From Xanthostigma xanthostigma (Eukaryota; Arthropoda; Insecta; Raphidioptera; Raphidiidae), in contig OY754470.1 of the NCBI GenBank assembly GCA_963575645.1, forward strand, positions 23,728,501-23,792,500: a stretch of 64,000 bases of DNA, in the 5' to 3' direction. The notes under the pieces are model-generated. The model worked only from the letters and a program-made list of their open reading frames with translations. It was not told the DNA's origin and searched no databases. Shown here piece by piece: positions 1 to 64,000 of the stretch; the stretch's first letter is position 1, and each line of letters begins with the position of its first letter. The translations under genes and the position numbers were made by a program.

Positions 1-3000
1 ATCGACCAGAAAAGGGAACGACCAGAAAATGATCGAACAGAAAAGGGAACGACCAGAAAATGATCGACCAGAAAAGGGAACGACCAGAAAATGATCGACC
101 AGAAAAGGGAACGACCAGAAAATGATCGACCAGAAAAGGGAACGACCAGAAAATGATCGACCAGAAAAGTGAACGACCAGAAAATGATCGACCAGAAAAG
201 ACAACGACCAGAAAAAATGATCGACCAGAAAAGGGAACGACCAGAAAATGATCGACCAGAAAAGGGAACGACCAGAAAATGATCGACCAGAAAAGGGAAC
301 GACCAGAAAATGATCGACCAGAAAAGGGAACGACCAGAAAATGATCGACCAGAAAAGGGAACGACCAGAAAATGATCGACCAGAAAAGGGAACGACCAGA
401 AAATGATCGACCAGAAAAGGGAACGACCAGAAAATGATCGACCAGAAAAGGAAACGACCAGAAAATGATCGACCAGAAAGGGAACGACCAGAAAATGATC
501 GACCAGAAAAGGGAACGACCAGAAAATGATCGACCAGAAAAGGGAACGACCAGAAAATGATCGACCAGAAAAGGGAACGACCAGAAAATGATCGACCAGA
601 AAAGGGAACGACCAGAAATTGATCGACCAGAAAAAGGAACGACCAGAAAATGATCGACCAGAAAAGGGAACGACCAGAAAATGATCGACCAGAAAAGGGA
701 ACGACCAGAAAATGATCGACCAGAAAAGTGAACGACCAGAAAATGATCGACCAGAAAAGTGAACGACCAGAAAATGATCGACCAGAAAAGGGAACGACCA
801 GAAAATGATCGACCAGAAAAGGGAACGACCAGAAAAGGGAACGACCAGAAAATGATCGACCAGAAAAGGGAACGACCAAAAAATGATCGACCAGAAAAGG
901 GAACGACCAGAAAATGATCGACCAGAAAATAATCGACCAGAAAAGGGAACGACCAGAAAATGATCGACCAGAAAAGGGAACGACCAGAAAATGATCGACC
1001 AGAAAAGGCAACGACCAGAAAATGATCGACCAGAAAAGTGAACGACCAGAAAATGATCGACAAGAAAAGTGAACGACCAGAAAATGATCGACCAGAAAAG
1101 GGAACGACCAGAAAATGATCGACCAGAAAAGGGAACGACCAGAAAATGATCGACCAGAAAAGGGAACGACCAGAAAATGATCGACCAGAAAAGGGAACGA
1201 CCAGAAAATGATCGACCAGAAAAGGGAACGACCAGAAAATGATCGAACAGAAAAAGGGACGACCAGAAAAGGGAACGACCAGAATATGATCGACCAGAAA
1301 AGGGAACGACCAGAAAATGATCGACCAGAAAAGGGAACGACCAGAAAATGATCGACCAGAAAATGATCGACCAGAAAAGGGAACGACCAGAAAATGATCG
1401 ACCAGAAAAGAGAACGACCAGAAAATGATCGACCAGAAAAGGGAACGACCAGAAAAGGGAACGACCAGAAAATGATCGACCAGAAAAGGGAACGACCAGA
1501 AAATGATCGACCAGAAAAGGGAACGACCAGAAAATGATCGACCAGAAAACGATCGACCAGAAAAGGGAACGACCAGAAAATGATCGACCAGAAAAAGGAA
1601 CGACCAGAAAATGATCGACCAGAAAAGGGAACGACTAGAAAATGATCGACCAGAAAAGGGAACGACCAGAAAAAATGATCGACCAGAAAAGGGAACGACC
1701 AGAAAAAATGATCGACCAGAAAAGGGAACGACCAGAAAAAATGATCGACCAGAAAAGGGAACGACCAGAAAATGATCGACCAGAAAAGGGAACGACCAGA
1801 TATTGATCGATCAGAAAAGGGAACGACCAGAAAATGATCGACCAGAAAAGTGAACGACCAGAAAATGATCGACCAAAAAAGTGAACGACCAGAAAATGAT
1901 CGACCAGAAAAGTGAACGACCAGAAAATGATCGACCAGAAAAAGGAACGACCAGAAAATGATCGACCAGTAAAGGGAACGACCAGAAAATGATCGACCAG
2001 AAAAGGGAACGACCAGAAAATGATCGACCAGAAAAGGGAACGACCAGAAAATGATCGACCAGAAAAGGGAACGACCAGAAATTGATCGACCAGAAAAAGG
2101 AACGACCAGAAAATGATCGATCAGAAAAGGGAACGACCAGAAAATGATCGACCAGAAAAGGGAACGACCAGAAAATGATCGACCAGAAAAGTGAACGACC
2201 AGAAAATGATCGACCAGAAAAGTGAACGACCAGAAAATGATCGACCAGAAAAGGGAACGACCAGAAAATGATCGACCAGAAAAGGGAACGACCAGAAAAG
2301 GGAACGACCAGAAAATGATCGACCAGAAAAGGGAACGACCAGAAAATGATCGACCAGAAAAGGGAACGACCAGAAAATGATCGACCAGAAAATGATCGAC
2401 CAGAAAAGGGAACGACCAGAAAATGATCGACCAGAAAAGGGAACGACCAGAAAATGATCGACCAGAAAAGGCAACGACCAGAAAATGATCGACCAGAAAA
2501 GTGAACGACCAGAAAATTATCGACAAGAAAAGTGAACGACCAGAAAATGATCGACCAGAAAAGGGAACGACCAGAAAATGATCGACCAGAAAAGGGAACG
2601 ACCAGAAAATGATCGACCAGAAAAGGGAACGACCAGAAAATGATCGACCAGAAAAGGGAACGACCAGAAAATGATCGACCAGAAAATGATCGACCAGAAA
2701 AGGGAACGACCAGAAAATGATCGAACAGAAAAGGGAACGACCAGAAAAGGGAACGACCAGAATATGATCGACCAGAAAAGGGAACGACCAGAAAATGATC
2801 GACCAGAAAAGGGAACGACCAGAAAATGATCGACCAGAAAATGATCGACCAGAAAAGGGAACGACCAGAAAATGATCGACCAGAAAAGGGAACGACCAGA
2901 AAATGATCGACCAGAAAAGGGAACGACCAGAAAAGGGAACGACCAGAAAATGATCGACCAGAAAAGGGAACGACCAGAAAATGATCGACCAGAAAAGGGA

Positions 3001-6000
3001 ACGACCAGAAAATGATCGACCAGAAAATGATCGACCAGAAAAGGGAACGACCAGAAAATGATCGACCAGAAAAGGGAACGACCAGAAAATGATCGACCAG
3101 AAAAGGGAACGACCAGAAAAGGGAACGACCAGAAAAAATGATTGACCAGAAAAGGGAACGACCAGAAAAAATGATCGACCAGAAAAGGGAACGACCAGAA
3201 AAAATGATCGACCAGAAAAGGGAACGACCAGAAAATGATCGACCAGAAAAGGGAACGACCAGAAAATGATCGGCCAGAAAAGGGAACGACCAGAAAATGA
3301 TCGACCAGAAAAGTGAACGACCAGAAAATGATCGACCAAAAAAGTGAACGACCAGAAAATGATCGACCAGAAAAGTGAACGACCAGAAAATGATCGACCA
3401 GAAAAAGGAACGACCAGAAAATGATCGACCAGTAAAGGGAACGACCAGAAAATGATCGACCAGAAAAGGGAACGACCAGAAAATGATCGACCAGAAAAGG
3501 GAACGACCAGAAAATGATTGACCAGAAAAGGGAACGACCAGAAAATGATCGACCAGAAAAGGGAACGACCAGAAAATGATCGACCAGAAAAGGGAACGAC
3601 CATAAAATGATCGACCAGAAAAGGGAACGACCAGAAAATGATCGACCAGAAAAGGGAACGACCAGATAATGATCGACCAGAAAAGGGAACGACCAGAAAA
3701 TGATCGACCAGAAAAGGGAACGACCAGAAAATGATCGACCAGAAAAGGGAACGACCAGAAAATGATCAACCAGAAAAGGGAACGACCAGAAAATGATCGA
3801 CCAGTAAAGGGAACGACCAGAAAATGATCGACCAGAAAAGGGAACGACCAGAAAATGATCGACCAGAAAAGGGAACGACCAGAAAATGATTGACCAGAAA
3901 AGGGAACGACCAGAAAATGATCGACCAGAAAAGGGAACGACCAGAAAATGATCGACCAGAAAAGGGAACGACCAGAAAATGATCGACCAGAAAAGGGAAC
4001 GACCAGAAAATGATCGACCAGAAAATGATCGACCAGAAAAGGGAACGACCAGAAAATGATCGACCAGAAAAGGGAACGACCAGAAAATGATCGACCAGAA
4101 AAGGGAACGACCAGAAAATGATCGAACAGAAAAGGGAACGACCAGAAAATGATCGACCAGAAAAGGGAACGACCAGAAAATGATCGACCAGAAAAGGGAA
4201 CGACCAGAAAATGATCGACCAGAAAAGGGAACGACCAGAAAATGATCGACCAGAAAAGGGAACGACCAGAAAATGATCGACCAGAAAATGATCGACCAGA
4301 AAAGGGAACGACCAGAAAATGATCGACCAGAAAAGGGAACGACCAGAAAATGATCGACCAGAAAAGGGAACGACCAGAAAATGATCGAACAGAAAAGGGA
4401 ACGACCAGAAAATGATCGACCAGAAAAGGGAACGACCAGAAAATGATCGACCAGAAAAGGGAACGACCAGAAAATGATCGACCAGAAAAGGGAACGACCA
4501 TAAAATGATCGACCAGAAAAGGGAACGACCAGAAAATGATCGACCAGAAAAGGGAACGACCAGATAATGATCGACCAGAAAATGATCGACCAGAAAAGTG
4601 AACGACCAGAAAATGAACGACCAGAAAAAGGAACGACCAGAAAATGATCGACCAGAAAAGGGAACGACCAGAAAATGATCGACCAGAAAAGGGAACGACC
4701 AGAAAATGATCGACCAGAAAATGATCGACCAGAAAATGATCGACCAGAAAAGGGAACGACCAGAAAATGATCGACCAGAAAAGGGAACGACCAGAAAATG
4801 ATCGACCAGAAAAGGGAACGACCATAAAATGATCGACCAGAAAAGGGAACGACCAGAAAATGATCGACCAGAAAAGGGAACGACCAGATAATGATCGAAC
4901 AGAAAAGGGAACGACCATAAAATGATCGACCAGAAAAGTGAACGACCAGAAAATGATCGACCAGAAAAGTGAACGACCAGAAAATGATAGACCAGAAAAG
5001 GGAACGACCAGAAAATGATCGACCAGAAAAGGGAACGACCAGAAAATGATCGACCAGAAAAGGGAACGACCAGAAAATGATCGACCAGAAAATGATCGAC
5101 CAGAAAAGGGAACGACCAGAAAATGATCGACCAGAAAAGGGAACGACCAGAAAATGATCGACCAGAAAAGGGAACGACCAGAAAATGATCGAACAGAAAA
5201 GGGAACGACCAGAAAATGATCGACCAGAAAAGGGAACGACCAGAAAATGATCGACCAGAAAAGGGAACGACCAGAAAATTATCGACCAGAAAAGGGAACG
5301 ACCAGAAAATGATCGACCAGAAAAGGGAACGACCAGAAAATGATCGACCAGAAAAGGGAACGACCATAAAATTATCGACCAGAAAAGGGAACGACCAGAA
5401 AATGATCGACCAGAAAAGGGAACGACCAGATAATGATCGACCAGAAAAGGGAACGACCAGAAAATGATCGACCAGAAAAGGGAACGACCAGAAAATGATC
5501 GACCAGAAAAGGGAACGACCAGAAAATGATCGACCAGAAAAGGGAACGACCAGAAAATGATCAACCAGAAAAGGGAACGACCAGAAAATGATCGACCAGT
5601 AAAGGGAACGACCAGAAAATGATCGACCAGAAAAGGGAACGACCAGAAAATGATCGACCAGAAAAGGGAACGACCAGAAAATGATTGACCAGAAAAGGGA
5701 ACGACCAGAAAATGATCGACCAGAAAAGGGAACGACCAGAAAATGATCGACCAGAAAAGGGAACGACCAGAAAATGATCGACCAGAAAATGATCGACCAG
5801 AAAATGATCGACCAGAAAAGGGAACGACCAGAAAATGATCGACCAGAAAAGGGAACGACCAGAAAATGATCGACCAGAAAAGGGAACGACCAGAAAATGA
5901 TCGAACAGAAAAGGGAACGACCAGAAAATGATCGACCAGAAAAGGGAACGACCATAAAATGATCGACCAGAAAAGGGAACGACCAGAAAATGATCGACCA

Positions 6001-9000
6001 GAAAAGGGAACGACCAGAAAATGATCGACCAGAAAAGGGAACGACCAGAAAATGATCGACCAGAAAAGGGAACGACCAGAAAATGATCGACCAGAAAAGG
6101 GAACGACCAGAAAATGATCGACCAGAAAAGGGAACGACCATAAAATGATCGACCAGAAAAGGGAACGACCAGAAAATGATCGACCAGAAAAGGGAACGAC
6201 CAGATAATGATCGACCAGAAAAGGGAACGACCAGAAAAATGATCGACCAGAAAAGGGAACGACCAGAAAATGATCAACCAGAAAAGGGAACGACCAGAAA
6301 ATGATCGACCAGTAAAGGGAACGACCAGAAAATGATCGACCAGAAAAGGGAACGACCAGAAAATGATCGACCAGAAAAAGGAACGACCAGAAAATGATTG
6401 ACCAGAAAAGGGAACGACCAGAAAATGATCGACCAGAAAAGGGAACGACCAGAAAATGATCGACCAGAAAAGGAAACGACCAGAAAATGATCGACCAGAA
6501 AAGGGAACGACCAGAAAAGGGAACGACCAGAAAATGATCGACCAGAAAAGGGAACGACCAGAAAATGATCGACCAGAAAAGGGAACGACCAGAAAATGAT
6601 CGACCAGAAAAGGGAACGACCAGAAAATGATCGACCAGAAAAGGGAACGACCAGAAAATGATCGACCAGTAAAGGGAACGACCAGAAAATGATCGACCAG
6701 AAAGGGGAACGACCAGAAATTGATCGACCAGAAAAGGGAACGACCAGAAAATGATTGACCAGAAAATGATTGACCAGAAAAGGGAACGACCAGAAAATGA
6801 TCGACCAGAAAAGGGAACGACCAGAAAATGATCGACCAGAAATGGAAACGACCAGAAAAGGGAACGACCAGAAAAGGGAACGACCAGAAAATGATCGACC
6901 AGAAAAGGGAACGACCAGAAAATGATCGACCAGAAAAGGGAACGACCAGAAAATGATCGACCAGAAAAGGGAACGACCAGAAAATAATCGACCAGAAAAG
7001 GGAACGACCAGAAAATGATCGACCAGAAAAGGGAACGACCAGAAAATGATCGACCAGAAAAGGGAACGACCAGAAAATGATCGACCAGAAAAGGGAACGA
7101 CCAGAAAATGATCGACCAGAAAAGGGAACGACCAGAAAATGATCGACCAGAAAATGATCGACCAGAAAAGGGAACGACCAGAAAATGATCGACCAGAAAA
7201 GGGAACGACCAGAAAATGATCGACCAGAAAAGGGAACGACCAGAAAATGATCGACCAGAAAAGGGAACGACCAGAAAATGATCGACCAGAAAAGGGAACG
7301 ACCAGAAAATGATCGACCAGAAAAGGGAACGACCAGAAAATGATCGACCAGAAAAGTGAACGACCAGAAAATGATCGACCAGAAAAGTGAACGACCAGAA
7401 AATGTTCGACCAGAAAAGGGAACGACCAGAAAATGATCGACCAGAAAAGGGAACGACCAGAAAAGGGAACGACCAGAAAATGATCGACCAGAAAAGGGAA
7501 CGACCAGAAAAGGGAACGACCAGAAAATGATCGACCAGAAAAGGGAACGACCAGAAAATAATCGACAAGAAAAGGGAACGACCAGAAAATGATCGACCAG
7601 AAAAGGGAACGACCAGAAAAGGGAACGACCAGAAAATGATCGACCAGAAAAGGGAACGACCAGAAAAGGGAACGACCAGAAAATGATCGACCAGAAAAGG
7701 GAACGACCAGAAAATGATCGACCAGAAAAGGGAACGACCAGAAAATGATCGACCAGAAAAGGGAACGACCAGAAAATGATTGACCAGAAAAGGGAACGAC
7801 CAGAAAATGATCGACCAGAAAAGGGAACGACCAGAAAAAATGATCGACCAGAAAAGGGAACGACCAGAAAAAATGATCGACCAGAAAAGGGAACGACCAG
7901 AAAATGATCGACCAGAAAATGATCGACCAGAAAAGGGAACGACCAGAAAATGATCGACCAGAAAAGGGAACGACCAGAAAATGATCGACCAGAAAAGGGA
8001 ACGACCAGAAATTGATCGACCAGAAAAGGGAACGACCAGAAAATGATCGACCAGAAAAGGGAACGACCAGAAATAGATCGAACAGAAAAGGAAACGACCA
8101 GAAAATGATCGACCAGAAAAGTAAACGACCAGAAAATGATCGACCAGAAATGTGAACGACCAGAAAATGATCGACCAGAAAAGGGAACGACCAGAAAATG
8201 ATCGACCAGAAAAGGGAACGACCAGAAAATGATCGACCAGAAAAGGGAACGACCAGAAAATGATCGACCAGAAAAGGGAACGACCAGAAAATGATCGACC
8301 AGAAAAGGGAACGACCAGAAAATGATCGACCAGAAAAGGGAACGACCAGAAAATGATCGACCAGAAAAGGGAACGACCAGAAAATGATCGACCAGAAAAG
8401 GGAACGACCAGAAAATGATCGACCAGAAAAGTGAACGACCAGAAAATGATCGACCAGAAAAGTGAACGACCAGAAAATGATCGACCAGAAAAGGGAACGA
8501 CCAGAAAATGATCGACCAGAAAAGGGAACGACCAGAAAATGATCGACCAGAAAAGGGAACGACCAGAAAATGATCGACCAGAAAAGGGAACGACCAGAAA
8601 ATGATCGACCAGAAAAGGGAACGACCAGAAAATGATCGACCAGAAAATGATCGACCAGAAAAGTGAACGACCAGAAAATGATCGACCAGAAAAGTGAACG
8701 ACCAGAAAATGTTCGACCAGAAAAGGGAACGACCAGAAAATGATCGACCAGAAAAGGGAACGACCAGAAAAGGGAACGACCAGAAAATGATCGACCAGAA
8801 AAGGGAACGACCAGAAAATGATCGACCAGAAAAGGGAACGACCAGAAAATGATCGAACAGAAAAGGGAACGACCAGAAAATGATCGACCAGAAAAGGGAA
8901 CGACCAGAAAATGATCGACCAGAAAAGGGAACAACCAGATAATGATCGACCAGAAAATGATCGACCAGAAAAGTGAACGACCAGAAAATGATCGACCAGA

Positions 9001-11728
9001 AAATTGAACGACCAGAAAATGTTCGACCAGAAAAGGGAACGACCAGAAAATGATCGACCAGAAAAGGGAACGACCAGAAAATGATCGACCAGAAAAGGGA
9101 ACGACCAGAAAATGATCGACCAGTAAAGAGAACGACCAGAAAATGATCGACCAGAAAAGGGAACGACCAGAAAATGATCGAACAGAAAAGAGAACGACCA
9201 GAAAATGATCGACCAGAAAAGGGAACGACCAGAAAATGATCGACCAGAAAAGGGAACGACCAGAAAATGATCGACCAGAAAAGGGAACGACCAGAAAATG
9301 ATCGACCAGAAAAAGGAACGACCAGAAAATGATCGACCAGAAAATGATCGACCAGAAAATGATCGACCAGAAAAGGGAACGACCAGAAAATGATCGACCA
9401 GAAAAGTGAACGACCAGAAAAGGGAACGACCAGAAAATGATCGACCAGAAAAGGAAACGACCAGAAAATGATCGACCAGAAAAGGGAACGACCAGAAAAG
9501 GGAACGACCAGAAAATGATCGACCAGAAAAGGGAACGACCAGAAAATGATCGACCAGAAAAGGGAACGACCAGAAAATGATCGACCAGAAAAGGGAACGA
9601 CCAGAAAATGATCGACCAGAAAAGGGAACGACCAGAAAATGATCGACCAGAAAAGGGAACGACCAGAAAATGATCGACCAGAAAAGGGAACGACCAGAAA
9701 AGGGAACGACCAGAAAATGATCGACCAGAAAAGGGAACGACCAGAAAATGATCGACCAGAAAAGGGAACGACCAGAAAATGATCGACCAGAAAAGGGAAC
9801 GACCAGAAAATGATCGACCAGAAAAGGGAACGACCAGAAAATGATCACCCAGAAAAGGGAACGACCAGAAAATGATCGACCTGAAAAAGGAACGACCAGA
9901 AAATGATCGACCAGAAAAGGGAACGACCAGAAAATGATCGACCAGAAAAGGGAACGACCAGAAAATGATCGACCAGAAAAGGGAACGACCAGAAAATGAT
10001 CGACCAGAAAAGGGAACGACCAGAAAAGGGAACGACCAGAAAATGATCGACCAGAAAAGGGAACGACCAGAAAATGATCGACCAGAAAAGGGAACGACCA
10101 GAAAATGATCGACCAGAAAATGATCGACCAGAAAAGGGAACGACCAGAAAATGATCGACCAGAAAAGGGAACGACCAGAAAATGATCGACCAGAAAAGTG
10201 AACGACCAGAAAATGATCGACAAGAAAAGTGAACGACCAGAAAATGATCGACCAGAAAAGGGAACGACCAGAAAATGATCGACCAGAAAAGGGAACGACC
10301 AGAAAATGATCGACCAGAAAAGGGAACGACCAGAAAATGATCGACCAGAAAAGGGAACGACCAGAAAATGATCGACCAGAAAATGATCGACCAGAAAATG
10401 ATCGACCAGAAAATGATCGACCAGAAAAGGGAACGACCAGAAAAGGGAACGACCAGAAAATGATCGACCAGAAAAGGGAACGACCAGAAAATGATCGACC
10501 AGAAGAGGGAACGACCAGAAAATGATCGACCAGAAAAGGGAACGACCAGAAAATGATCGACCAGAAAAGGGAACGACCAGAAAATGATCGACCAGAAAAG
10601 GGAACGACCAGAAAATGATCGACCAGAAAAGGGAACGACCAGAAAATGATCGACCAGAAAAGTGAACGACCAGAAAATGATCGACCAGAAAAGTGAACGA
10701 CCAGAAAATGATCGACCAGAAAAGGGAACGACCAGAAAATGATCGACCAGAAAAGGGAACGACCAGAAAAGGGAACGACCAGAAAATGATCGACCAGAAA
10801 AGGGAACGACCAGAAAATGATCGACCAGAAAAGGGAACGACCAGAAAATGATCGACCAGAAAAGGGAACGACCAGAAAATGATCGACCAGAAAAGGGAAC
10901 GACCAGAAAATGATCGACCAGAAAAGGGAACGACAAGAAAATGATCGACCAGAAAAGGGAACGACCAGAAAATTATCGACCAGAAAAGGGAACGACCAGA
11001 AAATGATCGACCAGAAAAGGGAACGACCAGAAAATGATCGACCAGAAAAGGGAACGACCAGAAAATGATCGACCAGAAAAGGGAACGACCAGAAAATAAT
11101 CGACCAGAAAAGGGAACGACCAGAAAATGTTCGACCAGAAAAGGAAACGACCAGAAAATGATCGACCAGAAAAGGGAACGACCAGAAAATGATCGACCAG
11201 AAAAGGGAACGACCAGAAAAAGGAACGACCAGAAAAAATGATCGACCAGAAAAGGGAACGACCAGAAAAAATGATCGACCAGAAAAGGGAACGACCAGAA
11301 AAAATGATCGACCAGAAAAGGGAACGAACAGAAAATGATCGACCAGAAAAGGGAACGACCAGAAAATGATCGACCAGAAAAGGGAACGACCAGAAAATGA
11401 TCGACCAGAAAAGGGAACGACCAGAAAATGATCGACCAGAAAAGTGAACGACCAGAAAATGATCGACCAGAAAAGTGAACGACCAGAAAATGATCGACCA
11501 GAAAAGGGAACGACCAGAAAATGATCGACCAGAAAAGGGAACGACCAGAAAAGGGAACGACCAGAAAATGATCGACCAGAAAAGGGAACGACCAGAAAAT
11601 GATCGACCAGAAAAGGGAACGACCAGAAAATGATCGACCAGAAAATGATCAACCAGAAAAGGGAACGACCAGAAAATGATCGACCAGAAAAGGGAACGAC
11701 CAGAAAATGATCGACCAGAAAAGGGAAC

Positions 11729-12160
11729 GACAAGAAAATGATCGACCAGAAAAGGGAACGACCAGAAAATTATCGACCAGAAAAGGGAACGACCAGAAAA
11801 TGATCGACCAGAAAAGGGAACGACCAGAAAATGATCGACCAGAAAAGGGAACGACCAGAAAATGATCGACCAGAAAAGGGAACGACCAGAAAATAATCGA
11901 CCAGAAAAGGGAACGACCAGAAAATGTTCGACCAGAAAAGGAAACGACCAGAAAATGATCGACCAGAAAAGGGAACGACCAGAAAATGATCGACCAGAAA
12001 AGGGAACGACCAGAAAAGGGAACGATCAGAAAATGATCGACCAGAAAAGGGAACGACCAGAAAATGATCGACCAGAAAAGGGAACGACCAGAAAAAATGA
12101 TCGACCAGAAAAGGGAACGACCAGAAAAAATGATCGACCAGAAAAGGGAACGACCAGAAA
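11729..12160. repeat. Higher-order block of the satellite, copy 1
   Basis: An ordered set of marker variants lies in this block: GACAAGAAAATG at about 11729, AATTATCG at about 11768, ATGTTCG at about 11925 followed at once by AAGGAAACG, GAACGATCAG at about 12021, then a cluster of 17-bp words from about 12090. The same markers in the same order recur at 14068-14500. Such shared private variants show duplication of a multi-unit block and not independent mutation. Confidence 0.8.
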
Positions 12161-14067
12161 ATGATCGACCAGAAAAGGGAACGACCAGAAAAGGGAACGA
12201 CCAGAAAATGATCGACCAGAAAAGGAAACGACCAGAAAATGATCGACCAGAAAAGGGAACGACCAGAAAAGGGAACGACCAGAAAAGGGAACGACCAGAA
12301 AATGATCGACCAGAAAATGATCGACCAGAAAAGGGAACGACCAGAAAATGATCGACCAGAAAAGGGAACGACCAGAAAATGATCGACCAGAAAAGGGAAC
12401 GACCAGAAAATGATCGACCAGAAAAGGGAACGACCAGAAAATGATCGACCAGAAAAGGGAACGACCAGAAAATGATCGACCAGAAAAGGGAACGACCAGA
12501 AAATGATCGACCAGAAAATGATCGACCAGAAAAGGGAACGACCAGAAAATGATCGACCAGAAAAGGGAACGACCAGAAAATGATCACCCAGAAAAGGGAA
12601 CGACCAGAAAATGATCGACCAGAAAAAGGAACGACCAGAAAATGATCGACCAGAAAAGGGAACGACCAGAAAATGATCGACCAGAAAAGGGAACGACCAG
12701 AAAATGATCGACCAGAAAAGGGAACGACCAGAAAATGATCGACCAGAAAAGGGAACGACCAGAAAAGGGAACGACCAGAAAATGATCGACCAGAAAAGGG
12801 AACGACCAGAAAATGATCGACCAGAAAAGGTAACGACAAGAAAATGATCGACTAGAAAAGGGAACGACCAGAAATGGATCGACCAGAAAAGGGAACGACC
12901 AGAAAATGATCGACCAGAAAAGGGAACGACCAGAAAATGATCGACCAGAAAAGGGAACGACCAAAAATGATCGACCAGAAAAGGGAACGACCAGAAAAAG
13001 GAACGACCAGAAAAAATGATCGACCAGAAAAAATGATCGACCAGAAAAGGGAACGACCAGAAAATGATCGACCAGAAAAGGGAACGACCAGAAAATGATC
13101 GACCAGAAAATGATCGACCAGAAAATGATCGACCAGAAAAAGGTACGACCAGAAAAGGGAACGACCAGAAAATGATCGACCAGAAAAGGGAACGACCAGA
13201 AAATGATCGACCAGAAAAGGGAACGACCAGAAAATGATCGACCAGAAAAGGGAACGACCAGAAAATGATCGACCAGAAAAGGGAACGACCAGAAAATGAT
13301 CGACCAGAAAATGATCGACCAGAAAAAGGTACGACCAGAAAAGGGAACGACCAGAAAATGATCAACCAGAAAAGGGAACGACCAGAAAATGATCGACCAG
13401 AAAAGGGAACGACCAGAAAATGATCGACCAGAAAAGGGAACGCCCAGAAAATGATCGACCAGAAAAGGGAACGACCAAAAATGATCGACCAGAAAAGGGA
13501 ACGACCAGAAAAAGGAACGACCAGAAAAAATGATCGACCAGAAAAGGGAACGACCAGAAAAAATGATCGACCAGAAAAGGGAACGACCAGAAAAGGGAAC
13601 GACCAGAAAAAATGATCGACCAGAAAAGGGAACGACCAGAAAATGATCGACCAGAAAAGGGAACGACCAGAAAATGATCGACCAGAAAAGGGAACGACCA
13701 GAAAATGATCGACCAGAAAAGGGAACGACCAGAAAATGATCGACCAGAAAAGGGAACGACCAGAAAATGATCGACCAGAAAAGGGAACGACCAGAAAATG
13801 ATCGACCAGAAAAGGGAACGACCAGAAAATGATCGACCAGAAAAGGGAACGACCAGAAAATGATCGACCAGAAAAGGGAACGACCAGAAAATGATCGACC
13901 AGAAAATGATCGACCAGAAAAGGGAACGACCAGAAAATGATCGACCAGAAAAGAGAACGACCAGAAAATGATCGACCAGAAAATGATCGACCAGAAAAGG
14001 GAACGACCAGAAAATGATCGACCAGAAAAGGGAACGACCAGAAAATGATCGACCAGAAAAGGGAACG

Positions 14068-14500
14068 ACAAGAAAATGATCGACCAGAAAAGGGAACGAC
14101 CAGAAAATTATCGACCAGAAAAGGGAACGACCAGAAAATGATCGACCAGAAAAGGGAACGACCAGAAAATGATCGACCAGAAAAGGGAACGACCAGAAAA
14201 TGATCGACCAGAAAATGATCGACCAGAAAAGGGAACGACCAGAAAATGTTCGACCAGAAAAGGAAACGACCAGAAAATGATCGACCAGAAAAGGGAACGA
14301 CCAGAAAATGATCGACCAGAAAAGGGAACGACCAGAAAAGGGAACGATCAGAAAATGATCGACCAGAAAAGGGAACGACCAGAAAATGATCGACCAGAAA
14401 AGGGAACGACCAGAAAAAATGATCGACCAGAAAAGGGAACGACCAGAAAAAATGATCGACCAGAAAAGGGAACGACCAGAAAAAATGATCGACCAGAAAA
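14068..14500. repeat. Higher-order block of the satellite, copy 2
   Basis: This is the partner of the block at 11729-12160. The marker order is GACAAGAAAATG (14068), AATTATCG (about 14106), ATGTTCG (about 14247) with AAGGAAACG, GAACGATCAG (about 14341), and then 17-bp words. By eye it differs from its partner over the first 350 bp by about one word of length and one base. A third, more diverged relative starts at about 10933. The offset between the two close copies is about 2.33 kb. Confidence 0.8.
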
Positions 14501-15059
14501 GGGAACGACCAGAAAATGATCGACCAGAAAAGGGAACGACCAGAAAAGGGAACGACCAGAAAATGATCGACCAGAAAAGGGAGCGACCAGAAAATGATCG
14601 ACCAGAAAAGGGAACGACCAGAAAATGATCGACCAGAAAAGGGAACGACCAGAAAATGATCGACTAGAAAAGGGAACGACCAGAAAATGATCGACCAGAA
14701 AAGGGAACGACCAGAAAATGATCGACCAGAAAATGATCGACCAGAAAAGGGAACGACCAGAAAAGGGAACGACCAGAAAATGATCGACCAGAAAAGGGAA
14801 CGACCAGAAAATGATCGACCAGAAAAGGGAACGAACAGAAAATGATCGACCAGAAAATGATCGACCAGAAAAGGGAACGACCAGAAAATGATCGACCAGA
14901 AAAGGGAACGACCAGAAAATGTTCGACCAGAAAAGGGAACGACCAGAAAATGATCGACCAGAAAAGGGAACGACCAGAAAATGATCGACCAGAAAAGGGA
15001 ACGACCAGAAAATGATCGACCAGAAAAGGGAACGACCAGAAAATGATCGACCAGAAAAG

Positions 15060-15358
15060 CGTATGGCAATATTGTTATTGTTATTGAGTTTTGGGGGTTG
15101 GCTAAATAGGGGTAAATTTAATCGAAATCGGATGGCATTGATACACACTATTATTTGTACTTAGGACAGTATAAATTTCAAATGCCATCTGATTTGAACA
15201 ATTTTTAGTGTGTTTTTTTTACTTATTGTTAAAAAAATCGAAAAAAAGGGTTTTTCGGCGACATTGAGGGGTTGTTTCTCCGAAACTGCCCATCAGGATC
15301 GGATGGCAATTTTTTCCCAAAGTTTGGTGGTGTCAATAAGTATGCTCACTAATTTATA
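15060..15358. other. Spacer between satellite and gene-like copy 1
   Basis: This stretch is no longer satellite. The phrase TCGGATGGCA occurs twice (about 15128 and 15299) and its near complement GCCATCTGAT lies between them (about 15183), suggesting the remains of a small repeat. No open frame, RNA or element with clear ends is seen. Confidence 0.5.
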
Positions 15359-16426
15359 AATAAACCCCCTTTAAAATTGACAGTCAATTACGAAGCAGCC
15401 TGTATTGAAAAATAATTTGTTTTAGTTGGTACACATAATAATTAATTATTATTTATTACCTATATAAGCTATGTTTAAAAAAAATCCTAAAATATGTATT
15501 TAGGTATTATTTAATTATATAAGAAGTTTTTACCCGAAATAAAGCGAAAGAAAAATAATTTTCTTCCTACAATTTTTATAGTTTATTTATAAAATATACA
15601 TAAGAAGACGCACGAACAGTTTTGTTCGTGCGTCTTTTCGTATGACCCATAAAAGTAGCCAATTGTTCCATTTCATTATCATTAAGGTTTAAAATTTGTA
15701 AAACAGTTGCAATTTGTTTTCTGAGACGGGAAGATGTTAAAGTACCCCGATTTTTTTCGTTTTAACGAAACAAAAGGCAATTTATGTATTACAATTTTAA
15801 TTTATCAATGATGAAATATTAAAAATAACAGTTTTATAGTCTTTCAAATTTTATTACAAAATGCTTTTAATAACAGCAAAATATTTTTCTGTACTATAAA
15901 ATGGTTTTTGCATTCACAAAAAAGAGTTTTGCTTGAATGTAGCTTAAAAATTAAAAAGTTAATTTAACTTACCTTTGTCTTGTATACTAGCAGTTGTCGT
16001 GTATTTTTTATTTATAGCCAGATTTACTAACTTTTTCCCACGTGATAACATTTTGGAGCAAATTATTTTTCGTCACTATCACAATTTGAACACTTATTAA
16101 CTACTAAAAGTGCACGCGTACTGCGTAGCAACGTCACAAGAATTTGGCAATGCTGCAGGATCTCATTTTATGCTACATACATCGTGATATACATTTCCGG
16201 ATCTCCACTTGTATACATTTCATAACAGATCTCGTTTTGTTCAAATTTTGTCACGAAAAATTTAAACGCTAAATTGTTTCCCCTCTGCGGGGTTATAGAT
16301 TAAGGACAATAAAAGGAAGCTTTTTGTGAAAAATATACTCCAGAAAACCTTTTTTTTGTGGTGGACCTCGGGTTGTCTATAATTTAGTCGGATCTCCACT
16401 TGATACAAAAACATATATATATATAT
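15359..16426 (-). pseudogene. Truncated copy 1 of the recombinase-like gene unit
   Basis: This 1.07-kb segment is a close copy of 23354-25555 without the 1165-bp hAT insertion found there. Read on the minus strand it begins at a TA-repeat, runs through a promoter-like region rich in GGATCTCC/GAGATC motifs, then a short candidate first exon (ATG at 16051, opening MLSRGKKLVNLAINKK, GT donor after 15973), an intron, and the region encoding LTSSRLRKQIATVLQ and FMGHT. The two later exons of the right-hand copy have no counterpart here, because homology stops at 15359, 300 bp from the satellite. A 13-bp hairpin duplication at 15605-15636 disrupts the conserved region. It is therefore a partial, broken copy. 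Whether the unit is a host gene or the gene of a mobile element cannot be settled from the window, but two copies 8 kb apart favour a mobile or segmentally duplicated origin. Confidence 0.75.
15605..15636. repeat. Perfect 13-bp hairpin inside copy 1
   Basis: AAGACGCACGAAC and GTTCGTGCGTCTT are perfect inverse complements separated by 6 bases. The right-hand copy has a single version of this sequence at about 24716-24731, so one arm was copied in reverse, as expected from template switching during replication. Confidence 0.85.
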
Positions 16427-16958
16427 TTACATCCCGGTATCAATTTGACAACCTTTCATAAAACCGTTATTGGAGAGCCACTGGAAATACTGAGTTTATT
16501 TATATATACATTCATGTATATTAAACAAATGTAATATGTCACTACAGATATGACTTTATTTTCCAAAAAAAAAAAAATTCGAAAATTTTATTTTACTATC
16601 AATGTGACGACAGTTCAAACTGCGGTTTTCCGAAGGCCGATATATACAAAATTTTTCAGCTTTGTATCATTAGGAAAGCCAATTCGTATATTTTTGTCAT
16701 ATACCATAATCAATACGAAAACCAGCAGTGTTGCCTAATTGTTTTAAGATCTGGTGACGTATACATGCATTACATTATTGTACATATAGCATTATTAAGA
16801 CGGCCGATGTACATAACAATATAGTAGGTACGTGTTATAATCAATTTGAGAATCAAAAAAATCATATTGATTTTTCTTAGAAGCATCAAACAATTTATTT
16901 CATAATGATGGTCGTAGTAATATGTGTTAATATATGAAAGAGGGGATTATGCTACAAA
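16427..16958. other. No gene seen
   Basis: AT-rich sequence with a run of A at 16564-16577. A 62-codon open frame here is short, low in complexity and without recognisable motifs. I see no RNA gene or bounded element. Confidence 0.4.
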
Positions 16959-17278
16959 AAATAAAATTATCGACCAATTTTTCAGACAATATATTAACAA
17001 AATATAATTAATACATTAACGTTTCGATCCCGATTTGGATCTTCTTAAGAATGAATATAAAAATATAAAAAAATAATTAATACTTATTTAGTTTCTATTT
17101 ATTTTTAACGAAATTCGTGAAAGATTTTTTTAAATAGAAACTAAATAAGTATTAATTATTTTTTTTATATTTTTAGATCCATTCTTAAGAAGATCCAAAT
17201 CGGGATCGAAACGTAAATGTATTAATTATATTTTGTTAATATATTGTCTGAAAAATTGGTCGATAATTTTATTTATTG
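16959..17278. mobile_element. Fold-back repeat, long copy
   Basis: A 320-bp inverted repeat. The left arm starts AATAAAATTATCGACCAATTT and reads through AACGTTTCGATCCCGATTTG and GGATCTTCTTAAGAAT; the right arm repeats all of this in reverse and ends in the complement of the start at 17278. The arms are near-identical and separated by a short AT-rich centre. It is non-coding. A second, internally shortened copy lies at 21218-21360, and the downstream flank (TTCTAATCAGACRTTAATCAAAGATTT) is shared as well, so the mobile unit may extend about 45 bp past the arm. Confidence 0.75.
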
Positions 17279-17374
17279 AAGTGTTCTAATCAGACGTTAA
17301 TCAAAGATTTGAATTATGCTACAAACATAAAACACATTTTATAATTTTTTTTTTAATTAACGAAAAGGAAATTT

Positions 17375-17506
17375 ACTTTGGTTGAAGAACAATTGAAAAA
17401 ATAAGTTTATCCAGTATTGTGGCCAACGTTTCGTAAGATGTATTTTATCCTCACTTCCTCAATGCAAATTATGAGTTTCTACAATGTTTATTATTTAAAA
17501 ATATTA
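17375..17506 (-). repeat. CGAAACGTTGGC/GAGGATGA repeat, copy 1
   Basis: Read on the minus strand it contains GAGGATAAAATACATC followed by ACGAAACGTTGGCC, with AAATTGCATTGAGG-like sequence before it. It belongs to the same family as 17784-17990 and 18030-18293. The combination of a GAGGATGA box and a GAAACGTTGG box resembles the terminal regions of Penelope-like and similar insect retroelements, but no reverse transcriptase is near, so the family name stays open. Like copy 3 it is followed directly by a TTAA-flanked MITE. Confidence 0.55.
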
Positions 17507-17510
17507 TTAA

Positions 17511-17779
17511 AACAGTTTTTTTAATTAAAATTTGTCGTGTCCAATATGAAATAAAAAATTACTCTGATATATACCTATATATAGGTATATTATAAATCCA
17601 ACCATCAATATGACAGCCATACATTGTCAATTTATCATCAATATGAATGCCGTGTCCATATATATGGCCGTCAAATGGAAGGCTATGTCATTTTTTCCCA
17701 GAGGCTAGAATTACCGAAAAAAGCAGGTAAACGAAAATTTATTTTGACGGACACAAATTTTAATTAAACAAAAACTGTT
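17511..17779 (+). mobile_element. TTAA-flanked MITE, copy A
   Basis: A 269-bp non-coding element with terminal inverted repeats of about 30 bp (AACAGTTTTTTTAATTAAAA at the left, its near complement ending AAAAACTGTT at the right), flanked by TTAA on both sides (17507-17510 and 17780-17783). TTAA target duplications are typical of piggyBac-type elements, but since TTAA could also be part of the inverted repeat the class is tentative. The core contains repeated ATGACRGCC and ATGGCCGTC phrases. Copy B is at 18298-18580 and a core-only copy at 20276-20455. Confidence 0.7.
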
Positions 17780-17783
17780 TTAA

Positions 17784-17990
17784 TGACATTTTAAAATCAG
17801 AAATCTTTTAGAAATTCATAACTAATGATCATGTATAAAAAGCCCGTACAATTTATCATCTTTAAACTTGCTTTGAGGCCCTGAGGATGAAAATATATTT
17901 TTCGAAACGTTGGCAACAAGAAATACACTGGTAAAGATTATTTTCTTAATTATTCCTCAACCAAAATCAATTTCATTCAAACATACTATT
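17784..17990 (+). repeat. CGAAACGTTGGC/GAGGATGA repeat, copy 2
   Basis: It carries GGCCCTGAGGATGAAAATAT and TTTTTCGAAACGTTGGCAAC. It lies in opposite orientation to copies 1 and 3, forming with copy 3 an inverted pair with arms of about 130 bp. No coding sequence is seen. Confidence 0.6.
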
Positions 17991-18029
17991 TGGAAGAAAA
18001 CTAATACTAACAGCCAGCATAATATCATA

Positions 18030-18293
18030 AAACTAAAGTTTATATATTCAGCTATTGTTTACCTTTAAATAGGAAGAGGTGACTTGTAAAGCACTTTTCG
18101 AAAAATGTATTTTCATCCTCAGGGCCTCAATGCAAGTTAAAAGATGATAAATTGTACAGGTTTTTTTATACATGATCAATTAATTATGAATATTTACAAG
18201 ATTTCTTATTTAAAAATAATATTTTTTTTAAATAAAATTGTTGTGTCCAGTATGGAATAATCAATTATTCGGATATATTATTTAAAAGTGTTA
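18030..18293 (-). repeat. CGAAACGTTGGC/GAGGATGA repeat, copy 3
   Basis: This is the inverse of copy 2: CATTTTCATCCTCAGGGCC, then AAGATGATAAATTGTACAGG and TATACATGATC, matching copy 2 base for base over long stretches. It ends directly at MITE copy B, just as copy 1 ends at MITE copy A, so repeat and MITE appear to have been duplicated together. Confidence 0.6.
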
Positions 18294-18297
18294 TTAA

Positions 18298-18580
18298 AAC
18301 AGTTTTTTTTTTAAATTAAATTTTGTTGTGTCCAATATGAAATAAAAAAATACTATGAAATGTATACATCTATGTATATTTAAATCCAACCATCAACATG
18401 ACGGCCAGACATTGTCAATTTATCATCAATATGAAGGCCGTGTGCATATGACAACCATATATAGCCGTCAAATGGATGGCCATGTATATTTTTTTTCAGA
18501 GGCTAGAATTACCGAAATAAGCCGGTACACGAAAATTTATTTTGACAGATACAACAAATTTTAATTTAAAAAAAACTGTT
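18298..18580 (+). mobile_element. TTAA-flanked MITE, copy B
   Basis: A 283-bp relative of copy A: same TIRs (AACAGTTTTTTTTT... and ...AAAAACTGTT), TTAA at 18294-18297 and 18581-18584, and the same core phrases (CATTGTCAATTTATCATCAA, CAGAGGCTAGAATTACCG). An open frame of 69 codons across it is a by-product. Confidence 0.7.
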
Positions 18581-20275
18581 TTAATGATATTATTAAAAAT
18601 CAGTGCATTTTAATAAAAGCAAAGAAAAAATTCACTAATAGTATATAGTGCAAACACACATGACTAGATTTTTTTCAAAAATACGTTTTTAGATTCGAAG
18701 GATCCTAAAACAAAAAAATATTGTAAAGTTTCGAAATGTGAATTTTGATCTTAATTAGAAACATTCCCCACGTGTGGAGTTGAAAATATGGTAAAAATCG
18801 TTTTAAAGATTACAAAATTTAAATCAGATAACAAATTGATGGATTCTTTTTTTTCTTATAGACTAAACGTACCTCTCGGGTTCACCCGGGTTATAGTTTA
18901 TAATTAGTTTAGAGTTTATAGGTTACAAACTCACTTCGCTCGTTCGTTCTAATTTATAATTACTAATACGTTATATACTCGCTTTGATCGAATTTATAAT
19001 TAACTGCACCGCGACCAGCGCCGGCCCTAGGGTAGAGCGAGAGGTGCGGTCGATCTAGGCGCCAAGTCGCAAGGGGCGCCAAAATGGCAATTGCGAAAAA
19101 CAATTTCTTTTAACTATCTTATTACAACGCCTACATAGGTAACCGATTCTATTATTTAGTGACTGATTGAAATCAACATCAAATATTAATTTAAATATAT
19201 AGCGGTAGGAACTTTGTTTATGTTAAAGAAGAAGGACTAATTAGAGCTATTTAATTGAATTGAAATCCAATAAGTGTTGATTTATACAATAAAAAATATT
19301 TTCTAAAAAGTTGGTAATTATCATTTATTTAACATAGGCTAAAATACAATTTTTTATGTAATGTGAAAGCGCCGAAAGACAGTCTCGCTCTCGCCCTGAC
19401 CGCGACTTATCTGTATTATTGGGTATTACACACCGTTTTTGACAAAAAAATGATTACAAGTCAACTTGGAATCTATTCGATTAGTACGCGTACGAGTCTG
19501 GCCAAACAGGTACCTACTCTAAATTTAAACATTCCTCAGATAGGTATCGACTGGTAATAACCGTATTAAAATCTGTTCAGTATAGCAAAATCAATCCAGT
19601 TTTTACCCGGACAACGCCGGGGCCGATAGCTAAAACTGCATTCATATCCGTTCAGATTAGCTGGCAAAATTTCCATTAATACTTTAATAATAATAATTTC
19701 AATTTTAAAAGGTTTTCAGTCATTGAACACTTAGTTCTTCATCCTCAGAGAACCACATAATATTTATTTATTATTCGTGGAAACACACATGTTTCTACAA
19801 AATTACTTTCGTTAGCGAAAGCTACTGTTTTCAGACATGTCTAAGTCCGTTTGTAGAATTGAGGTAAAAATCACAGATTACCTAATTATTATAAAACTAA
19901 CTTTATATTGATAACATATAACAATTTAGAAAAGCTTACTTAGGTATTTCTTAGGATTTAGGAAAAATACGATCAAACATCTTGCATCCTTCAGTAGGTA
20001 CTGTTATAACTGAGCGGTAGTGGTACTGATGTACAAATGAAAGTATGTTGTTTAAAACTATATAATATACTCTTCAAATGTCAATTTCTTATGAAGCAGC
20101 CGAAAAACACGATGATAAAATGCACAACATGCTGCTTGCTGTGTTGCCAATTGTTCGGCCGTTAAACAATCGACAACATGAAAGAAAATATACAACAAAA
20201 TATACAGCGCTACTAGCGCCGCAACTGAAGGTGAAAAAATCGATGAACTAAAAATATACAAAACTTTCATCTACC
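18581..20275. other. No gene; diverged repeat fragments
   Basis: 18680-18790 carries a fragment (TTCGAAGGATCCTAAAAC, ATATTGTAAAGTTTCGAAAT) also seen near 54410-54480. A GC-rich island at 19010-19090 (CAGCGCCGGCCCTAGGG, GGGGCGCCAAAATGG) looks like the end of a DNA transposon, but no partner end or target duplication was found. The open frames at 19363 and 20058 have no recognisable features. Confidence 0.4.
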
Positions 20276-20455
20276 CTACAATTTGACAACAAAATGAATT
20301 TTCGTGTATCGACTTATTTCATTGTTTCTAGCCTCTGGGCAAAAAATTACATGGCAGTCTATTTGACGGCCATATATGGCCGTCGTATGCACACGGCTTT
20401 CGTATTGATGGCAAATTGACAATGTACGGTCGTCATATTGATGGTAGGATATATA
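20276..20455 (-). mobile_element. TTAA MITE, core-only copy C
   Basis: The minus strand carries the core of copies A and B (ATATGACGACCGTACATTGTC, GGCCGTCAAATAGACTG, CAGAGGCTAGAAAC) but not their terminal inverted repeats. It is truncated on both sides and abuts a TA microsatellite at 20447-20468. Confidence 0.6.
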
Positions 20456-20790
20456 TATATATATATAGATATGTTTTCTATACAAGGTGAGATCATTTGG
20501 TGATAAATGCTATACAAATGGAGATCCGTTTTAACAAGCCGAGATCCGAATCGGATCTCGTTGTGTTTCTATGTGTATATCAATTTTTTTCGGTTAATAT
20601 GGGTGTGGGGAATGCGCAGTTAAATTTTAGTCCGGATCTCCATTTGCTCATTTTTATCAATTTTTATACACGAGTAGTTCAACAAAACGCACTAGTGAGG
20701 TCACTGCTGTGCCAAACTTGTATATAACATTTTGTGCACAACCTGAGATCCTGTATAATCGGCAACACTGCGTCGCATATTTTCATACAC
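20456..20790 (+). promoter_or_regulatory. GAGATCC-motif cluster related to the recombinase-like gene's upstream region
   Basis: This stretch repeats GAGATC or GGATCTC many times (about 20489, 20520, 20541, 20556, 20634, 20745). It starts with a TA repeat and ATATGTTTTCTATACAAGG, and contains AACATTTTGTGCACAACCTGAGATCCTG. The minus strand of 25250-25530 shows the same order of motifs (ATGTTTTTGTATCAAGTGG, GTGGAGATCCGG, GCACAAAATGAGATCCTGC). It therefore looks like a diverged, opposite-orientation copy of the upstream region of the gene-like units. No coding part follows it. The promoter role is an inference from position only. Confidence 0.4.
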
Positions 20791-21217
20791 ACAGATGCCT
20801 TTATTTATTTTATGTTATATCATCTAAGTTTGTTTCGGAGCTCAAGCCTCAAACCGAGTGAATAAAATTCATAACTTTGGAATTTTGTAACATTGCATTT
20901 TATAATGATCATGTTAATGAGTAAAACCGTAGGAATAGGTAAGCGTAAGATTAAAGGCTAGCGGTTAAATATAATTGATTTATCTACATATTACATGAGT
21001 ATTTGAAAAAAAAGTTGAGCATGCTATGATATTCAAATTGAAGTAAAAAAAATTAGATAATCAATATTTCTACAATAATTTCTTTTAGTTGTTCGTTTAT
21101 TTATAATAAAGGAGTAATGGCTTGAGGCAGGAAGCAAAAAATGTAGATATTTCCAGAAAAAAAAAATAAAAAAAATATTATCATAAGTTTTTATTAAACT
21201 GAAACTGTACTTATTAC

Positions 21218-21360
21218 AATAAATAAAATTATCGACCAATTTTTCAGACAAATATATTAACAAAAAATAATAATTAATACATTGACGTTTCGGTATTAAT
21301 TGAAATTTTTTGTTAATATACCTATTTGTCTGAAAAATTAGTCAATAGTTTTATTTATTG
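21218..21360. mobile_element. Fold-back repeat, short copy
   Basis: The ends match those of 16959-17278 (AATAAAATTATCGACCAATT at the left, the complement at the right) and the right flank TTCTAATCAGACATTAATCA is shared too. The inner parts of the arms are missing, so it is an internally deleted member. Confidence 0.7.
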
Positions 21361-21410
21361 AAGAATTCTAATCAGACATTAATCAAAGATTTATACTTAT
21401 TACATATTTT

Positions 21411-21624
21411 TTAATTTAATACTTTTATTTGTACCCAGTTCTTGTCTTTAAATAAATCTGGATATTTTTCCCGTAATTTTAGACATTCTGCTTTTTTAGG
21501 AGAATTTTTTTAATATGAGTTTTGAAAAATTGTAACATTTTAGATTTTTGCTGTTTATTCCATGATCCACGGCAATTTTTTTTGTCTGTGTTTACTTTAC
21601 TCTTCTCCTTTTTGCGTGGTGTTT
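21411..21624 (-). CDS. Last exon, C-terminal helical region
   Basis: The exon follows a textbook 3' splice site (CTTATTTTTTACAG) and starts in the phase left by the previous exon. It encodes a lysine-rich linker (TPRKKEKSKVNTDKK) and then RGSWNKQQKSKMLQFFKTH. Residues typical of the end of the family, KYPDLFKDKNWVQIKV, are readable further on in a different frame, ending at a TAA at 21411. Either a small sequence change or a very short intron separates the two parts. The WVQIKV ending is my strongest evidence that this exon belongs to the same protein as 22609-22742. Confidence 0.6.
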
Positions 21625-22149
21625 CTGTAAAAAATAAGCGTAAGAAGAATTCGAATTTTCGTATTAATAATACAAAGATTATTAATTTTATTTTAACGTG
21701 ATTTAAGCTGTTCTGTCAAGTTTGCAAGTCTACAGAAATCGCATAACTTCGAGTTCGCGCAATTTGGAGTAGCGTAATTCGGGATATTACAGGGTATATA
21801 AATTTTAATGGGATTATCTTCAAAAATAAGTCATGTCTGTGACACTCTGTACCTATATCAGAATAAACTTTATGTACCTGTAAGCAATAATTATTTTTCA
21901 AAATTCTAAATTTCAACAGAGATTTTTATGTGGTTCATGCACTTTCGGTGATCATTCATACGCAACCTTCCTCTGATTCCGAATTAATATCGTTCTTGGT
22001 TTCATACTCGGGGACTACAACAGTATTTGAATCATCTAGTGTACCTCGTTTACTTGGGGCATCTGATAACACACAGTCAAAAATGAGAAAAAGTGTTACG
22101 TATGTGATTTTTAATATTTTAATGTTTGAAAAATAGTTTTAATAATAAT

Positions 22150-22578
22150 ACGTGGTATTAAGAGTATTCGTCCCTGCAAATACCCCCTGCACCCTTCATC
22201 TCAAATCCTAAAAACGGTTTGCGCTCTCCCGACGCTATTTTTAAAGCTAGAGGGTTCTGGTAAACGCCAAATGAAAGACAAAGAATCAGACTACAGATCC
22301 TTCAGGCGAATTTTTTGAAAAAAAATTCCTGAAAAAACTTACAACCTTTTGAAAAAAATAATAAGTTACGTAATATTTCACACGTAGGCGAGACTGTTTT
22401 TCAAAAAATTTGCCTGAAGGATCTGTAGTCTGATTCTTTGTCTTTCATTTGGCGTTTACCAGAACCCTCTAGCTTTAAAAATAGCGTCGGGAGAGCGCGA
22501 ACCGTTTTTAGGCGAGGGGAAAAGATTTGAGATGAAGGGTGCAGCGGGTGTTTGCAGGGACGAATTTTCTTAATACGT
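22150..22578. mobile_element. Fold-back MITE in the intron
   Basis: A 429-bp inverted repeat. Left arm about 22150-22335: TATTCGTCCCTGCAAATACC, then CACCCTTCATCTCAAATC, GCGCTCTCCCGACGC and AGAGGGTTCTGGTAAACGCC. The right arm, about 22398-22578, is its near-complete complement. The centre of about 60 bp is AT-rich. It lies inside the last intron of the recombinase-like gene. No target duplication could be defined, and the 63-codon open frame across the right arm is incidental. Confidence 0.85.
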
Positions 22579-22608
22579 TCTTTACCAATCATTAATAATA
22601 ATTGTTAC

Positions 22609-22742
22609 CATTTTCGTTTTCCTCGAAAGATTGTCTATTCCATTGTTCCAATTCGACGTCGAATTTATCACTGTCGACCCCCCTTTCCATCATTAAAAGT
22701 AACTTGGCTATTTTTGCGGTTTGGTAAACTTCCTGTGGTAAT
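22609..22742 (-). CDS. Exon of the recombinase-like gene (post-catalytic helix)
   Basis: 134 bp. A 3' splice site (ACTTTATTTTAAG) precedes it and a G|GTAAC donor ends it. It completes an arginine codon begun by the core exon (FYR) and reads LPQEVYQTAKIAKLLLMM, then ERGVDSDKFDVELEQW, then an acidic tail SFEENENE. One base is left over and supplies the first base of the first codon of the last exon. The length, phases and splice sites fit both neighbours, which is hard to obtain by chance. Reading through the donor instead would end at a TAA at 22592. Confidence 0.7.
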
Positions 22743-23134
22743 CTTAAAATAAAGTTTAAATTTATTTTTCGAATTACTTGGCGGAAGGATAAGTGAGATG
22801 CAAGAGATGTAATATGTTTAGTTTTGCGAGACAGTGAATAAATATTTAAAAAGTCGCAGGTACTTGAACAGTAAAGTGAAATAATAGTCAATGTTTCTCA
22901 TTTACTAAATGCACGAGTTTTTTCGGTAAATCGCGACTTTCCCAAGTACTGTAAACAAACATTTTTACAATTATATTAAATCTAAGTACTTAATTTTAAT
23001 TTTTAAGCACAACTTATTTAACCCCCACACACTCTTAATAATGTGAGATGACTTATAACAAATATTTATCTAATATACAGTGCGTTTCATAATTGAATAT
23101 ACTTATACATATAGGTTCGTTTTTACTTCATTTC

Positions 23135-23290
23135 TGATATACAAGGTGATAGAGATTTTTTTGAAAAATTGATTTAGGTATTTTAATAAACCTGAAGCTA
23201 CCTAAGATTTTTATTAATTTATTATTTGTTGACAGTCAATTAAAATAACTAATTTAATTAAAAAAAAAATCTGTGTCACCCTGCGTATCA
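23135..23290. mobile_element. Short TIR element
   Basis: 156 bp with imperfect inverted ends: TGATATACAAGGTGATAGAG at the left against TGATACGCAGGGTGACACAG in the complement of the right end, each followed by a run of T. The interior is AT-rich with TTGACAGTCAATT. No target duplication was identified. It lies in an intron of the recombinase-like gene. Confidence 0.55.
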
Positions 23291-23427
23291 AATATGACGC
23301 AAATCGGGCCTAATGTTTATTATAAACTTTTTGTCTTAAAATCATGCACAATTAATAAACCCCCTTTAAAATTGACAGTCAATTACGAAGCAGCCTGTAT
23401 TGAAAAATAATTTGTTTTAGTTGGTAC

Positions 23428-24592
23428 TAGTGATGTGCCGGATCGTTAAAAATGCATATCCGCGGATACGGATCTGAATACGGATATTTGGTTTCAAGAT
23501 CCGCGGATACGGATATTTGGTTTCAAGATCCGTGGATACGGATACGGATCTTAACTTTCTTAGAGTACGCGGCGGTAAATATTGCACATCGACCTTTGGA
23601 AAGAGACTGTTATGGGAAAAAGTTATTGACTTCTTTAAGAGTTAACTCTCATAACAGATTCCAGAGATCGATGTGCAATATCTCATTATAAAGATAGTTT
23701 TTTATTAGTACCTTTGAGTTATGTACTATTGGTATGGTACTCACTACGATAAATTTTTGCAATATAAAGGTGCCAAATACGATTTTAAGAAAAAAAATTA
23801 GTTGTCTGTAAAGTCGGTTTACGGACGATAGTTTTACGTGATAACGTATTCCGTAATACATAACCTAAACCTCCCAAAATTTGGTTTCAATCCGCTTATC
23901 CTTGGTGTCGGAATGATAAGAAATGTCAAAAGTGACGTTTGCAACTGTCAAAGTATTATGTTCTAATAATAATTAGTTATTCCAATACTTAACTTAGAAG
24001 GCGTTGCATTTCACAAAATACTAATGTCAAAAAATTGAATTAAACATTAGAAATGCAGCCGTTTTCATGTTGCATTTATACAGCTATTTTTCTATATAAA
24101 TTTGTATAAAAAAACTGTTTAGGCAAATTCTGTTATACGAAATCTATGTAAAATGTTCTCCTCTTTCGTTTAAGACTGGTTTCAAACCGATCTGATTTAA
24201 ATTGAGTGAGAAATTAGCAAAAAGCACGCACAGGGTCAGACGGAACGTTACGCGTTACGAACGTTAGGAACGTTGGGATTTAGGAACGTTACACTTTTTC
24301 GTGCATGCAGCCGGTGTTTTATCAATTTATAAGATTGGTGATTCATCAATTTATAAGACGTTATCACGTCAATAAAAAATAATCTGAATGGAATTTAACA
24401 GTTTCTCATTATTACCTAATTATATATACCTATATAAAATTTCATGTATGAATTGAAAATTAATAAGGTAAAAGATTCGTAAAAGATCCGCCATAAAACT
24501 AACGGATACGGATATTTGGTTTCAAGATCCGCGGATCTTTCTTCTCCCTCGGATATCCGCGGATACGGATACGGATATCCGGCGCATCACTA
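23428..24592 (+). mobile_element. Non-autonomous hAT element
   Basis: 1165 bp bounded by TAGTGATGTGCCGGA at the left and TCCGGCGCATCACTA at the right (14 of 15 inverted matches), with a perfect 8-bp target duplication GTTGGTAC at 23420-23427 and 24593-24600. TIRs starting TAGTGATG and 8-bp duplications are typical of hAT elements. The subterminal regions contain repeats of GGATACGGATATTTGG and CCGCGGATACGGAT on both sides. No transposase is encoded. The interior (about 23797-24371) is a separate repeat, also found at 43701-44351. The orthologous empty site with one GTTGGTAC is in copy 1 near 15426. Confidence 0.93.
23797..24371 (+). repeat. 570-bp repeat carried inside the hAT element
   Basis: It starts ATTAGTTGTCTGTAAAGTCG and ends AAGACGTTATCACGTCAA, and matches 43701-44351 almost base for base. 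Both ends include ACGTGATAACGT in inverted orientation (about 23836 at the left, 24358 at the right). An AT-rich middle is followed by short GGAACGTTA repeats at 24240-24292. It is non-coding. The second copy stands alone without hAT ends, so it is either a mobile unit that entered the hAT or sequence captured by it. Confidence 0.75.
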
Positions 24593-24709
24593 GTTGGTAC
24601 ACATATATAAAATATGTTTAAAAAAAATCCTAAAATATGTATTAATTAAAGCGAAAGAAAAATAATTTTTTTCCTACAATTTTTATAGTTTATTTATAAA
24701 ATATCATAC

Positions 24710-24858
24710 CTATAAAACTGTTCGTGCGTCTTCTTCGTATGACCCATAAAAGTAGCCAATTGTTCCATTTCATTATCGTTAAGGTTTAAAATTTGTAAAA
24801 CAGTTGCAATTTGTTTTCTGAGACGGGAAGATGTTAAAGTACCCGGATTTTTTTCGTT
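24710..24858 (-). CDS. Core exon of the recombinase-like gene
   Basis: 149 bp open from the codon after a TAA at 24859-24861 to an AG|GTATGA donor. It encodes NEKNPGTLTSSRLRKQIA, then TVLQILNLNDNEMEQL, then ATFMGHTKKTHEQFYR. The conserved R-K helix, G-H pair and final tyrosine would be the right-hand part of a tyrosine-recombinase catalytic domain, a family of DNA strand-exchange enzymes that cut through a phosphotyrosine. The split arginine codon is completed precisely by the exon at 22742. No clear 3' splice site lies at its upstream end. Confidence 0.65.
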
Positions 24859-25074
24859 TTAACGAAACAAAAGGCAATTTATGTATTACAATTTTAATTT
24901 ATCAATGATGAAATTTAAAAAAAAAAACAATTTTATAGTCTTTCAAATTTTATTACAAAATGCTTTTAATAACAGCAAAATATTTTGCTGTACTATAAAA
25001 TGGTTTTTGCATTCACAAAAAAGAGTTCTGCTTGAATGTAGCTTAATAAAAATTAAAAAGTTAATTTAACTTAC

Positions 25075-25157
25075 CTTCGTCTTGTATACCTACTAGCAGT
25101 TGTCGTGTATTTTTTATTTATAGCCAGATTTACTAACTTTTTCCCACGTGATAACAT
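25075..25157 (-). CDS. Possible first exon of the recombinase-like gene
   Basis: An ATG at 25157 opens MLSRGKKLVNLAINKK, followed by TTTAS, and a consensus GTAAGT donor lies at 25069-25074. The same exon with the same donor occurs in copy 1 (16051-15973). The two copies differ in length by four bases near the donor, so the exact donor or phase in this copy is unclear. A longer open frame with another start (25359) overlaps it in a different frame and looks like chance. A basic start of this kind is plausible for a DNA-binding protein but proves nothing. Confidence 0.4.
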
Positions 25158-25518
25158 TTTGGAGCAAATTATTTTTCGTCACTATCACAATTTGAACACT
25201 TTTAACTACTAAAAGTGCACGCGTACTGCGTAGCAACGTCACAAGAATTTGGCAATGTTGCAGGATCTCATTTTGTGCTACATACATCGTGATATACATT
25301 TCCGGATCTCCACTTGTATACATTTCATAACAGATCTCGTTTTGTTCAAATTTTGTCACGAAAAATTTAAACGCAGAAATTGTTTCCCCTCTGCGGGGTT
25401 ATAGATTAAGGACAATAAAAGGAGCCTTTTTGTGAAAAAGATACTCCAAAAAACCTTTTTTTTGTGGTGGACCTCGGGTTGTCTGTAATTTAGTCGGATC
25501 TCCACTTGATACAAAAAC

Positions 25519-25549
<31 letters not shown>

Positions 25550-25555
25550 TATATA

Positions 25556-26283
25556 AACATTTCCAAAAATGGTGCCAAACTTCTTAGAAACTTATGAAAC
25601 GTCGAGAAATTTTGGTCCGACCCCTAGGTCCCGCCATCCGACCGACGCCAATAGTGTAAGTGCCTTATGGCAAATACACTAATAAAGTTTATTTATTCTG
25701 TTGACCATAAATGTGTGGAACAAACAAACATAGAAATTACAATGAGGTAGAAAAAAATTCCTGAATGGAATAGAAAGTGTGGTTAATTAAGAGACGTTTG
25801 ATGGTCCGTTTGAAACAAGATAGGCTGTTAAATATATAAAATAATTAATATGAAATACAAATAACTGTATCAACCAATTAAGTTTAAAGAGCATCAAGTT
25901 GAAGTCTAATATTATTATGTTCCGTTTATTTTCGAACTTACTGTATAATGTATATATGCATAAATCATTTGCGTTTGTTGTTTACAGAACTGTCTATGTA
26001 TAAGGAAACAAACAGTTCAAAAATGCCTACAAAAATGTAATTAAAACTAGATACACGCTGCAATAAATTAAAAACTTGCTTGTTTGCATTTTTTATTATT
26101 TGCTTTTGAAAATTAAAACGTTCAATTCCCGATAATTGAGAATCAGAATGCCAATTATACCGGCGCAGCAGAGAATATCCTTTGGTTTTTAATCCCCGCA
26201 TAGGTTTGTCATTTTGCAAAAAAATGCTAAAGTCTAAAATAACGTGCTCTTCACGTGACCTGTAAACATCACGATTTAACGAT
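25556..26283. other. No recognisable gene
   Basis: AT-rich sequence. A 114-codon minus-strand open frame (26309-25965, start MILNQNLPSSLNRDV) is the longest non-repeat frame in this part, but its first codons lie in the inverted repeat at 26284-26396 and I see no domain. It may be a piece of a retroelement. Confidence 0.35.
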
Positions 26284-26396
26284 GAAGGAAGGTTTTGGTT
26301 GAGGATCATAAATAAGCTTTACCAATGTTATGCTAGTGGCCAACGTTTCGAACATTGGTAAAGCTTATTTATGATCCTCAACCAAAACCTTCCTTC
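26284..26396. repeat. Perfect 46-bp inverted repeat with 21-bp loop
   Basis: The arms (26284-26329 and 26351-26396) are perfect complements, starting GAAGGAAGGTTTTGGTTGAG and ending AACATT at the loop. The loop is TGGCCAACGTTTCG-containing, the same box as in the repeats at 17.4-18.2 kb, so this may be the terminal fold-back of the same retroelement class. Confidence 0.85.
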
Positions 26397-26649
26397 AACG
26401 TAACATTCTATTGGATCAACACTACTTTATACTGATCACGATTTAAATTTTTATGAGAAATTAAAAAAAAAAGAAAACAATTCTCAAAACTTCCAAAGAA
26501 TTCCCAAGATTTACTAAAAATTACAAGGGCTTTTGAAGAAATAAAATACATCTAGAATTTTTGCAAAATTACCCCCTTCAAATACTTTATTCTAAAAATG
26601 GATTCTTTGTAGAATTTTTCTTATCACGATACCCTGCAAACTGATTCAT

Positions 26650-26900
26650 AATATTACAATATACCTACAGAATGTTTCAAAAGTCCCGGAACGGCTGAAT
26701 ATTAAGTTTTTTTAAAAAATATTACGAATAAAAGTTGCTTAACTTGCTGTAAAGTATTTTTCGGTCACAAAAACTCCTCCCAAGGGGTTTCCCCCATGGG
26801 GGGTAGGGGGTAACTCTGAAATTTTGAATGGCAACCCCAATTTTTTTTTAATGGGTCGAGTTCTTCGGGCAAACATTTTTTGTTCAAGCTACAAATCAAC
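26650..26900. repeat. Fragment with C/G-rich box and GGTAACTCTGAAATTTTGAA
   Basis: It contains TTTCCCCCATGGGGGGTAGG, then GTAACTCTGAAATTTTGAAT and CAACCCCAATTTTT. A similar order (GGTGGTAACTTTGGAATTTT, GTACCCCCAATTTTT) is seen at 37330-37410. The shared layout points to a common interspersed repeat whose ends I cannot place. Confidence 0.45.
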
Positions 26901-26992
26901 GAATACGCGGGATAAAATTTACCGTGTTATCCTTCAAACTCTACATAATACATCTTATTTTATGCTGTTTGAAATCACTGAAGTATGTAAAC

Positions 26993-27529
26993 CAGTGATT
27001 CCCAAACTGGTCTATATCGACCCCCAGGGGTCGACGACAACTTGCAAGAGGTCCATGTCAGCGGGAAAAAAAATAGGGGGTCCATGAAATGAAAATGGGG
27101 GTCCGCGATAGTGAATCTCCTAACAAAAAAAGAAACAAACTGGACATCGTTAACCGAAGAGATTTAAGATTAAATCTAACTAAATTGATGCAAAATGTTG
27201 AAAATTTATTATTAAAGCATCAATTTCATCCCTCACACTAAAAGCATTTATTTTTTGCTTAGTTATTTTATGTAACAGAAAGTAAATTTTAATTTGATTC
27301 GTTTAATTTGAATCTAATTAATAAATGTATAAAACTAAACATTTCACACTACATTTCACTACCGTTATAAATTTAAATCGTCCAAAGTGAGTAGCACTAT
27401 ACCGGTTGTCAAAAATACATTTGAAATTAATGAATTTGCAAAAAATCAATATCAGATAAGCAGGGGGTCTACCCAAAACCGAAAAACATGGCAAGTGGTC
27501 TACGAGGCAAAAAAGTTTGGGGACCTCTG
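26993..27529 (+). mobile_element. hAT MITE, 537 bp
   Basis: The ends are CAGTGATTCCCAAACT and, in the complement of the right end, CAGAGGTCCCCAAACT (13 of 16). A perfect 8-bp target duplication ATGTAAAC flanks it (26985-26992 and 27530-27537). G-rich subterminal stretches (GACCCCCAGGGGTCG, AATGGGGGTCCGCG) are typical of hAT. It encodes no transposase. Confidence 0.92.
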
Positions 27530-27537
27530 ATGTAAAC

Positions 27538-28320
27538 AGTGAAATGAAAATATTAGCGATTTAAAAACATGCTTCTAATACGGCTCTATTGCAAGTGACC
27601 CTATACACCTTCGTAAATGGCTGTCTCAAGGTCAATGAAACTGTGCTATATATTCTTTATTCCATGCATCCAACCATCCATTCTTGGCACATCCAGTATT
27701 CTGTGTGGTAGAACACATGCATACTTCCACGTAGCGGATATATAGATTGCGGAACAAGATTACTCATTCATCCCGGGAATGTCTGCGAGATCAGGTGCTC
27801 TGTTAATTGAATCCATCTCTCAGAGGCACGCGTCTCGTTTTACACCCCACCACTACTTAACCATCGCTGTAACATATACACGTTTCAACCTTAACACCGA
27901 AGTCGAACTTATATAACAAGAACATCGTGTAAGTCTAGAATGTCTAGATAGCTTGTGTGATAATAATGCTCTTCAATCTAACAACTAGCATAAAGAAAAT
28001 TATTTTCTGCATAATATTTTCAAAATATCGCATGTCATGATAAATTAAAGTCCTCGACAAAATGTTAAAAAATGAAGTTTTTTTATTGAATTTAATTTAG
28101 AGACATCACCGCTGATAAACATTGTGTCAGATATGCACTGTTTGTGAAATATCCTAAAAGTTTTTTTTTTTTTTGAGTTGATTCTTTTTTTTAGCAGACG
28201 AACAAATATTTCAAGTAACTTTTTTATCAAAACTCGAAGATGAAAGAGAAACGGGCTTTCAAAATTTTATTAAATTTTATCAAATTTTGAGGTCGGTCCT
28301 GGCGTTATATTATATCACTA
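27538..28320. other. No gene seen
   Basis: Unique-looking AT-rich sequence with no supported gene or bounded repeat. Confidence 0.35.
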
Positions 28321-28328
28321 TGGAAATA

Positions 28329-28500
28329 TTGTTACACGCTCCCCGTTGCGACGACAAAGGAAATCGTGAGACAACAATCGGCTCGTCATTATAACAAAGA
28401 CACACAGATTGTTATGGGGCAACAATCGCCTCGTCATTCTAACAATGACACAGCTTGTTGTGGGATACAACAATCGGCTTGATTGTTGTTCTAGCAATAT
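28329..28500. repeat. Diverged ~60-bp tandem repeat
   Basis: Phrases of the type ACAACAATCGGCTCGTCATT followed by ATAACAAAGACACA and TTGTTATGGG recur about every 60 bp (about 28373, 28427, 28468). Copies are diverged. Open frames on both strands here follow from the repeat. Confidence 0.55.
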
Positions 28501-28711
28501 GCGTAGGTAAAAAAGGCTTTGTTGCCAAATTCCAGACAACAATGAATGCAAGAAGGGAAAGAACGATCCAGCGCATATATAAACCACGCAATAGTTCAGT
28601 GAAGTGCAGTCATACTGAGTCAGCTATACATTATGCTTCATCGACAAATAGTTGTGACAAATAAATTAACAGTCAGTGAGCAGTACTGAGGTAACTGCTG
28701 AGATAAATAAA

Positions 28712-28762
28712 TAGGTACATGAACTGTGTAAATAAGTCTTATTTACACAGTTCATTTACCTA
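28712..28762. repeat. Near-perfect short palindrome
   Basis: GAACTGTGTAAATAAG (28721-28736) and its exact complement (28738-28753) are separated by one base; a further 8 of 9 outer bases match. Such a structure would extrude readily as a hairpin. A TATA-like CATATATAAAC lies about 140 bp upstream (28575). Confidence 0.8.
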
Positions 28763-28769
28763 TAATATA

Positions 28770-30076
28770 TTGGTTGGTGAATTGAAAGTAAATTTTATTC
28801 GAAGGAATAAATTTGTTCCAAGGCTACTAACTTCTATCTGTAATTGTGTTCGGTGAATATGGACATTAATCAAATAATGTAGTTAGTTACAAGTAATTAC
28901 GAATGTACAAAATTTCTAAATATTTTTGAAAAACAGATGTGTTCATTTTAGTACAGCCTGTGCATATAACCTTAAATTGTGATAACAATGTTCTTGTAGA
29001 ACACTAACGAAATCCCGCTATAAGAAAGATCGGCGACTTGAGTTCGACATTTTGATGTGATGACTGAACCGTAACATTCACGCTTTTAAGCCGCGGGCAT
29101 GAATTTTAATGAATGTTGCGACAAAAGCTCGCGTTAGCATCCACTACTAACTCCCCTCATCCCCCACATTTTCAGTCGCCGAACATTCGGTCTGACAAAA
29201 AACTAACTGGAGCTGAAATTGATGTATATTAAAAATTCCTGTTGACAACTACTTAGAAATATGACACTTAGCCGACGTGAATGAATAATTGCTGCATAAA
29301 CTGCCAAATAAATATAATATCTGTTCAAAAAACAAAAATCAAATTATTGTTCGGTTTCTGATAAGACTTTCAATTTTAACTATTTAGGCGTGAAGTCGAA
29401 CAAAAAAATTAGACTTCCTGAATGGTTCGAAATGGGAGATGATAATCACAATAGAGCGTTTTATTTGGGAATGAAAATTCATTCTTTGAATTCGTTCTAG
29501 ACATGTTTTAGTTGTTAACAAAACCAAGCTATCGTTATACTTTTGTTCTTTGCAGTGACGGTTCCTCTATGAACGTTGCAGAGATGCAGAACAACCAAAA
29601 TCTTAGCTACATCATAATTTTAAAATGAATTATATTTTCCATATAGGTATAACCAATATTTAATGCAAGGAAATAATGTAAACTAGGGGTGTCAGACTGA
29701 TTTTTCCGATCAGCCGTTTATAATAAGATTTAGGGTGTGTTAACGGGTCAGAATCTAAATTAAATACTGAAACACAAACGAAATTAAAATCTTTATTTAT
29801 TTAGTTTAAATCGATTTTCATATAAAGGTAATAAAATAATGATATAAATAAAAATAATTTTTAATATACCACGTTTTTAAAAGGAACTAAAAAGTATAAA
29901 ATAATTTTTTCAACTTGTAGGATTTGAAACGAAAAACGTTATAATTTTCTTCTTTTTAGTTAATAAAAACGTGGTAAAAACAAAAATACTTCGTAAAAAT
30001 AATGAAAATACATTGGTCCGTGAGTGGGTCGAACCCGATACTTTCGCGTTGTTAGTGCTACACTATAACAAACTGA
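28770..30076. other. No gene seen
   Basis: AT-rich sequence without a supported gene. The 103-codon minus-strand frame at 29960-30271 lies mostly in the hAT MITE that follows and is discounted. Confidence 0.35.
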
Positions 30077-30359
30077 CAGCCCCGGATATAGGATTTTTTC
30101 GAAACGGGGCAGAAACTTGATAATGGCGCCCCCTCTCTCCAGCGTTTGAGATAAATTACTTAAAAAACCCCACAAATATATAATGGTTGGCATTTTTCGT
30201 GAACGAGAAACCGTCAGAAAACAAGCAGATTGAGTAAATCGGAAAAAGGACAGATTGAGTGTGGTTTTCAACCATATTCTATCATGATTTTGGCGCCCCC
30301 TGAAACTGCCTTCCGGGGCGGGTGCCCCGGTTTGCCTCCCCCCCCTAGATCCCGGGCTG
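30077..30359 (+). mobile_element. hAT-like MITE (CAGCCC ends), copy 1
   Basis: 283 bp starting CAGCCCCGGATATAGGA and ending CTAGATCCCGGGCTG, with subterminal AACGGGGCAG and its counterpart GGTGCCCCGGTT in inverted orientation. Flanks CAAACTGA (30069-30076) and CCAACTGA (30360-30367) are an 8-bp target duplication with one mismatch. A second copy is at 45103-45388. Confidence 0.88.
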
Positions 30360-30367
30360 CCAACTGA

Positions 30368-32373
30368 GCCACGACGGCTGATTGTAATATAACGTATAAC
30401 GGTAATTAAGTAAGAAGGAATAATATGTATTTATTGAAATTTTTTAATTTCTTTTATTTTCATCTTTATTTTAGTATTTTCTCGTATTGTCATCTACTTC
30501 AGAGTTATGTTTCAAGTCTCTATGTCATCAGTAAATTAGTTTAAATTCGATTACAAAGTTCCACCCGACATACACGAAATGCAAGTTGATATAAAAATGT
30601 AGTATCGTGGTAAAAAGAGTAAATTATCTTGAGCTTGAGGATCCATACACTTGACGTCTCTTGTTTTTGATAAACGATCATTGATGTCATGTGTCTAAAA
30701 TCTTCACTGGATAGATTCTGGTCGCTGGCCGTATTGAGATGGCTTGAAGGCCCGTATCTTTGACATTACTGAGTTATACAATCCACAACCACTGGCATGA
30801 CCACAAAATTCGTTCTGTGTGGCAGAGTGCCTAACGTTCAGGCGCTCGAAGCAGTTCAAGAAACTTAATCATCAGACACAATCCCGGTGTACACCGTGCA
30901 ACTCCAGCCCAATCACTGTCATAGAAGTGTTCAGTGAATCTATTTCATTGATTCAACACTTTTAACTACTTTGATTTGGCGGTACGTATCTCGTATGATA
31001 CACGGCTTATGGCAGAAGTGATTAGTGTTACAGTGTATTTTGTAGTTTGTTGTCAACAGTGTTTTAAAAAAGTTAATTAAAACACCATAAACATGGATGT
31101 GTACCTCCCCCCTTCTTTTCCAGCTCGTGTTAGGGGGTACCTCTGGTTGATCGTGTAGAACACTCATTTAAAATTGTCACGCGCCGCCACTGTTTCTCTG
31201 ACTTGCGGCACAGATTTATCTACAATCCATGAACTTGAACCATATTTAATTCTCAGTTTTCATAATTTAAATGGTCTTTATTTTTCTTCTGTTTTATAAA
31301 ATGCTTTCATTTAACAGTATTTTAAATATTTTAACATTTTTCACCCGAGTAAAAAACAAGTTTTTTTCTTTTTATACTATTGATATAAAAGATAAGTAGA
31401 TTATCCTACTATTAAATGATAGTTTAGATAGAGCTATAGATATTAGACGATCTAATAGAGGCGTCATTATAACAAAAGAGGCTTTTACACACTGCAGAAG
31501 TAAAACTAACATATACACGTGTGTAGGCCGGTGTTGTTCCAAATATTCTTGGTTTCCGGGCTTGTACGCCGTGGTCCATTGATATTTCTACCTGATGTTT
31601 CGTCTAAAAGTGCGGTAGACATTATCAAGAGCGATGTGGCAACGGGCGAAGCGTCCACAGAAACGAACCTATTGGATTTAAACTTATATTTGATTGGCTT
31701 TTGATTTTTTTGTGTTACCCTATTTTAACTTACTACACCTTGTCTTGTGCCACCTATCCCTGTTGTTGATTGCAAACTAACAGTGTGATTCCGACGCTTC
31801 CCCTTCGCGTCGGTATCTATTTGAAATGTAAATTTTCCATCTATAGATTCTAGAATTACATGCAATTTACAATGTGTGTCGAACAAACAATCTGTCTGTC
31901 TCACTGAGGTAAAACAGTAAGGCCTCTGGTTGCATCAGCGTCATTTCATGCACTGGGCTAGAGGCCGACTATCATCTTACATGGCACAATTCTGACGCTA
32001 TACGAGTTAATAGAAAACAACGACCGATAGGGCCGGGAAAAATTATATGTTTAAAAAAATCTTGGTATTCGGCAGGGGCGGATTTAGGTTTGGCTAATCT
32101 CTCGTTTTAACATTGTCACAACTCGTACGTAAAATAATGTATTGCAAACTAGAAACACTTATTAGGTTATGTTATATCGTTCAAACCAACTTAAGAAGAG
32201 AGACTTCCATTGAAAATTTCTGAAATAATGTTGTTGATCTAAAATGCCGCGCACACTTATCACCAGCAGAGCACAACCTGCAAACTGCACGATGTCGCAC
32301 ACTAGATCAGCACAGACCAGCGCATACCGGCAACTTTTAGTGCAAGTTCCCGAACAACGCAACACTAGCACAC
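30368..32373. other. No recognisable gene in 2 kb
   Basis: No homologous repeat was found elsewhere in the window and none of the short open frames shows a motif. This is a candidate stretch of unique intergenic or intronic sequence. Confidence 0.35.
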
Positions 32374-32375
32374 TA

Positions 32376-34398
32376 CTCTCTAAAACTGAAATAGTGAAAT
32401 TGTCACTATTTGTAATAGTGACTTCTGATTCACTTGCGGAATAGTGAATTCAAGTAAAATTCACTGTCAGAATAGCGATATTCCTGATTTTATACGTGTC
32501 GCTTGTGGCGTCTCCATACAGTTACTATAGATACTTATTTTTATTCATGTAGATAAACAAACAAATAATATAATTTGTCAGGTAAGTTAATTAGATTATT
32601 TTAATATTATTTTAATAGATTCAGAGTAAAGAATTGCTTGTATACTATTAGGCTAATGCCTATACTTTTTTGAAAAAAAAATAATAGCAGGCAAGGACCA
32701 GGTGGAAAATATTGTTGAGGCTCCAACTTTAAGGGAAAAAAATATTTAAACACGAAAACATTCAAAATGGTGAAATAGGGATGCAATTTAGGGGTTGAAG
32801 ACGGTTTTCTGGGATTTACGACAAAACGTGACCTCTTAGCGGAAATTGTTCTACACAAAAGTTGTAGATGGTAAAAAAATCTAAAACTTTTGTACCAAAC
32901 ACTTTTCGACATAACCTCAAATGAACCGTCAAAATGGCGAAAAACCGATTTTTCAGTATTTAATTTTTTTCTCGCGTAAAAATAATTTAATTTGCATGAA
33001 AATTTGTGAAAGTATGTCTTTTTTTATCTTAAATAAGCATGATTTTTTAGCAGTTCAGAATACGAGTATTTTCGGAGTTATCTACATTTTTCGAAAAAAA
33101 CACCCTTATTTTCCACGAACAATTGTCTTGATGTTTTTTTGTATTTCGAAGGTCTATAAGTGGTCATTTTAATCTTTGAAATGTCTACTTTAAAATGGTC
33201 TATGTAAGTTGGTGGTTTATTTATCGTTAAACTACTTAAAATTGCGAAAAACCGAAAAGTCTTTCTGTCGTGTATATGCTGTGATAAGGTAAATATTTTA
33301 CAGTAGTATTGTAACTATAGATACTTAACAAATTTAATCGTTTGGTTCAGTCTAGCAAACTGAGATTTGACAACAAATACACATGATTTGTTAAGTATCT
33401 ATAGTTACAGTACTACTGTAAAATATTTACCTTATCACAGCATATCCACAACAGAAAGACGTTTTTTCGGTTTTTCGCAATTTTAAGTAGTTTAACGATA
33501 AATAAACCACCAACTTACATTAGACCATTTTAAAGTAGACATTTCAAAGATTAAAATGACCACTTATAGAACTTCGAAATACAAAAAAACATCAAGACAA
33601 TTGTTCGTGGAAAATAAGGGTGTTTTTTTCGAAAAATGTACATAACTCCGAAAATAGTCGTATTCTGAACTGCAAAAAAATCATGCTTATTTAAGATAAA
33701 AAAAGACATACTTTCACAAATTTTCATGCAAATTAAATTATTTTTACGCGAGAAAAAAATTAAATACTGAAAAATCAGTTTTTCGCCATTTTGACGGTTC
33801 ATTTGAGGTTATGTCGAAAAGTGTTTGGTACAAAAGTTTTAGATTTTTTTACCATCTACAACTTTTGTGTAGAACAATTTCCGCTAAGAGGTCACGTTTT
33901 GCCGTAAATCCCAGAAAACCGTCTTCAACCCCTAAATTGCGTCCCCATTTCACCATTTTGAATGTTTTCGTGTTTAAATATTTTTTTCCCTTAAAGTTGG
34001 AGCCTCAACAACATTTTCCACCTGGTCCTTGCCTGCTATTTTTTTTTTAAACCGTTAAAAATTCGTTTTGGCACCAGTCTATATTGTTTTTTTACCGATT
34101 TTAAATTATAGTGAATGACAGCATCACAATGAAGTAAGGTTATGTTTTTTGACGCGAATTCTCTATTGTATTCAATTTTTAGTCTATTTGTAAAAATATA
34201 AAAGTTAATTATACTATTAACGAATTAATAAAGATTTAAAAAAAATTGTTGATGTAAGATGACATTTATATATACTTTTTATATTCACCTATATAATTTG
34301 TGAATTTTTATATTCACTAATTCATATTATTCTAGCCTTGATAAATAGTGAATATGCACTTGTAATTAATGAAAAATCACTTATTCATGTTTAGAGAG
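32376..34398. mobile_element. TA-flanked TIR element enclosing a giant palindrome
   Basis: The ends CTCTCTAAAACTGAAATAGTG and, in the complement, CTCTCTAAACATGAATAAGTG are inverted repeats bordered by TA on both sides (32374-32375 and 34399-34400), as in Tc1/mariner-type insertions. Subterminal sequence is full of AATAGTGAA and TTCACT repeats in both directions (32390-32470 and 34300-34380). About 1.38 kb of the interior is the palindrome 32672-34048. There is no transposase, so it is non-autonomous. Confidence 0.65.
32672..34048. repeat. Large palindrome, arms about 662 bp
   Basis: The left arm 32672-33333 and right arm 33386-34048 are inverse complements with a 52-bp loop. A few substitutions separate the arms (for example ATGCAATTT against GCGTCCCC-type positions), so they are not brand new. 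Mirrored open frames (32921-33172 and 33551-33802, beginning MNRQNGEK) and (32607-32912 and 33811-34050, beginning MSKSVWYKSF) are reflections of each other. They have no domain that I recognise. Confidence 0.9.
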
Positions 34399-34400
34399 TA

Positions 34401-35690
34401 AATCGGTCCAGCACGGATTGCAGGCGACTGAGTGTTGATCTAATAGGTACCTTCACGACAAGATTCCGTGCTGTGCTTATTAAGTATGTAAAGCAACAAT
34501 ATAAATAATTGTCCTCATAAAAAGTGTCTCTAAAATGATACAGTGGCTAATAAAAATTTTGTAAATGGATTATGAAATAACATTATTTTGTTTTCCAATA
34601 ATTTTCAGCGCAACTCAACTTGACTGATAATAAAAAGAAGAAGAAAAAGTAGTCGATTTAAATGATTCGAGAGTGAGTTTATGTGGCCATTAAGACATTA
34701 TTTTCTAAGTGTGTTGTTTACCATAATAATTTTGGTATTGTTTTCCGATCCTTGAACCGCAGTCTACTTAGAAGAACGGAGAGAAAATGGCACTTTTTAA
34801 GACTCGTAAAGGGTGCTCAAGATTAATAGTGACCTAAATAACATGCTATAAAAGATTTTTTTCCGCTCGTCGGAAGCCTTTGAATCTATAAAAGGCAGAA
34901 TGGTGGATATTATGTGTTCTTTAGCTTCGTAGCCTCTCGTTGAAGTATCATTGAATTGTGATGAAGTTGAGATTAGTTGGTTTGTTTTTTTTATTTTGTA
35001 GAATTGCACGCGAATAAAATAACGATGTTTTATAACGGTTGTGGATATTGTAATGTATAATGGGTGCAATAAAAAAGTTAATTTATGTTCGAATTTACTT
35101 GAATAGAACAAATTTAATTTCAGATGAATTTATAGAGTTCATTGAATTACTAGATTACTTTTATTGTGAGTTTCACGTTGAATTATTTTACATTTTTCTA
35201 CACATTTGGCCGATGTTTGATAATATAATTCATTTATGTTACAATATAAAAATACGTTGTTCTTCATAAAGGTATCAAGAATTTTAGTATTCATATTTTG
35301 ACTGGGCTTGAGAATAGCCGAGACCGTAAGCATGTCGTTGTTTTTATGATGTTTCCTTAGCTCGGCTATAATATTATATTCAATGCCCTTTCTGTTAAGA
35401 ATATTAAAAAAACACGATTTAAAAAATATTTATAATGAAATAAAATATAATTAATTTTGATCAGTTATCAAGATTGGGTCACATCCAGATTAAGATTTAA
35501 ATTAAACTTGTATGTATGTAAAGGAATCTTTTAGCGTAATTTTCACCAATTTCAAGAAGTCAGATTAGCTTGAAAATTTGCACTCGTGTCAAGGGCCGAT
35601 GAGAATACAATTATTTCATAAAAATGTTGAATTTAAAAAAAAAATGAAAAAAATTACTTTTTATGTCGTTTTCGAACTAAAAATTAAGAA
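34401..35690. other. No gene seen
   Basis: AT-rich sequence. A small inverted pair, GAATAGCCGAGA (35312) and CTCGGCTATA (35361), is the only structure noted. Confidence 0.35.
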
Positions 35691-35699
35691 AATAAATTA

Positions 35700-36605
35700 T
35701 AGTTTAACCGAATTAAAAATTAGAAAATAATTTTCAAGCATGGAGAGTTTGTGTTACAGCAATAGAAAGTCCAACAAACAATTATGACTAATTAATTTGG
35801 AATAAGATTAAAAATTAAGTTATTAACAAAATAATTCAATTATATTAAAAAAGCGTGGGGTGCTTAATATAAAATGTTGCAAATTATTATTTCATTGCTA
35901 ACTATTTATAAAATTAGGGCAATAATGAAAGTATTGTAATAGGTCATATGCATGAATTTTTTTTATATTTTTAATAGATTATTTATCAAACCATAATACG
36001 GAAAAAAATTGATAATCATTTAAAAATGTAATATTATCATAAGAAAAAAAATATTAAATTTCACATTCAAAAATAGACAGTTTAAACAATCCGCCATGTT
36101 CGCGGGCTTATGTGACATCATGATATACGATGCATGTCAACCTTGATGTCAAATTTTCAATGTTCTAAATGAAGTTTATTTGTTGTTTTCTCTAAATACT
36201 GACATAATCTAACTGTGAGACGACATCGTTGTCATGGAAACTGTTGTTGATATATACTCTGACGTCACGATACGTTTTGAAAATTCGAAAATAGCGCTTA
36301 TTTTCTACATTTCTCTTTTTATTATTTGTATTTTTTTCAGTGATTAGATTAATAAAATAACCATTACGATATGATCAAGAACTAAAATATATTTCGAAAT
36401 AAAAATTTAAACCAATTTGGAGTCTCATGCATATTACCCATTGGCACCCCGCGATATTTTACTATAATTGAATTGTTTTGTCAATAACTGAATTTTTATT
36501 TTAATCTTACTCCAAATTAATTAGTCAAAATTGATTCTTGGACTGGCTATTGCTGTAACACAAACTCTTCATACTTAAAAATTATTTTCTACTTTTTAGT
36601 TCGGT
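35700..36605. mobile_element. Long-inverted-repeat element, ~900 bp
   Basis: The left arm (about 35700-35875) and right arm (about 36430-36605) are roughly 80 per cent identical inverse complements. Landmarks are GAGTTTGTGTTACAGCAATA, GACTAATTAATTTGGAATAAG and GCGTGGGGTGC at the left and their complements at the right. The 550-bp middle contains TGACATCATGATAT and TGACGTCACGATAC. No coding part. The age looks greater than that of the palindromes at 32.7 and 47.8 kb. Confidence 0.7.
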
Positions 36606-37089
36606 TTGCTATTAAAGCGTGTTTTTTTTAGTTTTTTGAAACTATAATTTTTATAGTAAGTAGGTACCTACGCACAATAAATACCATATGTGCTATTGGG
36701 TCGGCAATACAGAGCAATGTTATTGCAAAAATTCACATTTCATCACTTTTCTACTATAATAACCAATAAATCTCTTGAATCTTTAAAATCTATTAAAGTT
36801 CTGTGCTGTGGATTTAAGAGTACAGTCAACACACACAATAAACCGATATTTGATAAAACAACGTCTTATCAAATACAGTTATTGCGTACACAATATTACG
36901 AATGTGTTTGTTATAGCTCGAAGCAATATTAATTTACTTATAATCGATAACCAACGTTTGGCTATTTTCCAGAACTGGTCAACTATTGGTCCAGCGGCTG
37001 CGTCTGGAGACTTGAGACTGGGATGTTGGCAATTCCCCACGTCACACACGTTGCAGCAGATCGCTAGATGTCGGCCGTTAGAATTCGCT

Positions 37090-37156
37090 TCTATATAAAC
37101 GCCCCGGACCACTTGCAGTGGTTTATAAACTATATAGTGTTGTTCTGAACACTATA
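37090..37156 (+). promoter_or_regulatory. TATA-box-like site with downstream hairpin
   Basis: CTATATAAACGCCCCGG at 37091 looks like a TATA box with a GC-rich downstream element, and TATAGTGTT/AACACTATA (37133-37141 and 37148-37156) forms a hairpin 35 bp further on. The sequence just upstream (36985-37080) is unusually GC-rich for this window. No gene downstream supports it, so it could equally be part of an old mobile element. Confidence 0.25.
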
Positions 37157-37263
37157 AGGATGTATGAAGGCTATCTCAAATCAAAATGAATTAAATTTGT
37201 CAACTTAGTTCTTATACATGCTGCGTCATAACTACCGGATCGGTCAATTATTTCAAATACTGC

Positions 37264-37651
37264 ACGTTGAATTAAAAAAACAAAAAAACACGTGTCCAGT
37301 ATTTTTAAAAGATCTATTCAGTGACACTAAACTTACCCCCCACCCCCCTCCTGGTGGCGGGGGCGGTGGTAACTTTGGAATTTTAAATGGGTACCCCCAA
37401 TTTTTATTACAAATTTGTATTCTACGTTGAAAAATAAGACACTTTTGTCTGAAACATTTTTGGAATTTTTTTGAATTCTGAGTAGATGGCGCTGTAAATG
37501 ACGGAGGAAAAACAGTATCTTGTCAGGTAGGCCACATGAACTAACGCCAACAAACCAACATGACGTCATTCTGTTCAGACAACAAACAAGTCCCTGAATA
37601 GATCTTTTAAAAATACTGGACACGTGTTTTTTGTTTTTTAATTCAACGTAC
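37264..37651. mobile_element. Inverted-repeat element with ~58-bp arms
   Basis: The left arm 37264-37322 (ACGTTGAATTAAAAAAAC, CACGTGTCCAGTATTTTTA, GATCTATTCAGTG) is repeated inversely at 37594-37651. The middle contains a C/G-rich box shared with 26760-26830 and, at 37505-37590, a stretch shared with 41383-41478. Confidence 0.7.
37505..37590. repeat. Shared fragment with 41383-41478
   Basis: CAGTATCTTGTCAGGTAGGC, GAACTAACGCCAACAAACC and AACATGACGTCATTCTG have close matches in the same order at 41387-41470. The two copies lie inside different TIR elements, indicating exchange of interior sequence or a common small insertion. Confidence 0.6.
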
Positions 37652-38158
37652 TGTAGTGCAGTAGCTACAGGCCGGAATCCCAAAAATATTTATCAAAGGT
37701 ATTTCGAAGAACAGTTTTTACAATTAGGTTATATTTTATATTAAATATCTCAGCGATTATAAAATATTTGACGATTTTTTTAAACAATCTTCGACAGTGT
37801 AAAACTGCCTTTCGGCTAATAGACGGTCAATGGGAACTGAACCGTTAATTTATTAAAATGTATATTAAATTTGCTTTTCTCTACTAGCTTAAGATAAAGC
37901 TAGCAAACGGCATAAAATTATATTATTAAACAGATGCATCATTTATTTACTCTGAAAATACTAGTAAATAATAATAATGGGTTTAACGTTCGTTTCTCGA
38001 CTTTATATATCATAACAGATGCCATTCGCACTATTACTATTTTTTTTTCTACCACACTTCCCGTTATTTTCTACAATTTTTAAACTTCAACTTAATCAAT
38101 AGCAATGGGCGAATGAATGAATTTTTAGGAAATAAGGATAAGGTAGGAAAATTTTGAG

Positions 38159-38396
38159 CATAGGAGTTTGACAGGTAATCGGCCATGGCCTTGAATATGG
38201 AACCATCTCGATATTTATCTGGAATTATTGAGGGAAACCATGGTAAACCTCAACAAGATGGTCGGTACAGGAATTACCGTTTCTCGGCGAGAGGCAATGG
38301 GAAAAAGTCCCAGCCTCGTCTGCCCCCGCCGGGATTCGCACCCGGTACCTCCTGAATGCGAGTCTAGTGCTCTCACTACTACGCCACCGCGCTTGG
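38159..38396 (-). mobile_element. tRNA-derived SINE, copy 1
   Basis: On the minus strand the head GCGCGGTGGCGTAGTAGTGA contains an A-box-like TGGCGTAGTAG, followed by AGAGCACTAGACTCGCATTC and the B box GGGTGCGAATCCCGG. A body (GCCGAGAAACGGTAATTCC, TAATTCCAGATAAATATCG) leads to a 3' end GTCAAACTCCTA. The same order is found on the plus strand at 58122-58327. Internal RNA polymerase III promoter boxes plus a shared non-tRNA body define a SINE. Confidence 0.85.
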
Positions 38397-38784
38397 TAAA
38401 TACTAGTAAATACTTTCCATATATTATTTATCAGGTCGTAAAAGGTTACAACTTTTAACTTTTTACTTTATATATTATTCATATCGCAGAATTAGAGGTT
38501 GAATAAATAGAATAAGGGAATGAAATATCATATATTTTATATAAAAAAGTTAGATAAAAGTTGCTCGCAACATTAATATTGCATATTATTTTTTACAGTA
38601 TTCAGAGAAATTCAATCTTAAGATGCATCAACATAATAGCTTTATAACCTAGCAAAGCAACACGCGAAATTTTGATTCATAATTTTTCGGTGCCTTCGAC
38701 TCAATAAGACCCTTAAAATAGTCCGGGTGTAACTACTTACTTTAATTAAGTTTCGTTATAGGTGCTTCAAATCTTTTAAGTGTT

Positions 38785-39190
38785 TTGAGATAGGGTTAGG
38801 GTACGATAACACAATGTGCAAAATATCCATTGAAAATACACAATTATTATTTTATATAAAATATAACAGTGTATTTTGCCGTTTTAAATGCATTTTTTTT
38901 ATAATATAATTTTTTTGCCGCAGTGAAAAGAGGAAGGCGTTTGGGGGGCGTTAAAAAAAACAATTACGGGGTCGTGTCGATGCAATGACGTTTTTTTGCG
39001 CAGTAAAAGGGAGAAGAAGTCTGACGGAAGTTCTTTAAAAATTAATTACGAGATCGTGTCGATGCGATGGCATATTTTTTGCGCAGTGAAAAGGGGAGGG
39101 CGTTTGCGGGGAGTTCTTTAAAAAACAATTACGTGGTCGTGTATAAAAAACAATTTCGGGGTCGTGATCAAAACTCTGCCTACCGCCCCT
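38785..39190 (+). mobile_element. Element with ~85-bp minisatellite, copy 1
   Basis: It starts with TAGGGTACGATAACACAATG and AAAATATCCATTGAAAATAC, then has about three units of an 85-bp repeat: GCGCAGTGAAAAGGGGAGGG, GCGTTTGCGGGGAG, then AAAAACAATTACGGGGTCGTG and TCGATGCGATGGC. The reverse orientation of the whole arrangement appears at 50375-50930. Elements with a conserved flank and an internal minisatellite are common among Helitron-related non-autonomous families, but I see no Helitron terminus. Confidence 0.7.
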
Positions 39191-39514
39191 GATTTGTTGC
39201 TATAGAAACGCGTATATCCGTACAAAAAACTTTAGTAGGCTTTGTGCACTTAAGGAATAGGCAAATACGCCATTGAATGTTTGTGTTCAAAATAATTTCT
39301 TTAATATGAAATTCTGTCTATTTTCGTATTATATTATTTCTACAAAAATACGAGTATCTATTAAAACATTATCACAAGTAGGTAAAATGTATCCAGGAAC
39401 CACTATAGTACAGTAGGCGTTCGACTGTTATAGTCCTATAGGACCTCTTATTTAAACACTTATTCCGGAAAGACTTTAATCGTGTTAGTAACACTCCTTT
39501 TTCGACAGCAAACG

Positions 39515-39560
39515 CTCCTTCTCTCTCTCTCTCTCTCTTTTTCTATCTCTCTATCCAACT
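39515..39560. repeat. CT-rich microsatellite
   Basis: A run of CTCTCTCT followed by TTTTTCTATCTCTCTATCC. Confidence 0.85.
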
Positions 39561-40195
39561 CCTTCTCCATTTTTACCTTTTTTTATTTCTTTCTAGTGAT
39601 GCAATTGCAATAATATCGGATCAACACAGAATTGTTTTCCCTTAAGACACCTCGTTTTCACGAATGTATTGATAAACTTTTCGTTGAGTGTATCACTTGT
39701 AATTTGTCTCTCTAACTGTTATGCTTTCAAGAGATTTTTCAGTTTTTGAAAAATAAGCTTTTGTAGAAACGAACTTTACATTTTTATTTACATAGATGAG
39801 ACAATGTAATTTATCCAGGAATTATTAAGTGCCTATAGCAGTATAGCTTATTCGTATTTAATAATTTATTCATTGTACTTATTATGTAAAGTTAATCTAT
39901 GATCGTATGAAAGTGATAAAATAGTTATTAAAAAAAAGCGCGTCGAATAATATATATTGCACCTTTTCTTTGTTTCCAGTTAAATAAAACCTTTTTAAGA
40001 TAAACGATTTTATTGTACAATCGATGATTTACTAAAAGCTATACAATTATGGGTCACCAATCTGGGGCTTTAATCAAACTAAACTAAAATCGTAGGGCGC
40101 ATTTACTTTCATTCATTTGATATTGGAAGTCATATCTAACTATCGACGGTATTCTTTAATCATAATTCATAAATTACTGAATTCACTTCACTATT

Positions 40196-40224
40196 GCACA
40201 TACCGCTAAACTAGCGGTATGTGC
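40196..40224. repeat. 13-bp perfect hairpin
   Basis: GCACATACCGCTA and its exact complement are separated by three bases. The following TTTATT is not a clear terminator. It may be the end of an element, and no role can be assigned. Confidence 0.7.
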
Positions 40225-40708
40225 TTTATTATCGCTTTGTGCGTCAAAGCTGACTTTCGTTCATATAAGAAGTTATATCTAAGTTAATTTCACACGAAAT
40301 CCATTCAAATTGAAGCTTTTTGAAAAGAGGAGATTCTAATCTATAAAATAGAACCATTTTTAAATCAATTTGAGTTCATAAATACTATTAAAATTGTAAT
40401 TGAAAATTACAAACAGCAGTTGTCGGTTGGTCTGTACGTATGTACGTACGTCACGACTCTACAGATAGCAATTTTGATCGGATTGCCTTGGGTTATATTT
40501 TATTCACTTTGTTTACTATCAGACCAGAACCCTATTTAAATTCACTAAAATGTGTTCAGTAGTTTAATTTTTATAAACAGTTTTATTTTTTATTATTTTT
40601 GACAGCTAATAGTTTAAAAACAATATAATAATTGCTGTGTAAATATATTGTAATCCATAAAACAAGTGCTACACTTCTATACCGTGATAACACCACTACA
40701 CGTATTAG

Positions 40709-40790
40709 GCCGCCGTGGCGTAATGGTTATGCCAATGGATCCCCAAGGGCAAGGTCCTGGGTTCGATTCCTTACGAAATCATTGATTTTT
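40709..40790 (+). other. tRNA-like sequence (SINE head or tRNA pseudogene)
   Basis: GCCGCCGTGGCGTAATGGTT has an A-box-like start and GGTCCTGGGTTCGATTCC is a good B box in the right spacing. The acceptor ends do not pair (GCCGCCG against the 3' side), so it is not a working tRNA gene. It is followed by T runs that could stop RNA polymerase III. It differs from the SINE at 38159 and 58122. Confidence 0.6.
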
Positions 40791-40869
40791 TTCTTTTTTT
40801 TTCTTTTTATTTTGTTTTATTTTCTTCCACTTGATATTAATTATATATTATATTATGTATAGTTCTTAA

Positions 40870-41200
40870 TTTTTTTTATTTTTGCAAACTTAAAAAAAAA
40901 TATTTTTTCAATTTTTAATTATTTATTTCTTTAAATTTTTAAATCTTTTTAAATTTATTAAAAATATTTTTTAATTGTTATTTTTTTATCATACAGTGGA
41001 AAACTTGCGGGATGTGCACTTTTGGTTTTGCCAACTATTTTATTTTTGTTCGACCAAAAATCTTGATTGGTGCCTCATATTTATTTTCTGCCTTTTAGTA
41101 CACTATGGAATTGTCAATATATTATAAGTTATAACCGTTTAAATTAAACAAGTTTTAAGTTGATAGTTTTCAAAATTAAATACAGCACCTATAAGATAAG
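40870..41200. other. Extreme AT-rich stretch, no gene
   Basis: Long runs of A and T up to about 41000, then unremarkable AT-rich sequence. Nothing supported. Confidence 0.4.
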
Positions 41201-41204
41201 AATA

Positions 41205-41610
41205 AAGGCCGCTGCAGACGAGGCTAGAAACACTGCTAGGAGTTCTGATGGCCGGTAGGCTAGGTACGAAGCTGGAATGACGTCACTGAAGGCTGGCCTG
41301 CTAGCTCACAAGATAGTTTATAAAATTAGAACAGGGGCTATTTTCCTCGCTAGGTGCGCTGCTAGGTATGAGCAATAACCAATCAGGAAGCAGTATCTTG
41401 TCACGTGGGCGACTTGAACAAACACCCACAAACCAACATGGTGTCATTCTGCTCAGAGTCAGACAACAGACATGTTTTGCACCAGATCTATCCATAAAAC
41501 AAGCTTGAAAAGTAGTTCGTGTGAAGCGAGCACATAACAGCGCTAGAAAACTAGTAGGCAAATCTAGCAAGGAATCTAGCAGCGTTTCTAGCCTTGTGTG
41601 CAGCGGTCTT
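41205..41610. mobile_element. TIR element, 406 bp
   Basis: The ends AAGGCCGCTGCAGACGAGGC and, in complement, AAGACCGCTGCACACAAGGC continue as TAGAAACNCTGCTAG on both sides, giving inverted repeats of about 35 bp. The interior has several CTAGNAGC-type repeats and a fragment shared with 37505-37590. No exact target duplication was found, so the superfamily is not assigned. Confidence 0.8.
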
Positions 41611-42131
41611 AAGATAAAATGTATTGAAAGAAATATTATGTACCGAAAAATAAAACTATTTCCTAGACAGCGATCCCAATACCTGCTGTTTGATTAAACA
41701 AAAACAACAGAATATTAATACAGAATCAACATTTTTTTGAATTGGGAAAAATTAAAATAAAAAAACAAAACTATATTCATATGTTGAGAATGGAAATTGA
41801 GTAAAACAAAGGTACCGTCCAATTACGGCAATCCTTATTCCGCTGTGTGAGTTAAATTTAGATAATTAAAATCTATTTAAATTTATAGTACAAAGCCGGC
41901 CGTTAATTTGTAAAATTTATTTCGTTTTATTTTCTATATTAGTCACTTTACAACATTATTATTTCTTAATTTGTATTACCTACAATAATTAGGCTATAGG
42001 TACATACTTTATACTTATAATAACATTATAATAGCAGCGGCTTCCAAACAATGGTCAGTGACGGTACAACACATAATCAAAATATTGTTGTTTCATTGAA
42101 ATAGTTGTTGACTTTTAAAGACCATCGTGGA

Positions 42132-42670
42132 TAGAGTTGCCAGGTCCGGCTTTTTACGGTCGTGTCCGGCTTTTGGTCTGTGTATTTTTAATTATAGACC
42201 TTTTTTATATTTTTCAAAAGTTTGAAATTGTTATTTTTTAATAAAGATCTTTTTGTTTTTATCCAAAAAATTGGATATATTTTTTGATTTAGTGAACGAA
42301 AACTTTTAGTTTTTTACATTTTGTTAAAAGAGAGCTAGTTATATTTGTTGGTTTGTTTGCTGTCTTTTCTTAATTTATCTACTAATAATCTGTCGAATAT
42401 TTTTCACTTCATCAATATCATTGGTATAAATACAAATTATGATCGGTTGGTTGGACTGTTTGTTGAATGTTGTTAATTCTATAACGAAACTGTGATTTAA
42501 ATAAACAGCTTTAATACGAACTTAACAGAGTTTTCTTTTATTATAAATGTACTGTCCGGCTTTAAAAATGTGTTTGGTTTTTAAAAAAGATATGTCTGGC
42601 TTTTAGGACAAAATATGCGGTCTACTACAGCGTCGAGTCCGGCTTTTATATTTAGGGCCTGGCAACCCTA
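42132..42670 (+). mobile_element. hAT MITE, 539 bp
   Basis: The ends TAGAGTTGCCAGGTCC and, in complement, TAGGGTTGCCAGGCCC match at 14 of 16 positions, and a perfect 8-bp target duplication ATCGTGGA flanks it (42124-42131 and 42671-42678). Copies of GTCCGGCTTTT lie near both ends (about 42144, 42166, 42551, 42641), the kind of subterminal repeats that hAT transposases bind. The interior is AT-rich and non-coding. Confidence 0.93.
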
Positions 42671-42678
42671 ATCGTGGA

Positions 42679-43385
42679 TCCTCTAATGAACTTGATATTC
42701 AGAAACAAGTAATAGCATTTTTTTACAAGCAGCTTATAACGCAATGTTGATTTCAGGAATATAAAAATCACATCATGTCTATTTTTCTTTTCAGGGCGGA
42801 TCTTTATACACTGAAACATATTCATCGCGCCACGTTGATTGAGAATCTCTGTTATAGAACGAGAAACCGCTTTTCAATGCCAACGTTTTCTTTGTTTTGA
42901 GTTCATATTGCGCAACGTTTGTTATTATAGGCGGTTTTCCTGAATTTCCTGTAAAAAGGTCCGGGTATTTGCCACTGTACAACGGTGGAAGTAGCCAACC
43001 AGCAAACCAACCAGCCGACGAACCAACTTTCGGGTACCCTCTTATCTTTCTGTTCTATGCAAAGTTTAATATTCTCGCAGTTTCAAAACTAGTGTTGTTA
43101 CATAAAACAAAACGGAATGTGCTATATGCATGTAGGTATTATGTAAACTTACACATTATAGAGTATTATTTCAATTTTTGTTTTCATTGCTCTCATAACC
43201 AAGATGTATATTTATAGACACGAACAGTGCAGACTTGCTGGTGTGATATGCATAATTATAATAAATACATATTATAGTATCTACACACAATTTTCAAAAA
43301 TAATGCCAAATCATTGCAAAAAATGTAAAACGTCGAGATTTTATGATTCGACCCTTTACTTAATTTATTGTGGTGTAAATAGTCC
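42679..43385. other. No recognisable gene
   Basis: A 106-codon plus-strand frame (42897-43217) contains a repetitive QPANQPADEP patch from a short direct repeat of ACCAACCAGC and no domain. I do not support it as a gene. Confidence 0.35.
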
Positions 43386-43454
43386 AAGAGTTATCAAACA
43401 TTTTTGGGTAGGTATTTGAGGCAGTGTGAAAATTTGTGTAACACTTCTTTTTAC

Positions 43455-43660
43455 CCGACTGCGGCGAAACCAAAAGGAAGGGTTATAAGTTTCGCAGTCT
43501 ATGTACGCATGTTTGTATTTACGGATGTTCCACCGTAGCGTCTAAACTATTCATCCGATTTTGATAAATAACGTGTCAATCGATTCGTTATTATGGCCCG
43601 GGTAACATAGGCTACATTTATTTTTGAATTTTGGTTCCAGAGGGGAGCAAATTAAAAACA
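43455..43660 (+). repeat. CCCGACTGCGG repeat fragment
   Basis: ACCCGACTGCGGCGAAACCA, GGAAGGGTTATAAGTTTCGC, TGTACGCATGTTTGTATTTA and CTAAACTATTCATCCGATTT form a sequence type I know as widespread at the ends of insect retroelements. No reverse transcriptase is present, and the family is not assigned. Confidence 0.45.
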
Positions 43661-43700
43661 AATAAAAAATAAGTTCAACAGAAATAATTTAAATAAAAAA

Positions 43701-44351
43701 ATTAGTTGTCTGTAAAGTCGGTTTACGGACGATAGTTTTACGTGATAACGTATTCCGTAATACATAACCTAAACCTCCCAAAATTTGGTTTCAATCCGCT
43801 TATCCTTGGTGTCGGAATGATAAGAAATGTCAAAAGTGACGTTTGCAACTGTCAAAGTATTATGTTCTAATAATAATTAGTTATTCCAATACTTAACTTA
43901 GAAGGCATTGCATTTCACAAAATACTAATGTCAAAAAATTGAATTAAACATTAGAAATGCAGCCGTTTTTATGTTAAGACAAGACATACGTTATATTCTA
44001 ATTTCCATGTACGGCAAACAAAGACGACCGACCGCGTCGCGGCATGCATTAGACAACATTGCATTTATATTTTATACAGCTATTTTTCTATATAAATTTG
44101 TATAAAAAAACTGTTTAGGCAAATTCTGTTATACGAAATCTATGTAAAATGTTCTCCTCTTTCGTTTAAGACTGGTTTCAAACCGATCTGATTTAAATTG
44201 AGCGAGAAATTAGCAAAAAGCACGCACAGGGTCAGGCGGAACGTTACGCGTTAGGAACGTTACGTTAGGAACGTTACGACCGTTAGGAACGTTACACTTT
44301 TTCGTACATGCAGCCGGTGTTTTATCAATTTATAAGACGTTATCACGTCAA
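43701..44351 (+). repeat. 570-650-bp repeat, free-standing copy
   Basis: This is nearly identical to the interior of the hAT element at 23797-24371, except for an extra ~80 bp at about 43977-44058 (containing ACCGACCGCGTCGCGG) and a longer GGAACGTTA array (44237-44293). It has no hAT ends here. Confidence 0.75.
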
Positions 44352-44606
44352 AATAAGTTCAAAAACTAAAACCCGATTACTGAAAAGTATGAAACAAGAA
44401 AATATTCTCATCTGAGGATACCCGTGGTCGTATGCCATCTCATATATATGAGATGTATAGCGTTATACACTTTGCCCTAGATCTTATGATCGCTTACTAC
44501 TGTTAAAATGTAATGATTTGTTATATGACCACGGCTATCCTCAAATGAGAATATTTTCTTGATTTATACTTTTTAGTATTCGGGTTTTAGTTTTTTAGCT
44601 TATTTT
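44352..44606. mobile_element. MITE with ~80-bp inverted arms
   Basis: The left arm (AACTAAAACCCGATTACTG, AAGAAAATATTCTCATCTGA, GGATACCCGTGGTC) is mirrored at the right end. A 10-bp palindrome CATATATATG and an AT-rich centre separate the arms. It abuts the 570-bp repeat with no spacer. No coding sequence. Confidence 0.8.
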
Positions 44607-45102
44607 ATGTAATACAAAATCGATACCTAGCTATGTTTGCAAAATTTTATTTGTAAAAAAGTCCTTGAGGCCATTTTAAAATTTCGAAACCTTCAAATTT
44701 AGTAGGTATTTAATAAAATAAAAAATAAATAAGTCAGATCATTTAGTCGGATCTAAATGTTTGCCAGACGGTTTTAAAACTGTATTTCATAAGATATGCA
44801 TGTAAATGTTAAATCGTACAGTATTGTGATCTTTTGGGGTAAATATATCCATTTATTTAACAGTAAACCCTTTCAATAATTAGTACACACATAATTCAGT
44901 AATTATTTGCGGAACATACTTAACAAGGAGTTGCGTGAAGCGATTATAACACTTCCTTGCTATCCTGTTTAAAGTTTACCGTTTGTCTGATATAGAACTA
45001 TGGTATATTCATTTAATTCATTCTCTTTATTTATAAAATTGTTCTTGAGATCCTTGTGTTAAAACTCATATGAAAGAAAATTATCATAATTTGTTTTTTT
45101 AT

Positions 45103-45388
45103 CAGCTCTGGATCTATGATTTTTTTGAACCGGGGCAGAAACTTTATAATGGCACCCCCTCTCTCCGGCGTTTGAGATAAATTACTTTAAAAAACTCACA
45201 AATATATAATGGTTGGCATATTTCGTGAACGGGAAACCGTCAGAAAACAAGCAGATTGAGTAAATCGGAAAAAGGACAGATTGGGTGTGGTTTTCAACCA
45301 TATTACATATAGGTATTATGATTTTGGCGCTCTCTGAAACTGCCGCCCGGGGCGGGTGCTTCGGTTTACCCCCTTAGATCCGGGGCAG
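45103..45388 (+). mobile_element. hAT-like MITE (CAGCCC ends), copy 2
   Basis: 286 bp; CAGCTCTGGATCTATGAT at the left and TTAGATCCGGGGCAG at the right, with the interior nearly identical to 30077-30359 (ATAATGGTTGGCATATTTCG, CAAGCAGATTGAGTAAATCG). Flanks TTTTTTAT and TTTTTAAT are an 8-bp duplication with one mismatch, though low in complexity. Confidence 0.85.
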
Positions 45389-45559
45389 TTTTTAATTTAT
45401 AATTGTATTATTCGTTAAAAATATGATATAATACAAATTAAAAAGAAAACATGAGTTTGTATAACTTTTACGCGAGGTTGAAGTAAAACTTCTTCTGATT
45501 TGATTTTGCCAGTCTCACTTTTCGGAAAATATTCATTCACAAATTAAATCACTCGTAAA

Positions 45560-46205
45560 TTAAACTAGTTACGTTTCCTACAGATGCGTTTTGATGCCGC
45601 CATCTGTTAGTCGATACCTTCAAATAGCGGAAACCGATCACAAAATTGGTTTGCGTCCGTAGCTATGTTCACCTTTCTTCAAGATGGATTCTACGATTGC
45701 GCCATCGATAGCAGAAACTGCGTAAACCCATCACTTACGTTCGAAAAAAATCTGAGCTACTCTCAAGTCGCGCCTAATTAAACTAGTTGTTTCCTACAGA
45801 TGCGTTTTGATGCCGCCATCTGTCAGTCGATACCTTCAAATAGCGGAAACCGATCACAAAATTGGTCTGCGTCCGTAGCTATGTTCACCTTTCTTCAAGA
45901 TGGATTCTACGATTGCGCCATCGATAGCAGAAACTGCGTAAACATATCACTTACGTCCGAAAAAGAATCTGAGCTACACTCAATCGCGCCTAATTAAACT
46001 AGTTATGTTTCCTACAGATGCGATCTGTTAGTCGATATACCTTCAAACAGCGGAAACCGATCACAAAATTGGTTTGCGTCCATAGCTATGTTCACCTTTC
46101 TTCAAGATGGATTCTACGATTGCGTCATCGATAGCAGAAACTGCGTAAACACATTACTTCCGTCCGAAAAAAGACCTGAGCTACTCTCAAGTCGTGCCTA
46201 AAAAA
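45560..46205 (+). repeat. Three tandem copies of a ~217-bp unit
   Basis: Units start with TTAAACTAGTT at 45560, 45778 and 45994 and each contains TTTCCTACAGATGCG, TCGATACCTTCAAATAGCGG, TTCACCTTTCTTCAAGATGG and GCAGAAACTGCGTAAAC. The third is shortened near its start and ends at GTCGTGCCTAAAA. The 65-codon open frame in the second unit is not conserved in the others and is not a gene. Confidence 0.92.
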
Positions 46206-47048
46206 GTTTTAATTCAAAAATTTGGATTCAACGATAAAAGCCTTAGGTATTGAGCGTCTATAATTTATAATTTTTTTTATGGAGCTAGTCAAGAATTACT
46301 TGAAATATAACTACTCGATTTGATATTCCAATTTTCATAGTTGAACTTGGTTTGATTTCAAGTTATTCAATCGATAATTTAGTTAAATTTGGACAGTAGG
46401 AAGTTTTACATCCGACTTGTTCTATCCCATTTAAAGCTTACCGGGTTGTGTAAAGTAATACCGTCTTAGTACCTCCTTGAAATCTTTTACGGTAAGAGCT
46501 CGAATCGCTACAAAAAGTGGAATATTTACATTATTCTATATCATTTCCAGTAAGAATTAATCGCGGTGAACTTTGACTATTGACTTACACAATTCGATGG
46601 TCGATTTTCTATTTGTTGGTGTTCAGACTGTTCGTAATAACTCGTAAAGTTTGTTTAATTCCACGCTGATACTGTTTGTGAACGTCAGTACTATGTGGCG
46701 TGCATCAAGCGGAACAAAGTAACTGTTAAGTAGCCATCTTCGGACAGAGGAAGTTATTACTATACCTGCACGCTAGTTTAGTCTATTGAAGTAGCTAAGA
46801 AACTTACCGTCACGACGTGCACTGTGAAAGTCAGTGGCGTGGATCAATTCGTATTTAGAAGTGCTTTAGAATTAGAACATTTATTATCCGAAATAGCCAT
46901 ATGCAGGATTCGTCCATTAATTACAATTAAAAATACATTATCAGAATATAAACAAGTGGATTAAGTGAGTTAAGCTTTCTTTTAAATTTTGAACTGGTGA
47001 CGTCTTCATCTCAGTAGAAAGGCATTAATAGTATTTTAAAGTAGAATA
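46206..47048. other. No gene seen
   Basis: Moderately AT-rich sequence without repeats shared in the window and without supported coding sequence. Confidence 0.35.
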
Positions 47049-47297
47049 TTATTTATGGTTTATATGAAAAAAACTTAGGTTAGGTTTGGGAAGCAAAATA
47101 AAGTAATTATTACCCGTTTGGTAACTATGCAGTGTATTGTGAGTTGGATACCTACCAATATAATTCTGCAAATGCAATAGTGAGTGACAGATATAAATTG
47201 ATGGAACAGTTAGTATTAGATTTGTCTTGAAATAATTTTTGCAGCTATCACGAAAACAGAGATTGTGTAATATAATTCTTATGGCTTTCTTCTGCAT
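47049..47297 (-). mobile_element. LINE reverse-transcriptase tail fragment
   Basis: The minus-strand frame reads MQKKAIRIILHNLCFRDSC, then KNYFKTNLILTVPSIYICH, and PTHNTLHSYQTGNNYF. This is the typical region just after the reverse-transcriptase domain of Jockey/RTE-type LINEs: QKKAIRII, a C-x-x-x-F step, LxVPSxYI and the HxYxTR-like box (here HSYQTGN, with Gly for Arg). The catalytic domain itself and a 3' tail are not present, so it is a dead 5'-truncated or fragmentary copy. It overlaps nothing else. Confidence 0.7.
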
Positions 47298-47337
47298 TAA
47301 AAAGACTCTATGAATTAATAGTATATTACACTACAAG

Positions 47338-47730
47338 GGCCGAAAGTGTGATACTAGCCCTCAGGGCGCGCAGGGCAAGAATATCACACTTTCAACCAGT
47401 GTGGTGTATACAATTTTCTTCATACCTCGGTCGTAAGTACGCTTATTAAATACATTAATTAATTAATTACTTATTAATTACATAAAAACACAAATAAATT
47501 CCAAGCAAGAAGCTTTAAAGTTGCATGTAAAAATACGAATGACAGCTGTTCGCGACTATAAAAACGACATCTAGATAACAGTTGATTGTTTTTTTTTTGC
47601 TTTACAAGAACGTACGAACTTCCCGCATTGGTGCGTGAATTCCACCAATGTGTAAATGTTAGACTTTCTGCCGTAAAAATGATGCCGAAAGTATCAGATC
47701 GAGGTATGAAGGAAAACTATTTAATTTTAT
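47338..47730. repeat. Possible small inverted-end element
   Basis: GAAAGTGTGATA and TATCACACTTTC (47341-47393) form a hairpin, and TTTTCTTCATACCTCG (47413) reappears inverted as CGAGGTATGAAGGAAAA (47700). GCGCGCAGGGCAAGAATATC with TGTGGTGTATAC resembles 58028-58075. The ends and class are uncertain. Confidence 0.4.
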
Positions 47731-47771
47731 TATTCACAGATACTAAAATTGTTCATTGGCGATAACACTAC

Positions 47772-48489
47772 TAGTCCGGGAGGTGGTGTCAAATTTATCA
47801 GTGATTTATCTCCGACTCAAATGTAATTGATTGAAGAGTTTAACCATTACTCTGTTCGAAATCGAAAGTCAGTCAGCGCGACCGCGGTGGGTGTGGGCGT
47901 GGGAGGCTGTGAAACTCGTCGGAAAAACTATGAAAAAAAGTGATAAATCTGCTGATGAAAATTTGTTAGATTGTAAATAATTGATGATTAAACGTGAAAA
48001 TACTCGTCAGTCACTTTCCCGACGGGGGAAACATCGTCAGTCAGAGGTTTGAAGCCTTTAAAAGAATATCAATTGCTTAGTATTTGAATTTAAAATCGGT
48101 ATTTTCAGAACGAATAGTAGGAACTGAAACATTCTATTCCTACTATTCGTTCTGAAAATACCGATTTTAAATTCAAATACTAAGCAATTGATATTCTTTT
48201 AAAGGCTTCAAACCTCTGACTGACGATGTTTCCCCCGTCGGGAAAGTGACTGACGAGTATTTTCACGTTTAATCATCAATTATTTACAATCTAACAAATT
48301 TTCATCAGCAGATTTATCACTTTTTTTCATAGTTTTTCCGACGAGTTTCACAGCCTCCCACGCCCACACCCACCGCGGTCGCGCTGACTGACTTTCGATT
48401 TCGAACAGAGTAATGGTTAAACTCTTCAATCAATTACATTTGAGTCGGAGATAAATCACTGATAAATTTTGACACCACCTCCCGGACTA
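47772..48489. repeat. Near-perfect palindrome, 352-bp arms, 13-bp loop
   Basis: The left arm 47772-48123 and right arm 48137-48489 are inverse complements differing, as far as I can read, only by a single A in a homopolymer. The loop is CTGAAACATTCTA. The arm includes CGCGACCGCGGTGGGTGTGG and ACTTTCCCGACGGGGG. No open frame of note. The unmatched flanks differ at once, so the palindrome ends sharply at TAGTCCGGG/CCCGGACTA. Confidence 0.95.
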
Positions 48490-50370
48490 TACACTGTATT
48501 TGAATTTTTTGAGATTATAAAAGAAAATAGACCTAATTGAGTTATTCGATGCAAATTCAAGCTCGGCAAGTAACCATATATTTTGATATTATTAAGATAG
48601 AGCTATATTATATAATACGTACAGAGATGTCCGTAGTTTGTGTGTGTCTGAGATTGTATGTTAGTACATACGACGTATCCTTTAGTCGATAGTGTAATGT
48701 ATGGGACCGGAATATCCACGACATCCGGACTACAAAATCCATTCACTGCGCTCTGCTACAACCTCTCTGCACTACACCAATACAGTCGCTCGCTTCAGCA
48801 CGATCCACACCTACAAATATAGAGAGAGTAAGCATAACCTGGAACTATTACTGTGAAACTTACATGTACTAATACAGAACTTTAGTTAGCTTGTAAACTT
48901 TGCACAATTAATATTAAACTTAGATGTAGTGAAAACACCGGTAAAAGATGGCGGATTGATAACGCTATCAACAATGTATTTCCACTTTAACGATATTGTT
49001 TACTGTTGCTATAAATGTCTCTAACCTCTGTCTGTTTGTCCGCTTATAACTGGCGAATCACTGAATCGATTTTCATGCGGTTTTCTTTTCCATGTAGGCA
49101 CATTATGTGATCAGGTTTTAGGCTATTTTAGATTAAAAATTGGTTTGTGGTTCTCAAGTTATAGCAATATTTGTAAAGCATTTACTTGAAATGTGCAGCG
49201 ACCGTTAAAAAAATTTTCAAAATTTGATAGTTTGTAGACTTTAATTCTCATGCTTTCAGACTACGACATACTATGGAAGTTGTAGTACAACTCCGTTTAT
49301 TTTATTTTACAGAACTAGTGTGAAATGTGTCATTTTACAACCACTAAAAAAATTAAGGCGATTTTAAATGTTGGATGAGTGAAGCTGTTTTTTTAGTATC
49401 AGTGCTACTATAAGAAAATATAATCCTCAAAAAAAATTGACAACGTAAACTTGTTGTTCGTGAAAGCAAGAACAAGAATAACTGATAACGTATCAACACA
49501 AATCAAGAGTGTAGTAAGAATACAATTAATAGAACAAACTCATCGATCGAAGTAAAAAAATATTTTTTTTTCTTTTCAATATTAACACCAGTTCAGTACT
49601 CGCGGGCTATTCATGGTATTTATCACTCATAAATTATTTTTAAAACGATGATTTTATTTTTTCGTTGTCGATGAATTTATTCTGTTATTATGATTCTTAC
49701 TACACTCTAGTTTTGTCTTGACAACTTGATATCAGTACTTTTTGTCATTCAGTTTGCACTCGCGAACTTCAAGTTTAAATTGCAAATCTTTTTTTGAGGA
49801 TCTATTAATCTTGACTTTAAGTCAAATATATTAGGTTTGCATTGCGCATGTGCGCTCCTGGCTTTACAGCAAATTCAGTATCCATATAATATGTATATAT
49901 ATGGATCTTGATCGCAGTGAGCCCTTTGTATGCAAAACAATTTCTTGCTCGACTAAACCGCAAGGAATATAATATACAAGGCCTCACTCACCGTAAAGTA
50001 CGGTTGGCCATGCTCCATAGAATAACACCCTGTTTCCCGCTGCCGCCGCCGCCGCCGCGTCGTTTACCCATCACGATTTGCCGTTCACGTCTGATCAGTT
50101 TACGGCAAATTATGTTTAAAGGCCGGCTTAACGCTAGCTTTATAACAGTGAAATGTATCGGTGATCTTAAACGATCGCCGAGACTACGTCTTCAAAACCA
50201 AAATAAAGCATTTTCCCAAAATAATGAAAATTCAAAATCAGATAATATTAATATACTTTGGACGTCGAACGTTTCTATTATATGCTGAGAGACGTTATAT
50301 AGAACAACATTATATAGATAATAGTATACATAAATAGCACTGCTTTACCATCTTTCAATATTCATAAAAA
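48490..50370. other. No recognisable gene in 1.9 kb
   Basis: A 126-codon plus-strand frame (49908-50288) includes a run of CCG repeats (50039-50057, read PPPPPP) but no domain; its first half (KQFLARLNRKEYNIQG) is not recognised. An inverted pair (ACTTTAGTTCGA-like) was not found. I leave it unnamed. Confidence 0.35.
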
Positions 50371-50374
50371 TCGT

Positions 50375-50930
50375 GAACACGCAAAAAAAACGCCATCCCA
50401 TCGACACGATCCCGTAATTGGTTATTAAAAAACTTCCCACAAGCGCCTTCCCCTTTTCACTGCGCAACTGCACAAAAAAACGCCATCGCATCGACACGAT
50501 CCCGTAATTGTATTTTAAAAAACTTCCCCCAAACGCCTTCCCTTTTTCACTGCGCAAAAAAAAACGCCATCGCATCGACACGATCCCGTAATTGTTTTTT
50601 AAAAAACTTTTCTCAAACTCCTACACCTTTTCACTGCGCGAAAAAAAGCGTCATCGCATCGACACGATCCCGTAATTGTTTTTTAAAAAAACTTCTCCCA
50701 AACTCCAACCCCTTTTTACTGCGCGAAAAATTTCATCGCATCGACACCGTGCTCCCCCCAAATGCCTTTCTCTTTTCACTGCGCAAAACAAAAAATAATA
50801 AAAATCAATTTTCCGCAATTAAAACGGCTAATAACACTGTTATTATGATGTATAAAATAATAATTATGTATTTCCAGTAAATATTTTGCACATCGAGTTA
50901 TCCGTACTCTAACCAAAACATTTATTTATT
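50375..50930 (-). mobile_element. Element with ~85-bp minisatellite, copy 2
   Basis: About five units of the minisatellite (CATCGCATCGACACGATCCC, GTAATTGTTTTTTAAAAAAC, CCTTTTTCACTGCGC) are followed by the same flank as in copy 1, inverted (AATAATAATTATGTATTTCC, ATTTTGCACATCGAGTTATC). A 78-codon minus-strand frame simply reads the repeat (SMRWRFF motif twice). Confidence 0.75.
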
Positions 50931-51178
50931 CACAGCAAAATCCCAAAATAATGTAAATTTCGAAAAAATATTAAAATAAAATAATATTCACGTGGTCTTT
51001 ATGGTAATTTGGCTGCTACAGATAGATAAATTTGCAACGTTAACAAAATATCGGCTCAGAGAAAAAGGAAAGTAATAAAGTGTCAAAAAACAAAAAAAAA
51101 TGTGCGCAAAGGTTCCATTTATTTATCTAAATATTACACGCAATCATATTTTAACAAATTGTTTTTTAACTTCCCGCT

Positions 51179-51212
51179 TTAAAAAAAAAAAAAAAAAAAT
51201 TTTTTTTTTTTT
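51179..51212. repeat. Poly-A/poly-T palindrome
   Basis: About 20 A followed by about 14 T between two GGGAAGTTA/AACTTCCCG boxes. The two boxes themselves are inverted, so the left end of the element is a hairpin. Confidence 0.8.
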
Positions 51213-51342
51213 CAAAAATCGGGAAGTTATTGGTTTCACCCCGATTTTCGAAAATCGAGTTTTCGCCAGATCTCGACGTTTTGGGGTCCTAGGAAGCTAT
51301 TGAAACTATTTTGGCGATGATGTCCGTAGGGCTGTATGTATG

Positions 51343-51343
51343 G

Positions 51344-51384
<41 letters not shown>
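51343..51384. repeat. (TG)n and (TATG)n microsatellite
   Basis: About 13 TG units followed by three TATG units. Confidence 0.95.
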
Positions 51385-51386
<2 letters not shown>

Positions 51387-52649
51387 AACCTTTTATATCT
51401 TTTGAACGGAGTGTCCGACTGAAACGTGGTTTGCGGCATCTGACGTGATCTTGGTGAACTTAGACTTCCTGAAAATTTGAAACGATTCGGCCCAAAAAAT
51501 TTTGAGAAATCTTAAAAAAACAAGTTTCAAAAATTTTTAAAAATTTGTTTTTGTAAAAAATTTTCTAAACTACTAAACCGATTAATTCCAAAAACTAATC
51601 AGCTCTTCTCCTTAACAAACTGCGTCGATTTCCGCAAACCGCATCAAAATCGGTTCATTTGTTCACGAGAAACCGTGAACGAAAAAATCGTAAAAAAGTG
51701 TTTTTTTAAAATGACTCTTAAAATTGTTATCAGATTGATTTTTTTGTAATAAATTACTTTCTTAAGCTAAAAAAACTGCGTCGATCGCCGCAAACCATAT
51801 CAAAATTGGTTCATTTGTTCATGAGATAACGTGAACGAAAAATTAGGAAAAAAGTAATTTTTTAAAATTACTCGTAAAATTCTTATCAAATCGATTTTTT
51901 TGTAATAATTTACTTTCTTAGGTTAAAAAAACTGCGTCGATTGCAGCAAACCGCATCAAAATCGGCTCATTTGTTCACGAGATATCGTGAACGAAAAATT
52001 TTTAAAAAGTGTTTTTTTTTAAATTTCTCGTAAAATTCCTATGAGATCGATTTTTCTGTATAAAATTACTTTTTAAGGTTAAAAAATTGCGTCGACTGCC
52101 GCAAATCGCATCAAAATCGCTTCATTTGTTCATGAGATATCGTGAACGAAAATTTCGTAACAAAGTGTTTTTTTTTTGAGCTCGAAGAGCTAAAAAATAA
52201 ACTTCTTGCTATATTTGACATATTTTTGAGCGTTTTGAACTCGAAAATAGCGGGAAGTTACAGGGATGGCCTGCAGGGTCAAACTACTTTTCAAATTTTT
52301 TTAAAATGTTGTGTAGTTATCAAGCGCGCTTACGTTACTGTATTTACTGTACCATGGTCGAATGTTCAGGGTTAGGTAATCTCCGCTATCCATTATCAGT
52401 GTATTTGTCTTAAGATCCGGCCGTCTCTACAGTCTACATTAAATACGTTACATTTTTTACGAGTCGTGTGGCACAAATTCGTTTAATGTTTTATACATCA
52501 CATAAATATTATTCAAAATGGATGCAATACTTTAGTCCACTAAATCATCTGAACTGTCTGACGTATTAAGTAAAAATGCTGTTTTTTTGATAATATTAAA
52601 ATATCAGGAAACTACCTTTGACTAGAAATGGACCAGCAATGACGTGAGT

Positions 52650-53536
52650 TGTTGGTTTTCCGAAAAATTTTGAAATGAAAAATTTTCCATATTTTAACCC
52701 ATTTATAAGAAAAGGCCTAGTTTCTTTTAGACGTAAAAGAAATTGTAAATTAAGTATTTCTTTGTACACCGCCCTTTAAAATATCTGTTTTTCGTGCCTG
52801 TGTAGCGGTCGTGAAATTACCCATTTAACACGAGTGCTGTAAAATTGCGTAAAGTAAAATAAACAAATTCATACTCAAGAATTGTTGGTTTTCCGGAGAA
52901 TTTTGAAACAGAAAATGTTCTGGAAATTTTTCCGGAAAATTTTCCAACTCACTAAATTAAAAAGGTAGGTACTGTAAAATTAAATTCTCGTTCACTAGAG
53001 GCTGCAAGTAAACAAAACTGGAGTATCTTCATCAACTCTGGATGTGATGCCTTTTTGAGTTCTCCCTTTCCAACAAAAAACAATAATTATTCCTGAAAGA
53101 AAGCAGAATGATTTTTTGTCCCAATCTAGTGCTGTTTACATGAGGGGAATTCCCTTTATAACTGCAGCAGCCAATACAGTTGTGTCATCTTCTGGCCTCT
53201 GCTATTACCTCATTACTTTGTTTATGAAATAACAATAAAAATGAGCGAATCATTTTTTGCGTGCTCTTGTATTATGAAATAGGATGAATTGATTTGTTAT
53301 GAGTTCCAAATAAAACAATATGAAAAATTTTAAGTAAAACAGAATCAAATTTAACTTTTTTCATGTGGATTACAAAGTTAAAATTATAACCTGTAATTTT
53401 TGTTTAAATGGTACAGAAATTGACTAATAAGAGAAAATATGCAAAGTGCTAATATGTCCTATAACAAAATTACTAAAAAATTGCCTTTTCGACATGGAAA
53501 ATTTTCCGTGGAAAATTTTTCTCCCCATATCACTAG
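52650..53536. mobile_element. Possible hAT element, diverged
   Basis: GTGAGTTGTTGGTTTTCCG at the left and AAAATTTTTCTCCCCATATC ending in CACTA at the right carry GGAAAATTTTCC-type repeats at both ends. Flanks GCAATGAC and GCAACGAT agree at 6 of 8 positions. It is suggestive of an old hAT insertion but the TIRs match poorly. Confidence 0.35.
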
Positions 53537-53559
53537 CAACGATAACTTTACACTTCTTG

Positions 53560-55180
53560 TCAAGACCTCTATAGTGACACGATTTTCCAGTGACGGCCAA
53601 GCTAAGAACTAAAACTTTTAAAAAGTTGTTATGAGAGCGCCATCTAAATAGCGATTTGTAATTACGTCTGCTTTTTTTTCCATGTAAGATAATATTATGT
53701 CAAATTTTTAAATGTCAAGTTATTGTCATAGATGCGATTTTTAAAATCACTAAAGTTTCACTTACAGCCTACATAAATTTGATTTTCAAAAAATACTCAA
53801 TTACAACAAAGCAGTTACCAAACCGACCAGATCTGGTATCTCACACAAAAAAAAATCCCAGCCAATCGGCCGACGGGACCATTCCAACTTCAAAAATATT
53901 GACATTTGATATTTTATTTTCTTTATTATACATAAAGAAAATAAAATTTCTGATATCGGGTGAGGTGACGCGGGTAATAACTAGTATTCAATATGATATT
54001 TGATATTCGTTGGCATGGTTACCTATATAACATGTTCCACGTCATGTAAAAATTAATCAAAGCATGCTTAACTAGTTTATTTCTGACAGATCTACAAAAC
54101 AAACAAACAGCTAATTTCTTTTTATTTTCAAAATATTTCCAAAATTACAAAGTTTAGAAAAAAAAATAATAAAACTTTCTTGAAAAAATAAGTAGAATAA
54201 TAAGCCGTTATGAAAAATATACCATTATTATCTAAAAAACACCGTTATAACATATATCTCTTCTGCGCATGCGCCGATTTTTCACAAAAACTATAGGGCT
54301 CTTCATACTTGCATACCAAACATCCTCCCAAAATTTGGTTTCATCCGTTCGAACTGTATCGTGCTTACAGACAAACAACAGACGCACAGTGTTTTTCCAA
54401 AAATGTGTTTTTTTGGATTCGGGGATCTCTAAACGAAAAGATATTGTAAAATTTTGCAAAGTGATTTTTGACCTAAACTAGTACCATCCCCTACTACTGG
54501 GTTGAAATGGCAATAGACTATAGGTACAACTTTATAACTCCCACTATCTAATCTGTTACTGATATGATAAAGTCGACTTTCGTCCCTGAAAACAAGTATA
54601 GAATGTTTCACTCTCCATGTGAGCGACAAACAGATGAAAGGTTCCGTTTTTCCCCATTTGGAAGCGGAAGCCTTAAGACACATCTTTTCATAGACAAATG
54701 AAATACCGGAAGTTTATTTTGAAATGAACGCATAAGTGCATAACGTTTGTATTATGTATGAAACACACTTCTTTACATTTTCTTTATTCGAATGGATGAT
54801 GGAAAAATCCAACGTTTGAAAATGATAAAATAGCACATGTCATGTTCTGAATGGCTTGCTCTATTCTCCTCAACAAAAATGAAATTGAACTGGACAAAGC
54901 CTGTGTGGCTATGTTTGTTGTTTGAACTTACGACTTTTAAAATACACTTAGAACAAATACATTTAGAAAGTAGGCATTCAAACAAATATAGAACATCGAT
55001 CATAAAATTATTTTGAGAAATAGTTTGTTTATTTGAGTCGTTTTCAACTTGATACATAAAACAATCTTTGATAAATGAGGACATTCAATGATGCATGTTT
55101 CTATGCTTAAGTGAATCATGTAAGAGAAATTGTTAAAAATTCAGTTATAGAACTAATCTATTTTGATTATATTTTGTTAT
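53560..55180. other. No gene; one shared repeat fragment
   Basis: 54370-54490 (GTGTTTTTTTGGATTCGGGG, ATATTGTAAAATTTTGCAAA) resembles 18680-18790 and is a repeat fragment. Frames of 70-103 codons in this part, some on opposite strands over the same DNA, show no motifs. Confidence 0.4.
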
Positions 55181-55184
55181 AGAT

Positions 55185-55445
55185 CAAGAGCTGGCGAACA
55201 TTTTTGGGTAAGTATTTGAAGCACTGCACAAAGTGTAAGACTTCTTTTGTAATGCCTGAACACAAAATCTAAGACCTGGATGAAGGGTAGTGGGGTCTAT
55301 CTAATCCTTGAATTTTTAACTTTGCGAAATTGTATTTGCAAAAAAAGTCCTCTAAAGGTTTATACTTTCAGGTTTTATATTTTATAAAATACAAAATAAA
55401 TATACCAGATAATTTAGTCAGGTCTAAATGTTTGCCAGACAAAAC
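55185..55445 (+). repeat. Uninterrupted copy of the repeat split at 43.4-44.8 kb
   Basis: GGCGAACATTTTTGGGTAAG, then AAGACTTCTTTTGTAATGCC, AAAAAAGTCCTC and GGTCTAAATGTTTGCCAGAC follow each other within 260 bp, while the matching parts at 43.4 and 44.6 kb are 1.15 kb further apart. Confidence 0.65.
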
Positions 55446-57706
55446 ATATAACTTATTGGAAAGATGGGTTGGGTCCAAGCTCAAACAAATAATTCTACTG
55501 ACTAAGGACCTTAAAAAGAAGACAATGAGATAATCTGACAAATAAATCAGCTCGTTATTTTTTTATAGTACGTTTAGTACCACTTTTTATCTGCATAGTA
55601 CCGCAATAAAATATTGTGCGGTTTAAATAAGTCACGTAAATTTTTCAATATTATTGTTTAATTGACATAAAAATCTGACGTTTTTTTTATATTGCAGTAT
55701 AAAAATTCGTTCAGCCAATTATTTATGATATGTAACACAGAATCAATGACTTTATTTTTTTCAACGACGTTTAAGGTTTCTATATGCTTAGTCGAATATT
55801 TTCAGATCGGATCGAAATATACCGAAAGATCTAAGTCGATTGAAACTCGACCGTACAGTGCCAGTTTTCATTTATTCTTTTATTTGTTGTCATTCCGAAT
55901 TAAGGAGCCTTGAAAAAGAAATCTATGTTTGCAATTTCTTTTCAAAATGTCGAGGGAGAGACGTTATGTTTTATCTCGGTGCATCTTTTTTAAATTCAGA
56001 GAAGACGAACGACTCTCTCTTTTTGTTGCCGAGCACACTAAACCTTGACTATTAGTGAATAATGGCGGATAAGTTAGTTTTGGTGTCCCGTGTCCAGTTT
56101 GTTACCAAAGAATCTCTAATCAGAACCAGATCGATCAACAGAAATATACAGTAGATTATGATTTATATCACGAAAAATATAATATTTTCCTCTGGAGTTT
56201 TCGATAGTTGTTCGGTGTTGATTCGAATGTGATGTGCTCGTAGGCTACGTAGGGTACTACGTAGCGCTATGTCACTCGCCATAAGCAGAATTTATTATGA
56301 TATTCCGCGTTCGTAGTCCTCTGAGAGACGACCACAACCATTGACCGAAGTGAGTTTTATTGGTACTGCTGATGAGCTTCCAAAACTTTGCTGGTGAAAA
56401 ACAATACTTTACAGCAGTCAAAGATATGCATCCAGTCCTCAAGCCATATCAATACGACCCGCGACTTGTATCTATCCAATGAGGATTTTAGACACCCGAC
56501 ATCAATGAGCTTATCAAAAACAAGAGACTTCAGGTGTTTGGATCCTCAAGCTCAAGACAATTTTCCCTGTTTATTACCTTTATATGAACACCAATTTAGA
56601 CTAAATAAATAACCAAAATATGTGTTCCATTTTGCTCACTAATAGGACTATTAAGACAACAATTTAGTAACTTCTCAACAACAATTATTATTGGATGATT
56701 ATTTCGAGACCCACCTGATGGGCGCATTGCTTTCGAAATGTACGCCAAATAACAAAATTGTTGTCCAGGAAGTGAGTAAATTGATATTTTTTCCACTCAG
56801 ATTTACCGTATATAAAAATGTTCAGTTATTTTTAATAAATAGAGCTTCAACTGTGCTGATATGCAGGAGTTATTTTTTTTTTCAAAACCAGTTCATACAC
56901 ATCTATGGATGGAGTTATATCACACGCACCGTCAGCGGCGACACGTCAAATTGGAACTAATCCAGATATTTAGACTGGAGGACAGAATATTATAAGGCAT
57001 AATAAATATTTTGAAATTAAATATTATCTATTCATCCTTTTACTCCAAAAATCCTTTTTGCTAATATTTTGAGTGATAACTATTCGATTATTAAAATATC
57101 TCGAGAAATTATTCAAAAGCATTCTAATGATTTTTATAATTACCTATGAGTTACGACTTATAATACAATCTCCCAGTTATAAATTATTATACCGCACGCT
57201 TTTTTTTTACTTTTTAAAACACTTCACGTAATTGTTGTGTTCACAGTATAGAATATGATTACTTACGTCTTTTATATGCCTCTCTTCTATTAAGTCCTGC
57301 ATGCAGATGACTCTTTCAAATCTCACAATCGAAAACTAGATCTAAATTAATTCGTTACAATAATCATATCGAATGCATAGACAGGTAGAACGAATTATGC
57401 TTTCACACGAGATAGTAATGCTTTGCACAGTTTCTGCAATTTATCGTAGTCGTGGCCTTCACGTGAAATGAGGGGCATTGCAATGATTCTTTTCGACTGC
57501 CTTTTCATTACTCGTGGACGAGCCGCCTCCGATCAACGTTTGATATGACAGCGTCTGCTCATGTGTATATTATATGTGCCTACAGAGTACCAACCTCCAA
57601 GTCTGTTTGCGCACGGCACAAATTCTGATTTATGATTTGTTTATATAATATAATCATAATAATACGTCTCTGTTCGCTCGACCCGACATGAACTCATTCA
57701 CCGCTC
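55446..57706. other. No recognisable gene in 2.2 kb
   Basis: Short open frames of 66-89 codons on both strands only. No shared repeat and no RNA gene were recognised. Confidence 0.35.
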
Positions 57707-57709
57707 TTA

Positions 57710-57903
57710 TAGTACTAACAGACGGTCGAACTTGGTTCGAAGCGGACAGCGGATCTGGTCCGCTCCGTACCAAATCTGTTCGTCTGTACGGTAGTCTGCG
57801 TGTCCGCCCGGTTCGATGGGAACAGATTCGGTCGTCTGTTGCAAGATCCGCCGTACCATGTCCGTTGTCGGACCGGACCAAGTTCGATCGTGTGTTAGCA
57901 CTA
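57710..57903. mobile_element. PIF/Harbinger-like MITE, 194 bp
   Basis: The ends TAGTACTAACAGACGGTCGA and, in complement, TAGTGCTAACACACGATCGA (then ACTTGGT on both) are inverted repeats of about 28 bp bounded by TTA on both sides (57707-57709 and 57904-57906), the 3-bp target of PIF/Harbinger elements. It is GC-rich against the AT-rich surroundings. Open frames on both strands cross it but are incidental. Confidence 0.8.
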
Positions 57904-58121
57904 TTAGGATAAAAATACCCTTCATTTCAAATGATATAATTACGTTTTCATTTAAAATAAGGTTTCAGGGCAAACTTAGAAGTTATTTCAGTGGAAGGAA
58001 AGTTCAAGAAACATTCAAGCATCATGACGCGCAGTGCAAGAATCTCAAACTTTCTACCCTTGTGGTGTAATATATTATTACTTTTTAGCGTGTTTGCTTA
58101 TTTAAACGAATTTTTATACAT

Positions 58122-58327
58122 TGCGGAATTAGCGATGTAGCATAGTGGCGAGAGCACTAGACTCGCATTCGGGAGGTACTGGGTTCTCAAATCCCGGCGG
58201 GGACAGATGTGGCTGGGGGACTTTTTTATACTACTTAGCGCCGAGAAATGGTAATTTCTCCTCCATAATTCCAGATAAATATCGAGATGGATCTTATTGA
58301 AAGCCATAGCCTGTCAAACTCCTATTT
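58122..58327 (+). mobile_element. tRNA-derived SINE, copy 2
   Basis: GATGTAGCATAGTGGCGAGA gives the A-box region, AGCACTAGACTCGCATTCGG is identical in sense to copy 1 and GGTTCTCAAATCCCGG is a decayed B box. The body (GCCGAGAAATGGTAATTTC, ATAATTCCAGATAAATATCG) and the 3' end CTGTCAAACTCCTAT are shared with 38159-38396. Confidence 0.85.
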
Positions 58328-58570
58328 TCAAAAAAAATGTGAAAAAGTCAGATATCACGATATTTTTAAATGTGATGAAAATGAAGTGAAAACAGTTTAT
58401 TATTTTACGTGCAAAAAACATTACTCGCCTGACTTAAAACTCACTATCGTTCGTTTCAACATTATATCACACCTCGTCAGTAATATGTATATTTCACTTC
58501 ACACTACATTTTATTTAAACTACTATTAAGTTATAATTTTCCATATTCAATTTTATACATACATAATATA

Positions 58571-58725
58571 AGCTCTGTTATAAGAACGGTAACAGAACCG
58601 TCATCGTCTTGTAAAGTAGCGAAAACGAAACTGTATCGGTTGTTGAGCTACTGCGTAAGACTATGAGCTACTGCGCAAGACTTTGACGGTTCTGTTACCG
58701 TTCTCAGAGAGCTTGGAACAGAGCT
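58571..58725. mobile_element. 155-bp MITE with 8-bp target duplication
   Basis: AGCTCTGTT and AACAGAGCT are the outer inverted ends, followed inward by a second inverted pair GAACGGTAACAGAACCGTCA and its complement. The flanks ATAATATA (58563-58570 and 58726-58733) are identical 8-bp duplications, though AT-only. An 8-bp duplication points to the hAT or P superfamily. The middle holds a direct repeat of GAGCTACTGCG. Confidence 0.8.
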
Positions 58726-58733
58726 ATAATATA

Positions 58734-60400
58734 ATACAAATAGACAAACATTAAACAATCAATGTGAGTTATTGTTTTAGGTATTAATTTCCACTAAAAA
58801 TGACAGCCTGTTGATGATGCTGTTCTATCGAAGCTTGAGACACATTGAACTAAATCCTGAAACAATTATGCTAAAACAGCAATTAGTTAATTGGAACATA
58901 ATACCTATCTATTGAGCCCGTTTCAATCGAATATATATAATTAGCTAAATACCAATTAGTGCTAATTAGTGACATTGTTCATTATATTTGTTTTATAAAA
59001 GATTAGGTTACAAAAATAATAAATATACCTAGTACAAACCTAAAGTTATGCTACAAATAATGATAATAATTTAATAATAATAATCATACGTAGGTATAGG
59101 TATAGGTCACGGTAGAAGCTATGGATGTATAAGATAGATATATTTATAATTCGAGTCCGCCTAATTGAGCTTTCGAATTAAAAAAATTGTAATTTTTAAA
59201 ATTTTTTTAAATAATTTATCACAAATAATACTGAATAAGAAATAATATTTTAAAAGTAGATAATTATAAAAATTTAAATAAAATTCAGAAAACTTTATAC
59301 AATAAAAGTTGTGTACTTATGTGGGATACTATCAAAATAACTATGAATAAAACATTATGACGCACACGTTTTTGGCGCATTATCGGAACTTATTAAGAAC
59401 TAATTTTAAAATAAACGTCACTTTTCAATTAAGAAGTTAAAAAAATAAAAACAGTTTTGATATAAAACTTCTATGTATAATCTCTCCATTTATGAAAAAA
59501 ATATTTTTCATTCAAAAACCTAATTGTTTTTATAAAAACGATTAATTTGAATAATATATCTGAAACAAAAAAACATTTGTCATAAATCTAGCTTTTTAAA
59601 ATGGCCGTGTCTTAAGAAAACAGCGAGAACGAAACTGTTGACAGTATTTAATTGAATTTTCCATTCCAACTTTACCAAAAGCTGTACACAATGGAATCAG
59701 TAGGTAGGTATCTAATTGAAAATATTATTTAGCATTCAATGAAATGAAACAAAAAAAAAATTAAATTAGCTTACTGATTAAAAAAGAAATTTATTTGTTA
59801 GTTTTATCGACAGCGAAGGTATGTTTTTGACGTAAGGCAAATATGGTACACAATCTCTAACAAAATCTCTTTACACATGAATAATAAAATGTTTCCTGTT
59901 GTGTACATTTTCCTTTGAAATTAACGTAAAACTTTACATTTTGATGATGATTATTATTTCATTTTACACGAATTTTATTTTTTAAAATACTATCAGCAAC
60001 AACATACACGTACCACGTTCACATTTGATTTCACACTTAAATTAACATGGAAATGGATATTTTTACTTGTAGATTTAACGTTTTTATATGGGTTTATATA
60101 ATTAAAGCTAAAATGAACACCAGACTTACTTTTAAATATTTTTATTTAATTTTTTTACGATAATACGCTTGCAGTTGCACGAACGACAATTTTGTCCGTA
60201 GGTTCACTAGCGTTAATGTCAGCTTTGAAAGAAATTCTGTCCTAACCCGACTTGATAATTAATAGTACACTAAATTGGCCCATTTTCCAATGAAATCGAA
60301 GGATATAGATAGACCAAAAAAATAAATAAAAACAAGAAATGAGTCCTTCATTCAAAAAAAAAAAAAATGATATAATTTTTTTATATCAACATAGATATAT
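58734..60400. other. No gene seen
   Basis: Very AT-rich sequence with simple runs and TAGGTAGGTAT. No supported features. Confidence 0.35.
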
Positions 60401-61030
60401 AGAATTTCCGAATGTTTGTCTGTCTGTTTGCCTTTCCAGGCACTTCAGAAGGCCGACGTTGAACTAGTATTCGGATACTTTGAACACTTCCAGTATAAGA
60501 TTTTCTTCCCGAAGACAGAAACGGGGAGTTTTAAATAATGTTAACTTTCATTATGAAGCTCCCAGAAGCTGAAATTTTATACACTTATAATTTTTAATGT
60601 ACTTATCTCTGTATGTCTGTCTTTCCAGGGCTTCTAGAACGTCTCCGTTAAACTAGGAATCTGACACTTCTAGTATATTATCTAATGGTGTCGTATTTTC
60701 AAATGTCTCCCTGGGACCAGAAATAGAGAGATTTTCGAAGAAAGCTCCCCTTTGACCTATAGAAAACTAAAATTTTGTACACCTATAGGAGAATAGAATT
60801 TGACGGAGCCACAATTATTTAGATTTTCAGTCTGATGGCGACAAAACTAGAGATGTTTTTCAAAAAAACTATGCTAACTTCCCTAAAAAGGTTCCTGTTA
60901 ACTTAAAGAGCTAAAATTTTGCACACTTTTAGTATAGACCACAACGTAAAATTTTCGAAAAAGCATATGTAGTGTGCAAGGAAGTTCTTCAGTACTCACA
61001 GACTTCCTGCTTTACTTTTGAATTTTCAAA
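60400..61030 (+). repeat. Diverged ~210-bp tandem units with TGTCTGTCT...CCAG
   Basis: TTGTCTGTCTGTTTGCCTTTCCAGG with CACTTC and GACGTTGAACTAG is repeated as TATGTCTGTCTTTCCAGGG with GCTTCT and CCGTTAAACTAG about 200 bp on; phrases such as GCTGAAATTTTATACAC and AAACTAAAATTTTGTACAC recur (about 60568, 60767, 60914). Old tandem structure, possibly the non-coding tail of a retroelement. Confidence 0.5.
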
Positions 61031-61286
61031 CACATTTTCAAATATCAGAGTTCAATGCTATGCCTGGCAAAGGCAGGCTTAACCACTTGTTTTGTTAATA
61101 ACAATGCATCACTGCTAAACATTTTGGCAGAACTCCTACATTCTGAGACGAACATCTTGACCATAACCTATTGCGGGCTCTATTATAATATTAAGAGTCG
61201 GATAGGTTATAGTCTTTAAAAAAATGTACCCGCACGACCGGACGCCAAACCAGCCCTCTGGATTTCTGGCTACAACCCGACAAGCT

Positions 61287-61932
61287 CAGGGGTTGGCAAC
61301 CTTTTGAGACGGAAGGATCAAAAGTTACAATTTACAAAATTTCCCTGTTTTTAAAGGGCCACTAAAAATTTTCGTTTCAGTATTATAGTATAATATAGAT
61401 AGATAGTTTATTCATCATAGCGTCAAAACATAGTTCAAATATGACAAGTCACAATAGGTATACAAAATGCAAGAATTATACAAAATGAAAGAATTAACAT
61501 AGAGAAAAAAAAATAGTAAGAAAATGCCAATATATAGGTACCTATATACAACTTATGAGGTATAAAAATCGTCTAGTGAATAAAAACATTGCTCAATTAA
61601 TTTTTTTTTAAAATACGCTTAAAGCTATTAAAGTCGTTGATGCGTCGAATTGATTCAGGCAATTTATTATAAATAGCACTGCCAGCACACACAGGACTTT
61701 TTTTATATATCCGAGGACGACTGACTGACAACACGTCGCGACGGGGGCGGAGCGGGTGAGACGCTAGTGGAAGTGATCGAGAGATAGATATGGTACTCAA
61801 TCATGGATCGATTGGACGATTTTTACAGATTTTATAATAAAATAGTTATTTTTTGCGTATGGAACTGGAGAGCCGCAACTTTACATCAAAAGAGCCGCAT
61901 GCGGCTCACGAGCTGCAGGTTTCCGACCCCTG
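61287..61932 (+). mobile_element. hAT element with a nested LINE fragment
   Basis: CAGGGGTTGGCAACCT at the left and AGGTTTCCGACCCCTG at the right are hAT-type ends. The flanks GACAAGCT (61279-61286) and GACTAGCC (61933-61940) agree at 6 of 8 positions. GAGCCGCATGCGGCTCACG near the right end is a typical subterminal motif. The middle (about 61390-61850) is occupied by an unrelated LINE piece. Confidence 0.8.
61390..61850 (-). mobile_element. LINE 3' fragment nested in a hAT element
   Basis: The minus-strand frame ending at 61597 reads RPRRDVLSVSRPRIYKKSP, VCAGSAIYNKLPESIRRI and NDFNSFKRILKK. The pattern, an R-P-R tract, then GxxIYNKLPxSIR and FKxxLKK, is the C-terminal end of LINE reverse-transcriptase proteins after the catalytic domain. 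A GATAGATAGTTTATTCATCA stretch at 61398-61417 may be its 3' tail. The catalytic part is missing, so it is 5'-truncated, the usual outcome of target-primed reverse transcription. It probably belongs to the same broad class as 47049-47297 but covers a later part of the protein. Confidence 0.7.
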
Positions 61933-62674
61933 GACTAGCCACAACCATCCCCTTGTGTTCTTCATTCGTTTGATGTTACTATATTTAACAAAAATGAAAT
62001 TACACGTAAAGAAAAATGTTTTATATAAAATTATCCCTAATTACTGGCTTGTGACATATATGACCTGGGTCATACATAAATATTTAGACTACATATAGCT
62101 TTAAAAGGGTAGTCACAAACGCTAAAGGCGTGTGAATTGTGTTAAACTTATTCGGAAGGTTGTAATTTGAAGGTTAAACCTAACAAGAGCGATGTACACA
62201 AAGTTATGCAAAAGGGAGTAAAATAAAAGCATTTTAACAAATGATTCCCAACATCGTGTAGCACGCTGTTGTTACGTAATACATTTTTATTTATCCCAGC
62301 GTCTGACCGTTGATTATGAATTCAAGCAACGATTCCATTCAAGCTGTGGAGGGCTTTGGCGCTATACTCCTGCTCATCCCGTATCCAGCTTGTACAGAGC
62401 CACGTGTTATACAAGCTCGCCCAAAATCTCCTACATTGCATAGTTGAGGAAGTTTAGCGCTATACCGTTTATCAAGCCGATCGGTTGACCGCCCACTTCG
62501 TGAGAACGAACGATCTATTAAAACGCCTTATTTACAAGAAAACAAATGCATTTTGGTTTTTCATTTCCACACCGAGAGATGGTGTGACTGCTCATTTTTA
62601 AATATTATCATTATAGTACTTATTAATCTTGTTTGAAACGCCAACTAGTTGAAAGCCCAGTTGGTTTCCTTAAA

Positions 62675-63377
62675 GGCCCCCATACACCTCGTTCTTTTTT
62701 GGCAGTTTTCATCGTCACGATAAAACACGTCGGTCAAAACCGAAGTGTATGGGCAAAAACTGTCGATGAAACACGGCAGTTTTTTTATCTGCCGAAGCTT
62801 GATTTTAAACACGACGTGTTTGCTGGTTGTCGTTTTAAATCGTAATGTGTGGCGCTTTCCGATAGAATCGACGTGTTTATTCAGTGGTGCGACGTACAGC
62901 AAATAAGTCATATTAATTAAATGATTGTAATTAGTTTGAGTATTGATTTATATTTTAACCGTTTTAGTGCTAAGCAATTTTGACAAAAATAAATGAAAAT
63001 TGCTATAAACATATTGATTAATTTAGAGGAAAAAATAATGGTGTCAAATAAAACACTCTAATTTAGACTAATATCAATCAATTTTATTAATTATTTTTGC
63101 ATTATATTGTTTATTAATGTTTATTAAACATAAAATAATATCAATATTATTGTATTTTCCATCAAAGCAAATCGTATTAATGATGCCACGACTTCAGAAA
63201 AACTGAACGAATTACGAAACTACGCCTCTGTGTTTAAATTAACCGTACAGTTTTACCAGTGCGGTTAAAACTGCCATAAAAGAACGAGGTGTATGGGGAT
63301 GGCCGTTGTTCGTGTTTAACCGTACAGTTTTACCCGGCGGTTAAAACTGCCAAAAAAGAACGAGGTGTATGGGGGCC
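62675..63377. mobile_element. TIR element with perfect 35-bp ends
   Basis: The first 35 bp (62675-62709, starting GGCCCCCATACACCTCG) and the last 35 bp (63343-63377) are perfect inverse complements over 703 bp. Just inside the right end the terminal ~70 bp has been duplicated (about 63240-63310, ending GAACGAGGTGTATGGGGATG). Subterminal GTTTTAAC/GTTTTACC repeats occur on both sides, and the middle is AT-rich. No target duplication could be read (flanks TTAAA and ATAAC). Superfamily unassigned; overlapping open frames on both strands are incidental. Confidence 0.88.
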
Positions 63378-63833
63378 ATAACCAGTTTACATTCAGAACA
63401 AAGCACGTTAGATAGGTATGTTTTTATTTATTCAACTCATGCGCGCTAATCATGTTTTATCATGCCTAAAAACCGAACCCTAAATAGCCATTTACCGACT
63501 GGTGACAATTACTTGTCATAACTCAATGAAAATTCCTACTAGCTCGGCCATTGTGGAGTAATGAAAATAAACGTAACTATTTTCTGAGTCGTAACGAAAT
63601 AGTAGGTAACAACAACTCCCTGTTGTTACCCATTGAGACTAAAATTGAGAGGCCGAATGTTTTCGACATGGAGTTTATTCATAACCGGCTAACCTCAAAC
63701 CAAAACATTCGTGCTGTTTGGTGCTGTTAGTATTGACAGTTTTTTTTATAAAGAAATAAATAGATATTTACAAGATCTCATTAATAACAATAAATAAAAC
63801 ATGAATAACGCGCAATTGTTGAATAAAATTATG

Positions 63834-63896
63834 GGCGTAACTTGTAGGCTAAGTCATGACCTGTCAGCATGAATGACTTAGACTACTAGTTACGCC
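63834..63896. repeat. 24-bp-arm hairpin
   Basis: GGCGTAACTTGTAGGCTAAG is mirrored by CTTAGACTACTAGTTACGCC with two mismatches, around a loop of about 15 bases. It is bounded by AT-rich sequence. Possibly a very small fold-back element. Confidence 0.7.
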
Positions 63897-64000
63897 AATA
63901 ACTATTACATTCCCGCTAATCCAGGTGTAATACGTCAAAATACAACTGATATTTAAAAATATATTACAGAGTAGCCACTGTTTGCTACAATTGTTAAGAA

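Follow-up and report, generated by a model that had tools for sequence, protein, structure and literature searches.

A putative decaying gene copy with a tyrosine-recombinase-like C-terminal motif in a repeat-rich region of the Xanthostigma xanthostigma genome

Analysis of a window of 64,000 nucleotides of the Xanthostigma xanthostigma genome (contig OY754470.1) identifies a minus-strand locus that probably represents a multi-exon gene copy that is decaying and has lost an internal part; its product would have carried a tyrosine-recombinase-like C-terminal domain, and its likely source is a mobile element or a multicopy family derived from such an element. The ancestral protein would have possessed a full catalytic domain, with Arg, Lys, (H/S)xxR, GH, and the Tyr that bonds covalently to DNA, and loss of the middle of the gene would have left the half that holds box II, together with a charged tail. 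The candidate first exon ends 257 bases ahead of an acceptor inside the exon that carries box II, and because this gap has no room for the missing exons, the middle exons were presumably lost here. The remaining protein of 156 or 188 residues, if transcribed, would be incapable of recombination by itself. An earlier note regarded this as the only convincing protein-coding structure in the window; a Pfam scan of 62 open reading frames (at least 75 aa long, with the satellite left aside and this locus included) agrees insofar as its best E-value was 0.0018, but the coding structure at the locus is overall just moderately convincing.

The note described three minus-strand exons that join in frame, at about 24852-24710, 22742-22609, and 21624-21411, which we refer to as exons A, B, and C. 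The strand and both junctions are upheld: AG|GTATGA to TTTTAAG|A joins exon A (KNPGTLTSSRLRKQIATVLQILNLNDNEMEQLATFMGHTKKTHEQFY(R), 24852-24710, box II-like) to exon B (LPQEVYQTAKIAKLLLMMERGVDSDKFDVELEQWNRQSFEENEN, 22742-22609) as FYR-LPQEV, and G|GTAAC to TTTTTTACAG|AA joins exon B to exon C as ENE-TPRKK, with the frame kept in each case. What falls away is an acceptor for exon A and a single reading frame through the last exon. The first frame of exon C, (E)TPRKKEKSKVNTDKKNCRGSWNKQQKSKMLQFFKTHIKK at 21624-21506, runs on to a stop at 21479; the sequence that reaches 21411 does so in a different frame (NSPKKAECLKLREKYPDLFKDKNWVQIKVLN at 21506-21411, then a stop, in three-frame translation). The frame change sits next to a stretch of A residues and may reflect a mistake in the assembly; an AATAAA lies about 50 bases past the exon C tail. 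The set of segments A, B, and C was also incomplete, having missed a second, partial copy of the locus and two further candidate exons. Candidate exon D, (D)APSKRGTLDDSNTVVVPEYETKNDINSESEE, occupies 96 bases at 22062-21967, has the same phase on both sides, and fits between exons B and C with the frame intact. The candidate first exon (25157-25075; MLSRGKKLVNLAINKKYTTTASRYTRR) has an ATG at 25157 and the donor AAG|GTAAGT, and its Pfam search gave no match.

Splice sites were weighted by a general consensus, with percentages giving their rank among GT or AG sites. The first-exon donor is among the best 0.1% of minus-strand GT sites, an acceptor inside exon A at 24818 is among the best 0.3%, and these two pair up in phase; the exon C acceptor, TTTTTTACAG, is among the best 0.9% of AG sites. 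Elsewhere the sites are fair, as with the exon B donor (equalled by 6.6% of GT sites) and the exon D acceptor (best 12%), weak, as with the exon D donor (best 22%), or mediocre, as with the exon B acceptor, the AAG ending at 22743, for which 51% of AG sites are as good. Ten AG sites from 25081 to 24940 were examined as possible acceptors for exon A; none would open it, since 2 to 4 stops in frame come after every one of them. The best-scoring sites checked instead splice the first exon to 24817, within exon A, and predict a protein of 156 residues without exon D or 188 with it. Agreement of the splice sites had been offered as evidence for the exons, and the junctions do rejoin the frame, but by splice logic this does not demonstrably exceed chance: at equal score and length cut-offs the minus strand of the window holds 190 chains of three exons, among them the one proposed, and the plus strand holds 114, these counts including chains that overlap and share exons. 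Splice logic alone thus proves little for the exon structure.

The resemblance to tyrosine recombinases resides in exon A. Compared with the catalytic domain of tyrosine recombinases and phage integrases (lambda Int, Cre, and viral recombinases), it has the same xxLR, 24 residues, GH, and a Y nine residues on, at nearly the same spacing, but with LR and GH set three residues further apart when aligned by hhalign, and with Ser where HxxR has His in 110 of the 120 recombinases with a readable motif (138 sequences in all). Two differently chosen profiles, each covering the C-terminal portion of phage-type tyrosine recombinases, both place exon A and its second copy, which are not independent of one another, in the top two ranks among the 1,179 open reading frames of 25 aa or more in the window. 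Shuffled sequences score as well as exon A in 52 of 10000 and 73 of 20000 trials (0.4-0.5%), with the best shuffles reaching 8.7 to 13.4 bits against the 5.5 and 6.3 observed. By hhalign, both profiles align the LR and GH of exon A with their counterparts in real recombinases, and the first profile alone also aligns its Tyr with the recombinase Tyr, the probability being about 1% and P about 0.06; plain hmmsearch aligned just GH to Y with the first profile and just LR to GH with the second. The profile E-values, 0.13 to 5.2 over the 1,179 frames, are not significant. A 112-sequence catalytic-domain profile run against the same 1179 frames did not find the box I Arg and the beta-hairpin Lys (best E 3.0), which may sit in short exons or beyond the window. 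A tyrosine-recombinase-like box II (LR...GH...Y) in exon A is mildly supported by the profiles and shuffles, and so, to that extent, is the proposal that RLRK, FMGH, and FYR form a tyrosine-recombinase active site; the support does not reach the box I Arg and Lys, nor the His replaced by Ser. Modelled by itself in AlphaFold, exon A forms two helices at pLDDT 70, and Foldseek gave four matches to this model at E 8 to 9.4, with no recombinase among them.

The note had proposed a profile search against recombinase families as a check, and outside the two C-terminal profiles, with their top ranks and non-significant E-values, such searches gave no integrase. Neither DUF3504 (PF12012) nor Phage_integrase (PF00589) is among the Pfam matches of the exons at E up to 1 or up to 10, a weak test inasmuch as the query is a single C-terminal piece and HMMER filters discard most weak matches; an assignment to Crypton-type elements accordingly finds no backing there. 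No significant match for the exons was found in Pfam or PDB, and the PHROGs search matched no integrase, only phrog_1838 (function unknown; E 0.0044). Matches such as DUF1198, TadF, NAM, DUF4439, Ras suppressor protein, MogR, and phrog_1838 are rejected as chance because they change from query to query. A MOM1-like match (9.1e-05) is likewise set aside, having come solely from added letters that are not part of the window, and being below its cut-off; a profile including rows of this added sequence found nothing in PDB. DUF3504 also matched nowhere in 14 control genomes or in the lambda record, which makes that search uninformative. Relatives were also sought with back-translated patterns, each candidate being checked by tblastn, in viral and prokaryotic contigs, where an animal gene would not be expected. 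The exon A pattern yielded 41 stretches in viral contigs, the pattern of exons A and B 114 in genome contigs and 9 in viral contigs, and an alignment widened with sequences from outside the window 102 in viral and 142 in genome contigs, with no relatives in any set; an exact degenerate pattern of the motif of presumed animal relatives had no hits in viral contigs, and tblastn of exons A and B against phages found no match. Scans of 15000-64000 for Rfam families and tRNAs found none.

The second copy, at 16432-15356 on the minus strand, comprises the upstream part, the first exon, exon A, and the start of intron 1. Its main segment is 94.6% identical to the first copy over 907 columns, the end of its exon A is rearranged, its first exon has a 4-base gap, and no counterparts to exons B, D, or C were found alongside it. 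Substitutions between the copies number 2/116 in the exon A body, 0/71 in the first exon, 10/380 in the upstream part, and 5/224 in intron 0, so that from these counts the exons do not appear to be in clear excess of the flanks in conservation. The 5' homology limit of both copies is a (TA)n tract. The other possibility raised in the note, a host gene, gains no support as a gene under selection, given the missing acceptor of exon A, the shift of frame in the last exon, and the broken state of the second copy.

The alternative that survives best, although we consider it unlikely, is a live short host gene in which 25157-25075 is spliced to 24817 and then to exons B, D, and C. Its 188-residue product would keep just the C-terminal part of a recombinase and would act as a DNA-binding or regulatory protein. 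The highly ranked, in-phase donor and internal acceptor argue for it, as do a junction that rebuilds an arginine at the HxxR place, a single open frame of 188 codons with the AATAAA past its end, and the absence of substitutions in the first exon. However, 0/71 is not clearly under the flanks (about 2.5%), the exon D donor is weak and the exon B acceptor mediocre, the last exon changes frame, and Pfam finds no known domain. The more particular proposal, a short spliced gene in a satellite-bordered region that retains no more of a tyrosine recombinase than its second half, rebuilds an arginine at the HxxR place at the junction, and has been recruited by the host as a DNA-binding protein, is improbable.

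Next in order, and also improbable, is that the locus is what is left of a true Crypton-type DNA transposon, whether CryptonI or CryptonA. Crypton families are recognized by multiple copies with common ends; the window contains two copies, both partial, the second missing its 3' part, and the (TA)n limit they share is consistent with such an element, as is box II. Animal Cryptons are of the tyrosine-recombinase type, have insects among their known hosts, and are described as having neither terminal repeats nor a C-terminal domain (PMC3212892). In contrast to CryptonA, CryptonI, and DUF3504 genes so described, our locus has a long multi-exon C-terminal extension, with 93 residues (without exon D) or 125 (with it) between the Tyr and the first stop, an incomplete catalytic region to which the catalytic-domain profile gives no significant match in the window, and no DUF3504 among its Pfam matches. 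That unrelated open frames join here by accident is more improbable still, for although chains of no worse quality abound in the window, the profile scores are weak, and exon G+C is ordinary for the window, the LR, GH, and Y stand in recombinase order at near-recombinase spacing, two copies (not independent) take the top ranks with two profiles, and candidate exon D keeps the frame.

Multi-exon YR genes are described in two endogenous whispoviruses, and YR-like proteins in decapods (PMC10871703); by description, these resemble our locus as multi-exon tyrosine-recombinase genes in arthropod genomes. Among the matches listed, papers dealing with Cryptons, with DIRS-type elements, and with nimavirus YRs included none on a family with the pattern of our exons, and a literature search for the motif itself likewise gave none. 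Uncharacterised multicopy animal proteins may share a near-identical pattern over exons A and B, LRK..AT...L.L...E...LA.FMGH....H..FYRLP, but this is not independent support because the pattern was drawn up after the exons had been read. Tyrosine-recombinase-like genes of this sort seem poorly described, and the locus, if correctly read, adds one more to their relics in the genomes of arthropods or other animals; taken alone, it is an ordinary genomic fossil. Counted in favor of decay were the missing acceptor, the frame change, the broken second copy, the lack of an exon conservation excess, the shared (TA)n limit, and the repeats; counted against this reading were the lack of significant matches in Pfam, the PDB, and the profile searches, the chance that the frame change is an assembly artefact, and the strong in-phase donor and acceptor pair, which is expected of a live short gene too.

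The neighborhood is rich in repeats, including a 15-kb satellite whose sequence had no matches in viral contigs. A long inverted repeat (a fold-back element) lies in the intron after exon B at 22155-22576. Intron 1 carries a 1.17-kb insertion at 23428-24592 flanked by GTTGGTAC at 23420-23427 and 24593-24600, which we take to be hAT-like on the 8-base duplication. This insertion is present in the first copy only, the site being uninterrupted in the second copy at 15425-15432, and two copies of which one has a clean insertion site give the relative order of events.

The minus-strand locus is most likely a decaying, internally deleted copy of a tyrosine-recombinase-like gene, represented by two partial copies, and we regard it as ordinary unless transcripts or conservation indicate otherwise. 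The three segments that the earlier note had joined, exon A (24852-24710), exon B (22742-22609) and exon C (21624-21411), are present on this strand with their junctions, and translation across the correct junctions reads KNPGTLTSSRLRKQIATVLQILNLNDNEMEQLATFMGHTKKTHEQFYR-LPQEVYQTAKIAKLLLMMERGVDSDKFDVELEQWNRQSFEENEN-ETPRKKEKSKVNTDKKNCRGSWNKQQKSKMLQFFKTHIKK. Both junctions join as proposed, but the single frame fails in the last exon: continuing from ETPRKKEKSKVNTDKKNCRGSWNKQQKSKMLQFFKTHIKK it soon hits a stop at 21479, and the 31-residue run up to 21411 lies in a different frame. A 96-base candidate exon between B and C (exon D, 22062-21967) preserves the frame and has a weak donor; with a candidate first exon (25157-25075) included, the open frame comes to 188 codons with exon D and 156 without it.

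The agreement of splice sites and phases, which had been offered as support, is not evidence by itself because chains of this kind are common: with site scores and exon lengths approximately equal to or better than those claimed, and introns of 60-2100 bases, three-exon chains number 190 on the minus strand, counting the one claimed, and 114 on the plus strand over 15161-64000, with chains sharing exons and overlapping. The exon B acceptor is average, 51% of AG sites scoring equally well, and that of exon C is good, falling within the top 0.9%. Two strong signals had no part in the original argument: a donor AAG|GTAAGT at 25074, within the top 0.1% of GT sites, and an acceptor ATCTTCCCGTCTCAG directly before 24817, within the top 0.3% of AG sites. 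Splicing between the two keeps the phase and moves the start of exon A into the RLRK stretch. No acceptor opening exon A was found among the 10 upstream AG sites checked (25081 to 24940): reading on from each one meets 2 to 4 stops in frame, and acceptors even further upstream are also barred because the same stops intervene.

Comparison with recombinase-family profiles, as the earlier note had advised, placed the copies of exon A, the box II-like exon, at or near the top, with E-values of 0.13-5.2. Pfam and PDB searches returned no usable match, and PHROGs gave a family of unknown function (E 0.0044). One tyrosine recombinase (YR) profile combined 115 viral-contig sequences picked on HDLRHT with lambda Int and Cre; a second used 138 viral-contig sequences picked on GH...TT..Y.H, leaving HxxR unfixed. 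Among 1,179 window ORFs of at least 25 residues, exon A and its second copy, which are not independent, came first and second under the first profile (E 1.0, 1.6) and second and first under the second one (E 0.49, 0.13); a catalytic-domain profile built on 112 sequences placed them second and third (E 3.5, 5.2). Exon A scored 5.5 bits against the first profile, a value reached by 52 of 10,000 shuffles (best 8.7), and 6.3 bits against the second (73/20,000; best 13.4); exons A and B together scored 4.6 bits against the first (49/10,000). The hmmsearch alignments on exon A span GH to Y only with the first profile and LR to GH only with the second, and hhalign placed LRK over LRH and GH over GH with both, and Y over Y with the first (probability ~1%, P ~0.06). 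The exon B ORF, downstream of the Tyr, was reported at ranks 335/857 and 267/812. At the His position of HxxR exon A has Ser, unlike most profile recombinases; a simple motif could read this position in 120 of the 138 second-profile sequences, and it is His in 110. The profile results give mild support to a recombinase likeness of exon A, not proof.

A widespread uncharacterised animal protein family presumably has nearly the same pattern across exons A and B. A sequence written out for it matched both in tblastn against the window (exon A 6e-17, exon B 4e-4), a lead only, because that sequence was composed with the exons already in view. According to PMC3212892, CryptonI occurs in insects, animal Cryptons are without a C-terminal domain, and there are DUF3504 genes whose catalytic Tyr is lost. 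PMC10871703 reports telomere-associated YRs of nimaviruses that are not close to Cryptons, YR genes with several exons in a pair of related viruses and, in decapods, proteins resembling YRs.

In the partial second copy, 16432-15537 corresponds to 25538-24644 at 94.6% identity (907 columns) and 15432-15356 to 23427-23351 at 98.7% (77 columns). Substitutions number 10/380 in the upstream part, 5/224 in the intron before exon A and 9/121 at the start of the intron after it, and 0/71 in the first exon, 2/116 in the exon A body and 2/24 at its end; the comparison gives no clear indication that the exons are under selection. The second copy has a 4-base gap in the first exon and a rearranged exon A end, whose last bases (~15590-15650) recur there as a short inverted repeat, TTCGTGCGTCTT / AAGACGCACGAA, such as fold-back repair would leave. 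Homology of both copies ends 5' at a (TA)n tract, a pattern expected either of independent insertions or of breakage within a microsatellite.

An insert of 1,165 bases (23428-24592) has GTTGGTAC on either side, and we take it to be hAT-like with an 8-base target duplication. Since the second copy has an uninterrupted site with GTTGGTAC once (15425), the insert either postdates the duplication or left that copy cleanly. Parts of it recur 20 kb away at 43688-44337 (98.6% identity over 288 columns, 94.8% over 267), and a fold-back element lies inside the intron 3' of exon B.

Elsewhere, the best Pfam E-value was 0.0018 over 62 ORFs of at least 75 residues outside the satellite (64 listed, 2 satellite ORFs removed), and RNA family and tRNA scans found none in 15000-64000. 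The 31-bp satellite fills 1-15059 (484.5 copies, 94% matches); long stop-free stretches on its minus strand yield a 1,115-residue ORF (11773-15117) that is probably meaningless. Two segments, 32675-34048 (95.3%) and 47772-48489 (98.7%), match their own reverse complements over their full length, as large palindromes or fold-back elements. Short tandem arrays occupy 45558-46201, 50383-50730 and 51617-52174, with units of 216, 84 and 156 bp respectively, and the 84-bp unit recurs in inverted orientation at 38909-39142.
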